Of a DNA stretch of 64,000 nucleotides, positions 1 to 64,000 are shown piece after piece. A program made the position numbers and the translations under genes. Below the pieces are notes generated by a model that had not been told where the DNA came from, ran no database searches, and saw nothing but the letters and a program-made list of their open reading frames with translations. Location: assembly GCA_943736015.1 (NCBI GenBank), contig OX031063.1, forward strand, positions 42,114,672 to 42,178,671. The letters are read 5' to 3'. Every line of letters begins with the position of its first letter. The stretch's first letter is position 1. The stretch comes from Tridacna crocea (lineage: Eukaryota; Mollusca; Bivalvia; Cardiida; Cardiidae).

Positions 1-154
1 TCCAAAGTTTTCTAGATATGTAAGTTACACAACTTCTGATTGGCTAAACCAAATGGTTTAGCCAATCAGAAGTTGTGTTACTTACAAATATAGAAAATTC
101 TGGAGGATAAGACAAAGAACGTGCTTAAGAATGGTTGGTGAATACGGGCCCAGG
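1..154. mobile_element. Fold-back MITE with GGGCCC ends, cut by window edge
   Basis: Palindromic core (TTCTGATTGGCTAAACC and its reverse complement) and right end AATACGGGCCCAGG. Same family as the complete copy at 16499-16672; its left inverted end is outside the window. Confidence 0.8.
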
Positions 155-690
155 TTCTGTGCCTAGAATGCCCTAATCCGAAGTGCATTTGAAGAATGCC
201 ATCTCGTGGAAGATAATGTGAAAATAGATTATACAACAGATAAATTGAAAGTCACCTGTTTGAATACCAAGTTTTTCACTGGCGATTGAAAGCATTAGTC
301 CAGCAGTGAAGCTGTTTGTCTGCATAAAACAGATGACAAGCACCTATTGATATGATTAAAATAACCTAACAGTCAGCAATTTGTCTGTTTCAAAGGATTA
401 CTGCAATGACCCATGCAAATTGCTGCATTTGTTTCCCAAAGTTTTTATTTCTCTTTGTCCCACATTTTGGTGCTGATGATCATGCAATTTTTGAAAGCTG
501 CTTGTTTCAGTGCTGGATTTTGTGTGCAAATAAATTTAGTTTATAATCCCCAGAATCTTTCATGGCCTTTCATCTGTAAATCTGACATCATTCAAGACAC
601 TTCAAAATTTGATTGTCTGCAAATGCTTTCGATTTGGACAGGCACTAGATAGTTACCTCTGCACAAGAGCTAATCTTTTATTGCATAATC
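155..690. other. No gene or repeat recognised
   Basis: AT-rich intergenic sequence. A hydrophobic open frame near 413 has no splice or homology support. Confidence 0.4.
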
Positions 691-696
691 TAACTT

Positions 697-925
697 TTAA
701 GTCATTACCAAAGGACAAAACTTTCGGTTTGTCCATATTGAAAGCATTTGCAGACGACAAAATAAAAGTGACTGAAAATTTGATATTTGTCTAGTGAAGG
801 GTAGAAAATATTGTGGGAAAAGGAGAAAATGCTGGTTAGCAGCATTTTCTCCTTTTCCCACAATGTTTTCTAAAGGCATCTTTCTCAGAGTTGTCAAAAG
901 TAGGGATTGTGTGTTAATGGGTTAA
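697..925 (-). mobile_element. TTAA MITE
   Basis: This note describes the family. An intact copy is ~228 bp: TTAAC[C/T]C[A/T]TTACCA end, arm A (CAATCCCTACTTTTGACG), a ~30-bp-stem hairpin (TGTGGGAAAAGGAGAAAATG, loop CTGGTAACCAG), arm B (GTCGTCTGCAAATGCTTTC), and GGTAA-GGTTAA end. TTAA target and CCxTTxCC ends suggest a piggyBac-type non-autonomous element. Strand + means arm A on the left. In this copy the left end is worn. Confidence 0.85.
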
Positions 926-1225
926 CAATCCTGAGAAACACTCGAAAACAGTGTGGAAAAACAGGATATTATGTTGGTTACCAGGATTTTCTCTGTTGCC
1001 TATTATTGTTTTATACCTTTATAAAGCTAAATCACTAGTTTGAGTCACATGGAGTGTGTCCTCTACAGATGCTTTGAATTGGGATGAGTGCAAAATTGTT
1101 TGGGTTAGTGAAGAGTAGAGGTATGCTTATCATAGTTTCACTCTACCAAACAACAAAATTTTGGACTTGACCCAGTAGAAAGCAGCTTACAAAAAAAACA
1201 TAGTTCAGATAATGGATAATTGTCT

Positions 1226-1622
1226 TTAACTCTTATACCACACAATCCTACGTATGAAGATCCTGAGAAAGAAGCCTTAACACTTTACTCCATAGATACT
1301 CATTTCTATGTATAGCTTGTAGGAGCCTTTGGAAAACATTGTGGCAAACGGTAAAATTGCTCGTGACGAGCAATTTCATCTTTTGTCACAATGTTTTCTA
1401 TGCTGTGTCATATACACATAAGAAACTGCTTCATTCTTGCTGTTATTTAGGGTAAATAAGAGATAACAGAAATGCCCTATGGGGTAAAAGGTTAAGAAAA
1501 CTTTTCCCACAATGTTTTCTACCCTTTCCAAAACAAATTTCAAATTTTCAGTCACTTTTATTCTGTTGTCTGCAAATGCTTTCGATTTGGACATACCTAA
1601 ATTTTTGTCATTTGCTAATGAG
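1226..1622 (+). mobile_element. TTAA MITE interrupted by another MITE
   Basis: Left arm runs to GAAGCC at 1276, resumes as GAAAACTTTTCCCAC after 1495 and continues through arm B. The left half of its hairpin is lost. Host of the insertion at 1277-1495. Confidence 0.75.
1277..1495. mobile_element. TTAA MITE, subfamily 2, nested
   Basis: Different arms (TTACTCCATAGATACTCA; CTTCATTCTTGCTGTTATT) around the same type of hairpin (GAAAACATTGTGG). TTAA at both junctions, inside the host MITE. Relatives at 8263 and 20341. Confidence 0.8.
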
Positions 1623-1860
1623 TTTACAGTGTAGAAAACAAGTTGAGAAAGGAGAAAATGCTGGTTACCAGTATTTTCTCCTTTTCCCACAATGTTATCA
1701 GAAGCCATTTTTTCAGGAGTTGAAAAAACTCAGGATTTTGTGGTAAAGGGTTAAAGGAAACATTTATGACCAGACTCAGATAAGAGGAACAAAATCTTCA
1801 GTTATTAACAAAATATTGCGAAAACTTGCCAATCTTTATCTTGTATGCTATCATAGGGGT

Positions 1861-2040
1861 CCTCCCTGGCTCAGTAAGTAGAGGCTGACAGTTGATTGTA
1901 TTATCTGAACATCTGAGTCTGATCCCAGCCAGCGGCACAGCGAGGTCATGTTGTTTCTTTCGATAGCCACTTTCAGGCTGAAAGCCAGTACCATTAACAT
2001 TAAAAGAAATGCAGGAATGACTGGGCTGTTGCCATTATTA
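1861..2040 (+). mobile_element. tRNA-derived SINE
   Basis: tRNA-like head with A-box-like TGGCTCAGTAAG and B-box-like AGTCTGATCCC, followed by a non-tRNA body. Not a functional tRNA gene because stems do not close. Confidence 0.55.
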
Positions 2041-2055
2041 AACTAGAATATTACT

Positions 2056-2284
2056 TTAACTCCTTACCACACAAGAAAATTTTAGACTGGTCCAAATTGA
2101 AAGTATTTGCAGACGACAAAATAAAGGTGACTGAAAAATTGAAATTTGCTCTGGGAAGGGTAGAAAATACTGTGGGAAAAGGAGAAAATGCTGGTTACCA
2201 GCATTTTCTCCTTTTCCCACAGTGTTTTCAAAAGGCTTCTTTCTCAGGGGCGTCAAAAGTAGGGCTTGTGTGGTAATGAGTTGA
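2056..2284 (-). mobile_element. TTAA MITE
   Basis: Near-complete; hairpin stem almost perfect. The right terminus is TTGA instead of TTAA. Confidence 0.88.
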
Positions 2285-3104
2285 AATGTGCAGTATACCA
2301 GTCAGAGAAACAAACAAGTGCTAACAGGGACATGAACTTGAAAGAGGAATTCCAGGAAAAACTGCAGACTTAATTATACTGACTGTTTGTTTACAAATAT
2401 TCCACTGACTGTAATGTGATACAATTATCAGCACATTATAGGAAATTATGAAATTCCAGGACCTGTTTGGTGATCATTACCCTGGAATTGGGTCTGTGAG
2501 ATAATTTTATAGGTTTGGTCAGGGGAGGTAACTGACAGTAATGTCAGCCTATAACAATCTGATATGGAGGAGGCTGTTGAAAATACTTTTTTATCCTTTT
2601 CAAACAACTGTGAGTTCTTACAATCCTGAGAATAGAAACGCTTGAAAACATTGTGGGGAAAGCAGAAAATGCTGGTAACCAGCCTTATCAAAGAGAGAAA
2701 ATTATAATTTGAGCTACATTTAAATTTTCGTTTGCAAAATTAATGCTTTGAGTTTTGCCAAGAACTTTTGTCTTAGGGTTAGAGTCGACCTTTTGCCAAT
2801 GGATCCAGACTTAAACAACTCTAAGTAAGAATAAGTTTGAAAACATTGATGGAGAAGGTGAAAATGCTGGTAACTACCATTTTACTCTTTTTCAATATTT
2901 TCTTCTCTGACAGAGAAATTTCATGTTTTCAGTAACAGCATAATTATTTGTAAATTATCTGCAAATGTTTGGAATTTGGACAAGTCTTAGAAATTATGTA
3001 GTTTGGTAAAGAGTTAAATGGGAGATGATGCTGTTGACCAGCGTTTTCTCCTTACCCAACACTGGAGCAACAGTAATTTCTATCTTGTCTAAAAATTTTA
3101 GTTA

Positions 3105-3332
3105 TTAACCCTTTACCATATGACAAATTGTAGCCTTGTCCAAATTGAAAGCATTTGCAAATGAGAATGTCAAGTTTGTTCAAAGGGTGCAATTTTTCTT
3201 TGATAGGGTAGAAAACATTGTGCGAAAAGGAGAAAATGCTGGTTACCAGTATTTAATCCTCTTCTCTCAATGTTTTTATAAGGCTTTTTTCTCTTGGTGG
3301 TTAAAAGTTGGCATTGAGCTGTAAAGGGTTAA
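3105..3332 (-). mobile_element. TTAA MITE
   Basis: TTAA on both sides; hairpin diverged in its right half. A worn + copy follows at about 3398-3570. Confidence 0.85.
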
Positions 3333-3629
3333 ACTACATTAGCCATCTGCAAAATTAATGCTTTCAATATGTGCAAGTCTTAAATTGTGTGGTCTGGTAT
3401 TTAACACCCCTGACAGAGAAGGCTTTGAAAAAATTCTGGGAAAAGGAGAAAATACTGATAACCTGAGCTTTTTTTCCTTTTCCAAAAAATGATTTTAGCC
3501 TTATATAATTTGTCATGTACAATTGCTTTGGACTTGGACCTGTCAAACATTTTGTCGTTTGGTAAAAAGTTCAAGAAAAAAGCTGTTGAAGATGTCATGA
3601 GGAGTAGTAAAGCTTTACAGAAACATGAC

Positions 3630-3857
3630 TTAACTCTTTACCAGACAACATAATTTTGGACTTGTCCAAATTGAAAGCATTTGCAGACGACAAAATAAAT
3701 GAGAATGAAAAATTGAAAATTTATTTGGAAAGGGTAGAAAACATTGTGGGAAAAGGAGAAAATGCTGGTTACCAGCATTTTCTCCTTTTTCCATAGTGTT
3801 TTCAAAGGCTTTCATTCTCAGGGTCGTCAAAAGTCGGGATTGTGTGGTAATGGGTTG
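3630..3857 (-). mobile_element. TTAA MITE
   Basis: Intact hairpin and both arms; right terminus TTGA. Confidence 0.87.
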
Positions 3858-4383
3858 AGCATTTGTAAATATTGTTCTACTTTCTTCGGGAAACTGCGCA
3901 TTGTATGCTGCAGTCATAGAGACAGCCTTAGAGAGAAACACTTTTGAACATGGCTTATCAAGACGTGAGTAGTCTGTACAGACAGGGTAAAGGTAGCATT
4001 TCCCTGATCTGCGTGTTTACGTAACTTTGTTTGCACTTGAGCTGCAAAAAAAGTGTTAAGGAATCAAGTGCAGACCAATTTATTGTAAAAAGAGAGATAG
4101 GCCTGAAGATATTTCTGGGAAAATGGTTGGCAGTGAGCTGTCATGTGATGTATTTACCCTGTTCTCTGCAGCCTGTGAATAGTCTAAATATTGAATTCTA
4201 TGTTAAATTCTTTGTAGACCTGTCCGAATTGAAAGAAGTTGCTGATAAGAAATAAATAATGAATCAAAAGTTGATTTCCACAATGTTTTCAAATGCTTTC
4301 TCTCTCTCGGTTGTTAAAATTCCAGATTATATGGTAATGAGTAAGGTAAAGGTATGAATATGCTCATCAATGTTATTGTCCTT

Positions 4384-4612
4384 TTAATCCTTTCCCAAAC
4401 AACAAACTTTTGGACTATACCAATTTGAAAGCATTTGCAGACAACATTTCAACTCTTGCTGAAAAGATGATTTCTGTCTATGATAGGGTAGAAAACATTG
4501 TAGGAAAAGGAGAAAATGCTGCTTATCAGCATTTTCTCCTTTTCCCATGATGTTTTCAAAAGGCTACTATTCCAGACCCGTAAAAACCAGGAATTGTTTG
4601 GGAAAGGGTTAA
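4384..4612 (-). mobile_element. TTAA MITE (TATGATAGGG arm variant)
   Basis: Both TTAA ends. Arm B is the variant reading TCTTGCTGAAAAGATG and TATGATAGGG, later found joined to a standard arm in the chimera at 15070. Confidence 0.87.
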
Positions 4613-4929
4613 AGTCACAAAGTTGACTACAGCTACCAAAAATGTGTAAAACGTATTGCTTCCACAGTTGAGTTTTAACAATTAGTTGACTGTACTATAA
4701 GCCAAATGAAAAATATATGAATATTCTAAAAATATACTTATACCTTTTATTGACAATATTATTGTCAACAGTATTGATAGTGTGTGGGCCGCTTTAAATC
4801 TGTAACAGACAATGAAACTTTTGACTGGTCTGAATTGAAAGCATTTGCGATGTAAACCATTAGACTTGTGTTGGACAGGGTAGAAAACCTAGTGCAAAAG
4901 AAAATGCTGGTTAGGAGCATTTTCTCTAT

Positions 4930-5580
4930 TTTCAACAATATTTTCAAAGGTTATTAAGTTCTTTAGTCCCAAACATCAGACTGTTTTTGCTATGATAAAG
5001 GAAACTGCCCCATGGTGTATGCAAAGGCCACCATGACAGATTATGATACAATGTTGAAATTTGTGAACTCAATACAAATAAACAAAACTAACAGAACCTC
5101 AAAGCTGCCTGTTGTAAAACCTTCCTGTGGGAGTGAAATAATGTCAGGCTGTTTTATTATTCACACAGGTGCATTAAACAAGTTTGTTTCAGAGATTAAG
5201 ATGGCAGACATGTTACAGGTTTATTACACATATATCTTTGATGTAGAATGGTTCCATATCAGAGTCTCTTGCATTTATTGGCTTTGATAGGGGTTAAATG
5301 TTTACCTCATTTATTATAGGTTACTGGTTCCTGAAAACTTTACATAATAAAATTATGGCCATGCTGTAAGTTTGGTCTTTGACACAGATTTCTACATTAC
5401 TTCACTTTGCAGCAGGCAGTGGCAACCAGTTTCACTCTATCCATGCTTTCTGTGAGATTCTTGCACAATTCCTTTGGACAACATTTTCCAGACTGCAAGC
5501 TGCTTTCCCACATAAATTTTGCCCTAATAATGTTCACTAGTCTGAGAGAAGTGAATGCTATTGCATTGAGCTTCGGAATG
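4930..5580. other. No gene recognised
   Basis: AT-rich, no clear repeat and no exon-like segment. Short open frames here lack splice context. Confidence 0.4.
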
Positions 5581-5586
5581 AAACTA

Positions 5587-5815
5587 TTAATCCTTTACCA
5601 CTCAATGCTGACTTCTAATACCTCTCAGAAAGAAACCTTCAGAAAGTATTGTAGGAAAAGGAGAAAATGCTTGTAACAAGCATTCTTTCCTTTTCCCGCA
5701 ATGGTTTCAACCATTTCAAAGAAAAATTGCACCATTTGAGCCACATTGAAATTATTGTTTGTAAATGCTTTCAATTTGGACAAGGCTAAAATTTTGTTAT
5801 TCAGTAAAGGGTTAA
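5587..5815 (+). mobile_element. TTAA MITE, first of a pair
   Basis: Ends on the TTAA at 5812-5815, which is also the first TTAA of the next copy. Confidence 0.85.
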
Positions 5816-6021
5816 TCCATTACCACACAATCCCGACTTATGACGCCCTTGAGAAAGACGCCTATAGAAAACATAGTGGGAAAAGGAGAAAATGCTGGTA
5901 ACCAGCATTTTCTCCTTTTCCCACTATGTTTTCTGCCGTTCAGTTTTTGAGTCACTTTTATTTTGGCATCTGCAAATGCTTTCAATTTGGGCAAACCTAA
6001 AATTTTTTGGTAATGAGTTAA
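5812..6021 (+). mobile_element. TTAA MITE, second of a pair
   Basis: Head-to-tail with the preceding copy; hairpin stem near perfect (AACATAGTGGGAAAAGG). Confidence 0.87.
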
Positions 6022-6323
6022 AGGTCAGTTGAATAAAGGGTTAAGGTCATGGGTTTAGGTTTACCTTGCATGACTGGTATCAGTTAACATGCAAGTCATG
6101 AAGAAAAAAGATCCCCCTTTCTAAGGCCCCACTTGAGAATAATGAAGCATTTAATTTACCCAGTGCCTGCCGAAAACCCTTAATTTTCTTCGGTAATATT
6201 TCAATGCATCTGCTGCAAAAATATTTTCACAAAATTAATAAAGTTGTTCATAATGTTTTATTTTTTGTCACAATGATGTTAATATTATCATATTCTCTCT
6301 TCTAACTTCTACATTTTCTTGGT

Positions 6324-6775
6324 TTAACCCTTTACCACACAATCCCAAGTGTTAACAACCCTGGAAAAAAAAGCTTTTGAAAGCATTGTGGGAAATGAAA
6401 AAATGCTGGTAACCAGCATTTCCTTTTATTCCCATAGCATTTTTTTAGAGGCAAATGCCATTACTTTTTAACCATATTTACCTTGTCCTTTTGAAATACT
6501 TCCAGTTTGGGTCTGTCTGTGATTTTGTTGTGTGGTAAAAGGTTAACTCCATACCAAATAGTCACAACTTTTTAACAACCCTTAATATAAATATGTTTTA
6601 AAACTTTGTGTGAAAACAAGTAAATGCTAGTAACCAGCATTTTCTTCTTTTCCCACATTGTGTTCTTACATTGCAAAGGAAAATTCTTTCATTTAATTCA
6701 CCTTTAATTTGCCATTGGCATACTTTTACGAATTGGATATGCCTGGATATGCCTGAAAATTCCAGTGAAGAGCTA
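6324..6775 (+). mobile_element. Two TTAA MITEs sharing a TTAA
   Basis: Copies 6324-6546 and 6543-6775, same orientation; the second is the more worn. A partial + copy follows at about 6802-7010. Confidence 0.75.
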
Positions 6776-7518
6776 ATTTTGATTGACATGTTCTGAGATT
6801 TGTTGACCCTTTAACAAACTAGAACGACTTTTGACGCCCCTGAGGAAGAGGCCTTTTGAAAACATTGTGGGAAAAGGAAAAAATGCTGGTAACCTTTTTT
6901 CCACAGTTTACGCTATCGAAAGAAAATTGAGCCACCTTGAAATTGTAGTCTGCAAAATTAATGCTTGTAGTTTGGATAGGTTTAAAATTTCGTGTCAAGG
7001 TCAGCAGAGTAAGGTTCCTTGTGAACCTCTTGGATATATGTAAGGGAAGCTATGCTGAATATGTTATGTAGATTCTCTGATTTGAAAGGCTGTCAGATAT
7101 TGTAAAGAAAGAGATAATTCATGTAACATGGCTGGTGTATGTAACAAAATGTAATGTGACATGTTTGTGGGCTTATGAAATTAAAATACAATTTAAGGAC
7201 AGTTATCAAATTAACCTGTTTCTTTAACCTGCTTGACAGTTAACATGCAGCCCCTGGATAGTAGCCTGGTTTAATCCTATGCTAAAACATCTCATGTTTT
7301 CTCTGTAACTCAATCTGGGAAAGATATACCTTTGAAAACATTGTGAGAGTAGGAAGAAATGCTGACAAACTGTACTCTCTCCCCTTGCCAACATTATTTT
7401 ATATCCTTTTAAGTAAAAATTCCATCACATGAAACGATTATAGTTATCATCTACAGTTGTTTTCAGAAAAGGATAGGAAATAATGTTGTCATGCATAGAG
7501 TAACTGTCAGAATTCATT

Positions 7519-7752
7519 TTACCTTACTCTTACCAAACAACAAAAAGAAGATTTGTCCAAATTGAAAGCACCTGTCAGAACAACAATTTAAGCGCAGCTC
7601 AAATGATGAAATTTGTCTTTGATAGGATATAAAATACTTGTTAGAAAAGGAGAAGATGCTGGTTACCAGCATTTTCTCTATTTCTTACAATGTTTTCAAA
7701 AGACCTCTTCCACAGGTTTGTTTAAAGTCTGGATTGTTTGGTAAAGGATTAA
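7519..7752 (-). mobile_element. TTAA MITE
   Basis: Left TTAA mutated, right TTAA intact; hairpin loop TGCTGGTTACCAGCA present. Confidence 0.78.
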
Positions 7753-7754
7753 GT

Positions 7755-8262
7755 ACATGGATAATGCATAGAATACTGTAACTTGTGCAGGTTTTTATAA
7801 TACAAGATCACTTTTGTCTTTGTTAACAAGTAACATGAAATATTTGTACCCTCTTTGTAAGAAACTCTTCTACTATTTAGCACTTTATATTTTCTTTCGT
7901 TCCACTCAGACAAATATAAAACATTTATGTTCCATTGCATGAACTTATTATGGAATAATAAACAACAGAAGTCGGAAATAGGAGTAGCGGCCTAGACTAC
8001 GCATTGTAATCGTATTTTTCAACATGTATCAACCTCTTATATATGAAATACATAAAAAGCAATACAGAAATGTATGCAATAATGAAATAATTCCCTCCAA
8101 AAAAAAAAACCGGGTGGGCAGGCGGGTTATATGCAGTCGTAAACAGTGTGTAGTCTAGCCGTCGAATGACCAGAATAGAGGCGCACTCTCTATTTATACT
8201 ACAATGAGACGCGCCCGTTCGCAACATACACTCGACAGAGTATAATAAGTAACAAAGCACCC
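7755..8262. other. No gene recognised
   Basis: Unique-looking sequence with a short A-run near 8100. Minus-strand open frames have no support. Confidence 0.4.
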
Positions 8263-8429
8263 TTAACCCTTTACTCCATAGATACTCATTTCTACACACT
8301 GCTTGTAGGAGCCTTTGGAAAACATTGTGGAAAAAGGCATCATATACATATAAGAAACGGCTTCATTCTTGCTGTTATTTAGGGTCAATTAGAGATACCA
8401 TAGAAATGCCTGGTGGGGTAAAGGGTTAA
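8263..8429. mobile_element. TTAA MITE subfamily 2, hairpin deleted
   Basis: Same arms as 1277-1495 and TTAA at both ends, but the right hairpin arm is missing, leaving GGAAAACATTGTGG only. Confidence 0.8.
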
Positions 8430-8450
8430 CATAAATATATTTATACTGAC

Positions 8451-8760
8451 CAGCCGCGGTAGCTCACTTGGTGGCAGGAATTGAAAGGGGGGGTCATGGG
8501 TTTGATGCCTGACTTGGCCAATTTCTTTCCCAGGGTTGGTGATATTTATTGGGACATGATTCATTCCTCTCCCACCGTTGACTGTTATTTGGACAATAGT
8601 TATTTAGGAAAGCAGCTGGTGACTTGTAAAGAAAATTTTGTTGAATACTGGTAAAAGAGACCCCAGGAAAGCATGGATAGTTGCACTGGCAACTGCAATT
8701 TAACTTAGATAATGTTGAAAACTGTGTTAAACATCATACAATCAGTTAGCCTGTTACTGA
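8451..8760 (+). mobile_element. tRNA-derived SINE, fullest copy
   Basis: Head with GGTAGCTCACTTGGTGGCA (A box) and GGTTTGATGCC (B box). The body contains GAAAGCAGCTGGTGACTTG and GGAAAGCATGGATAGTTGCA. Body copies recur at 13905, 24608 and 39862. Confidence 0.75.
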
Positions 8761-9614
8761 ACGGTTCAGATTTTAAGTGACCCTGAGGAAGAAGGCTTTA
8801 GAAAACAACAAGGGAAAATGGAGAAAATGTTGGTATCAGCAGTTACTCCATTTCCAAGGGCTTCTAAATTTGGCATGAAGCTTTATCTAGTTGACCTTTA
8901 ACAAGTTTCTTCATTGTATAGGCCTGGGCTCAAAATTGACTCCATCCCAGGGATCACAAGTTTTACATGGGCTTCCATATATAGTCAATTCAAATTAAAT
9001 ATCAATCAAGGGAAACAACTTCTGATATAGGATAAAGTTTCTTTATATTTACCTCCCTTGATTATCAAACTGCAGTGATGCATGATTGGTGATAGATATT
9101 CAAGTTTTTTTGGTAGAAAATACTCTGTTTTCAGGAAGAGTGCTCACATGATTGGAATATTGGATTCTAAGTAGGGTTTCTATCATTCAGGTTTTCTTTT
9201 CCAAGAACTTTACCTTTCATGCCAATGAACAAACTTACTTGTATTGCCTGACAGTGTTCATTGTTTTCGAAAGCCCACCTTTTCACGGTTATGAGCACTT
9301 CAATTTTTGTGGTAAAGGGTTAAAAAGCCAGTGGAGCCATACAAGGCCATCATGGCCCTCTTGTTGTCTTTGATTGGATAGAAAACACCAAAAAGGAGAA
9401 AAGGCGGGTTACCAGTATTTTCTTCTTTTCCTACAATGTTTTTGAAAGCTTCCTCTCTTAGGGTCTTTTAAACTGGAATTGTTCAGTTGCTCTGAATCAT
9501 CAGATGTGTTGAAAATCATCACTGTAAATCATGGACTATGTTCTGGTTTCCGGCTTTTTCATGTTCTCAATCATTGTTTCTCAAAGCCCGTTTCTGAAAA
9601 CATGTGATACCTTG

Positions 9615-9809
9615 TTAATCCTTTACCAAACAATCCCTGGTTTGAAAAGGGGAAAATGATGGTAACCATCATTTTCTTCTTTTCCCACAATGTTTTCTAA
9701 ACTTTCAAAGACAAAAATAATCATTTTTGCAATGTTTAACTTTTCCTCTGAAAATGCTTTCAATTTTGTACAGTTCATAGTTTTGTCATGTTGTTTTGTA
9801 AACAGTTAA
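9615..9809 (+). mobile_element. TTAA MITE, internally shortened
   Basis: TTAA at both ends; part of arm A is missing, so 195 bp. Confidence 0.78.
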
Positions 9810-9814
9810 CCTTA

Positions 9815-10370
9815 GGCCGCAAAGTAGCCTTTCGTGGACTATGTCGATCAAGATCGGTCTTCACAAAACACGAATATGAATACAAATACTTTGTTTCAAG
9901 TTAAAAAAGGCCTCAGACCCAAAATACAATATTTGATTTCGACCTTTAAGTCCCGAGTTGTGTTTTGCATTATTCTACCTAGAATTAATAAAAAAGGCTA
10001 AAAAACCCCAAAGTTATCATGAATTTTCCCAGTGTCCCCATTCCATAAATTTCAGATTGATCTGCTCAAGAATACAATTCTGCACTGTAAAAAAAAAAAT
10101 ATATATATATATATATAACATGCAGTCTGATCTTTGACCATCCCTGTAAAAAATACTTTTGAAATAGCAAACTTTAACTTTTTTATTATCTGTTGAAAAG
10201 TTTCATCTTAGTTGTTCACCAGGATAAGGGTAAATATTTGGTATGAATGGTCTTTGGGTGGACCCATTTCAATTTCTTTGATGGTATCTAAATCTGTAAA
10301 AGAAAAAAAAAGCAGTGGCTGTGCAATGCTCATGGCCTATTTTCTCTGTACACTTCTAGTAGAATCTCTG
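9815..10370. other. Intergenic; TA microsatellite
   Basis: Contains a worn AGATCAAGATC-type palindrome near 9845 and an A-run followed by (TA)n at about 10088-10118. No exon-like sequence. Confidence 0.5.
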
Positions 10371-10647
10371 CAAATTTTAGTTTTACCCCATTTTACATCA
10401 AACAGTCCCAACTTTCAACCTCTCTGAGGTAGATCTACCAAGATTTTGAAAAAGTAGCGGGATAAGGAAAAAATGCTGGTAAGTAGCATTTTCTCCTTTT
10501 CCCATAACGTTTTCAAACCTACTAGGACCAGTTCCAATCAGTTGAATCACTATTGTAAGATGCCGATTATAAAATGCTGTTAAAATGGAAAGGACTAAAA
10601 CTTTATTTTGTGGTAAAGAGTGAACCCTTTTTTACACAATTTTGAGT

Positions 10648-10874
10648 TTAACCCTTTCCCAAACAAGCCCTGGTTTTTACGCACCTGCAGGGAAAGTCTT
10701 TTGAAAACATTGTGGGAAAAGGAGAAATTGCCTGTAACGAGCAATTTCTCCTTATCCCACAGTGTTTTCTACCCTTTTAGAGAACTTTCTGCCATTTCCT
10801 CAAAATTTAAGATTGTCGTCTGCAAACTCTTTCCGTTTGAAGTGTCCAAACTTTGTCGTTTGGGAAAAGGTTAA
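10648..10874 (+). mobile_element. TTAA MITE
   Basis: Both TTAA ends; hairpin loop is GCCTGTAACGAGC rather than the usual form. A worn copy continues from its right TTAA to about 11090. Confidence 0.83.
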
Positions 10875-11362
10875 ATGATCCTTGGAAGGCCTTTTGGATA
10901 CATTGTGTGAAGAAGAGAAAATGCTTGCTATCATCATTTTCTCCTTTTCCCCTTTTTTTTCCTACCCTTCCGAACAGAGAATTTAATCCTTGAGTCACAT
11001 TTATTTTGTTATTGCAAAGGTCTTCACTTTTGTTGTCGGCAAAGACTTGCAGAAACTCTTTCTGGTATTCTAAAATCCCAAGGCGATGTTCGGTAAAAGG
11101 TAATCATGAATAATTATTAGAGACTGTATTCAATATCTTTTTCCAAAATATTTTAAAAGAAACCTGGGTGTCTCCACACAGTCTGATGTGAGAAACAAAA
11201 TATACCTGCATAGAGATTAATCTGCACATAAACACAGCATTTCTTTTTAAGATGCAATAGAATTTGTGGAACAAATTTAGAACATTCTAACATGTGGTGA
11301 TAATTACATTTTGTATTCAAGCACTTCTATAAAACTTTTTCACTTGGCCTGTATTTTACCCT

Positions 11363-11595
11363 TTAACCCATTACCACACAATCCCTACTTTTGACGATCC
11401 TGAAAAAGTCTTTAGAAAACATTGTGGGAAAAGGAGAAAATTCTGGTAACCAGCATTTTCTCCTTTTCCCACAATGTTTTCTACCCTTCACACACCAAAA
11501 AAAAAAATTCAAATTTTCAGTCACTTTTATTTTGTTGTCTGCAAATGCTTTCGGTATGGACAAACCTAAAATTTTATCCATTGGTAATGAGTTAA
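11363..11595 (+). mobile_element. TTAA MITE
   Basis: Both TTAA ends; hairpin nearly perfect. An A-run sits after the hairpin. Confidence 0.88.
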
Positions 11596-12006
11596 GCTGG
11601 TTAGTGAGACTCAGAGCCAAGTTTGCGGATAGTCTATTCAAGGTCAGACTGCAGAGAATGTGCAGTCCAAACTGTCCAGTAAAGAAATTTATTTCATGCT
11701 TTCGGTTAGGATATCGAGAAATAGCAGTGAAAAAAAATTTCAATCTTACACTGGTACCATCTTGGGAAAATACAGATTTTCATGTTTTTGTTGCCTTTAG
11801 GTTAATTGCGTGTGCCTCACAAACAGATAGAAATATGACATCATATACCTTACATTTCTCGCGCTTGACGTGATATTGTAACGTGTTGCTATGTAGGAAG
11901 GGTACACCACAGGGAATAACGGAAAAGAACTGTACTGGATTTTGATAAAGCTCCTCCCAGAAAGGTTTAAAAGCATGAAATAAATAGAATATTTGTTTTT
12001 TTCAGT

Positions 12007-12124
12007 GAAAGATCGAAATTTATTTCATCTCGTGAACACCATCGGTAATAATTTCACTAGTGGCTGTGCCAGTCGTGAAAATGTTACTGATGATGTCCAC
12101 TCAATGAAATGAATTTTGATCGTT
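12007..12124. mobile_element. Small fold-back element (AAATTTATTTCAT ends)
   Basis: About 118 bp, the two halves being imperfect inverted copies (GAACACCATCGGTAATA against GTTACTGATGATGTCCAC). A second copy lies at 20169-20269. Confidence 0.7.
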
Positions 12125-12282
12125 CAACGAAAAAAAGCAGCAAATATCCCCTATATATTTTCAAAAAACTTTGAAATAGCAGTATATTCAGGTTTTTAAT
12201 ATTGGCATGAAAGTTTTACCTCACTTATACTAGCAGGTTAAACTTTTGGCTTCTAAACGGATCTCACTGACCTTTTGCGGAC

Positions 12283-12350
12283 AGCATAGATCAAGATCAG
12301 ACTGCACATAATGTGCAGTCTGATCTTGAATCTGCACTGTAGGCCAAGGA
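12283..12350. repeat. Palindrome AGATCAAGATCAGACTGCAC
   Basis: Inverted repeat around ATAATGTG. Similar palindromes at about 19205-19290, 19540-19610, 25535-25605 and 55955-56050, so it is the core of another MITE family. Confidence 0.7.
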
Positions 12351-12424
12351 GATATTGTTCCCTGAAACATCATTTTGAAATGGCAATATATAGGTTTTTA
12401 TTATTGAATTTTAACTTTCATTTG

Positions 12425-12640
12425 TGGTGTCCATGGTCATGAGGTAGAGTTACATCGGCCTCATAACCAAAAGGTCCTGAATTTGATTCCCGGGAGCGGG
12501 TATTAACTTTGGGGTTTTTCATCAGCCCACACATTCGGCACGAGTACTGGTATAGTTCCCTGTGAGGAAGCAGAATTGAGGGAGATTAGTATAAGTTGTC
12601 AGAACTTGTTTCATAATCGATGTAAAATAAATATGTTTAA
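12425..12640 (+). mobile_element. tRNA-derived SINE, second family
   Basis: Head has GGTCATGAGGTAGAG and B-box-like ATTTGATTCCCGGGAG. The tail ends TAATCGATGTAAAATAAAT. Confidence 0.65.
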
Positions 12641-12899
12641 ACTTAACATAATATTCAGTATTTACCACACAGCAAAATATTAAACTTGTTGAAATTGAAG
12701 CATTTGTAGATGACAAAATTTCAAATGTAGCTGAGATAATGAGATCTGTTTCTGAAAGTTTACAAAGTTTCAAGTCACTCATTCAACACGAACATTGACT
12801 AAATAGTAAGACTTGGTTAGTATCATACTTTTAAATGGTATGAATGAAAAAGACTTGTATTTTATGAACAGAACTGATTTTTTTTTTCAGCTTTTTGGC

Positions 12900-13127
12900 C
12901 AAAGTTGTTTACTCTTTACCACACGACAAAATTTTAGACTTGCCTGTATTTAAAGCATAGTTACAGATGATAAATTAAACATTGCTCAAATGATGAGGCT
13001 GTCTGTGAAAGGTTAGAAAACATTAGGAGAAAAGGCTGGTTATCAGCATTTTCTCCTTTTTTCCATAATGTTTTCAAAAGGCTTCTTCTATAAGGTTTTA
13101 AATATGAGATTATGTGGTACAGGGTTA
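12900..13127 (-). mobile_element. TTAA MITE
   Basis: Left TTAA mutated. The right TTAA is shared with a copy in the opposite orientation. Confidence 0.78.
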
Positions 13128-13353
13128 ACACATTGCCACACAATCCCTACTTTTGACGCCACTGAGAGAGAGGCCTTTTGAAAACACTGTAGGAAAAGGA
13201 GAAAATGCTGGTAACCAGCATTTTCTCCTTTTCCCACAGTGTTTTCTACCCTTCCCAGATCAAATTTCAATTTTTCAGTCACCTTTATTTTGTCGTCTGC
13301 AAATGCTTTCAATTTGAACCAGTCTAAAATTTTGTCGTGTGGTAATGGGTTAA
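13124..13353 (+). mobile_element. TTAA MITE
   Basis: Complete, both TTAA ends, hairpin near perfect; tail-to-tail with the preceding copy. Confidence 0.88.
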
Positions 13354-13904
13354 AGTGTTTTATCTGTACTACTAGGCTCTATCAGGGATGAACAACTATT
13401 GTAGTAATTATACAACTTACGTTTTGTAACATAAGCACACAATATTCACCCAAAAAACCTGTCTCTGCAAGCAACATTCCAAACTTCAGGTTTTTTTTAC
13501 CCCTCTGTAAATCTAAAAATCACAGGTGAAAATCTCATTAACCCCCCTTCTCTCTTTTTATTCTTCAGTCTTCCTGCCAGTTTCGAATTTTTGAGGGTCA
13601 TTTGTGACCTCCATTCCTAATTTTTTGGGGTCAAACCAAAATCTTGAGGGAATTAAATGCTGAACTAAAGCTAGTTTAACTTTTTAACTTTTTTTTTGGA
13701 CCTTTCTCTTTTCCTGTGACTTGGTTGACTTGAAACTAGAATTTTCTCTTAGTTGTATGAGATCCAGCAGATATTTGTTGCTTTTCTTGATTTTCTGTTT
13801 CATTTTTTTTTACGGGGGTTTACTAGTAGAGTGGACTGCCATTCTGTTTATGAGAGTATCAACACAGATTGTACATGTGTAAAATGCCGATAAATGGTCC
13901 AAAG

Positions 13905-14100
13905 CAAAGATCTCCTGTCTCACCACTGATAATTCTTTTGACAATACTTATGTGGGAAAGTAGCCAGTAGCTTTTGAAGAATATTGTGCAATGGTTAAAG
14001 AAACTCCTGGAAAGTCCTCATAGGTCCATTTGTCACTGAGATAAAACTGAAATAATGTTGAAAATGCTTTTAAACACCACACAAACAATACAAATTTTCC
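13905..14100 (+). mobile_element. SINE body fragment
   Basis: Matches the body of the 8451 SINE (GGGAAAGTAGCCAGTAGCTT, AATAATGTTGAAAA) without the tRNA head. Confidence 0.6.
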
Positions 14101-15065
14101 TTTGAGTGTAGATCTATTGAGAGCTTGTATAGTATACAGGGTTTATGTTAATTCCCAGCCATAGATTTGAGCTCTAGGAAAGAAAATTCATTGCCATCCA
14201 ATCTTATCAGCCCATCAAAGCTCTGAAGAGGCCTGGACTTGTATAGATAAAAAAATTTAGTCTTCATGCCATGTTCTAGTTTCTGACACTTCTAGATAAC
14301 TTACAAGACAAGAATTTGAAAATGGGGATTATAGCTGAAACAAGAAAATTTTGATGCATAACATCAATGGTGCCGAAAATCATTTGTTTCTGAAACAAGG
14401 CACATTACAGTATTTCAAATTGTATAAAGTAAATTTATGCAGAAATCTGTGAAAAGTGAGCTGAGAAGCCCTGAATAATCCTTAGAATCCAACTAAAAAC
14501 TAAAGAGTAATCATAAGATGCAGTCATAGCCATTCTTTGGCGAAATTTAACATAATTATGTTCAATGGGAGTTACGCACAAAAGCAGATACATGTCATTC
14601 GGTAAACATCATAAAAAATATTAGTAAGACTAAGTTCTACAGTACCAAATTGATATCAAGAACTGGGTATGAAATGACAAAAGTTGGTACGAAATGATCA
14701 AAGTGAGTACAAAATAACCAGAAAAAAAAAGTAGATATGAAGTGACCAGAATTGAACGAAATTGCCTAGGTAGAAATTATCTTATTACGAAATGACTGGA
14801 AGCCGAGTAAACAATATGGCTGCCTCCATAGGTACTTTTCAAAAGCGAATAAAAATATAGTGCCGCCGCTCATGCGGTGCCAGTGCACAACAAGAATTTT
14901 TCTTGTGGAGAAAGGAAGTCATCTGTGTTTTCAAAGATCTCTTTTATTTTTCAAAATGCATATGCAAAGATTTTGGATAATGTTGTTGATATGCTGAAAA
15001 TGTAATGACTGAGTTTGAAAGACAATACCGGTATATGAAAGACCGGCCACTCATATTTCAGACCA
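14100..15065. other. No gene recognised
   Basis: Intergenic. Contains three loose repeats of GAAATGACNAAAGT near 14670-14760. No coding signal. Confidence 0.4.
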
Positions 15066-15069
15066 TCTA

Positions 15070-15348
15070 TTAACTCGTTACCAAACGACAATATTTTAGG
15101 CTTGTCCATTTTGAAAGCATTTGCAGAGACAAAAATAAGTGACTGAAAATTTGAAATTTGTTTTGTGAAGAGTAGAAAACATTGTGGGAAAAGGAGAAAA
15201 TGCTGGTTACCAGCATTTTCTCCTTTTCCCACAATGTTTTCTACCCTATTATAGACAGAAATCATCTTTTCAGCAAGAGTTGAATTGTTGTCTGCAAGTG
15301 CTTTCAATTTGGTCTAGTCCAAAAGTTTGTTGTTTGGGAAAGGGTTAA
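15070..15348. mobile_element. Chimeric TTAA MITE with two B-type arms
   Basis: Perfect hairpin, but both flanks are arm B: the left is the standard version, the right the TATGATAGGG version seen at 4384. TTAA at both ends. Confidence 0.82.
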
Positions 15349-15574
15349 ATTCTGAAGTCTAAACTTTTGATGCATGGGAAAGGTTAAAATGATCCAAGAG
15401 AAAAAAAAAATGTTTGGGAAAAAGGAAAAAAATAGCATTTTGAATTTCATGGAACAATGTTTTCTACACTGCTGGAAACAAATTTCAATTTTTGAGTTCT
15501 ATTTATTTTGTCGTCTGCAACTGTGCTTGCATTTTCAACCAGTCTAAAATTGTTTCATTTGATAGAGAGTTAAA

Positions 15575-16249
15575 GAGGCAATAATACTCATTTTAAGCCA
15601 GTTTTAACTCATTTTGTTTTTATTTTATCAAAATATAGTCATTCTTATATATCTATGCCAAATATTGTGCCTGACGGTTGCAAATTTGCTTAGATTACGC
15701 CTGATAGAAAATGCACTTCGTGGACTTGCGGCCTTCAATGTAAACAGACTGGTCGTTTCCGGATTTTGAATCGGAAGATTTTCGATATCCGTTATACACT
15801 CGGGTACATGTAGATTCGTATGATGATCATGCATTCTGTAACGTGACTATATTTAACCTTGGCCTTGATGCGGTAAATAAAGGAAAATGGATGCTTCTCT
15901 GTTGCAGCCTCTATTTTTAGACGGAGATCGAGGCCTATATGTAAGTTACACCGTATCCGACTCTAGGCGGAAAACAACGATAAATTTCCGTGAGTCACCG
16001 CCATTGTTTACAGCTTTGATTGTCAGCCAGTTTTCTTCTGGCCAATTTTCGGTTTTTCACACAAACCCCCTTGTTTCTTTTTTCATTTACACGATATATG
16101 TCAGTAATTTATCCTTGTGTACACAAAGGACAGATTTCTGTACCATTCTATTTTTCTTTTTGAAATTTAACAGTGTTTCTGCTTACCGGCTGTAGACAGG
16201 CATCTTTAAATATCGTTGTTTGGTTAGTGATAAGTTGGTAGGAAAGGAG
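15575..16249. other. Non-repetitive stretch; possible 5' exon or promoter region
   Basis: Differs from its surroundings: few fold-back repeats and more CpG. An ATG at 15887 opens MDASLLQPLFLDGDRGLY and then meets a GTAAGT donor, but that gives phase 0, whereas the exon at 17093 needs phase 1, and the peptide is not a signal sequence. It could be a non-coding leader exon or unrelated unique DNA. Left unassigned. Confidence 0.25.
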
Positions 16250-16498
16250 TTAACCTATTGACAAACAACCCTTTGTCTGAACAGCCCTGAGAATGATAGC
16301 ATTGAAAACATTGCGGGAAAATGGAGGAAAATACTGGTATCCATCAATTTCTCCTTTTTCAAAAATGTTTCAAACCCTCTCTAGGACAGATCCTTTCATT
16401 TGTTGTCAAAAAATGTACCGAAACAGATGAGTCTAAAATTTTGTTTTTTCAATCGCACAGATTTAATTTAGACCAACAGAAACTTGCCACAAGAAACA

Positions 16499-16672
16499 TC
16501 AGGGCCCGTATTCACCAACCATTCTTGAGAATATTCTTAGTCTTATTCTTCAAGGTTTTCTAAATTTGTAAGTTACACTACTTCTGATTGGCTAAACCGA
16601 ATGGTTTAGCCAATCAGAAGGTGTGTTACTTACAACTGTTCTTAAGAATGGCTGGTGAATACGGGCCCAGGT
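16499..16672. mobile_element. Fold-back MITE with GGGCCC ends, complete
   Basis: Inverted ends CAGGGCCCGTATTCACCA and TGGTGAATACGGGCCCAG; inner palindrome around GGCTAAACC-GGTTTAGCC. No clear target duplication. Confidence 0.82.
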
Positions 16673-16776
16673 TTGTTAGAATAGCAAGCAATTTTAATCT
16701 TTAAATTGTATAAAAATTAATACATGGAAAGAAAAGGGCTAATCGCATATTACAAAGAAAATTTCTTCAGTTTTCT

Positions 16777-17008
16777 TTAATCCATTACCACACAATCCCG
16801 ACTTTTAACGACCCTCAGAAAGGAGCCTTTTGAAAACACTGTGGGAAAAGGAGAAAATGCTGGTAACCAGCATTTTCTCCTTTTCCCACAGTGTTTTCTA
16901 CCCTTCCCAAACCTGCAAATATTAGTTTTTCAGTCACCTTTATTTTGTCGTCTGCAAATGCTTTCAATTTGGACAAGTCTATTATTTTCTCATATGGTAA
17001 AGAGTTAA
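16777..17008 (+). mobile_element. TTAA MITE just upstream of receptor exon 1
   Basis: Complete; ends 84 nt before the exon at 17093. A worn copy precedes it at about 16250-16440. Confidence 0.88.
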
Positions 17009-17092
17009 ATGTGTTCAAAAGCCATTTACTATGATAATTCATACATGATTTTTTTCCCTTCTATTTATAATGTTCTTTTTCCTTTATTTCAG

Positions 17093-17247
17093 GATCGCCA
17101 GACTTTAGTCCAGAACTGAAATTCTATGATATGGCAGACAAGGTTGTAAATAATACACTGGTATTACAGAAAGGAGATACTTTAGACATTTCATGTTTTG
17201 GGCAGAGTGATGTAGAATGGGTTCTTAGACAAGGGTCTGAAATATCT
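17093..17247 (+). CDS. Exon 1 seen: D1 first half, unit 1
   Basis: Enters in phase 1 after TTTATTTCAG and leaves in phase 0 at GTAAGT. It encodes the B and C strands of an Ig domain: FYDMADKVV, an NNT sequon, KGDTLDISC with the first Ig cysteine, then EW with the core tryptophan. It is closest to the matching exon of unit 3 (29966), sharing YDMADKVV, KGDTL-ISCFGQ and QG. A TTAA MITE ends 84 nt upstream of the acceptor. Confidence 0.93.
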
Positions 17248-20200
17248 GTAAGTACCAAATCTCTTTCCTACCTGTAATGTTTCCCTTGAAAAAGAAGTAT
17301 TGTCAACGCAGTCATCATTTGCATCATAATTGCTACTGTTTGAAAACTAAAATTTTCTAATATACCTGTTTTTAGAAAAGATATATACTGGTCATCCTCG
17401 GATACCCGGGATCTCCCTATTTGCTACGCTACATCGACCCCTGGGACAATTAGTTGTAATTCCCTCGCTTTACCGCTGGCCGAATGCTGGCTTTTCATTG
17501 GTTCCATCATCATTTTGTGATGGGCGAGTGTACTGTACGCTATGACGTTTCGTAGCGATTTTCGGCGACTGATTCAAAGTTTTATCAGTCAATTGTCCCA
17601 GGGTCGATGTAGCGTAGCAAATAGGGAGACCCCGCGGTATCCGAGGATGTATACTGGTATTTCAAACTACATATTTAGGGAGAGTTGTGTAGAAGCATCA
17701 ATGGGGCACTGTCTGAGGGGCAGATAAGTTACTTTAACTCTTAAAAATATTTTGATACATAGATCTTCCCTTTCATGATTTAGACTTCATTACCACACAA
17801 TTCTGGTCTTTACAACCCCGAGATAGAAGCCTTTTGAAAACAACGTAGGAAAAAGAGAAAATGCTGGCTACAGAAAATGCTGGTATCCAGCATTTTCTCC
17901 TTTTGTTTTCTACCCAGCTTGAAACAAATTTCAATTTTTGAGCTATGTTTATATTTTGCAAATTTGAAAAATTTGCAAACTTTTCTCTATGTGAAAAGGA
18001 GAAAATACTGGTTTATAATCTCACGATTTGTTTTTAAACTTTTCAAAGACAAACCCCAGCTTTTGAGGTACATTTAGGTTGTCGTCTGCAACTGCTTTCA
18101 AGTCTAGTACTTTGTCATTTCGGGTAAAGAATTATGCAGATTTTGATAGTTTCCTGTAATTTGACCTGGCTGTAACCCTGTGCTTCGTACAGACGCATCT
18201 AGATGCAGCTGGGATGAGCACCTTATTAACCCATTACCAGATGACAAAATTTTAGCCATGTCCTAATTGAAAGCATTTACAGACGACAATTTCAGTGTCA
18301 CTCAAACTGTGGAATTGTTTAGTGATAAGGTAGAAAACATTGTGGTAAAAGGAGAAAATGCTGGTTACCAGTATTTCCTCCATTTCCCACAATGTTTTCA
18401 AAAGGTTTCTTTGCAAAGGTCGTTAAAATTCATCATTGTGTGGTAAAGGGTTAAAATACTGTTCTCTGTACAATACTGAGTTTGTTTCCAAAGTGTTAAA
18501 TGTGTTCAGCGCATCTTTCAGTTATGTTATTGCTACTTTATTAACCCATTACCAAACAAAATTGCAGACGACAAAATAAAAGTGACTGAAAATTTGAAAT
18601 TTGGTTTGTGAAGGGTAGAAAACATTGTGGGAAAAGGAGAAAATGCTGGTAACCACAATGTTTTCTACCCTTCACAAAACAAGCTTCAAACTTTCAGTCA
18701 TTTTTATTTTGTTGTCTGCAAATGCCTTCGATTTGGACACACCTAGAATTTTGTCCTATGGCGATGAGTTAAGATATGGTTATGTGATAAAAAGAATTCC
18801 ATGCTTAGTTGCTCTTTAGCCAGCTTCAGAACCTCAGGTTGAGATTGTGAGAGTAGTGAACATCAAATCTCTAGCCACTCGAGGGTTTGGACTCTATTCC
18901 CATGGCTGGCCACCTACAACCTCGTCTAGTCTTTGGTTAACTCTTTACCACACGAGAAAATTCTAGAATGGTCAGATTGAAAGCATTTGCAGAAGATAAT
19001 CATAAGGTGACTGAAAAATTAAAATTTGGTTTAAGAAGGGTAGAAAACACTTTTGGAAAAGGAGACAGAGCTGCCTACCAGTACCAGCATTTTCTCCTTT
19101 TCTGACAGTGTTTTCAAAAGTCTTCCTTCTCAGGGTCGTTAGAAGTCGGGATTGTGTGGTAAAGAGTTAAACTTATCTTTCGAGGAAAATATATCCATAT
19201 CACACATTGTAGATCAAAGATCAGGCTGCATATTTTGTGCAGGCTGCATATTTTGTGCAGCCTGATCGTGATCTATACTGTCAGCAAAAGGTCAGTTAGT
19301 TGCGCTTAACACCCTAAGGGTTAAACAGGGGTCCTGTGTGATGGTAGCATACACCGAGTAGGTTAGAGGGCCAGGGATAACTTCGGAAAGGTTTTGACCT
19401 ATACCCTGCACTATACAAAACTAAAAGTCTTCTGGAGAGCTTGGCAGTATGGGTAAATCAGTGGGAGTGATAGATTAAAAAGTCAGTCAAACAAGTTTTT
19501 GTTAAAATAGTGTATAAAAATGTTATTGACTGTTAAAGGCTCTTTCGCCTATGTCGACAGTTTAGATCAAGATCAGTCTGCACAAAATGTGCAGTCTCAT
19601 CCTTCATTAACATTATCTGATGCGCTGAAACATTACATGCAAAAGCAAGCTGTGAACTCGCAATTATCTCCATGTTATTCTAGAGTGAAAGTGTTTAAAG
19701 GGTTAATTAGGATGAGACTCATGCAAGATTGGATATTTCTGGAACTGAGTGTGGCTTATCCATCAAGCAGGTTGAAACAAAATAGTATTCTCCAAGACAA
19801 ACCAATATGAAAATCTGACGACATAACCATTTCTTTAAAATTGCTGTGGCAAAAAAAGAAAATAGTGGTTACAAACTTTTTCCCATTTCTTAAAAGCAAT
19901 TTGATTGTAAATTTTTTTTTCAGGGCCCAGATTTTAAATTAGGTTCATCACTTGACATTATGGTAACCAATCAGGAAGAGGAACTGGGTTTTGTGTCCGT
20001 TCTTGTTGTAATGAGATTACAGTTTAATTACACTGGGCTGTATATATGTCGACTGACTGCTTTTCCAGAGTACAACTCATCTGTTTATGTGTATGCATCA
20101 GGTATGGGCCAACCATTATTGGTTTGAGAGTTCTTGATAGACAGAGGATATTTTGTTTGTTTTGGTGCATAATCAAAATTTATTTCATTGAGTGAACATC

Positions 20201-23200
20201 ACTGGTAATATTTTCACAAGTGTTGCTATATTACTAGTGATGTTCAACCAGTGAGATAAATTTCCATCTGTCACTGACAAAAAAAAGTATCCTCCATCTA
20301 TTTGATGCTTCTTTGATGCTCCTTTTTGTTGGGGTTTTCATTAACCCTTTACCTGTTATGCCAATGTGAGACACTTCCATTTTAGCAGCAAATAAAGATA
20401 TGATGTCAAAAACATGGACAAATGAGGATACAAATATCTGATTGAGTGGAAAACATTGTAGGAAAAGGAGTTACGAGCAATTTCTCCTTTTTCCAGAGTG
20501 TTTTCAAAGGCTGTCGGTCGTTGATGTGTCAAAATGAGTATCTATGGAGTAAAGGGTTAAAATTCAGGACAGTTGTTTTGCCGATTCCATATGGTGTACC
20601 ACCTCCACATAGCAAGGCATTACAATATTACGTAAACTTTGAGAATGAAGGGTAAATGCTGGTGAATAACATCATAGTTATGTCTTACACTGTTTATGTA
20701 GGTAAATAATGCCTGGGAATTACTGTTTCTTTGTTGAAGAGTTAGAAAATATGAAATCGGTATTTTTCACTAGTCGTAACCATGAAATATCAAACCACAT
20801 TTGATAATTATATCTTGATAAACTACCTAAAAGTAAGAAATAGAAAATATTATCAACCTTATGCAAATCAATCATATGGTTTTTCAGCGGCCCTGGGGTT
20901 CTATTTTGGCACAGTTGTAAACTGTTGGACTCGTAAGCGGGGATCTGGGATTGAGACTTATTTGAAGTCCTTGGTTTGCATGGGAGTGTCTTAGGGCAAG
21001 ACACTTCAGAACCCTAGCCTAGTCTTGATAAATGTTGAATGGGATGCATAACGCCATTCTGTCAATTTATCATTCAATCACCCAATAGGAGATTGCAGAA
21101 AACATTGTTGGAAATGCTGGTAAGCAGCATTTTTTCCCTTTTCCAACAATGTTTTCTATAACAATTTCATTCTTATGGTCAGACATTTGGGGATTGCATG
21201 ATATAGGATTAATAAAAGGTTAATTCTTCAAGATAACTAACATGTTGTGCAATCTTTAAATAAAGATATTCAATGACCAAAGGGAAACAACTAGTACTAA
21301 AATGACATTGGTGTAGTGATTTGGTGTTACCCTAGCCTGGGTAGAAAACATTGTGGGAAAAGGAGAAAATGATGGTTACCAGCATTTTCTCCTTTTCCCA
21401 CAATGTTTTCAAAAGGCTTCTATGTCAGGTTCATTATAACCAGGGTTCGTTTGTTTCTGAGTTAAGCTCTAATCTTTCACTGAGACTAGCCTTTCCCAAG
21501 CATCAAAATTCAAGCCTGGTCCAAATAACAAGAATTTTGCAGGCAACAAATTGAATGTCGCTGAATTCATGATTCCCCTATTTGACAGAAAAGAAAACAA
21601 TTTGAGAAAAGGAGAAAACACCAATTTGTAGCATTTTTTCCTATTCCCTCATCTTCAAAATCCTTCATTCTCAGGATTGGTAAGACTTATGCTTGTATGG
21701 TACAGGCTTAACTCATTACCAAACAACAATATTTTAGGCTCGTCAAAATCGAAAGCATTTGCAGACAACAAAATAAAAGTGACTAAAAATTTGAAATTTG
21801 TTTTGTGAAGGGTAGAAAACATTGTGGGAAAAGGAGAACATGCTGGTTACCAGCATTTTCTCCTTTTCCCACAATGTTTTCAAAAGGCTTCTTTCTCAGG
21901 GGTGTCAAAAGTAGGGATTGTGTGGTAATGGATTAAACCAAACACTTTTTTCCTTTCAGATCCAAATGAGCCATTTGTGGACCAGAATTATATTGATAAA
22001 AATTTCTATACCAATCAACTTAATCTCACACAAGGCAGCAAAGGTGTCTTCCCTTGTAGAACCAGCAATCCAGTGTACAAGGTCGTCTTTACCAGCTATG
22101 GTATTCATCCTAAAACTTACGGACCAGACGATGGAATAACCTTTGACCCAAAAGTGGGTGTAATTGTTGACAATGTGGAAGACTTTGAAGGTGTTTTTGC
22201 ATGTGAAATAACAATCGATGAAACAGCCAGGACATTTGCAAGGTCGTGGCAAACACATGTTGAAGGTTAGTTTTATGTTCAAGTCTTTAATCAGTCAATA
22301 AAAATGTGAACAAGTGCAAATGGAAAGTATTTGCTGATGACTATTCAGCTGAAGCTCAGCTCATTACCAAACAACAAAATTTTAGACTAGTCTCAGAGCT
22401 CAAGATAACTCTTTACCACACGAGAAAATTTTAGACTGGTCCAAATTGAAAGCATTTGCAGACAACAAAATAAAGGTGACTGAAAAATTGAAATTTGTTC
22501 TGGGAAGGGTAGAAAACACTGTGGGAAAAGGAGAAAATGCTGGTTACCAGCATTTTCTCCTTTTCTCACAGTGTTTTCAAAAGGCTTCTTTCTCAGGGGC
22601 GTCAAAAGTAGGGATTGTGTGGTAATGGGATAACAGGGAGTGATGGTACTCTAAACCCATTATTCCTCTTCCAAACCATATGTTGTTGGTACTCATTAGA
22701 ATCATCTCTATGAGATGATTCTTATGAGCACCCACAATAGGGGATTCTTATGAGCACCCACAATAGAGATGATTCTAATGAGTACCCATAACATAGGGTT
22801 TAGTAGAGAATAGATAATAGTTTCAGTTTTGAAATCAAAATGACTCACTCTATCTGGAGCTCTGTGTCTGAATCGAAAGCTTTTGCAGACACCAAAATAA
22901 CCGTGACTTGAAAGTTAAAAGTTATCTTGGAAAGGGCAGAACACATTGTGGTGAAAGGAGAAAAATGCAGATTACCAGAATTTTCTCCCTTTTCCATTAT
23001 GTTTTTAAAAGGCCTGTTTACAAGGGCCATTAAAATAGGTTTGTGTCATTAGAAATTAGCACTGCATGGTACTTTAATTGTATTCCTTGACTGTTACAGT
23101 TCCACCTGAATTTGTGACACCAGATGCAATGCCTGGTTTCAGTGGTGACCAACCTGTTCTTGATTTTCATGACCTAAGAGACAATGTTGTAAAAGGAGCT

Positions 23201-26200
23201 CTGCAGGTACAAAAAGGAGATACATTGAATATAAGTTGCCATGGAAACACACATTTAGAGTGGCTCATCCAACAAGGACCAAACGAATATGTGAGTGTAT
23301 TAGTGGAATTCAGCTTTTCTGATTGGTTCATTTTCTATGAATTTATTGTGATACCCCCTGAAGGCTGTTTGTTATGTTACAGGGGACAGTACAAGATACA
23401 GGACTAAACCCATCCTGAGTATATCCTGAAAGACAGTAATTTTAGATTGCCATCCACAGGGCTTAAACCCGCATCCTCAAGTGGCCCAGGACTTGACATT
23501 TACAAGTTCAAACACTGAAACTTGGTAGCTCAGTCGGTATGGTGCAGGACTTAAAAACATGGGGGCCAAGGTTTGATCCCTGGCTACAACCTCTGCTTAG
23601 CCATTTTTAATGCTCACTGAAATATTTCGAAGGGAGCATAATTATAGTCGCCACGCTGTGTGTACGTCCATTTGTTCGTCCGTCAGTCCTTTTGTCCGTC
23701 CGTCTGAAGCCATTTCTCCACAACCCCTGGAGCAAATTTTATGAAGCTTCATTTTGAACTCCTTGGGATAATACGCTAATAGTTCTCTCCCAGTTTCTCA
23801 ATTCGAGGCTGTGTCACAGAAAAAGGGGGCTTCATGTAAAAAATTGTTTTTCACTAGTATCTCCTACATCATTGCTAAAAACATTGTGAAATTTCAAATC
23901 TGAACTTGCGGGAACGTTACCCGGATACCTCTTTCCCCGTTTCTCAATTGCAGGCTGCGTCGCGGAAAAAGGAGGCTTGATTTAAAAAAATGTTTTTCTC
24001 TAATATCTCTTACATTAGTGCTCAAAAGATGTGGAACATTGCCCAGATACCTCTTCCCTGGTTTCTCAATTTCAGGCTGCATCACAGAAAAAGGGGGCTT
24101 CATATAAAAAATCGTCATATGTATTATCTCCTACATTACTGCTCAACATTTCATGAAATTTCGAATTTGAATCATTATTCAAAAATGCCACAAACCACTC
24201 ACCCTTTTGTATTTATTCCAATTATGCAATATTGTCTTATGGGAAAAGGGGGCTAAAAGGGGGATTAGTGGGCTTAGTGTCCTCTACAAGTTTGTGATGG
24301 CTGTTAATCCAAAAGTATTACAGCTGTTAATGTTAAAATTCATAAACAGATAGATCTTAATGATTAATAGAAAACATAATTTTTAGGGGAAAAGGGGGCT
24401 TCATGGTAGAGTTAGAATCAGTTTTTCTCCATTATCTTGCTGGTCAAAATTTCACATTTCAGTTATTATCCTCCCCAAAGGAATTTCGCTGTCAGTCTGT
24501 CCATTCATTTGTCAAGCTCTATTTCAATTTGTTTTCTTGCATTTTTCTCCCGGTAGATATGTCGTCAATTATTATCATTGTCTCTGACGGCTCTTGTCTT
24601 CAAGAGGATTGATGATAGTCACCATGACAAGATTCATTCCTGTCCCATCACTGACCAGTTTTGACATTGATTATGCTGGAAAGCAGCCAGTAGCTTGGAA
24701 AGAAAATTGTGCAAAATACTTGTAAAAGAGACTCCAGGAATGCATGGATAGCTATACTGGCCACCATGATATAACCAATGGTGAAAATGGCATTAAGCAC
24801 CATTCAATCAATTACAAGTCCAACTCTCTATCACTAATCTTGAGCAATTATTCAGGCTAGTCATTCAGGCTTTTCTATAGTTTTCACAGCTTTATAAGCT
24901 TAGAGTTCCAAGTTTGATCTGTTCCTTGGTCTTTAACAGACAATAAATTCTAGACAAGTCCAAGTTGAAAGCACTTGCAGACAACAAATTAACCGTTTAC
25001 CATTCAGTCCCAACTTTTAATGACCCTACGCAAGAAGCCTTTTAAAAACATGGGGAGGAAATGCTGGTGACCAGTATTTTCTCCCTTTCCCACAAAGTTT
25101 TTCTACCATTCCAACATCATATTTCAATTTTTCAACCATATTTATTTTTGTCATCTGCAAATGCTTCAGTTTAGACCGGTCTAAAATTTTGTCCTTTAGT
25201 AATTAATTTGACTCAAAAGGGATTTGTTTCTGAAATGGTGGAACATATTTTAAGAAGAAGAGAAAATGCCAGTTTACGAGCATTTTCTCCTTTTCTCACA
25301 TTATTTTTAAAACTTATCTCTCCGTATTGTCCAAACATGGGATTGTTGGGTACAGGTTTACATTTGTGCGGCAAATAATAGACCTTTGGCTTTACTTTGT
25401 GGTTTCGAAAGCCATGCGTGTTTTACTGGACAATAAAGGGCTGAAAAAAAAACTCACTAGGCATTGTCAGTCTTGAATATGACTTAGGTAGTTGCGATTT
25501 CATAACTCCTTTTTGTCTTTTGTGTTATAGCATAGTGGACAATGTAGATCAAAGTTCAGATTGCACATTTTGTGCCATCTAATCTTGATCTGCACTGGCT
25601 GTAAAGATAACTATAGTTGTTAAAGGTGCTTACTAGCATTACTTTTGGCAACAGATCATTGAAGTTCAGTGTTACTTACCTTGAAGTTGTTTAACCCATT
25701 ACCACACAATCCCTACTTTTGACGCCCCTGAGAAAGAAGCCTTTTGAAAACACTGTGGGAAAAGGAGATAATGCTGGTAACCAGCATTTTCTCCTTTTCC
25801 CACAGTGTTTTCTACCCTTCCCAGAACAAATTTCAATTTTTCAGTCACCTTTGTTTTGTCGTCTGCAAATGCTTTCAATTTGGACCAGCATAAAATTTTC
25901 TTGTGTGGTAAAGAGTTAAATTCATGTTTACATAAAAATACAACAATTTTCTATCTCTGTGACATCATCAAGATTCTGCACCAAACTGCATGACTTACAA
26001 AGGTTTCAGTGACATCAGTTCCCAATGATGTTAGTTTTCATTGAACTATGGCACTCAGAATTATGATTCATTACAGCCTTGAACAAGTTTCCAAAATCCC
26101 ATGCCACCTGACCCTGCAACTAATAATGTTCCACTTGCAGTTGACATGTATGGTTGGGGCTGAGGTTGGTACATACAAAACTAATCTTTGACAAAATTAA

Positions 26201-29200
26201 TTGGATTAGCACTGATTTTCACTCACTAGATTCAATATTATTATTCCTAGATACTAGAGTTTGAGAAAAGAAGGTTTGCAAAAATAATTGCGGAAGAGGA
26301 GCAGAATGATGGGCACTACATTTCTCATCTGACTGTAGACAGTATACAGTATGATTACACAGGCTATTATATATGCAGGCACAAGGGTGTTTTACATGAG
26401 ACATCAGCTGCATACATATATGCAACAGGTAAGTTAACCCTAAACCAGATAATACATAATTATGTAATCAAGAAGAAGGCTGTTTGAATTAGACAGATGC
26501 TGGTAACCAGCATTTTTTTTCCTTTTCCTAAAGTATTTTCTGTCCTATTAATGACAAATCCAATCATTAAAGCCATATTTGATTTTATTGTCCACTCTAT
26601 TGCTCAGTAATTATATTGCTATACTGGAAAAGTGATCTATATTTAAAAGCAGTAACTGTTATCCATAGTATTCATCAAAAGAAATCTTGGTGAGCAGAGT
26701 CCACTATGTCATAAGGAAAATGGAAAAGGAACCCATTTAAGGTTATTTTCCAATTTTTCTTTATTTTGTTTCAGTATTTATTGGCTGTGTAATAGTCTCT
26801 TAACTCTTTACAACGCAATCCCGACTTTTAACGACCCCAAGAAAGACGCCTTTTGAAAACATTGTTGGAAAAGGAGAAAATGCTGGAAACCAGCATTTTG
26901 TCCTTTTCCCACAATGTTTTCTACCCAATCCTAAGCAAATTTTGATATTACAGTCAAGATTCATTTTGTCGTCTGCAAATGCTTTCAATCTGGACTGGTC
27001 TAAGGTTTTCTTGTGTGGTAAACAGTTAAAACTTTGAATGAAAGCATCATGCATTTCTGTGACAAAAAGTTTATTGGTGGGAAAACTCTTACTTTTACTT
27101 CTTCATTCATATAACATTGAGCTGCTTTGTGACAAGGACCGGGTGGGGGGTATGACCATGTTAAGTGATAGCCCTAGTTATTATCTGCTTCTTTGAACTG
27201 GTATTTAGACAGAATTCATAATTATTTTTAGATCCAGACAACCCATTTGTTGACCCAAAATATGCGGATTCTTCCCCCCAAAAGGTCAAACTAGATTTAG
27301 GAAGAAAGGGAGTTATCCCATGCCGTACTAGCAGTATGGATTATAGGGTTGTTTTTGCATGCGTATGTGACAAAGGAGAAGTGTATGGACCAGAAGATGG
27401 CATCACTTTTGATCCCAGGGTTGGAATTAAAATTGACCGAGTTGTTTTGAGTTTTGACGGGTATTACAAATGTGTTGTTGATGTTCCAACCCCAGCTGGT
27501 GTGAAAACCTACAGCAGAACATTTCATGCCTGGGTGCCGATCAAAGGTAGGAAATTTGCTCTGTAGTGATGGTTGTTTGATTTGTATTTTAATTTTAAGA
27601 GTACATAGCACTTAATCAGACAATTCTTTAACAATTTTGAAAAAGGGCTTTTGAAAAGTTGTAGCAAAAGCATAAAATGCTGAATAGATAAAACACTTGA
27701 AGGAAGAATTGTATTGTTATATTGTATAGCCTTGGAGCTGTTGTCAACAGATTTGACTGGATTATGGTGCAAATACTTTGACATAATAATTATAATATGT
27801 CTGATATTACTTCACATGTTTACTTGAAACATTGACAATATGATATCTGTTAACCCAATACCACACAATCCCTACTTTAGACGACCCTGAGAAAGAAGCC
27901 TTTAGAAAATATTGTGGGAAAAGGAAAAAATGCTTGTAACCAACATTTTCTCCTTTTCCCACGATGTTTTCTACCCTTCACAAATTAAATTTCAAATTTG
28001 GTAATGAGTTAACCCATTACCACTCAATCCCTACTTTTGACGCCCCTGAGAAAGAAGTCTTTTGAAAACACTGTTGGAAAAGAAGAAAATGCTGGTAACC
28101 AGCATTTTCTCCTTTTCCAACAGTGTTTTCTACCCTTCCCAGAAAAAAATTCTATTTTTCAGTCACCTTTATTTTGTCGTCTGCAAATGCTTTCAATTTG
28201 GAACAGTCCAAAATTTTCTCGTTTGGTAATGAGTTAAGCAGGGACCTTCTACAGGGGTAAGTAACCATCAAAATACTTTTGACACAGTGATGCCCCTTTT
28301 TCAACATGGAATTTTCACTGAAAAACAAGCACTTGCACTTGAGTACATGTATTGGCACCTATTATGTGGTGTATTTTATGTCCATGGAACCTGCCTCGTC
28401 CTTTTCATGTGAAAACTTTCTCGTATCTCTTTTTTTTACTTTGAATATTTAACCATATAATAATCCATAGTTTATATAAATTTTAGAAAGAAGGGCTTTG
28501 AAAATATTGTTGGAAAAGGCGTAAAAACTGGTAAACAACAATGTTTTCACAATTTCAAGGGCAAGTTGTTGAACTTCTTGCCACACATGAAAAATGTACG
28601 CCTGTCCAAGTTGAAAGCATTTGATAAATGCCAACTTCTATGTGACTCAAATGAGGAAACTGCTCTTTGATAGGGTGAAAAACATTGTAGGAAAAGGAGA
28701 AAATGCTGGTTACGAACATTTTCGCCTTTTCCAACAATGTTTTCAAAGAATTTCTTCCTCGGGTCAAAGTCAGCATTGTGTGCTAGAGGATTTAACTACA
28801 TGTAGTTGGTCATCTGTAAATGCTTTTGAAATGGTTTAGTAGATTAGCTTACTGTTTATTGAAAAGGGAAGGCTATAGCAGGAGGTTTTCCTGACCCTTA
28901 CCATTATTTAACCCATTACCACACAATCCCTACTTTTGATGCCCCTGAGAAGGTAGCCTTTAGAAAACATTATTGGAAAAGGGGAAAATGCTGGTAACCA
29001 GCATTTTCTCCTTTTCCTACAATGTTTTCTACCTTTCACAAAACAAATTTCAAATTTTGGTCACTTTAATTGTGTCGTCTGCAAATGCTTTCAATTTGGA
29101 CAAACCTAAAATTTTGTTGTTTGGTAATGTGTTAACCCATTACCACACAATCCCTACTTTTGACGCCCCTGAGAAAGAAGCCTTTTGAAAACACTATGGG

Positions 29201-32200
29201 AAAAGGAGAAAATGCTGGTAACCAGCATTTTCTCCTTTTCCCATAGTGTTTTCTACCCTTCCCAGAACTAATTTCAATTTTTCAGTCACCTTTATTTTGT
29301 CGTCTGCAAATGCTTTCAATTTGGACCAGTCTAAATATTTCTCATGTGGTAATGGGTTAACCCTTTACCAAACAATCTCTGGTTTTCACGACCTTTTAGA
29401 AGAAGCCATTTGCAAATGTTATGGAAAAAGGAGAAAATGCTGGTGACCAGCATTTTCTTCTTTTCTCACAATGTTTTTTTCCTGTCAAAGTAAAATTGCA
29501 CTACTTGAGCCACATTGAAATGAGAGTCTGCAAATGCTTTTAATCTGGACAAGGCTAAAATTTTGTTGTGTAGTAAAGGATTAAGACAGAATTATCTGTT
29601 TTTTTTTTCAAGTTTGATTTTTCACTGAAAAAGCACTGCAGCCAAGCTTTGGCACAAACATAATTAACCCATTACCACACAATCCCTACTTTTGACGACC
29701 CTGATAAAGAAGCCTTTAGAAAACATTGTGGGAAAAGGAGAAAATGCTGCTAACCAGCATTTTCTCCTTTTCCCACAATGTTTTATATGTTTTATACCCT
29801 TCACAAAACCAATTTCAAATTTTTCAGTCACTTTTATTTTGTTGTCTGCAAATGCTTTTGATTTGGACAAACCTAAAATTTTGTCGTTTGGTAATGAGTT
29901 AAGTTGCTCATGCTTTATCTAATATGACTACTCAGTACTAAGTGTTATTTGATATTTGATTTCAGAAGTGCCAGATCTTCAACCAGTGCTAGAGCTCTAT
30001 GACATGGCAGATAAGGTTGTACACAAAAGTCTGCTGTTAAAGAAAGGAGATACTTTAGAAATTTCGTGTTTTGGTCAGAGAAATGTGTCATGGGTTGTAA
30101 AACAAGGTGTAGATAGTTCTGTAAGTAAATATTGCATCAAAGTTATACACTTCCTTTATCTCGGTTTCAGACCACAAAATTTTAGTCTTCTCCAAAGTGA
30201 AAGCATTTGCAGGTGACAAAAATATGGAAAACTGAACAGTTAAAAATTGTTTTTGGAATATAAGATAACATTGTGCAGAGGGAGAAAATGCTAGCATTTT
30301 TAGCTCATCTGAGCATGAAGTGCTCAGAGTGAGCTATTGTGATAGTGCCGTCATTGTGTGTCATCCGTTGTCAACTTTTACCTTGTGTACACTCTAGAGG
30401 CCACATTTTTAGACTGATACTCATGAAATTTGGTCAGAATGTTTGCCTCAATAAAAATCTCAGTAGAGTTTGAAATTGGGTCATGTCGGGTAAAAACTAG
30501 GTCACCCATTCAAATTATAGAAAAACCTTGTGTACTCTCCAAAGGCCACATCTTGGGTCCAATACTCATGAAAAATGGTCAGAATCTTTGCCTTGATAAA
30601 ATCTCGGACAAGTTTGAAAATGGGTCATGTTGGGTCAAAAACTAGGTCACTAGGTCAAATCTTAGAAAAACCTTGTGTACACTCTAGAGGCCACATTTTC
30701 AGTTCGATACTCGTGATACTTGATCAGAATGTTTGCCTCAATGATATCTGGAAGGAGTTAAAAAATGGATTCCGTCGGGTGAAAAACTAGGTCACTAGGT
30801 CAAATCTTAGAAAAACCTTATGTACGCACTAGAGGCCACATTTTCTGTCCAAAACTCTTGGAAGTTGGTCTTAATGATATCTTCGGTGGGTTTTAAAATG
30901 GGTCATGCTGGGTCAAAAACTAGGTCACCAATATGCTCTAGAGGCCACATTTTCAGTCCAAAACTCTTGAAAGGTGGTCAGAATGTTTAGCTCGATGATA
31001 TGTTGAAGGAGTTAAAAAGTGGGTCATGTAGGGTCAAAAACTAAGTGACTACATTTTCAGTTCAGAACTCTTGAAAGTTGGTCAGAATGATTGTCTTGAT
31101 GATGTCTTGGATGGGTTTGTAAATGGGTCATGTCAGGTCAAAAACTAGGTCACCAGGTCAAATGTTAGAAAAACCTTTGTATTCTCTAGAGGCCACATTT
31201 TCAGTCCAAAACTCTTGTAAGTTGGTTAGAATGTTTGTCTTGATGATATCTCGGATGAGTTCTAAAATGGGTCATGTTGGGTTAAAAACTAGGTTGCCAG
31301 GTCAAATCCTTAGAAAACCTTGTATACCCTTTGAATGCCACATTTTCAGTCCAACACTTGAAAATTTGTCAGAATGTTTGCCTTGATAATATCTTGGATC
31401 AGTTTGAAACTGGGTCAATTTGAGTCTAAAACTATGTAAATTGGTCAAATATAATAAAAAAACCTTGTGTATGCTCTGGAGGACACATTTTCAGCCTGAT
31501 ACTCCTGAAACTTGTTCATAATATTTGTCTTGGTGATACCTTGAATGAGTTTGAAAATGGGTCATGTGGAGTCAAAAACTAGGTCACTGGGTCAAATATT
31601 AGAAAAACCTTGTGTACACTCTAGATGCCACATTTTCTGCCTGATACTCTTCAAACTTTGTCAGAATGTTTGTTTTGGTGATGTCTCAAAAGAGTTTGAT
31701 AATGGGTAATTGTCAGGTCCAAAACTAGGTCACTTGGTCAAATCTTATAAAAACCTTTTGTACACTGTAGAGGCCACATTTTCAGCCCAATACTCATGAA
31801 ACTTGGTCAGAGTGTTTGTCTTATTGATATCTCAAACGTTTTGATGATGGGTAATGTCTGATTAAAAACTAGGTCACTAGGAAACTAGATTGAAAATGGT
31901 CCATGTTTAGTCAATAGACTCAGGTGAGCAATTTCAGGGCCATCATGGCCCTCTTGTTTCAATGTATTCCCTTTTTTTTTTCAGGGTCCAGATTTTCGTC
32001 ATAGTTTACTACCAAATATCATTGTGACAGAGGAAAAAATCAATGATAACCTTTATATGTCTCATTTGGTTTTGGAGAACATACAGTATGATTACACAGG
32101 ACTGTATATTTGTCACTTAGAAGATATTCCTCGATATGATACTTCTGTCTACGTGTTTGCCAAAGGTTTGTATTTGCATTTTGTTGTGAAATCATCCTCT

Positions 32201-35200
32201 GCTAGCTATTGCCTTTAACCCTTTACCAGATGACAAAATTTTAGACAGGTCCAAATTGAAAGCACTCAAAGATGACAAAATAAACATAACTCATTAATCG
32301 AAATTTGTTTCCAGCAGGGTAGAAAACATTTTGGGAAAAAGGAGAAAATTCTGGTAACAGGCATTTTCTCCCATTTCCACAATGTTTTCAAAAGACTTCT
32401 ACCCCAGGGTTGTGAAAACTTGGGATTATTTGGTAAAGGGTTAAGGCTTGTCCAATTTGAAAGCAATTGTAGATGACTTATCAAATATAGCTTAAATTGA
32501 GGAAGTTGTATGAGAGAAAGAAAGCATTATGAGAAAAGGAAAAATCCCCGTTTTTGGCTGTTTGCTGATATTTGTAATGTATCTGTAATTACTTGAATTA
32601 TTTGCCTGATACTAAGACAAGTTGTTAACTATCAAAAAGGAAACCAATACACCAAGGGCAGGTAACTATCAGAGTAATTTTGACCAAGCTATGCCCCTTT
32701 TTCAACTTAAGGATTTTCACTGTAAGTCAGCTGCAGCCGAGTAAACCCTTTACCACACAATACTGATCTTTAACGACTCTGAGTAAGAGGCCTCTTAAAA
32801 ACATTGTGGGAAAAGGAGAAAATGCTGGTAACCAGAAATTTTTCCTTTTCCCACAATGTTTTCTACCCAATCAAGTAAAAATCACATTATTTAAACCAAA
32901 TTATGTTTGTCATCTGCAAATGCTTCGAGTGGGATACTTGTCCAAATACATGGATCCGTGGAAATCGATATTTGACCAATCAGGACATCACATTTATTCT
33001 ACCCAATGTCCTACCTTGGTTTCTGGTATTTCGGCTCACAAATAAACGACTGTTAACGTTGGAAGAATGCAATTCTCTTTATTTATATTTTGTTTTTAAC
33101 GTTTGAATTTTAAAAAAAAGCTTAAAAAAATGTGCTTTGCGAACGTGTACCGATGACGTGAGATCACGCAGAGGCTATAGACAAGTTTAAATTGTGATGA
33201 CTTCTGAAAATTTGAACTTATGCAAAGACCTGATCAGCGCTGGATAATGGATTAATTCAAAGTATTCTATAATTTTTCCTCTCTGAAAGAGAAAACTGGA
33301 AAACAAAGGCAAAAATAGACCTGTATGAAGTATTAATAAAAAGAAAATACTTTTACTTGAATATTAACCTTTTTCAATAACCTATGCAAAAACATATCCA
33401 AAAAGTGGCCGCGTAACTTGTCACCAACAGACCCGTCACCAATGTTTCAATTTGACATTAATCTTAACCCATGGTGCATGAAGAATATGTTGAATGTGTA
33501 CTGGGATCGTATATACGATCTCTGATGTGTAGATACAGATCACATTGCAAATAGCATGATGATTAGTCTTGGATTTAAAGAACCTGCTGATTGCAATAAG
33601 CACTTTGACGTGTAGTTCTTCCTCACTAGGAGTATATTTCAATTTTAAAAAAGTCTAACTTCTGATCTGGTGGAACTTGGAATTTTTTCTCTTGACTTAT
33701 CTGTTTTAACCGTTTACAACATAACGGGTTTTAACGACCTGTAGAAAGCTTTTAAAAGCATTGTGGAGAAAGGAAAATGCTTGTAACGTTCATTTTATCC
33801 TTTTCTCACTGTGTTTTGCGCTCCTTCAAAAACAAATTTCAATTCTTGAATCATTTATTTTGTTGTCTGCAAATATTTGAGTTTGGATTGCTCTAAAAAA
33901 TTTGTCATTTGGTGACGAGTTTAAATGGATTAGCACATCTGCACATTAGCACAAAGGGTGTGTTGGTAAACTGTTAATTTGATAGGAAGTGTGTTTGATT
34001 GCAAAGCAAGTTACCGCTCTAATCAACTTGACCACCCGTTGTCATCAGTATATCATATACTACCGTCAATGATATTAACAATTTTCTTAATTTACAACAC
34101 ACTTAACACATTTTATAATCCACCAGACAACCCTTTTCCCCATAACCTGATATTAAAATTTTTCATTAACTTAAACCTCTCTGTAGAATCAGACATTCTA
34201 TAAACTTTTATAAAGGTTTGTAATTTAGTGTTATTTCATTTGGTATGATGCTGAGATGACTTTACTAGCCCAACGAAAGCAATAAGTATCGTTAATTCTA
34301 TTATACTATGGCAAAACGGAGATTTGTTGATGTTTTTTATATGTTCAAATTTTTGTTTAAACATGTAAATCTGTTACATTGTACATCGCCCCCGTAATTC
34401 GCCCTTTTAATACATATCTGTATGTAAATTAGTTAAGCATCTTTAAATTGTTTACTGAGAATTTATCATCGATAGAAATATATGATTAAAATACTTTTTC
34501 CGGAATTTTATTGAGAGAAACCGTCATGACAGCACGATTTAAGTAGCCTATCTGCTATACTGTATATGTATTGACTACGTTTGTTTGTGAGACCTTGGCA
34601 ACAGTAACTAAGGTAATCGGTTTATCTTATCACCACGGATCCATGTATTGAAAGCATTTGCAAACAATAAACCAAATGTGACTCAAAAATTGAAACTTGA
34701 CTTTAGAAGAGTAGAAAACATTCTGGAAAAGGAAAAAATGCTTGTTACCAGCATTTTTCCTTTTCCCACAATGTTTTCAGAAGGCTTCTTTCTTTGGGTT
34801 GTAACAATTAGATAATCTTTGGTGAAGGGTTAAAAGGGTTAAAATCACTGTGTAAATGAGGTTTCCAGGATTTATTTTGTTTTGCATTTCTCATATTTTC
34901 AACAGCCTTCTCCCTGAGGGTGAAAAAAGAAATGAGTTTGTGTGGTAAAGTGTTAAATTTTATGTTCAATACTACATTTGCTTCTGTTTACAGACCCTGA
35001 GAATCCATTTGTAGACCATCATTACTTTGCTATAGATGACTTTGTGAACCCTATAGTACTGACACGTGGTAGGAAGGGTACATTTCCCTGTAGAACAAGT
35101 AGCCCAGAGTACAATGTAATTTTCACAAGCTATCATAACCCACCCAGAGTGTATGGGCCAGATGATGGAGTGACCTTTGACCCAAAGGAGGGAGTTCTTG

Positions 35201-38200
35201 TGGACATCATTGATAAGCATGATGGTATATTTGCTTGTAAAGTAAATATTACAACCAGAGATGGAACCAAAACATTCATGAGAACATGGCAGACACAGAT
35301 TACAAGTAAGAATTTCAACTCTGCTGTTTTCTAAGAAAATGTCACAGTATTGCCAAAGCCCTGTCGTCTATGTTCTTATCATGGCTTGAAAACTTACATA
35401 TTCTCTCATATCCCAGTTTTTTACTGCAGATATTTATATCCAATTTGGATTTCTTGTTTACTATGAAAATGGCAGGTAACTATGGATACATTTTGGACAC
35501 AATTAATGCCCCTTTTTCCCTTGACTTTCACTGAAAAAGGGCAGGCAGTGGAATGTTTGAATCCACATTTAGTGCACATTTTCCCCTGTTTCTTTTTAAC
35601 CATTTGAATGAAACTTTACATAGATATCTTATATACCCTCTAAAGACCACTTTTTGGATGAATTACTCTTTAAAAAATAGGTGTAAATGTTTGTCTTGAT
35701 AGTATTACATTAGCTCAACAACTAGGTCACCAGATTAAATGTTTTTAGTTTTTACACCTTGTGGACGCTCTAGAGGCCACAATTTTAAGATGATAATCTT
35801 CAAACACGGTGGGAATGTTTGTCTAGATGATTCTTTGATGGGTATGAACCTTAGTCATTTTGGATCATAAACTAGGTCATCTGGTCTTCCTTAAAAAAAA
35901 CAACCCTTTTTAACACTTTCCAGACCACAATTTCTCTTGGATATTTATGAAAGCAGGTCAGAATGTTTGTAAGGATAACTTCTTCAAGTTTTAAAAAAGG
36001 CCATGTTAAGCTAAATGTAGGTCACCAAGACATATTCTAGAAAAAGCTTGTGTACACTCACGAGGCCATAATTTAAGTCCAATGTTAGAATATTTGTCAT
36101 TTTATCTCAGAGGAGACTGGAAATAGGTCATATTCGGTCAAAAAGCTCAGGTGAGCAACTTCATTATTATTGCAATGGCTGTTTAACCCTCAGCTAGACA
36201 GTCCCAAGGTTTAACAACCCTATGGAATAGAGCCTTTGAAAGAGTAATGCAAAAAGCAGAAAATGCTGTTAACTCCTTACCAAACACAAAATTTTGGACT
36301 AGTTCAAATTGAAAGCATTTGCAGACAACAAAATAAATGTGAATCAAAAGTTGAATTTTATTTTGGAAAGGGTAAAAAATATTGTGGGAAAAGGAGAAAA
36401 TGCTGGTAACCAGCATTTTATCCTTTTCCCACAATGTTTTCAAAAGCTTTCTTTCTCAGAGTCATTAAGAGTCAGGATTGTGTGGTAAAGGGTTAATCAG
36501 CATGTTCTCTTTTTCCAGCAGTGGTTTCTACTCTTTCAGAGACAAATCTGTTTGAAGTCCATTTAGAGTGTTGTCAGAGTTTTCAATAATGGCTAACCTA
36601 AAATTTTGTCTTTTTAGAAAGAGTTGATTATTTGCAAATTAACGTACTTTCAGTTCCTCCGAAATTTCCACCAGTACCAATAATAATACCAAATGGAGAA
36701 ATATATCGTATAGTTGGGGAGAACTTTAACCTGTCCTGCCAAGTAACATATCTCAGATACAATAGAGCAAGTTTGAAGTGGAGCCATATCAGGGCCGGAT
36801 CAAATGAGGTAAGTGGATTGATGGATGGATGGATGGATGGATGGACGAACGAACGAACGAACGAATGAATGAAAGAATGTTGTTTTATGGCGCATCAACA
36901 GCTTTGGTCATTTAGTGCACACATCTGTGTTGAAAGATAATGAAAGTGGACATTTTAAACAGAAAAAGGTTTAAATACATTAATCATAGTAAAAGGGTTA
37001 AATTAAGAGAAATTGTAATATTCATAAGGACAGTATTGAGTGACAGGGCAATCCATATCAACTCAAAAGTTTTGAATGGTGAATTTAAGATCGTGAAAAA
37101 AAATTTGGACAAAGTTTTAAATTGATATTTAAAAGTCTTTAACTTTTTACCATACAATGACGACTTTGAACACGCCTGAAAGAGAAAGCTTTTGAAAACA
37201 TTTTGGGATAGGTCTGAAATTTTGTTGAGTGGTAAAGGGTTAAGTGATAAAGAATTATCCTGAGAAGAATAAGGAAAGTGAATAGCAGTGCTTGCAATGA
37301 ACATCAAACATTGCGGTTGTAAAATTTTTCTGTGCTAGACTTATAAAGCCATGCTTTGGGTATTTTGGAAAGATAGGTGACCAGTTAAATGACAAAATTT
37401 TCTGAACAAACTAAGATCGATATAAAAGCCAAATGTTGCATGTTTTCTATAGTATTTAGCAAATCCCACAATTAATTAGCCTTTGAACATGAAAATAAAA
37501 ATCTTTGTACCTGATTAGCTCAAATGATCTAAAAATATTGTGGGAAATGGAGAAAATGCTGGTCACCAGCATTTTCTCCTTTTCCCTCAATGTTTTCTAC
37601 CTTGTCATTGAATAAAAATATGTTTGTACCAATATTTAAATCATCTTCTGCAGATTTTTAATTTGATTTGGATGAGTTTAAAAGTTATTTTATCGGAAAG
37701 GGTTAAATGAATGGTGCCTTTTTTGCTTTTTCTCTTCTCTCTATTAGTGTTTATGATCGTTCCCCGTGGGGTCCCGGGGTTTTTACTGTATAGAATAGGA
37801 CCTTGGCCTTTCTCTATGGCATGTCGTAGATTGCGACTAAAGTTAGAGACAAACGGCTGCTTTCCTCATATTTCATAGGATTGCAGCAGGTTGGGTAGTT
37901 CTTATTCCAAATCCTATATTTTTTTCTCGATGTAAATAGGGTTTGGAATGGGAATCAGTTGGCCTGTGGGACCCGTGTGGTTTAATTGGGGGTATAAAAA
38001 TAAACCACTGCAGTCCCGTGATCGTCACATCTGCCATTTCATCTGGCGGAACAAACGTGACAGCATACATGTCATCAAAGGCGACAAAAGGGGCATCATT
38101 TTATGTTTCGTCCATTCCTCATTTATCATGTTTGTCTTATGTCGTTATGTTATTTTCACCTTGCATTATTGTTTACTAAGTAAGTGCGCCCAATATGACT

Positions 38201-41200
38201 GATGTTGTCGACGGGCCTTAAAACACTATTCATTCATTCATTCGTTTATGATCATAGATGATACAATGCATCAGTATCAGCCAATACAATACAAAGTCTT
38301 AATCTTCTACAGTTGTTTCCATAATCATTCATCAAATTCTAAACAGTAGTTCACTTACATGTAGTTCTAAGTTAACTTGCTAGCTGATCTGGGTATGAAG
38401 TGCTCAGGGTGAGCTTTTGTGATCATGCCGTGTTCATCGTGCACTGTGCATCATCTGGGCATTCACAGTTACATGTACCTTGTTTGCACTAAAGAGGCTA
38501 CATGTTCATTCCGATACTCATGATATTTTTATGACAATGTCTGTCTTGATAAAAACTTAGACAAGTTTGAAATTGGGTCATGTAGGATAGAAAAAAATAG
38601 GTCACTGACCAAATCTTAAAAAAATCTTGTGTGCTTTTTAGAAGCCACATTTTGAACCCAATACTCAAGACACATAAAACATTGAGGTATATGGAGAAAT
38701 TATATTTTACAGCCATTGTCTCCTTTGACCACAATGTTAGCAAGACGTGGTCAGCAGCGAAATAAAAAAGTTGTCTGCAGAAGAAAATGAGGAAATGTGG
38801 CCACATTTTATTTGCTGTTTTATCCATCCATAGTTGAACGTACTTATTCCCCTCTCTTTTCCCTTTCTCTGTCTGTTAGATTAGAAAACCCTTAGATTTA
38901 TCTGCTACTGTCACCTATTGCCTTCTCTTAGTTGTGAATGGCTGTCTTTTCTCTATTTTTTCTGACAGGAAGTTGATTTGCTGCCCCAGCCTCTGGTAAG
39001 ACCTTTTTATTGTATGCACAAAGCATGTTAGATACTGTCCAAAAAGCTCACAAACACATCCTCGTCTGTCTCTTTACCAAACCACAACATTTGGACTTCT
39101 TCAAATTGAAAGCATTTGCAAGTGACAATTTGAAAATTTGACTCAAAATTGAAATTTGTGCTGGGAAGGGTAGAAAACATTGTTGGAAAAGGAGAAAATG
39201 CTGGTGGACAGCATTTTCTCCTTTTCCAACAATGTTTTCAAAGGCTATTTTTCTCATGCTTGTTAAAAGCTGGGATTGTGTGGTAAAGACCTATCAATTT
39301 AATTTTAGCTCATTAGGTCAAAAGCCAGCAAGTAAATCCCACTGCCCTGTGTCTGTCATGTGTGCATGCTTTGACTTAAGTTCCAAACAACTGTGAAATG
39401 AAAAAAGCAACTTCCAATTAATTTTACAGAAATGATCCTGTCTATAATTATCATCGTCAGATTTCTAGAAGTCAAGTAACCATGGCAAAAAGGCTGTAAT
39501 ATATTGATAACCAACATTTTCTCCTTTTCCCACAATGTTTTCTACTCTTCTATAGTCGAGTTTCAGTTTTTGAGTCACATTTATTTTATTGTCTGCTAAT
39601 GTGTTCAATTTGGACAAGTCTAAAATTTTGTTGTTTGGTAAAGAATTAACTCTTTACCAAACTACAAAATTTTAGACTAGTCCGAATTGAAAGCACTTGC
39701 AGATGACAAATGAAATGGAAATCAAAAAATGAAATTTGTTTCCAGCAGAGTAGCAAAGATCACCAGCCTTTACTCGTTATCCCACCAGGTTTTCAAAAGG
39801 CTTCTATTTCATTGTCATAAAAACCAGGGATTGTTTGGTTAAAAGTTAATAGAAAAGAAAGCCTGGCACCTCAGTCTGTATTGCATGGGTTGCTTGTTTG
39901 GATCCATTTCTGTCAGTTTCTTTCCAAGGTTTGATAATAGTCATTGTGACAAGATTCTTTCCTCACTGCTGATCATTATTTTAGTGATAGTTATGTTGTT
40001 TCAAAAATGGTTATGTAGAAAAGCAGCCAATTTCTCTGGAAAATATTTTGCAAAGTACTGGTAAAAGGAATTCAGGGAAAGCATAGATAGTTGCACTGGT
40101 TGATGTGGTATCATTGAAATAACTCTGAAAACAGTGTTAACCCTTTACCAGATGAGAAAATTTAGCCCTGTTTAGCATTTTGAAGACAACAATTTCAAAA
40201 TGGCTTAAATGGTGCAACTATTTATTGATAGGGTAGAAAACATTGTGGTAAAAGGAGAAAATGCTGGTTACCAGCATTTTCTCCCTTTCCCACAATGTTT
40301 TCAAAAGAGCTCTTTGCATGGGTCATCAAACGTAGTCACTGTGTGGTAAAAGGTTAGACACCATACATAGAAATTATTTATAATATCCTGATATGTATTG
40401 AATTTTGTAGCCTTCAGCTCGTATTAGTATTACGCAACCATTTGAAGTAAATCTTCCAGACAGAGAATATTCCAGAACTAGAAGTGACCTGGAAATAAGA
40501 GGGGTCAATCTACAAGATGCGGGACAGTACAAGTGTACTGCCACAGCAACTATATCCGGACAGGATAGTGTGACGCTTCATGTGTTAGGTAATTCGATAA
40601 CCCTTCTGTAAATGGTTGTGAAGTCTTTATTTTTAGCTCTACTGGCTGAAAGCCAGCAGAGCTTATGTCATGGCAGGGTTTCCGTCGTCCATCCATCAGT
40701 CCGTCCGTCCGTCCGTCCGTCTGTCCGTCCGTTAGTCTTTTTCTTGTTTAAGGGATAAAGTCTTCATTTGTTGTCAGATTTTTGTGAAACTTGCGCAGTT
40801 TGTTTATCTCATCAATAGCTTCAACCGTATTGATTTTGAGAAAAATCAAACAAACAATATGGGAAAAGTAGCCATTTCAAGTTGAAAATTTCAAATTCTT
40901 GTTTATGCGATAAAGTCTTCATTTTAGGTCAGATTTCCAAGAAACTTGCAGAGTTTGTTTATCTTATCAATAGCTTCAACCGTCCAACAAAGAGTATGGG
41001 AAAAGTAGCCATTTCAAGTTTAGAATTTACATTTCTTGTTTACGCAATAAAGTCTTCATTTTAGGTCAGATTTCTATGAAACTTGCAGAGTTTGTTTATC
41101 TTATCAATAGCTTCAACCCTATTGATTTTGAAAAAATTCCAACAAAGAGATTGGGAAGAGTAGCCATTTCAAGTTGAAAATTTTCATTTCTTGTTTACGC

Positions 41201-44200
41201 GATAAAGTCTTCATTTTTGGTCAGATTTCCGTGAAACTTGCAGAGTTTGTTTATCTCATCTATAGCTTTAACCCTATCAATTTTGAAAAAAATCTGACAA
41301 ACAGTATGGGAAAATTAGTCTTTTCAAATTGAACAATTTCATTGCCTGTTTACATGATAAAGTATTTATTTGTGATCAGATTTTATGAATTTTTCAGCTT
41401 GTTTATCCCATCAATAGCTTTTTAACCCTGTCAGTTTTTTTAGCTCACCTGACCACAACGTGCTCAAGGGTAGCTTTTAGGGTCACTGGGTGTCCGTCGT
41501 CCATCGTGCGTTGTCCGTCATACGTCGTCAACAATTCTTTAAACATCAACTCCTCCTAAACCACTGGGCCAATTTGAACCAAACTTGGCTGGAATGTTCC
41601 TTGGGAGGTCCTCTTTAAAAATTGTTCACAGAATTTTATTCCGTCAAAAACTCTGGTTGCCATGGCAAGAAATGGAATTTTCTAGGAAATTCTTTGAAAA
41701 TCTTCTCCTCGGAAACCGCTGTCAGATTTTAAAATAATTTCACAGAGATGTTCCTTGGGTGACCCTTTTCAAAAATTGGTCGTGAAATGCTGATACGTCA
41801 AGAAACATGGCTCTGGTGAATGGGGGCTTCTTGCACTATACAGAAATAAAGGAATTCTTCAAAATTCTTCTTCTCTGAAACGGCTTGTCAGATTTTGAAA
41901 TCATTTCACAGAGATGTTCCTTGGATGACCCTTTTCAAAAAGTGTTCACGAAATTTTGATCCGTCAAGAATCATGGCTCTGGTGAATGGGGGCTACTTGC
42001 ACTAGACAGAAATTCTTTAAAATTCTTCTTCTCAGAAACCGCTGGTCAGAATTTGAAATTGTTCGCGAAATTTTGATTCGTCAAAAAATGTGGCTCTGGT
42101 GAATGGGGGCTACTTGCACCATAGGGAAATGAAGAAATTCTTAAAAACTCTTCTTCTCTGAAACCGCTGATCAGATTTTGAAATTATTTCACGGAGATAT
42201 TCCTTAGGTAACCCTTTTCACAAGGTGTTCATGAAAGTTTGATTCATCGATAAACATGGCTCTGGTGAATAGGGGCTACTTGCGCTATATGGCCATGAAG
42301 AAATTTTTTAAAATTCTTCTCTGAAACTGCTGGTCAGGTTCTGAAATAATTTCACAGAAATGTATCTTAGTTGACCCTTTTCAAAAATTCAATGACCCTG
42401 TTCAAATTTGCTCAAAATATTTTGATCCATCAAGAAACATGGCTCTGATGGCTGTGGGCTATTTACACTATACAGACATGAAGAAATTCTTAAAAATTCT
42501 TCTTCTCTGAAATGGTTGAATAGATTGTGAAAAAATTGGCTATGGTCCTCCCAAAAATTCAGGTGAGTGAACCAGGGCCATCTTGGCCCTCTTGTTTGTC
42601 TTTTTGCGTAATGAATTCCTACGTATGCTTTATTTAAAAGCAAACTCTCTGCCAGTAGAGCATATTCAGGCCCTTCAGGGCCTTCTAGTTTTTAAATCAA
42701 TGTTTATGATGATTCTGTATTGTTTTCTACGTCATGTAGTGCTTAGTTAACCCTTCCCCATGTCTCTTTATTCTGAGCGCGGTACCAACTATTCTTAACT
42801 CTTTACCAAACAACAAAATAATACACTGGTCCAAATTAACCAATTGCCACACAATCCCTACTTTTGACGCCACTGAGAAAGAAGCCTTTAGAAAACATTG
42901 TGGGAAAAGGAGAAAATGCTGGTAACTAGCATTTTCTCCTTTTCCCTCAATGTTTTCTACCCTTCACAAAACAAATTTCAAATTTTGCGTCACTTTTATT
43001 TTGTCGTCTGCAAATGCTTTTGATTTGGACCAGTCTAAAATATTGTGGTTTGATAATGGGTTTAAGGCTCAAGCAGACAACAAATGTGCCTGAAAATTTG
43101 AAATTTCTACTGGGAAGGGAAGAAAACATTATGGAAAAAGGAGAAAATGCTGGTTATCAGCATTTTCTCCTTTTCCTACAATGTTTTCAAAAGGCCTGTT
43201 TGAAAAAAAGGCAATGTTCTCAAATGGTTTCTTTGGTTGTTAAAAGTCAGGATTGTGTAGTAAAGGGTTAAGAACACTCTCAATCTTCATAGCCAACTTT
43301 CGCGGACATGGAAAAATCGATATTGGCCAATTTTACCTGTATTTTTTATATAGAATTATGAAGGGCCTAGGTAAATAAACGCTTATAACTTCATCAATTT
43401 TCAGAATTGAAAATCATCTCAAGTGAGTTAAGAAAATTCAATTTATTCTCTTTTAAATGAACTTAGTTGTACAAATTTCGGCAAAGAAACTTTTGGTCCT
43501 TTTTTAACTTGAAAATTGTAGGTATGGTCTATATAGAATAAAGAGGAAAAACGTATTTTCCGAAGTAGAAACTGTAATATTTGTTTAATTTTCTTTCTTT
43601 GACTTAAAAAGTCAAAATTATCTCAAGTGGAGTCAGTTACTTTATTCATTTCTCTTTCAAATGGTATGATTTTGAGTCATTTGAAAAAATAAACTTTTGG
43701 TCCTTTTTACAGTTTTTTAATGCCACTATCCTATTTTTTTCTTTTTCTGTGAACGTTCGGAGAATGCCGTACATTGCCGATATTGACCGAGTCTCACTGT
43801 TAGATAACCCTGCCGGGTATCTTTATCGTGTTACGTAATGTTTTATTGACCAAGGGACCCACTGCTGTGTTCATGATATACATGTATCCACATGATTATA
43901 AATTGGAATTTATACCCGGGTTCTTTGATCATGACAGTATCCCTACGATATTTTATTATGTATCTTTTTTACCTAAAAGACCAGAATTTAATACTTATGA
44001 GATTATTTCCTTTTACAATCATTAAGATTAAGATCTGAAATAAGAAAATGCACGTTTGATGATTTTTTTTTTTTTTTTTCAACTTTTCAACTTTTTGAAA
44101 TTCATGCCGTATCATTTTTTTTTCCTGCTGACAGCTCACAAACTCATGTTTCCTTGATTTTTTTCAAATCAGTCTTTGATCTGTCATATCATATAGAAGG

Positions 44201-47200
44201 ACTTTGAAAACACTGAAGAAAAAGATTTCAACATTTTCTCTTTTTCTTGCAATATTTTTAATTCTACAAAAGATAAGTTCCATTTTCTTTAATGTTTAAA
44301 TATTTGTCTTAAGAAAATTACTTCATTTTGAACAAGTCTGAAATTTTGTCTTTTGGTAAACATTCAAATAACAAGCTTAACCTGTTACTGTAGAAATACA
44401 TCTAACGACGCTGCTGTTGATTGTTTGGGATACAGGCGCATTATCTTTTTACAAATTATCTTTTACTTTTCAAACAATTATTTTCTACATCACTCAATCA
44501 GTTTCTCCTGCAAAGAGTATTTACCGTTCAAAGAATGACAACACTAGATCAAAATTAACACAGATTATGAATATAGGGGAAAAAGGTTAAAAAATTGCGA
44601 ATTCTTCTTTATCGGCGACTTTATGATTTAGCTGCTGCATACTGGTAATTATCATAAGTCCCTGTACAGACTCGTGAAATATCCCGAAGAAATGCAATCG
44701 TTTTGAAATTGCTCTATGGGGAAAGATAATATTGAACCTTAAACAACAAAATTCCTGAGATTTAACGATCCTGAGGTAGAGGGCTTTTGAAAACATTATG
44801 AGAAAAGGAGAAAATGTTGGTAACCTGAGCTTAAACCTTTTCTCGCAATTGATCCTTTTTTAGATAAATTTCGTCGTTTAAGTCACGAAAATGATAAAAA
44901 TTTGGACAAGTCTAAAATATTGTCGTTTGGTAAAGGGTTAAGTAGAACAAATTTAACCTATTGTTGTACAAATACGACTTCTGACGACCGTGCAGTTGAT
45001 CTCCAACTTTTCGAAACAACTTTTTTTTTTCAAATGTTCCCCTTTAACATCTTTAATATTTTAATTGTTCACTGGAAGAATTAGCCTAAACAGTGAAGGA
45101 CGGTTCTTCCATTTTTAAAACGGCGCAACCTGCAATAAGCATAACCGCTATAAGAGTAAATAAAAGATGAAAAAAAAAAAATTGACATAAACCATGTCTG
45201 TACATGGAAAAGGGAATCATGAATACAAGCTACTTCTCCTTTACCAGTGACTGAAAAAGTTACCTGCTGCATAATTACTTACTATTTCAAGAGATAGTAT
45301 TTAATCAACCTTCTATTACGAATGATCTACATGTACATGTATTTTGGTTTGAAACCGGTTTTAACACTACTTGCTGGTGAATTCTACTGATGATTAGTTG
45401 AAATGACACTGTCTGCATCATACATAACTTTTTTATGAGAAAGAAATACCTTTCTATCTTTATCATGCCTGTAAGCGGCGCTAGAGTGTCGCATCGGATC
45501 AGTTCACAAGAGCTGATCTGTTTTGATACTTTCAACACGAACCTTTTTTATAACTTTCAGTTGCGTCTCGAGCTCATTTTTTCCCATTTCAGATGCAATA
45601 AAAAGAATCTTAAGTATATATATTGCATCGGCAGCGTTTTTAAACTTGTGTGATAATAATAGCTTGGACCTACTTTTAAGTATAAAGATATAGTTTAGTG
45701 CATAGATAGACATAAGTTGTTCCGCAAAACTTATACTTAAACAGCTTTTAGACTCGCTCAAAATGGAAACATTTTAAAAACAACTATTGATAGTAGTAGG
45801 CATTGTAAGCAAATGCAACATCGCTCATTAAGCCAAAATACATATCGGCCCCATACAGTACATGGAATGTTCGGAACGAACCATTTTCTTTTATTTGTTC
45901 GATGAAAACCAACTTTGAATGAATGCTTTCTTATATGTCTTATTATTCCTGTAACTTTTCGTGTGCATAAAACCATGTTCATCTACTCTAAAGTAGAAAA
46001 CATTTTAGGAACAGGAGAAAATTTTCTCCCTTTCCAGCAAAGTTTACAAAAGCCTTTTCTCTCAAGTCTGTTAGACTCGGGAGGGTTTGATTGCTGTAGT
46101 GTTGAACTGGAACTCTTAAAACGCCGAATTTCCTGCTGAATTCAACATGTTGATTTTGCCATAATTATCAAAGATTTTTTTTTCAACCAAAATAATTTTC
46201 GACATATAGAATCAATCAGGTCCAAGAGCAGACAGCTTGTTTTGTGCAGCCTGTTATAAATCTAAAATGTCAGCAAAAGTGCATTTGGATGGATTAGATT
46301 TCAGGATCAGACTGCCTTTTCAAAGACAGACCGTATCATTTGAATTGCATTTAATTTGTTGTCTGCAAATGTTTTGAACTTGGTGGTGTCCAAAATTTCG
46401 TCGATGAGGAAATTTGCTTTATGTGGCAGTTACATGACCAATCCGACCCTGAGAGAGAAAGACCAAAAGTGCATTTGGGCGGACTAGATTTCAGGATCAG
46501 ACTACAAAAAGTGCATTTGTCGAGAGCAGTTTCAGGACCGATCAGTTTATGTCTCAGAGAATCAAAACTTAACCCTTAATCCGAGGATAAATGAATTACA
46601 AACCAACAAATAAAGCTAAAATATAACAATTTCAACGTTCTTTTCTCAAGAAAAATCTCGTTTTATCTGGAGGTGAAATTCCAATATGCTGTCCATTCTA
46701 ATAAGGGTGCGCATTATGTGCAGTCTAATACTGATATTCAAGAGCCACACTGGCTGTACCAGACAAAGGGTTTAGGTTAAAATCAGAAAAAATGCCAGGG
46801 CAGATATACCGTCTAGGCAAGGATTGTGAATTTGAAGCTGGCTACTGTTACGTAATGTTACGTTTCTCTTATCTTTTATCGCTACAGGCTATTACTTATA
46901 TACACGGTGTAAGTTCGCCAAACTCCGGAAACTTCCGGACCTTTACGTATGATATCGGTTATTTTCATCGATTTGTTGATATGCGAGACTGCTGATAAGG
47001 CATGTCCTTGAAAGTTGGCTATGTATTCTCCAAGTTTGTCCAAACTTGCAAGTAACACAACTGATGATGTGGTATACTAGGTATTCTTTTGATCAAGTTT
47101 TCAATACACATCTGCAAATCTAAGGAATAAGTGCAAGACTGTTGTAAGTGCATATACATTGTACATGCACTTACATAGTCTTGTTGTATATGCTTTTACA

Positions 47201-50200
47201 ATAGTCTTGCTCTAGCCCCTTGAAATGCTTTCATTTTGGACTAGTTTACACTTTTTTTATGTGGTAAAGAGTCAAGATTCCGAGAAGCATTATCAAGAGC
47301 AAGTAATTTAACTTTAAAGACCTTGTTTCACAGTCGTTGTAGAATATGTGTATAAAGATTTGGGTTAAACTGATACGAACTCACAAAGATTTTTAATCTT
47401 ATGGCTTGACAGTCTGAAAAAATAGATTCAAGATAAGAAAGCATGTTTTGTGCAGTCAAACCTTGATTTATGCTATCCTTATTTATGCCTATGCCCGAAG
47501 GGGGGGGGGGGGGAGGGGGGCGCGCGGGGGGCAGGCAGGCATGCACACCAGTGGGTGGGTATGCAGGTCGGCGGGCAGGCAGGCAGCAGGCACATTATAT
47601 AAAACTGAACTTAAGCCTTTCCCAAGCAACAAAGTTTTAGACTTGTCTAAATTGAAAACACTTGCAGACAACAGAAGAAACGTAACTTAAAAATTGATTT
47701 TTTTTTCCAGCAAGATAGGGAATGTTATGGGAAGACGAGAAAATGCTGACTATCAGCATTTCCTCCTTTCCCACAAGGTTTTTAAAAGGCTCTATCTAAG
47801 GGTCATAAAAAACAGAAATTGTTTGGTGAAGCAGGTTAAACTAGGTTATTTCTTTTCTTAATCATGTAGATCCAGACAGAACCTTTGTGTATCTATCCAC
47901 CAAAAAGAATGCATTGACTGTCAGTGAGGGTGCCCCTGAGATCAGGTTTATAATAGATGTATTTGCATACCCCAGACTACCAGAGTTTTACTGGCTGAAA
48001 GACAGTCGCAACATTACGGCTGAGGATACAAATATTGAAGTTGTGCAGTAAGTTAATCTTTTATTAAATAATTTCTGTGTTTTTAGCTTAGCATGGTCAT
48101 GTCAGGGTTAAAAGTAGGTCAATAAGTCAAATTTTAGACACCTTGCCTATGCTCCTAGGGGCCATATTTTCAGATCAATACTCATGAAAATTTTTCAGAA
48201 TGCTTGAATTGATGTTATCTCAGAGCTTTTTGAAAATGAGTCACATCAGACCAAAAACTGGGTCACTGGAACAAAGCTTTGAAAACTTGTCTATGATCTA
48301 GAGGCCACATTTTCAATAACCATGAAACTTTGTTAGAATGTTTTGCTTGATAACATCTTTGATAAGTATGAAAATTGGTCATGTCAGGTCAATATAACTA
48401 TGTCAAATCTTTGAAAAAAACCTTGTGTATGCTCTAGAGGCCACATTTCCAATCCATTAATCATAAAACTTGGTCAGAATGTTTGTCTTGATGACACCTT
48501 AAACATTTTTCTGAATAGGTCAGATTGGGTTAAAAACTAGGTCACTTGGCAAAATCTTTGAAAAAATTTGTGCATATTAAAGAGGCCACAAATTAAGCTC
48601 AGTGCTCAAGAAACTTGGTATAAATGTTTATCTTGAAGACATCTTGAATGAGGAGGCCAAATTTTCCGTCCAATTATTATGAAAGCTTATTAATTATTTA
48701 CCACACAATCCAGAGTTTTAAACAACCCTGTGGAAAAAGTCCTTTGAAAACATTGTAGGAAAAGTTACCAGCATTTTCTCCTTTCTCCACAATGTTTTCT
48801 ACCCTATCACATACAGAAAGCGTCTGTTTAGCTAACTTCAATATGTTGTCTGCAAATGCGTTGAATTTGGTCTCGGTCTGAATTTGTTGTTTGGTAAAGA
48901 GTTAAAATGTTTGCTGTCATTATCCTGAAAAAGATTTAAAATGGATTATCTTTGATCAAAAAGGCTCAGGTGAGCAACTTCAAGGCTATTATGGCCCTGC
49001 TGTTTTTTCTTCAAATATGCTTTGAAATGGCCACGGAAAAATACAAGTTGCTGGCAAGTTTTTCCAAAATGTTTTTTTTGTTTGGAAATGTTTTGCTTTT
49101 CAGTAACCTTGCACCAAATTCTTTGATTTATTTCACCAAACTACATTGACATATCACTTTGTTTAACCCTTTGCCAAACAATCCCTGGTTTTTACGACCC
49201 TGAGATAGAAACCTATTGAAAACATCGTGGGAAAAAGAGAAAATGCTGGTTACCAGCATTTTTTCCTTTTTCCCACAATGTTTTCTACCATACTGGAAAA
49301 AAATTTCAATTTTTTAGTTACATTTATTTTGTCGTCTGCTAGTGGTTTCAATTTGGACCAATTTTTAAATTTTGTCCTTTGGTAAAGAGTTAAAGATGGG
49401 TATTTAGAATTTTCACATGACACCAAATTAAAAAATATATATATCATTGAAATTTATATGAAAAAACAATACAAATCATCAGTAATTAAGAATTATAAAA
49501 TTACAAAAAAAAAATTTTTTTTGATGGTATTCCCTTAAAAGGCTACGTAGCCTCTTAAGCTATTTTTAGATTTCATGCCAAAAATCAATAAAGCATTGTG
49601 GGAACGTCAAGTGACTGGCACGTGACTAATAACGCTTAAATTCCATTACAAAATAAACATTGAATAATTATTTTCCATTATGTCTTCTTTGGACGGATAA
49701 TTTAGATGAGAGAATTGATAATCTAAAAATAAAACGTGTCTCCCGTTGGTGTCAACCTGGTCCATGATAAATCTCTAATTTCTCTTGTTATCGGATGGTT
49801 TTCGACTACTGGGGTTTTATGTACGCAAATTAAAAGGCTATGGGAGTATAAGGATGATTTTTTGCATTTTTGTAAAATTTTTGTCCCAAAATCTGAAGGG
49901 CCACCTTTAAAGAGAGTTTGAGACTTCAGAAGTGTTGTTTATACTGCTAGAGGTTTGTCGTAACCCTTTACCACACAATCCCGACTTTTAACGACCCAGG
50001 GAATAAAGCTTTTTGAAAACATTGTGGGAAAAGGAGAAAATGCTGATAACCAGCATTTTCTCCTTTTCCAACAATGTTTTCTACCCTTTCCAAATCAAAT
50101 TTCAATTTTTGATCCACATTTATTTTGTCGTCTGCAAATGCTTTCAATTTGGACTTGTGCAAAATTTTGTCATTTGGTAAAAGAGTTATGTGTCCATTGA

Positions 50201-53200
50201 TGAATCAAAGCGTTGAAAACGCTGAAGTGGTATTTTTCAAGGAAATCTATGTGTGGAATCAATAGTTTGAAAGAAACATAGACATATTGTTCAGATATTG
50301 GCTTAAAAGTCAACCCACTAAGCAAATGAATACCTTTTTGGTTGAAGGGAGAGTATTCATGACAAAGTTTGGTTTATTTTTGTATAAGTGGTCTCAATAG
50401 TTTGAAAGAAACATAGACATATTGTTCAGATATTGGCTTAAAAGTCAACCCACTAAGCAAATGAATACCTTTTTGGTTGAAGGGAGAGTATTCATGAAAA
50501 AGTTTGGTTTATTTTTGTAGAAGTGGTCTCCTTTAGATCATGAGGAAGAAGCAGGAGTAACGCCCCTTGACAGTAGGATGCATGACGAATAGAGAGAAAA
50601 ATCCTGTTGATAAATCAAACAAAATTAAGTTTGTTCCTGAAAACTATAATTATGAAATATCTCTAGCCTTTTACATTCTATTTCCAACATTACAATCAAT
50701 AGGCGGTAAGCGATACTTCCATTTTATTGTAAGCGGTGCACCAGCAGTATCACGTGACACCAGACAATCAAAGCATTATTTCAGTAACAAATGCCGTATG
50801 TCCCGTTCGCAAATCCTTTAAATTTGGACAAATTCATAACTGAAAAGAAAATGACATAGCAAGAAATCTATGGAAATCAATTCTAACACAATTCAAACAT
50901 ATTTCATGATATTGCCTTTGAAAAAGAAAATCACAAACAGACAAAATATGCATTTTATAAAATCGTATTTAAATAAAGAGCATTTAGAGACTAAGAACGG
51001 ACTTAGCCTCTGAAACCTGTATAAAATTCATAATCCTGACCATTAATGATAACCAACGGGGTAAATTAATATGAAACAAAAGATAAGAAGAGTCATTTTA
51101 ATGTGTCACGTGTGTGCTAATCTGTAAGAAGCAAGTACATTACAGCTGTTCTAAAGGTTACCCACTCTGCAGTGCGATACCGAGATCAAAGGAACACCGA
51201 TTTAACCCTTCACCCATTTTTTTTTTTTTGGTAAGACTTCATTAGATACATATTTTTTATACTCAAAATGAAGCTTAAAAGAAGTTATGGAAGGTCTGAA
51301 TTTTTATCTGAAGCCACGTTTCTTTTGTTCATGATCAATAACATAAGTTATTCGTCAATAGGTACATGCCTGAAAGTGCAACAAGGATGATTGATAATAG
51401 TACTTTAAAATCACTAAATGGACTGTCCCTGTCTTTCTGAAGACACTAAACAGCTAATCAACCTTTTACCAAAGTATTTCGAGCGACCCATGTAAAAAAA
51501 AAGGGGGCTGACATGCTGATTTGGCCCACTGTCTGTTTTTTGTCTCACTTTCTCAACCTTAACACATTCCCCCCCCCCCCCCCAAACACACACACACTTT
51601 CAAAAAACCGAAAACTGAAAGTAATCAATATGTAGTTCATAAACATTTGTGAAAAAACAAATTTTCAAAGTGTGAGCGAAAATATTTGAGGAAAAAAGGA
51701 AAGGCTTGCAACATGCATTTTCTCCTGTTTCAACAATAGTTTTTTTTTACTTTTTCAAAGACAATTACAACCATTTGACCCACGTCTATTCAATCGTCTC
51801 CATATGCTAAGTATCTGGACGAGTCGAAAGTGTTGTCGTCGGGTGAAAACATTCGCAGTAACTATTTAAAACCCTATGCCACATAACCCAAGTTTTTTAC
51901 GACCCTTAGAAATATAGTTTTTTTAAAAATGTTGTTGAAAAGGGTTAAAGTTCCAGTAACCAACCTTTTCTCCTTTTCCCTTGCTATCCTTCCTAAAGAA
52001 AATTTCATTTTTAAGCCATTTCATTGTTATCTGCAAAGACTTCCAATTTGGGCAAGTCTCAAATTTTTGTTTCATAAAGATTTGGTGAAAGATTCAGTGT
52101 TCAGGGTTCCCACGCAGTCGGGAAAACGGGAAAAAGTCGGGAATTTCGGAATACCCGTTCCCGGTCTTGAAAAAGTCTTGATTTTTGTTATATCTCTGAA
52201 AAATCGGGAAAAAACCGGGAAAAGTACGAAACGTTTTGGGTGTGAAACAAGAATTTAGGACGATAATATTAATCTCCGGTCTGCGTCCTCCATTTTTCGA
52301 ATAAAGATCCAATATTTTGTATAATATATATAGACCGTACCGTCATTGGTCGAAGTAGGTGAATTTCCAAAATCTACATGACGGTCTTTTTTTAGGTTCA
52401 CTGGTCCCGGAATAGCCATTCTAATATTTAAACAAACCGGGATCCAGTGTATTGATTTCGGAGAACTCGGTACTTACCCTAAAATACAATGCAGCTGCGC
52501 TTTGTATTTTCCGGGAGACGAGCCGATGTGAATTGACGTGAAAATGAGCTACAACAGTAAATATTACTGAAAATTTAAATCCATAGGGTCTGAAAGGTTA
52601 ACAGACTTTATTTTCATGAAGCCACGTTATGATTCTAGTCGGAATGAGGTTGACGAGTCAGAGGAAACTGAAAGTAAGCGCCTGTCTGCAATCATGGATC
52701 AAAACACTTCAAGTATTAAATCTAACAAAGTTACGATTTTTCGTATTTTCAGAAACTTTAAAAGCAGGGATATTGCCTTTGAAAAGACCAATTTATTTAT
52801 TCATGTATTTCAGGTCATGAAAACTGAACAGTTAAAGTGAAAGTAAAACATGGTACTTTTGAATTAGGTTTTAGTTTCAATGACTGAAGAGGGAAAAGAA
52901 CCTCTATTTGAAGGCTTACAACAAAACTGTTGTGCACTATGATAGTAAATGATATGTAAGGACTTGATTCGGTGTCTTAAATCATAAAGAAAATAATTCC
53001 CAATATAAGAAAAAACAACACTTTATTAGCTCACCTGAGCACAAAGTGCTCAAGGTGAGCTTTGTGATCGCCCTATGGCTGTCATGCATCGTCCACAATT
53101 TCTTAACATCTTATCCTCCTAAACCACTGGGCCAATCTTGATGAAACTTGGCAGGGATGTTCCTCATTCGAATCGATACTAAAGTTGTTCAAGAGATTAA

Positions 53201-56200
53201 ATTCCACCCATAATGCTGGTTGCCATGGCAACCAAAGAAAAAAAAAGCAAAATCTTTGAAAATCTTCTTGTCTGAAACAAGAAGGAGGCATAGAGCTTTG
53301 ATAATTGGTATGTAGGATCTCCTAGTAGACTTCTACAAAGATTGTACATATAATGCCCCTGGTGTCAAAACTGGCCCCAACCCGGGGGACACAAGTTCGA
53401 ACATGGGAATAATAAAAGAAAACTTTGAAAAAAATCTTTTTCTCTGAAACAAGAAGGGGTAGAGCTTTGATATTTGGTGTGCAGCATCTTCTATTAGACC
53501 TCTACCAAGATTGCACATATGATGCCCCCGGGGTTCAAATTGGCCCTGCCCCAGGGGTCACAAATTTGAAATATAGGAATAAAAACAGAAAACTTTTTTT
53601 TTTCCTCTGAAACTGGAAGTCCTAGAGCTTTGATATTTTGTATGTACTAACTTCTAGAGGACCTTTACCAAGTTTGTTCATATGATGCCCCTAGGGTTCA
53701 AGCTGGCCCAGTCCTGGTGGTCACAAGTTTGAGCATGGGAACAAAGAAGGAAGACTTTAAAATTCTTCTGCTCTGAAACAAGATGGATTTTATGTACATA
53801 TGATAGTTTGCCAATAACAACATTTTACATTTTTTCATTAAATGTCATGTCATGGAAAAAGGGGGCTTGGTGTATATTTTCACTGTGGACCAATATCTTT
53901 TTCATTACAGGCCAAAATGTGATTAAAGTTCATCTTGTTGAGCCACAGACAATAGTTATTTGATTTTATTTCATGAAACGACATGTTATCAAAAAAGGGG
54001 CCTAAATGTATAATTTCATTAAGGACCAATTACAGTCAGTTGGCCCATCCATCCACATTGACAGTTATCTTCTAAAGTCCTTGGCATTTATGAAACTTCA
54101 TACTTGTCTTCCTTAGGATAGTCTTGTGTTACAATTTTCTTCTGTAAGATGCGTCTTGGAAAAGGGGTTACCTTTCACATACTGGACTTATCGAGCTCCA
54201 ATAAATTAGTAATGCTGTGAGCTGTTAGTTTAGGGTTCCCAGTTTGCGCTGGCTTGATTACTGTCTCAGCCAACATCCTTTGAAATTTGATAAAAAGTTA
54301 TTGAGACAAATCTCATTTGTGTCTTAACACTGAGTGAATGATGTTTTTTAATCTGTCATTCAACCACCATTTTGACAAGGAAATAAACGCCATGCCTCTG
54401 AAAGTTAATTCAATCCCTTACTATACAATCCCGACTTTCAATGACCCTGAAGAAGAAGGGTTGTGAAAGCATTTTGGGAAAAGAAGAAAATGCTTTTTGC
54501 ACAGTTATATACCCTGTCATAATTATTTGGACTTTGAACTTCGATATTTGGTATTTATCTTCACTGTAGACCTTTACTGCTTTGTACTCGGGTTAGTGAT
54601 ATAGGACCATCATGGTCCTATTGTTCCCAATTTGTCTGGTTACCGGTATGTAGTCTTATAAGGATCTATACTATTTGCCTTCAAATACTTCATTACTTGT
54701 AGGAACTGTAAGTGAACAGCATGGATCTTTATTAAACTGCCTGTATGGATAGGCTGATCTGAATCTATATTTGGTCATTTGTAGTTTTTTTAATTGGCCA
54801 GGTAAAGAAATGAAATAACTATAATGCAGTTAGAATGTTCTTTAAATCTTAATTTTTCATTAAAACAAGGAATATATGTAAGAAAGTAGCTTTCAAAAGG
54901 TTTTGCATTTCCTGTTTTTCGATTGGAAAAAACCTTGAATTTTGAAAAAAATCCTGGAAAAAGTCTGGAAAAAGTCTGGAATTTTGCAAGCAGAAAGTTG
55001 TGGGAACCCTGAGTGTTATAAAAAATGGGGTGTGGGGGGATAACATCAATATACCTGCAATAGACCTTTCCTAATAATATGTCTGATTATTCAACCAATG
55101 TTTGCGTAATTCTGTAGCTAAGTTTGTAACGTACAGGCTCGAAGTCCAGGAATCTGTGGTTTGATTTATTTAAACTATTAATGTGATAATTTTTCCAAAA
55201 AATTGTTCCAGTATCTGCTAAAAGACAGAGACAGTCTACTAACAAAAAACTGGGACATCAAACATTTTGAATTTATAGCAAAAATCTTAACTTTGAAATA
55301 ACATTTTTAAAAATCTGTATAGTTGCATGTTTGCCATGTTCTGTTTGAACTACCTTTTAAGTTGACTATCGTAATAACAAAGCTTAATTCAAATTTCAAA
55401 CCTTCCATTCCCTCTTGAAGAAAAGATGTTACAGATTCATTTTCAGGAAACGAATACTAGTATGTGCTATACTTATTTTCATTGAAAAGCTAGTCAAGGG
55501 TTAGCTGGGTGTACATTTGATCTCGGTGTTTCACCGTCAAAGTGGATGATCTATTTGAAAAGCTGTTGTGTTCTTTTTAGGCACCGACTAGTTAACACAC
55601 ACGTCTCATAATTAAGTGTTTATCCCGTTTAGTCTTACGTTGATCACGTGTAAAGGTTTGGAATTGTTAAAAGCTGTGACGGAGGGTAAGTCTGTTCTAA
55701 TTACTGGTGCCAAAAGATGCATTTTTCTGCCTGAAGATTTTTTTTTTTCAAATGCATTATGTAACCTGGGTTAACAGATTCCACTTTAAATGGTATGTAT
55801 GCACTAATTTCTTTAGGAATGGAGGGGGTATTTGTTTAATTTAAGTTAAACCTTATCTTACTAAATATATTAAATGCCACTTTTAAAGCCGATAGTAAAA
55901 CCTCAGAAGTTATTTCAAAGAAATATCTCGAGGAAAAATATCTCCAGATCGGATAGTGTAGATCTAGGATCAGACTGCACGTTCTTCCTGTTGTGATCTG
56001 AATCTATATTGTCTGCAAAAGGTCATTGAGTCGCACTTGGTAGCCAAAGGGTAAATGCAGTCTGCATACAAAAAGCTCTATCAACACGCCCGGCTGGAGA
56101 CAGCGCTTATAAATGATACCGCTTTACTCTCTGAAGTCTACCGAAAAATTGATAAAACAACAGTTCTTTTTCGTGTGTGTCTTCGAAAAAGATAATTGAT

Positions 56201-58975
56201 GAAACTAACGGCACGGCCGATTTAGGTTGTTTATTTATCGCGTTTAGTGTGTAATCCATTTAAAAAATATGACACGTTCACTATTCGGGTATATACAGGA
56301 TTGGGAAAAATTGTCGGGTGGGAAGGGAAGTAACTTGTGGTGGTCAACGCGTCAGTAATGGTATTTGGCAAATGGTCTATTACCTCAATCTATAAATACT
56401 CATGAGCAATCAAATGGAGTAGCATGTAATCATAGGACCAACAAGCCATGGAACGAATTGGTTTTGGAACAAAAAAGCCCAAGGTCAGTTGGCAAATTTG
56501 TATCATTTCGGGAGAAGCTAGTTTCAATCAAAAATAAGTATCTCAACGATCGATAGCCTGGCCCAATGTATTTTTAATATGCCATTTCAAATTACATATT
56601 TGAGTGACACCGTAAAAGTCATTTGGTTGAGAAAAAATGAGTTTAACTGGGTTTATTTCCTTCGGTTTTGCACAAAATGGTTGAACTAAAACTCTACAAA
56701 GTTTGAGTACGCTGTCTCGGTATAGACTCGGTATAGACTCTAGAGAGTTTGGGTACGCTATGACAAAATGGATACGCTGGCATATGTAGAAATATGTATC
56801 ATATAGAAGATCTGCAAATCAAGATTTAAATTGAAATGTCGTCCTAGATAGCTGCAAATTATGAAGAAAATGGCAATATTCATGTATTTAAATTGAACTA
56901 CTTTAAGCCAAGTTTTATATTCTTGGGCTAAAGCCCGGGACCTTTCGGAGGTTGATTAATTTATCAGTGTCATTGACGACCGACTTTTTTGAAAAGGGCT
57001 GAGATTACACTTGAAATTACGTTTTTCAGCCAGTCTGGCTTTTTTTAGCTCACCTGAGCACAACGTGCTCAAGGGGAGCTTTTAGGATCACCCAGTGTCC
57101 GTCGTGCGTCATCAACAATTCTTTAACCATCAGCTCCTCCTGAACTGCTGGGCGGATTTGGACCAAACTTGGCTGGAATGTTCCTTGGGAGGTCCTCTTA
57201 AAAATTGTTCACAGAATTTGATTCCGTCAAAAACTCTGGTTGCCATGGCAACGAAATAGAATTTTTTAGGAAATTCTTTAAAAATCTTCTCTGATGAAAT
57301 CGCTGGCCGGATTTTGAAATAATTTCACAGATATGTTCCTTGGGTGACCCTTTTCAAAAATTGTTTGTGAAATTTTGATCCATCAAAAATCGTGGCTCTG
57401 GTGAATGGGGGCTTCTTGTACTATACAGAAATCAAGGAATTCTTTAAAAATCTTCTCCTCTGAAACCGCTGGTTGAATTTTGAAATAATTCCACAGATAT
57501 GTTCCTTGGGTGACCCTTTTCAAAAATTGTTCGTGAAATTTTGATCCGTCAAAAAATGTGGCTCTGGTGAATGGGGGCTACTTGCACTATACAGAAATGA
57601 AGGAATTTTTAAAAAATCTTCTTCTCTGAAACCTCTGGTCAGATTTTGAAATAATTTCACAGGGTTGTTCCTTGGGTGACCCTTTTCAAAAATTGTTCGC
57701 GAAATTTTGATTGGTCAAGAAACATGGCTCTGGTGAATGGGGGCTACTTGCACTATAGGGAAATGAGGAAATTCTTAAAAATTTTTCTTCTCTGAACCCG
57801 CTGGTCAGATTTTGAAATAATTTCTCAGGGATGTTCCTTGGGTGACCTTTTTCAAAAAGTGTGTGCGAAATTTAGATTGGTCAAGAAACATGGCTCTGGT
57901 GAATGGGGGCTACTTGCACCATATGGAAATGAAGAATTTCTTGAAAATTCTTCTTCTCTGAAACCCCTAGTCAGATTTTAAAATATTTTGACAGAGATGT
58001 TCCTTGGGTGATCCTTGCTCTTGTGAATGGGGGCTACTGGTGCTAAATGGACATGATGAAATTCTTGAAAATTCTCTTTCTCTGAAACCCCTGGTCAGAT
58101 TTTAAAAGAAATTTTCCGAAATGTTCCTTGGGTGACCCTTTTCAAAACTTGTTCGTAAATTTTGATCCATCAAGAAACATGGCTCTCGTGGATGGGGGAT
58201 ACTTGCTCTTATACAGAAATGAAGAATTCTTAAAAATTCTTCTTTTTGAAACTGATGGTCAGATTTCGAAATTAATTTCACAGGTGACCTTTTGAAAATT
58301 GCTTAGCAAAATTATAAATTTGGTTCCAATGTTTCAGTACCACAAAAAAAAAAAAAAAATAGGCTATGGTCATCTCAAAAATTCGGGTGAGCGATCCAGG
58401 GCCATCTTGGCCCTCTTGTTTGCGATAAAAGAGCATATAATCATTGCTTTGTCTGTTTGTATGTGGTTAGGACAGAGAAGTAGTAATGATATTCCAAAGC
58501 GTTTGAAGCATTTTCAAGCTACAAACATCCGGGTTATTCCGGCAAAATTTAAGCCGGAACTACTTGAACTCAATCTCTTTCTACTGCTGTGTACCTAAAC
58601 GCGATGGAATATTAGATTCACAGTACAAAATAAGATACATGGTTATCAAAATTCAATCTTGAGCTGATTGTGGTATTGTCTTCGACAAATACCACAAAAA
58701 TGGAATCGCTTGTCGTCAGACAGGCTGTTTTGCAAAAGCATTGATACCTTCATTTTACTGAAATATTGCAGATAAAATAAGCACAAACAAAGGATGAGAA
58801 AGGTCTTAAAGTTTTATAAAAATTTAATAATTATCCTTTTCTTTTCTTTTCAGAGAACGAGATATCATTCTTTTATGGATGCACTTTCCCAGAAAGGAAC
58901 ATGCTGGGATCTACACTGTGGTGGCTTGGAATGATAACATGAGGTCGAACTTGTCTGTGGAACTGGTAGTAAAAT
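17093..58975 (+). CDS. VEGFR/PDGFR-like receptor tyrosine kinase, extracellular Ig region (partial, 14 exons)
   Basis: Cell-surface receptor, ligand-binding part only. Fourteen exons join in frame (2631 nt, about 877 codons) using consensus splice sites. Domain order is D1-D2, D1-D2, D1-D2, D3, D4. Family assignment rests on three features: a D2 with cysteine pair, a YGP-D/E-DG turn and FDP-G strand like VEGFR D2; a D3 ending in DAGQYKC; and a D4 that lacks both Ig cysteines yet keeps W and AGIYTV, as in VEGFR, PDGFR and KIT. Known family members use D2-D3 for growth-factor binding and D4 for receptor-receptor contacts. Sequons (NXS/T) are frequent, as expected of an ectodomain. The signal-peptide exon is not identified; downstream Ig domains, membrane helix and kinase are outside the window. 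The kinase is therefore inferred, and a kinase-less paralogue cannot be excluded. Vertebrate VEGFRs have seven Ig domains with a single D1-D2; three tandem copies are unusual. Confidence 0.87.
17393..17649. mobile_element. Mutator-like MITE with 9-bp target duplication
   Basis: 257 bp with long inverted ends beginning CATCCTCGGATACC at both sides (about 60 bp, imperfect beyond that), GC-richer than its surroundings. Flanked exactly by TATACTGGT at 17384-17392 and 17650-17658. A 9-bp duplication with long inverted ends fits Mutator-like elements. It lies in the intron between D1 halves of unit 1. Confidence 0.88.
18226..18454 (-). mobile_element. TTAA MITE
   Basis: Both TTAA ends, with the CACTCAAACTGTGGAATTG variant of arm B. 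A worn, shuffled cluster precedes it at 17785-18130. Confidence 0.84.
18541..18772. mobile_element. Chimeric TTAA MITE with two standard B arms
   Basis: GCAGACGACAAAATAAAAG on the left and TTTTGTTGTCTGCAAATG on the right, so it folds almost end to end. The hairpin is shortened to one side. Confidence 0.8.
18825..18930 (+). mobile_element. tRNA-like SINE head fragment
   Basis: Contains CTCGAGGGTTTGGACTCTAT, B-box-like, after CTCTAGCCA. Short and diverged. Confidence 0.35.
18937..19170 (-). mobile_element. TTAA MITE
   Basis: Both TTAA ends; hairpin loop has a small duplication (CTACCAGTACCAGC). Confidence 0.86.
19924..20101 (+). CDS. Exon 2 seen: D1 second half, unit 1
   Basis: Phase 0 to phase 1, after a T-rich tract ending CAG; donor GTATGG. 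Starts GPDF and carries NYTGLYIC, the F-strand Y-x-C of an Ig fold, followed by an NSS sequon and VYVYAS. With exon 1 it completes one V/I-type Ig domain. The intron between the two halves contains a Mutator-like MITE and several TTAA MITEs. Confidence 0.93.
20169..20269. mobile_element. Small fold-back element, second copy
   Basis: ATTTATTTCATTGAGTGAAC and its near inverse GTTCAACCAGTGAGATAAAT; as at 12007. Confidence 0.7.
20341..20560. mobile_element. TTAA MITE subfamily 2, third copy
   Basis: Right arm is the inverse of the ACTCCATAGATACTCATTT arm; left arm distinct. TTAA at both ends. Confidence 0.8.
20930..21070 (+). mobile_element. Possible SINE fragment
   Basis: TCTTAGGGCAAGACACTTCA resembles a conserved central motif common in SINEs. 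Boundaries unclear. Confidence 0.35.
21708..21936 (-). mobile_element. TTAA MITE abutting receptor exon 3
   Basis: Complete, near-perfect hairpin. The right TTAA is 23 nt from the exon at 21960, so the element supplies much of the upstream intron end. Half copies precede it at 21060-21215 and 21330-21440. Confidence 0.9.
21960..22265 (+). CDS. Exon 3 seen: D2, unit 1
   Basis: Single-exon Ig domain, phase 1 to phase 1, about 102 residues. Starts DPNEPFVD; the first cysteine is in FPCRTS (about residue 33) and the second in GVFAC (about residue 82). Between them are VVFTSYG, YGPDDGITFDP and GVIVD, the VEGFR-type D2 strand and turn pattern. There is an NLT sequon before the first cysteine. Only 23 nt separate the acceptor from the end of a TTAA MITE at 21936. 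Confidence 0.95.
22405..22633 (-). mobile_element. MITE with ATAA instead of TTAA at both ends
   Basis: Complete copy. The four bases at both junctions read ATAA (22405-22408 and 22630-22633). Confidence 0.85.
22670..22805. repeat. Composite inverted repeat
   Basis: TACTCATTAGAATCATCTCT is repeated inverted as AGAGATGATTCTAATGAGTA, with a direct duplication of TATGAGCACCCACAATAG between them. Confidence 0.75.
23100..23290 (+). CDS. Exon 4 seen: D1 first half, unit 2
   Basis: Phase 1 entry (CTGTTACAG then TT) and phase 0 exit at GTGAGT. It is 36 nt longer than the unit 1 and unit 3 counterparts, the extra being a linker after VPPEF. Keeps KGDTLNISC and LEW with QQGPNEY, but lacks YDMADK. An NIS sequon overlaps the cysteine strand. 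The opening VPP resembles the D3 exon at 36654. Confidence 0.93.
23521..24840 (+). mobile_element. SINE split by a larger insertion
   Basis: tRNA-like head (GGTAGCTCAGTCGGTATGG; GGTTTGATCCCTGGC) at 23521-23610. The matching body (GATTCATTCCTGTCCCATCA onward) resumes only at about 24608. Confidence 0.65.
23612..24600 (+). mobile_element. Tandem-repeat element inserted in the SINE
   Basis: Starts near TTTCGAAGGGAGCATAATTA, has a GTCCGTCC-rich stretch, internal repeats around AGAAAAAGGGGGCTTCAT, and ends near GACGGCTCTTGTCTT. The organisation resembles the Helentron-like elements further right, with a different sequence. Confidence 0.5.
25210..25690. other. No gene; repeat remnants
   Basis: Worn MITE hairpin near 25240-25320 and an AGATCAAAGTTCAGATTGCA palindrome at 25535-25605. 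Confidence 0.5.
25691..25919 (+). mobile_element. TTAA MITE
   Basis: Complete and close to the family consensus; a worn relative lies at 24989-25207. Confidence 0.9.
26251..26428 (+). CDS. Exon 5 seen: D1 second half, unit 2
   Basis: Phase 0 (TTATTCCTAG) to phase 1 (GTAAGT). Starts ILEFEKRRF instead of GPDF; ISHLTVDSIQYDYTGYYIC carries the second Ig cysteine, and it ends AYIYAT. The SHL---IQYDYTG block is shared with unit 3 rather than unit 1, so unit 2 is not uniformly distant. The intron before it holds a SINE interrupted by a larger repeat. Confidence 0.93.
26810..27029 (+). mobile_element. TTAA MITE
   Basis: Both TTAA ends; arm B slightly diverged. It lies 200 nt before exon 6. Confidence 0.86.
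27232..27546 (+). CDS. Exon 6 seen: D2, unit 2, with extra cysteines
   Basis: Phase 1 to phase 1, about 105 residues. Starts DPDNPFVD and has IPCRTS (Cys ~31), YGPEDGITFDP and GYYKC (Cys ~81), so the D2 fold is intact. In place of FTSY it reads FACVCDKGE, adding cysteines at about 44 and 46 on the strand/loop before the YGP turn. This is the most diverged of the three D2 copies in the region where family D2 domains contact ligand. Confidence 0.94.
27850..28012 (+). mobile_element. TTAA MITE, short
   Basis: Arm B deleted, leaving 163 bp. Shares its right TTAA with the next copy. Confidence 0.83.
28009..28237 (+). mobile_element. TTAA MITE
   Basis: Complete; hairpin uses GTTGGAAAAG/CTTTTCCAAC, a compensated pair of changes. 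Confidence 0.88.
28908..29135 (+). mobile_element. TTAA MITE, array member 1
   Basis: First of three head-to-tail copies; closest to the 11363 and 29664 type. Confidence 0.9.
29132..29360 (+). mobile_element. TTAA MITE, array member 2
   Basis: Middle copy; both TTAAs are shared with neighbours. Different subtype from member 1 (CACTATGGGAAAAGG stem). Confidence 0.9.
29357..29584 (+). mobile_element. TTAA MITE, array member 3
   Basis: Older copy of the TTTACCAAACAATCTCTGG type; ends at 29584. Confidence 0.87.
29664..29902 (+). mobile_element. TTAA MITE upstream of exon 7
   Basis: Complete, with a short local duplication (TTTTATATGTTTTATACCC) beside the hairpin. Ends 63 nt before the exon at 29966. 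Confidence 0.88.
29966..30120 (+). CDS. Exon 7 seen: D1 first half, unit 3
   Basis: Phase 1 to phase 0 (GTAAGT), the same length as exon 1 (155 nt). Contains LYDMADKVV, KKGDTLEISCFGQ and SWVVKQG with an NVS sequon. High similarity to exon 1 over the whole length shows direct kinship of the two units. It lies 63 nt after a TTAA MITE (29664-29902). Confidence 0.94.
30300..31959 (+). mobile_element. Helentron-like element with 145-bp tandem repeats
   Basis: Left end TAGCTCATCTGAGC with palindrome GAGCATGAAGTGCTC. Then about ten degenerate units (CTAGAGGCCACATTTTCAG; GGTCACTAGGTCAAA), spaced 145 bp where regular. Right end CAGGTGAGC, hairpin AGGGCCATCATGGCCCT, CTTGTTT. Short inverted subterminal motifs, tandem repeats and a 3' hairpin suggest a non-autonomous Helentron relative. 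It is inserted in the T-run of a MITE hairpin and fills the D1 intron of unit 3. Confidence 0.7.
31985..32165 (+). CDS. Exon 8 seen: D1 second half, unit 3
   Basis: Phase 0 to phase 1; the acceptor follows a T-run and the donor is GTTTGT. Starts GPDF as in unit 1; IQYDYTGLYIC carries the second cysteine; ends VYVFAK. One codon longer than its two counterparts. The intron before it is almost filled by a 1.66-kb tandem-repeat element (30300-31959); a MITE starts 49 nt after the donor. Confidence 0.94.
32215..32444 (-). mobile_element. TTAA MITE downstream of exon 8
   Basis: Both TTAA ends; starts 49 nt after the exon 8 donor. Confidence 0.86.
32949..34645. mobile_element. 1.7-kb TIR element flanked by TA
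   Basis: Perfect 13-bp inverted ends CATGGATCCGTGG and CCACGGATCCATG, with TA directly outside each. The flanks rejoin as a MITE arm (CTTGTCCAAA then TTGAAAGCATTTGC), marking it as an insertion. A worn MITE lies inside at 33705-33925. No transposase-like frame is visible. A TA target suggests a Tc1/mariner-type element. Confidence 0.7.
34646..34833 (-). mobile_element. TTAA MITE, right part of interrupted copy
   Basis: Continues arm B from the other side of the 1.7-kb insertion and includes the hairpin and right TTAA. A further MITE-type end lies at 34955, 38 nt before exon 9. Confidence 0.7.
34994..35305 (+). CDS. Exon 9 seen: D2, unit 3
   Basis: Phase 1 to phase 1, about 104 residues. Starts DPENPFVD; FPCRTSSPEY, FTSYHNPP, YGPDDGVTFDP and GIFAC give the complete D2 signature, and an NIT sequon follows. 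It ends TFMRTWQTQ, like the WQT ending of unit 1. If all exons are used, this is the D2 next to D3 and thus the copy in the position of the canonical ligand-binding D2. The acceptor lies 38 nt after a MITE-type end at 34955. Confidence 0.95.
35600..36183 (+). mobile_element. Worn 145-bp-repeat element
   Basis: Three to four diverged units (CTAGAGGCCACAATTTTAAG) ending AAAGCTCAGGTGAGCAACTT. The terminal GGCC hairpin is lost. Confidence 0.6.
36183..36620 (+). mobile_element. TTAA MITE split at its hairpin loop
   Basis: Left part ends GAAAATGCTG, right part resumes TCAGCATGTTCTC after the nested copy. Worn. Confidence 0.7.
36269..36495 (-). mobile_element. TTAA MITE nested in a hairpin loop
   Basis: Complete copy with both TTAA ends, sitting exactly at the loop of the host MITE. 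Confidence 0.87.
36654..36808 (+). CDS. Exon 10 seen: D3 first half
   Basis: Chosen acceptor is GTACTTTCAG at 36653, which gives phase 1 entry and VPPKF-type start matching the other units. An upstream AG at 36617 would not keep that phase. Encodes FNLSC (first cysteine, NLS sequon) and LKWSHIRAG (tryptophan). Leaves in phase 0 at GTAAGT, directly followed by a GATG microsatellite. Confidence 0.9.
36817..36870 (+). repeat. GATG/GAAC microsatellite
   Basis: (GATG)n turning into (CGAA)n and (TGAA)n, starting within about 10 nt of the exon 10 donor. Confidence 0.95.
37759..38243 (+). mobile_element. Retroposon with (CATT)n tail and 10-bp target duplication
   Basis: Flanked by GTTTATGATC at 37749-37758 and 38244-38253 and ending in (CATT)3. 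Tail plus duplication indicate target-primed retrotransposition. No tRNA head seen; it may be the 3' end of a LINE or a SINE using that end. In the intron before the microexon. Confidence 0.78.
38381..38680 (+). mobile_element. 5' fragment of a Helentron-like element
   Basis: TAGCTGATCTGGGTATGAAG and GTGCTCAGGGTGAGC left end, then one or two 145-bp-type units. The right end is not found. Confidence 0.55.
38969..38995 (+). CDS. Microexon (27 nt) inside D3
   Basis: Nine codons, EVDLLPQPL, phase 0 on both sides, between a strong acceptor (pyrimidine tract then TCTGACAG) and donor GTAAGA. Inclusion or skipping keeps the frame between exons 10 and 12. It would sit in the loop after the D3 tryptophan. 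Too short for homology alone; support comes from the splice sites and frame. Confidence 0.7.
39070..39287 (-). mobile_element. TTAA MITE, ends worn
   Basis: Hairpin GTTGGAAAAGGAGAAAATG with matching arm; both TTAAs mutated. It lies 75 nt after the microexon. Confidence 0.78.
39480..39849. mobile_element. Two worn TTAA MITEs joined at a TTAA
   Basis: A + copy to 39649 (left part lost) and a - copy 39646-39849 meet arm B to arm B at the shared TTAA. Confidence 0.72.
39862..40138 (+). mobile_element. SINE, worn tRNA head
   Basis: GGCACCTCAGTCTGTATTGC head remnant and the same body as at 8451 (GAAAAGCAGCCAATTTCTCT, GGGAAAGCATAGATAGTTGC). Confidence 0.6.
40137..40357 (-). mobile_element. TTAA MITE upstream of exon 12
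   Basis: Left TTAA intact, right end TTAG; hairpin complete. It lies 53 nt before the exon. Confidence 0.82.
40411..40588 (+). CDS. Exon 12 seen: D3 second half
   Basis: Phase 0 to phase 1. SARISITQPFEV leads into RSDLEIRGVNLQDAGQYKC, the D-x-G-x-Y-x-C signature of an Ig domain, then SVTLHVL. A second possible acceptor (TTCAG) lies 5 nt downstream but shifts the frame. It is followed by a 7.3-kb intron with nested transposons. Confidence 0.93.
40634..42692 (+). mobile_element. Second Helentron-like family, split by an insertion
   Basis: Left end TAGCTCTACTGGCTGAAAG, a GTCCGTCC-rich stretch, and four or five tandem units (GATAAAGTCTTCATTT; CTTGCAGAGTTTGTTTATC). Interrupted at 41440. The right end lies at 42645-42692: GCCAGTAGAGC, hairpin AGGCCCTTCAGGGCCT, then TCTAGTTTTT. 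Subterminal GCTCTACTGGC/GCCAGTAGAGC are inverse to each other. Confidence 0.68.
41441..42597 (+). mobile_element. Helentron-like element, 166-bp-repeat type, nested
   Basis: TAGCTCACCTGACC left end, several 166-bp-type units (TGGCTCTGGTGAATGGGGGC), right end AGGTGAGTGAACC plus GGCC hairpin plus CTCTTGTTT. Inserted after a T-run of the host element. Confidence 0.72.
42795..43271 (-). mobile_element. TTAA MITE interrupted by another MITE
   Basis: Outer TTAAs at 42795 and 43268. Arm B stops at GGTCCAAA and resumes after 43065 with GCAGACAACAAATG. Confidence 0.82.
42836..43065 (+). mobile_element. TTAA MITE nested in an opposite-strand MITE
   Basis: Complete, TTAA at 42836-42839 and 43062-43065. 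Confidence 0.87.
43288..47023. mobile_element. 3.7-kb segment with 23-bp inverted ends
   Basis: CATAGCCAACTTTCGCGGACATG at 43288-43310 is matched, inverted, at 47001-47023 with two mismatches. Inside: worn MITEs near 44190-44370 and 44735-44941, a short repeat of AGTGCATTTGG near 46270-46520, and otherwise unique AT-rich sequence. No transposase seen and no clear target duplication. Confidence 0.5.
47499..47592 (+). repeat. G-rich low-complexity tract
   Basis: Run of about 14 G, then GGGCAGGCAGGC-type repeats. The high GC is exceptional in this window. Confidence 0.9.
47611..47839 (-). mobile_element. TTAA MITE abutting exon 13
   Basis: Both TTAA ends; hairpin worn. It ends 30 nt before the D4 exon at 47870. 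Confidence 0.8.
47870..48047 (+). CDS. Exon 13 seen: D4 first half (cysteine-less)
   Basis: Phase 1 to phase 2 (CA then GTAAGT). Starts DPDRTFVY; the B strand reads PEIRFIIDV where a cysteine would stand in a normal Ig domain, and PEFYWLKDSRNIT has the core tryptophan and a sequon. Loss of the D4 disulfide is a hallmark of VEGFR/PDGFR/KIT receptors. A TTAA MITE ends 30 nt before the acceptor side. Confidence 0.9.
48084..49003 (+). mobile_element. 145-bp-repeat Helentron-like element carrying a MITE
   Basis: Starts TAGCTTAGCATGG, has units with CTAGAGGCCACATTT, and ends CTCAGGTGAGCAACTT plus ATGGCCCTGCTGTTT. The MITE at 48690-48905 is inserted in it. Confidence 0.65.
48690..48905 (+). mobile_element. 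TTAA MITE inside the element
   Basis: Both TTAA ends; left half of hairpin shortened. Confidence 0.8.
49163..49393 (+). mobile_element. TTAA MITE
   Basis: Complete, both TTAA ends. Confidence 0.87.
49394..49959. other. No gene recognised (intron)
   Basis: AT-rich intronic sequence with short A-runs and a GGCTACGTAGCC palindrome at 49541. Confidence 0.45.
49960..50187 (+). mobile_element. TTAA MITE, last good copy
   Basis: Hairpin near perfect; both TTAAs mutated. To the right only fragments remain (51460-51860, 51880-52080, 54411-54540). Confidence 0.83.
50260..50529 (+). repeat. 135-bp tandem duplication
   Basis: Two adjacent copies (50260-50394 and 50395-50529) starting CAATAGTTTGAAAGAAACAT, differing at only about two positions, so recent. 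Confidence 0.95.
50530..52095. other. No gene; intronic sequence and MITE remnants
   Basis: Includes a C-run at about 51567-51582 followed by a short CA repeat, and two worn MITEs after 51460. Confidence 0.45.
52100..52240 (+). repeat. GGGAAAA-rich repeat starting CAGGGTTCCCAC
   Basis: Series of CGGGAAAA units. A similar CTGGAAAAAGT series ends in the inverse GTGGGAACCCTG at 54895-55013. Two copies of one family, or the two ends of one element. Confidence 0.55.
52250..53020. other. Unique intronic sequence, not assigned
   Basis: CpG-richer to about 52560. An open frame at 52616 has no family signature and no splice sites in phase with the receptor. Confidence 0.35.
53026..54626 (+). mobile_element. 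Helentron-like element, third repeat type
   Basis: TAGCTCACCTGAGC left end with GAGCACAAAGTGCTC palindrome. Units contain TGATGCCCCTGGGGTTCAA-like and GAGCTTTGATATTTGGT-like motifs. Right end carries the hairpin AGGACCATCATGGTCCT then ATTGTT. The hairpin stem has changed GGGCC to GGACC on both arms. Confidence 0.65.
54627..57040. other. Intronic, mostly unique
   Basis: Contains the 54895-55013 repeat end and an AGATCTAGGATCAGACTGCA palindrome near 55960. A CpG-rich stretch lies at about 56070-56350. No exon with receptor-like sequence found. Confidence 0.45.
57046..58421 (+). mobile_element. Helentron-like element, 166-bp-repeat type
   Basis: Left end TAGCTCACCTGAGC with GAGCACAACGTGCTC palindrome and a GTCCGTCGTGCGTC stretch. 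Units spaced 166 bp (TGGCTC at 57559, 57725, 57891). An A-run, then GGGTGAGCGATCC, hairpin AGGGCCATCTTGGCCCT, and CTTGTT. Clean full-length copy. Confidence 0.75.
58422..58853. other. Intron end before exon 14
   Basis: No repeat recognised; pyrimidine-rich tract immediately before the acceptor. Confidence 0.5.
58854..58975 (+). CDS. Exon 14 seen: D4 second half (cysteine-less)
   Basis: Acceptor after CTTTTCTTTTCAG, completing a codon in phase 2. Encodes ERDIILLWMHFPRKEHAGIYTVVAWN with Y-T-V where Y-x-C would be, then a NLS sequon and VELVVK. The donor is either GTAGGT (used here, phase 1 like the other domain borders) or GTAAAC 4 nt later. It is 10.8 kb from exon 13; the next exon is outside the window. 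Confidence 0.88.
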
Positions 58976-59129
58976 GTAGGTAAACTTAAATATCTGGCAA
59001 CATACAAAAAGAGGCATACAGACTTTCGCGTAAAATGCCATCTCGCATCAGCTTGCGCAGTCCATGCAGGCAAATCTATATGACATTTTCCATATTAATG
59101 TAATTTCCTATTTTGTGCAAGTCTACTGT

Positions 59130-60819
59130 AGCACAGAATCTAATGTAACCATAAAGTGCAGTCTTGGATTAGTCTGCATGGAGGAGAAGCGTATAGAATA
59201 AGATCCATAACCTTGTCCTCCCTACAGTTGGAAATAGGTTGTTTTTCATGTTAGATTTTTGTCTAGAACATAATTTCTGAAGTATGAAAGCTATTGGCTT
59301 CAAACTTCATGTCGTCGGTTTACTTCCAAAACCTGATAACTACAGCTTGTTTCAAGCTGTAGTTACGAGGTTTTCAAAGTAAACCTGAAATATACAGATG
59401 GATCACATGGAGGGGAAGTGGAGTGCACAAGATCCATAAAATTATCTGTATTGTTTTTAGCTCAACTGAGCACAACGTGCTCAAGGGGAGCTTTTAGGAT
59501 CACCCGGTGTCCGTCATGCGTCGGTGCGTCGTGCGTCGTCAACAATTCTTCAAACATCAACTCCTCCTAAACCGCTGGGCGGATTTGGACCAAACTTGGC
59601 TGGAATGTTCCTTGGGAGGTCCTCTTTAAAAATTGTTCACAGAATTTGATTCCGTCAAAAACTCTGGTTGCCATGGCAACAAAATGGAATTTTTTAGAAA
59701 ATTCTTTAGAAATCTTCTTCTCTAAAACCGCTGGCCAGATTTTAACATAATTTCACAGAGATGTTCCTTGGGTGACCCTTTTCAAAAAGTGTCCGCGAAA
59801 TTTTGATCCGTCAAGAAACATGGCTCTGGTGAATGGGTGCTTCTTGCACTATACAGAAATGAAGAAATTTGTAAAAATTCTTCTTCTCAGAAACAGCTGG
59901 CCAGATTTTAAAATAATTTCACAGAGATGTTCCTTGGATGACCCTTTCCAAAAATTGTTCGTGAAATTTTGATAGGTCAAGAAACCTGGCTCTGGGGAAT
60001 GGGGGCTACTTGTGCAATAGGGAAATGAAGAAATTCTTAAAAATTCTTTTTCTTTTGAACGGCTGGTCAGATTTTGAAATAATTTCACAGAGATGTTCCT
60101 TGGGTGACCCTTTTCAAAAATTGTTCGTGAAATTTTGATTCATCAAGAAACATGGCTCTGGTGAATGGGGGCTCCTTTCACTTTAGGGCAATGAAGAAAT
60201 TCTTAAAAATTCTTCTTCTCTGAAATTGCTTGTCAGATTTTGGAAAATTTTCACAGAGATATTCCTTGGGTGACCCTTTTCAAAAAGTGTTTGTGAAAGT
60301 TTGATTTGTCGAGAAACATTGCTCTGGTGAATGGGGGCTACTTGCACTACATGTATATGGAAATGAAGAAATTCTTGAAAATTCTTCTTCTCAGAAACTG
60401 CTGGTCAGATTTTGAAAGGACTTTTACAAGTGACCTTTTAAAAATTACTTGTCAAAATGATGATTTTGTTTCCAGTGTTTCAATACCTTCAAAAAAAAAA
60501 GGCTAAGGTCCTCTCAAAAATTCAGGTGAGCGATCCAGGGCCATTTTGGCACTCTTGTTTAGAGTTATTGCCCTTTGTTATTTTATTTGTTGGATTTTAA
60601 TCCAAAGTATATCTTCCAAACTTTGGAAGCCATCAGTTTCTGAATGCATATGCTGGTAGGTCACATTGAGGAAAAGTGCAGTGACTATGATCCATAACTC
60701 AAAGTATAAAAGATATTGACTTGAAACTGCAAATTGAGATAGTCACATTGAGGACAAGACTACAGGTCACAAGATCAATAACTCTTGGTTTTTTGCATTT
60801 TTTGAGTTTTTGCCCTTTT
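59130..60819 (+). mobile_element. Interspersed repeat interrupted by 59458-60560
   Basis: Units with GGTCACATTGAGGAAAAGTG and GATCCATAACTC. The left part stops at TTGTTTT and resumes after 60560 with AGAGTTATTGCCCTTTG. Runs into the next insertion at 60820. Confidence 0.5.
59458..60560 (+). mobile_element. Helentron-like element, 166-bp-repeat type
   Basis: Full-length copy with TAGCTCAACTGAGC left end and CAGGTGAGCGATCC, GGGCCATTTTGGCACT, CTTGTTT right end. The hairpin is slightly broken. Confidence 0.72.
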
Positions 60820-63800
60820 TAGCTCACCTGAGCACAACGTGCTCAAAGGGAGCTTTTAGGGTCACTGGGTGTCCGTCGTCCGTCATGCGTCGTGCGTCAT
60901 CAACAATTCTTTAAACATCAACTCCTCCTAAACCACTGGGCCAATTTGGACCAAACTTGGCAGGAATGTTCCTTGGGAGGTCCTCTTTAAAAATTGTTCA
61001 CAGAATTTGATTGCCATGGCAACCAAATGGAATTTTTAGCTCACCTGAGCACAACGTGCTCAAGGGGAGCTTTTAGGATCACCCGGTGTCCGTCGTCCGT
61101 CGTGCGTCGTCAACAATTCTTTAAACATCAACTCCTCCTAAACCGCTGGGCGGATTTAGACCAAACTTGGCAGGAATGTTCCTTGGGAGGTCCTCTTTAA
61201 AAATTGTTCACAGAATTTGATTCCATCAAAAACTCTAGTTGCCATGGCAACCAAATGGAATTTTTTAGCAAATTCTTTACAAATCTTCTCCTCTGAAACC
61301 GCTGGTCGGATTTGTAATAATTTCACAGATATGTTCTTTGGGTGACCCTTTTCAAAAATTGTTCGTGAAATTTTGATCCATCAAAAAATGTGGCTCTGGT
61401 GAATGGGGGCTACTTGCACTATACAGAAATCAAGGAATTCTTTAAAAATCTTCTCCTCTAAAACTGCTGGTCGGATTTTGAAATAATTTCACAGACATGT
61501 TCCTTGGGTTACCCTTTTCAAAAATTGTTCGTGAAATGTTGATCCGTCAAAAAATGTGGCTCTGGTGAATGGGGGCTACTTGCACTATACAGAAATGAAG
61601 GAATTCTTAAAAAATCAACTTCTCTGAAACCGCTGGTCAGATTTTGAAAAAATTTCACAGAGTTGCTCCTTGGGTGACCCTTTTCAAAAATTGTTCGCGA
61701 AATTTAGATTGGTCGAGAAACATGGCTCTGGTGAATGGGGGCTTCTTGCACTATACAGAAATGAAGAAATTCTTAAAAATTCTTCTTCTCTGAAACAACT
61801 GGTTAGATTTTGAAATAATTTCACAGACTTGTTCCTTGGGTGACCCTTTTCAAAAATTGTTCGCAAAATTTTGATTAGTCAAGAAACATGGCTCTGGTGA
61901 ATGGGGGCTACTTGCACTATACAGAAATGAAGAAATTCTTGAAAATTCTTCTCTGAAATGGCTGGACAGATTTTGAAATAATTTCACAGAGATGTTCCTT
62001 GGGTGATCCTTTTCTAAAAGTGTTTGAGAAATTTTGATTGGCCAAGAAACATGGCTCTGGTGAATGGGGGCTACTTGCACTATAATGAAATGAAGAAATT
62101 CTTGAAAATTCTTCTTCTCTGAAACCCGTTGTCAGATTTTAAAATAATTTCACAGAGATGTTCCTTGAGTGACCTTTTTCAAAAGCTGTACATATAATTT
62201 TGATCCGTCAAGAAACATGGCTCATGTGAATGGGGGCTACTTGCACTATAATGAAATGAAGAAATTCTTGAAAATTCTTCTTCTCTGAAACCCGTTGTCA
62301 GATTTTAAAATAATTTCACAGAGATGTTCCTTGAGTGACCCTTTTCAAAAGCTGTACATATAATTTTGATCCGTCAAGAAACATGGCTCATGTGAATGGG
62401 GGCTACTTGCACTATACGGACATGATGAAATTCTTGAAAATTCTCTTTCTCTGAAACCCCTAGTCAGATTTTAAAAGAAATTTTCCGAAATGTTCCTTGG
62501 GTGACCCTTTTGAAAACTTGTTCATAAATTTTGATCAATCAAGAAACATGGCTCTTGTGGATGGGGGCTACTTGCTCTTATTCAGAAATGAAGAATTCTT
62601 AAAAATTCTTCTTTTTGAAACTGATGGTCAGATTTCGAAATGACTTTTATGGGTGACCTTTTGAAAATTGCTTGGCAAAATTATAAATTTGGTTCCAATG
62701 TTTCAATATCTTAAAAAAAAAAAAAAAAAAGACTATGGTCATCTCAAAAATTCAGGTGAGCGATCCAGGGCCATCTTGGCCCTCTTGTTTAACAAATTCT
62801 TTAAAAATCTTCTCCATTGAAACAGCTGGTCGGATTTTAAAATAATTTCACAGATATGTTCCTTGGGTGACCCTTTTCAAAAATTGTTCGTGAAATTTTG
62901 ATCCGTCAAAAATTGTGGCTCTGGTGAATGGGGGCTACTTGCACCATACAAAAATCAAGGAATTCTTTAAAAATCTTCTCTTCTGAAACCACTAATCAGA
63001 TTTTGAAATAATTTCACAAAGTTGTTCCTTGGGTGACCCTTTTCAAAAATTGTTCGCAAAAATTTTGATTGGTCAAGAAACATGGCTCTGGTGAATGGGG
63101 GCTACTTGCACTACAGGGAAATGAGGAAATTCTTAAAAATTTTTTCTTCTCTGAAACCGCTGGTCGGATTTTGAAATAATTTCATAGATATGTTCTTTGG
63201 GTGACCCTTTTCAAAAATTGTTCATGAAATGTTGATCTGTCAAAAAATTGTGGCTCTGGTGAATGGTTGCTAAATGCACTATACAGAAATCAAGGAATTC
63301 TTTAAAAATCTTCTCCTCTGAAACCGCTGGTCGGGTTTTGAAATAATTTCACAGATATGTTCCTTGGATGACCCTTTTCAAAACTTGTTCGTGAAATTTT
63401 GATCCGTCAAAAAATGTGGCTCTGGTGAATGGGGGCTACTTGCACTATACAGAAATGAAGGAATTCTTAAAAAATCTTCTTCTCTGAGACCGTTGGTCAG
63501 ATTTTGAAATAATTTCACAGATATGTTCCTTGGGTGACCCTTTTCAAAACTTGTTCGTGAAATTTTGATCCATCAAAAAATGTGGCTCTGGTGAATGGGG
63601 GCTACTTGCACTATACAGAAATGAAGGAATTCTTAAAAAATCTTCTTCTCTGAGACCGTTGGTCAGATTTTGAAATAATTTCACAGGGTTGTTCCTTGGG
63701 TGACCCTTTTCAAAAAGTGTTCGCGAAATTTTGATTGGTCAAGAAACATGTCTCTGGTGAATGGGGGCTACTTGCACTATAGGGAAATGAGGAAATTCTT

Positions 63801-64000
63801 AAAAATTTTTTCTTCTCTGAAACCGCTGGTCAGATTTTGAAATAATTTCTCAGGGATGCTCCTTGGATGACCCTTTTCGAAAATTGTTTGCGAAATTTAG
63901 ATTGGTCAAGAAACATGGCTCTGGTGAATGGGGGCTACTTGCACTATAGGGAAATGAAGAAATTCTTAAAAATTCATCTTCTCTGAAATGGCTGGACAGA
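60820..64000 (+). mobile_element. Helentron-like element split by its own kind
   Basis: Left end and first 217 bp at 60820-61036, interrupted by 61037-62790, resuming with AACAAATTCTTTAAAAATC and continuing in 166-bp units past the window edge. Confidence 0.72.
61037..62790 (+). mobile_element. Helentron-like element nested in a sister copy
   Basis: Complete: TAGCTCACCTGAGC start, nine or so 166-bp units, A-run of 18, CAGGTGAGCGATCC, GGCC hairpin, CTCTTGTTT end. Its insertion point in the sister copy fixes both termini. Confidence 0.78.

Follow-up and report, generated by a model that had tools for sequence, protein, structure and literature searches.

The window, a stretch of 64,000 nucleotides of Tridacna crocea DNA, contains on its + strand nine exons which are arranged as three repeats of the order D1a-D1b-D2. 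This arrangement had been recognized in an earlier note on the sequence, and the exons and the quoted motifs were all recovered as described there. D1a and D1b represent two exons of a single immunoglobulin (Ig) domain, and one module accordingly comprises two Ig domains. The repeated D1-D2 unit contains part of the region by which VEGF receptors usually bind their ligand.

17093..17247, + strand, module 1 D1a exon, first half of D1 with the first cysteine (KGDTLDISC; AG/GT bounds; phase 1 to 0)
19924..20101, + strand, module 1 D1b exon, second half of D1 with the second cysteine (YTGLYIC; phase 0 to 1)
21960..22265, + strand, module 1 D2 exon, whole Ig domain (PCRTS, YGPDDGITFDP; phase 1 to 1)
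23100..23290, + strand, module 2 D1a exon (KGDTLNISC)
26251..26428, + strand, module 2 D1b exon (YTGYYIC)
27232..27546, + strand, module 2 D2 exon (PCRTS, YGPEDGITFDP)
29966..30120, + strand, module 3 D1a exon (KGDTLEISC)
31985..32165, + strand, module 3 D1b exon (YTGLYIC)
34994..35305, + strand, module 3 D2 exon, adjoining D3 as in VEGFRs (PCRTS, YGPDDGVTFDP)

The motifs recur once in each module: KGDTL at positions 17170, 23213 and 30043, YTG-Y-IC at 20029, 26356 and 32093, PCRTS at 22052, 27318 and 35086, and YGP[D/E]DG[I/V]TFDP at 22118, 27384 and 35152. All nine exons have AG/GT bounds with matching phases; every module begins and ends in phase 1, the phase in which D3 also begins. Module 2 stands out by 12 additional N-terminal residues in D1a compared to the other two copies, and its D2 is the most diverged one and carries an extra C-x-C. 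As calculated from the exon bounds, the introns between the modules are 834 and 2,419 bases long.

Gene model from the first D1 to the stop codon

The reading frame runs past the window on its own chromosome (C8) and encodes, downstream of the modules, D3-D7, a membrane helix, a juxtamembrane region of the VEGFR type and a split kinase, followed by a stop codon.

36618..36808, + strand, D3a exon (phase 1 to 0)
40411..40588, + strand, D3b exon (phase 0 to 1)
47870..48047, + strand, D4a exon (phase 1 to 2)
58854..58975, + strand, D4b exon (phase 2 to 1)
C8:42182760 to the stop codon at C8:42203793-42203795 (window-equivalent 68089-89124), + strand, exons of D5-D7, membrane helix, kinase and tail, beyond the window

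From the first D1 to the stop, the model consists of 28 phase-consistent GT-AG exons encoding 1831 amino acids, with AG at all 28 acceptors and GT at all 27 donors. Eleven Ig domains are predicted, with a summed length of 1188 amino acids. D5 (window-equivalent 68089-68445) is located beyond the end of the window and is preceded by (D1-D2)x3, D3 and D4, which agrees exactly with the eight or more Ig domains that the earlier note placed ahead of D5. The kinase exons, which lie about 13-23 kb beyond the window end, encode the motifs VAVK, HRDLAARN and DFG. D4 is devoid of cysteines; D6 has a single one of the two Ig cysteines, and its bounds may therefore be imperfect.

We assembled the exon model ourselves, taking 21 of the 28 exons from an exon-chain script and adding seven by targeted search. 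Of the 23 exons given by the script, four had one end adjusted and two (19213-19290 and 38969-39026) were dropped, since they disrupted the domain layout or seemed to derive from repeats. The nine module exons formed part of the training set for the codon weights used in exon scoring; 21 of the 28 exons reach a score of at least 7, and seven fall below it.

Assignment to the VEGF receptor class

The proposal of a VEGFR-like receptor was borne out by the kinase found downstream, which is closest to those of VEGFR1 and VEGFR2. Among the best 60 of 661 matches in the PDB, VEGFR1 (1.1e-113) and VEGFR2 (3e-107) were followed by PDGFRA (5e-97), KIT and FGFR, and the kinase insert was aligned in the VEGFR1 and VEGFR2 matches. 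Membership in a different Ig family was rejected on the basis of this kinase. Receptors of the PDGFR/KIT type (class III RTKs) possess five Ig domains; this class was ruled out by the eleven domains predicted and by the position of PDGFRA behind VEGFR1/2.

Three Pfam models exceeded the cut-off on the full protein, namely the VEGFR N-terminal Ig model (2.4e-16, 60.2 bits, three stretches), the VEGFR D2 model (2.4e-14, 53.3 bits, two stretches) and the kinase (6.7e-87). Taken singly, none of the three D1 copies and one of the three D2 copies did so. The N-terminal model PF22854 was the top match for D1 of modules 1 (3.3e-4) and 3 (5.2e-3), both under the cut-off, and the second for D1 of module 2 (1.1e-3), which was best matched by a general Ig model (2.5e-5). 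The D2 model PF21339 was the top match for all three D2 copies, over the cut-off for module 1 (1.5e-6) and under it for modules 2 (0.014) and 3 (8e-5). D3 matched Ig_3 (8.9e-9) and D4 matched I-set (2e-5), and in four queries covering D3-D7 neither VEGFR model gave a match at E <=10. The NCBIfam models provided no further information. A profile of D2 had VEGFR1 as the six best of its 15 PDB matches. Furthermore, module 3 together with D3-D7 is collinear with human VEGFR2 (2.2e-24) and VEGFR1 (2.9e-24), in printed alignments that omit most of D6.

Thus, the split kinase closest to VEGFR, the order D1 to D7 and the matches to the D1 and D2 models are features of a class V RTK. Vertebrate VEGFRs are described as having seven extracellular Ig domains (PMC10328876), and since eleven instead of exactly seven are predicted, the receptor is a variant rather than a canonical seven-Ig VEGFR.

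Uniqueness and age of the triplication

The triplication of D1-D2 itself was confirmed, as the D1 and D2 copies match the VEGFR models, one of the six over the cut-off on its own. The pattern exceeds chance: a tblastn search with D2 of module 3 (D2_3) against 214 kb around the gene yielded the other two D2 copies at 1e-33 and 7e-24 and, elsewhere, E values of at least 2. No fourth module turned up in this interval, which spans -90 kb to +124 kb relative to the window. Among the best candidates scored (three of three), the same query identified three places only in the 1.05-Gb genome at E <=10. The Pfam D2 model recovered D2_1 (over the cut-off) and D2_3 (under it) from the genome and missed D2_2. 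Four more weak places appeared with this model at E 0.15-6.5. The Pfam D1 model found none of the three known copies in the genome, probably due to the split of D1 between exons, and is therefore uninformative on D1 elsewhere.

The copies are 37-52% identical, and six comparisons between them resulted in dS values from 1.07 to beyond saturation and dN values of 0.35-0.59, a contrast that provides rough evidence of constraint only, as synonymous sites are near saturation. Together, identity and near-saturated synonymous sites strongly indicate that the duplication is old and no assembly artefact. Across the three modules, 67 columns are invariant. In a FastTree phylogeny the modules cluster separately from KDR and FLT1 (FastTree support value 0.999), and module 2 forms the longest of the three module branches.

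Upstream region and candidate start exon

A first filter detected no signal-peptide exon, and a looser one gave nothing convincing within 47 kb upstream. When the search was extended by another 60 kb upstream, the best of 12 passing segments, well above the other 11, was located 74.6 kb upstream at window-equivalent -57576 to -57501 (C8:42057095-42057170), an unproven candidate for the start exon encoding the signal peptide. A weaker candidate, which appeared in a laxer test, is found 7.5 kb upstream with an ATG at 9531 and a weak donor. With 2 passes among 108 segments in 7000-17092 and 1 among 25 in the D2-D3 intron, the laxer filter has a background. In the introns preceding modules 2 and 3, none of 5 and none of 42 segments, respectively, passed the signal-peptide filter, and no membrane-like segment was present. 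Between -90 kb and the first D1 exon, no other exon scoring at least 7 occurs on the + strand, and two segments on the - strand reach this score. As the mark is reached by 21 of the 28 exons of the gene itself, short upstream exons could be missed.

Discussion

Our analysis suggests that the locus probably encodes a single receptor tyrosine kinase of the VEGFR class with the architecture (D1-D2)x3-D3-D7 and eleven Ig domains, in which the inner D2-D3 pair would be the canonical site and the two outer modules accessory. In this reading, D1-D2 was probably copied twice, as a phase 1-1 cassette bounded by introns, resulting in (D1-D2)x3-D3-D4-D5-D6-D7 followed by a membrane helix and a split kinase. 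All three modules are presumably spliced into one mRNA, with which the phases agree. Based on what is known from vertebrates, D2 of module 3 and D3 may form the canonical VEGF/PVF site, dimerising the receptor and activating the kinase. By the same analogy, the two outer modules may serve as accessory arms for ligand capture or extended reach rather than as separate signalling sites, as neither outer D2 adjoins a D3. Of 18 candidates scored in the genome for a PDGF/VEGF-type ligand, one exon reached E <=0.01 and exceeded the cut-off.

It is conceivable, if rather unlikely, that the outer modules are spacers that lengthen the receptor without contacting ligand. Such a role would agree with D3 adjoining D2_3 alone and with the properties of module 2, whose D2 is weakest on the VEGFR D2 model and has extra cysteines and which forms the longest branch; however, the 67 invariant columns, many of them probably structural, argue against it, and so does the fact that of the three copies it is an outer one, D2_1, that best fits the VEGFR D2 model, a resemblance which a mere spacer could do without. 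As to the several ligand-binding faces considered possible in the earlier note, we find it doubtful that the receptor is multivalent, with separate ligand surfaces on the three D1-D2 units that accommodate several VEGF/PVF dimers or different ligands, or with a ligand switch by choice of cassette; if so, one receptor gene would do the work of several vertebrate VEGFR genes.

The phases would also allow skipping of any module, and the phase 1 ends would let each one join a phase-1 start exon and D3. Most receptors might thus carry one or two alternatively spliced modules, in isoforms that differ in ligand preference, and identities of 37-52% between copies are as for variants with different tasks. 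We nevertheless hold this to be improbable: each cassette spans three exons, whereas known mutually exclusive arrays mostly consist of single exons, and with inter-module introns of 834 and 2,419 bases exclusion by crowding is not expected. That the units are neighbouring genes or transcripts with their own starts is very improbable, given one strand with matching phases, the lack of signal-peptide-like exons and membrane-like segments before modules 2 and 3, the single kinase match in the stretch among the matches listed, and the absence of other + strand exons scoring at least 7 upstream of the first D1 exon as far as -90 kb. An assembly error or a recent haplotype duplication can practically be dismissed: synonymous sites are near-saturated, intron cross-matches, among those listed, fall largely on an interspersed repeat, and the window contains no N.

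The proposed receptor of three D1-D2 modules shares the D1-D7 order with vertebrate VEGFR1 (FLT1) and VEGFR2 (KDR), which are also its nearest solved kinases (best 60 of 661 matches), and differs from both in its eleven predicted Ig domains with D1-D2 present three times. A D4 without cysteines, as found here, is typical of the VEGFR class. With D1-D2 multiplied and D3-D7 and the kinase single, the receptor would offer a direct test of the role that D1-D2 plays independently of D3, be it in affinity, ligand choice, reach or multivalency. Dscam-type arrays of spliced Ig exons are used in a mutually exclusive fashion; here, the phases read from the genome would permit such use.

Among invertebrate PDGF/VEGF receptors, Drosophila PVR and C. 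elegans VER have seven Ig domains, and sea-urchin VEGFR-Ig10 has ten according to its name. The names VEGFR-Ig10 and VEGFR-10-Ig are in print (PMC13200730, PMC6768484), and a VEGFR with more than seven Ig domains is therefore not new in itself. Compared by name, the sea-urchin receptor likewise exceeds seven, and the present one arrives at eleven through triplication of D1-D2. Apparently, the VEGFR ectodomain is able to change its length during evolution outside vertebrates. A VEGFR with tripled D1-D2 was absent from the titles and abstract openings of the literature searched, in which few subscription papers were covered; to this extent, the earlier statement that no such receptor is described holds for the triplication, but not for an enlarged ectodomain as such, given the ten Ig domains in the names of the sea-urchin receptors. 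A single VEGFR is reported in the oyster kinome (PMC4883820), like the present receptor an invertebrate VEGFR. The recombinant ectodomain of oyster CgVEGFR binds oyster VEGF with a KD of 879 nM and, Trx-tagged, runs at 103 kDa (PMC12468279). Without the tag, we compute about 85 kDa for this ectodomain, near the size of seven Ig domains, whereas the Ig domains of the receptor described here sum up to 1188 amino acids.

Gene model and transcription unit

On the + strand of the window, which spans C8:42114672-42178671 and contains no N, the motifs that an earlier note had assigned to three tandem D1-D2 Ig modules of a VEGFR/PDGFR-like receptor are each present three times at the claimed places, in the order D1a, D1b (the two exons of D1) and D2, and its exon coordinates from 17093 to 35305 match exon bounds set by AG at the acceptor and GT at the donor. 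A tyrosine kinase search of the genome (1.05 Gb, 31 contigs) listed one catalytic-loop exon 17.7 kb beyond the window end. For the gene model, flanks were added, an exon chain was taken from a simple scorer and gaps were filled by targeted search; the automatic chain had 23 exons, of which two were discarded and four had one end shifted, and seven more came from the targeted search. The resulting model of 28 exons, which opens with module 1 and closes with a stop at C8:42203793-42203795, has consistent phases, AG at 28/28 acceptors and GT at 27/27 donors. It encodes, in this order, (D1-D2)x3, D3, D4, D5, D6, D7, a membrane helix, a juxtamembrane segment, seven kinase exons and a tail, with a predicted 1831 residues excluding the signal peptide. 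Seven of the 28 exons score below 7 on the scorer's scale, and phase and domain fit are therefore the chief grounds for their bounds. One cysteine is present in D6 and none in D4. The D2 of module 2 (D2_2, 27232-27546) carries two extra cysteines (C-x-C) absent from the other copies, which might perhaps form an additional disulphide.

Every module starts and ends in phase 1, thus duplication of the cassette is frame-neutral. A signal-peptide filter on open ATG-to-donor segments in the correct phase passed 0/5 before module 2 and 0/42 before module 3 (background 1/25 in the D2-D3 intron), and no membrane-like segment was found in the introns before these modules. In the 10 kb upstream the filter passed 2/108 segments (one ATG, at 9531); the best candidate start exon lies 74.6 kb upstream. 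Between -90 kb and module 1, no other + strand exon scored at least 7, a score that 21/28 receptor exons reach. Matching phases and the lack of internal signal-peptide or membrane segments and of other such + strand exons lead us to favour a single transcription unit for all modules; these facts do not distinguish constitutive inclusion from the use of the modules as alternative cassettes. On the - strand upstream, two segments score as coding exons with at least 7, at window-equivalent positions (window numbering extended outside) -52521 to -52459 and -86396 to -86302, the former within the presumed first intron.

Family assignment

The kinase that the VEGFR reading called for is present downstream: among the best 60 of 661 matches to solved structures, VEGFR1 (1.1e-113) and VEGFR2 (3e-107) come first, followed by PDGFRA (5e-97), KIT and FGFR. 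The whole protein exceeds the Pfam cut-offs for the kinase, the VEGFR N-terminal Ig model and the VEGFR D2 model. Singly, the D1 copies of modules 1, 2 and 3 give E-values of 3.3e-4, 1.1e-3 and 5.2e-3 against the N-terminal model (0/3 over the curated cut-off), and a general Ig model outscores it for module 2; against the D2 model, the values for D2_1, D2_2 and D2_3 are 1.5e-6, 0.014 and 8e-5 (1/3 over cut-off). Up to E 10, neither model was matched by any of the four queries that cover D3-D7. When the three D2s were searched as a profile against solved structures, VEGFR1 chains came first (best E 9.8e-5). The stretch from module 3 through D7 can be aligned in domain order with human VEGFR2 and VEGFR1, most of D6 lying outside the printed alignments. 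Taken together, these predictions indicate that the receptor without its two extra modules follows the standard VEGFR plan. The reading of it as a real structural variant, a VEGF receptor whose D1-D2 module is tripled, is well supported.

Age and copy number of the modules

Identity between copies is 37-52% in D1 and 40-52% in D2, copies 1 and 3 being the closest pair in both; the lowest dS is 1.07 and the highest lies past saturation, dN is between 0.35 and 0.59, and 67 columns are invariant across the three modules. In a five-sequence tree the modules separate from KDR and FLT1 (0.999); modules 1 and 3 are joined weakly (0.61), and among the three, module 2 has the longest branch. The duplications therefore look old, yet younger than the divergence from the vertebrate lineage, a claim for which five sequences are few.

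The region from -90 kb to +124 kb of the window yielded no fourth copy, and among the candidates scored in a whole-genome search with D2_3, these three D2 places were the only matches. The Pfam D2 model over the genome placed D2_1 (alone over cut-off) and D2_3 at the top, missed D2_2 and listed four other weak places. The next-best juxtamembrane and kinase match, C9:19999802-19999966 (-), with 56% over 55 residues, is probably another receptor kinase.

A 231-bp interspersed foldback repeat with inverted ends TTAACT...AGTTAA (one copy at 26800-27030) matches 51 places, or 8105 bases (12.7% of the window), 49 of them between 731 and 43195 and none found beyond 50155 in the window; it probably explains most cross-matches between module introns. 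Downstream of the receptor, minus-strand exons at window-equivalent 104293-116076, which we take to read like a myotubularin-related phosphatase, likely belong to a neighbour gene.

Proposed working and comparison with known receptors

In VEGFR1/2 the ligand dimer is bound by D2 with D3, while D4-D7 make the receptor-receptor contacts. As only the third D2 adjoins D3, D2_3 and D3 would likely form the signalling site. The outer modules keep the cysteines of both D1 and D2, and the copy most like the VEGFR D2 model, D2_1, is an outer one; for these reasons we infer that they may be accessory arms that help to capture ligand or extend reach, the other options being spacers or alternative cassettes. 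A PDGF/VEGF-family ligand exon exceeded the Pfam cut-off in 1/18 scored genome candidates (E up to 0.01):

C8:16447752-16447931, - strand, PDGF/VEGF-family ligand exon, on the same chromosome as the receptor

At least by name, VEGFRs that exceed seven Ig domains are already known, since PMC13200730 and PMC6768484 mention a sea-urchin VEGFR-Ig10 or VEGFR-10-Ig. For the oyster, a kinome study lists VEGFR as a single form (PMC4883820), and a separate paper gives a tagged VEGFR ectodomain of 103 kDa (PMC12468279), by arithmetic about seven Ig domains if the construct is the whole ectodomain; in that case, the tripling would not be general in bivalves.
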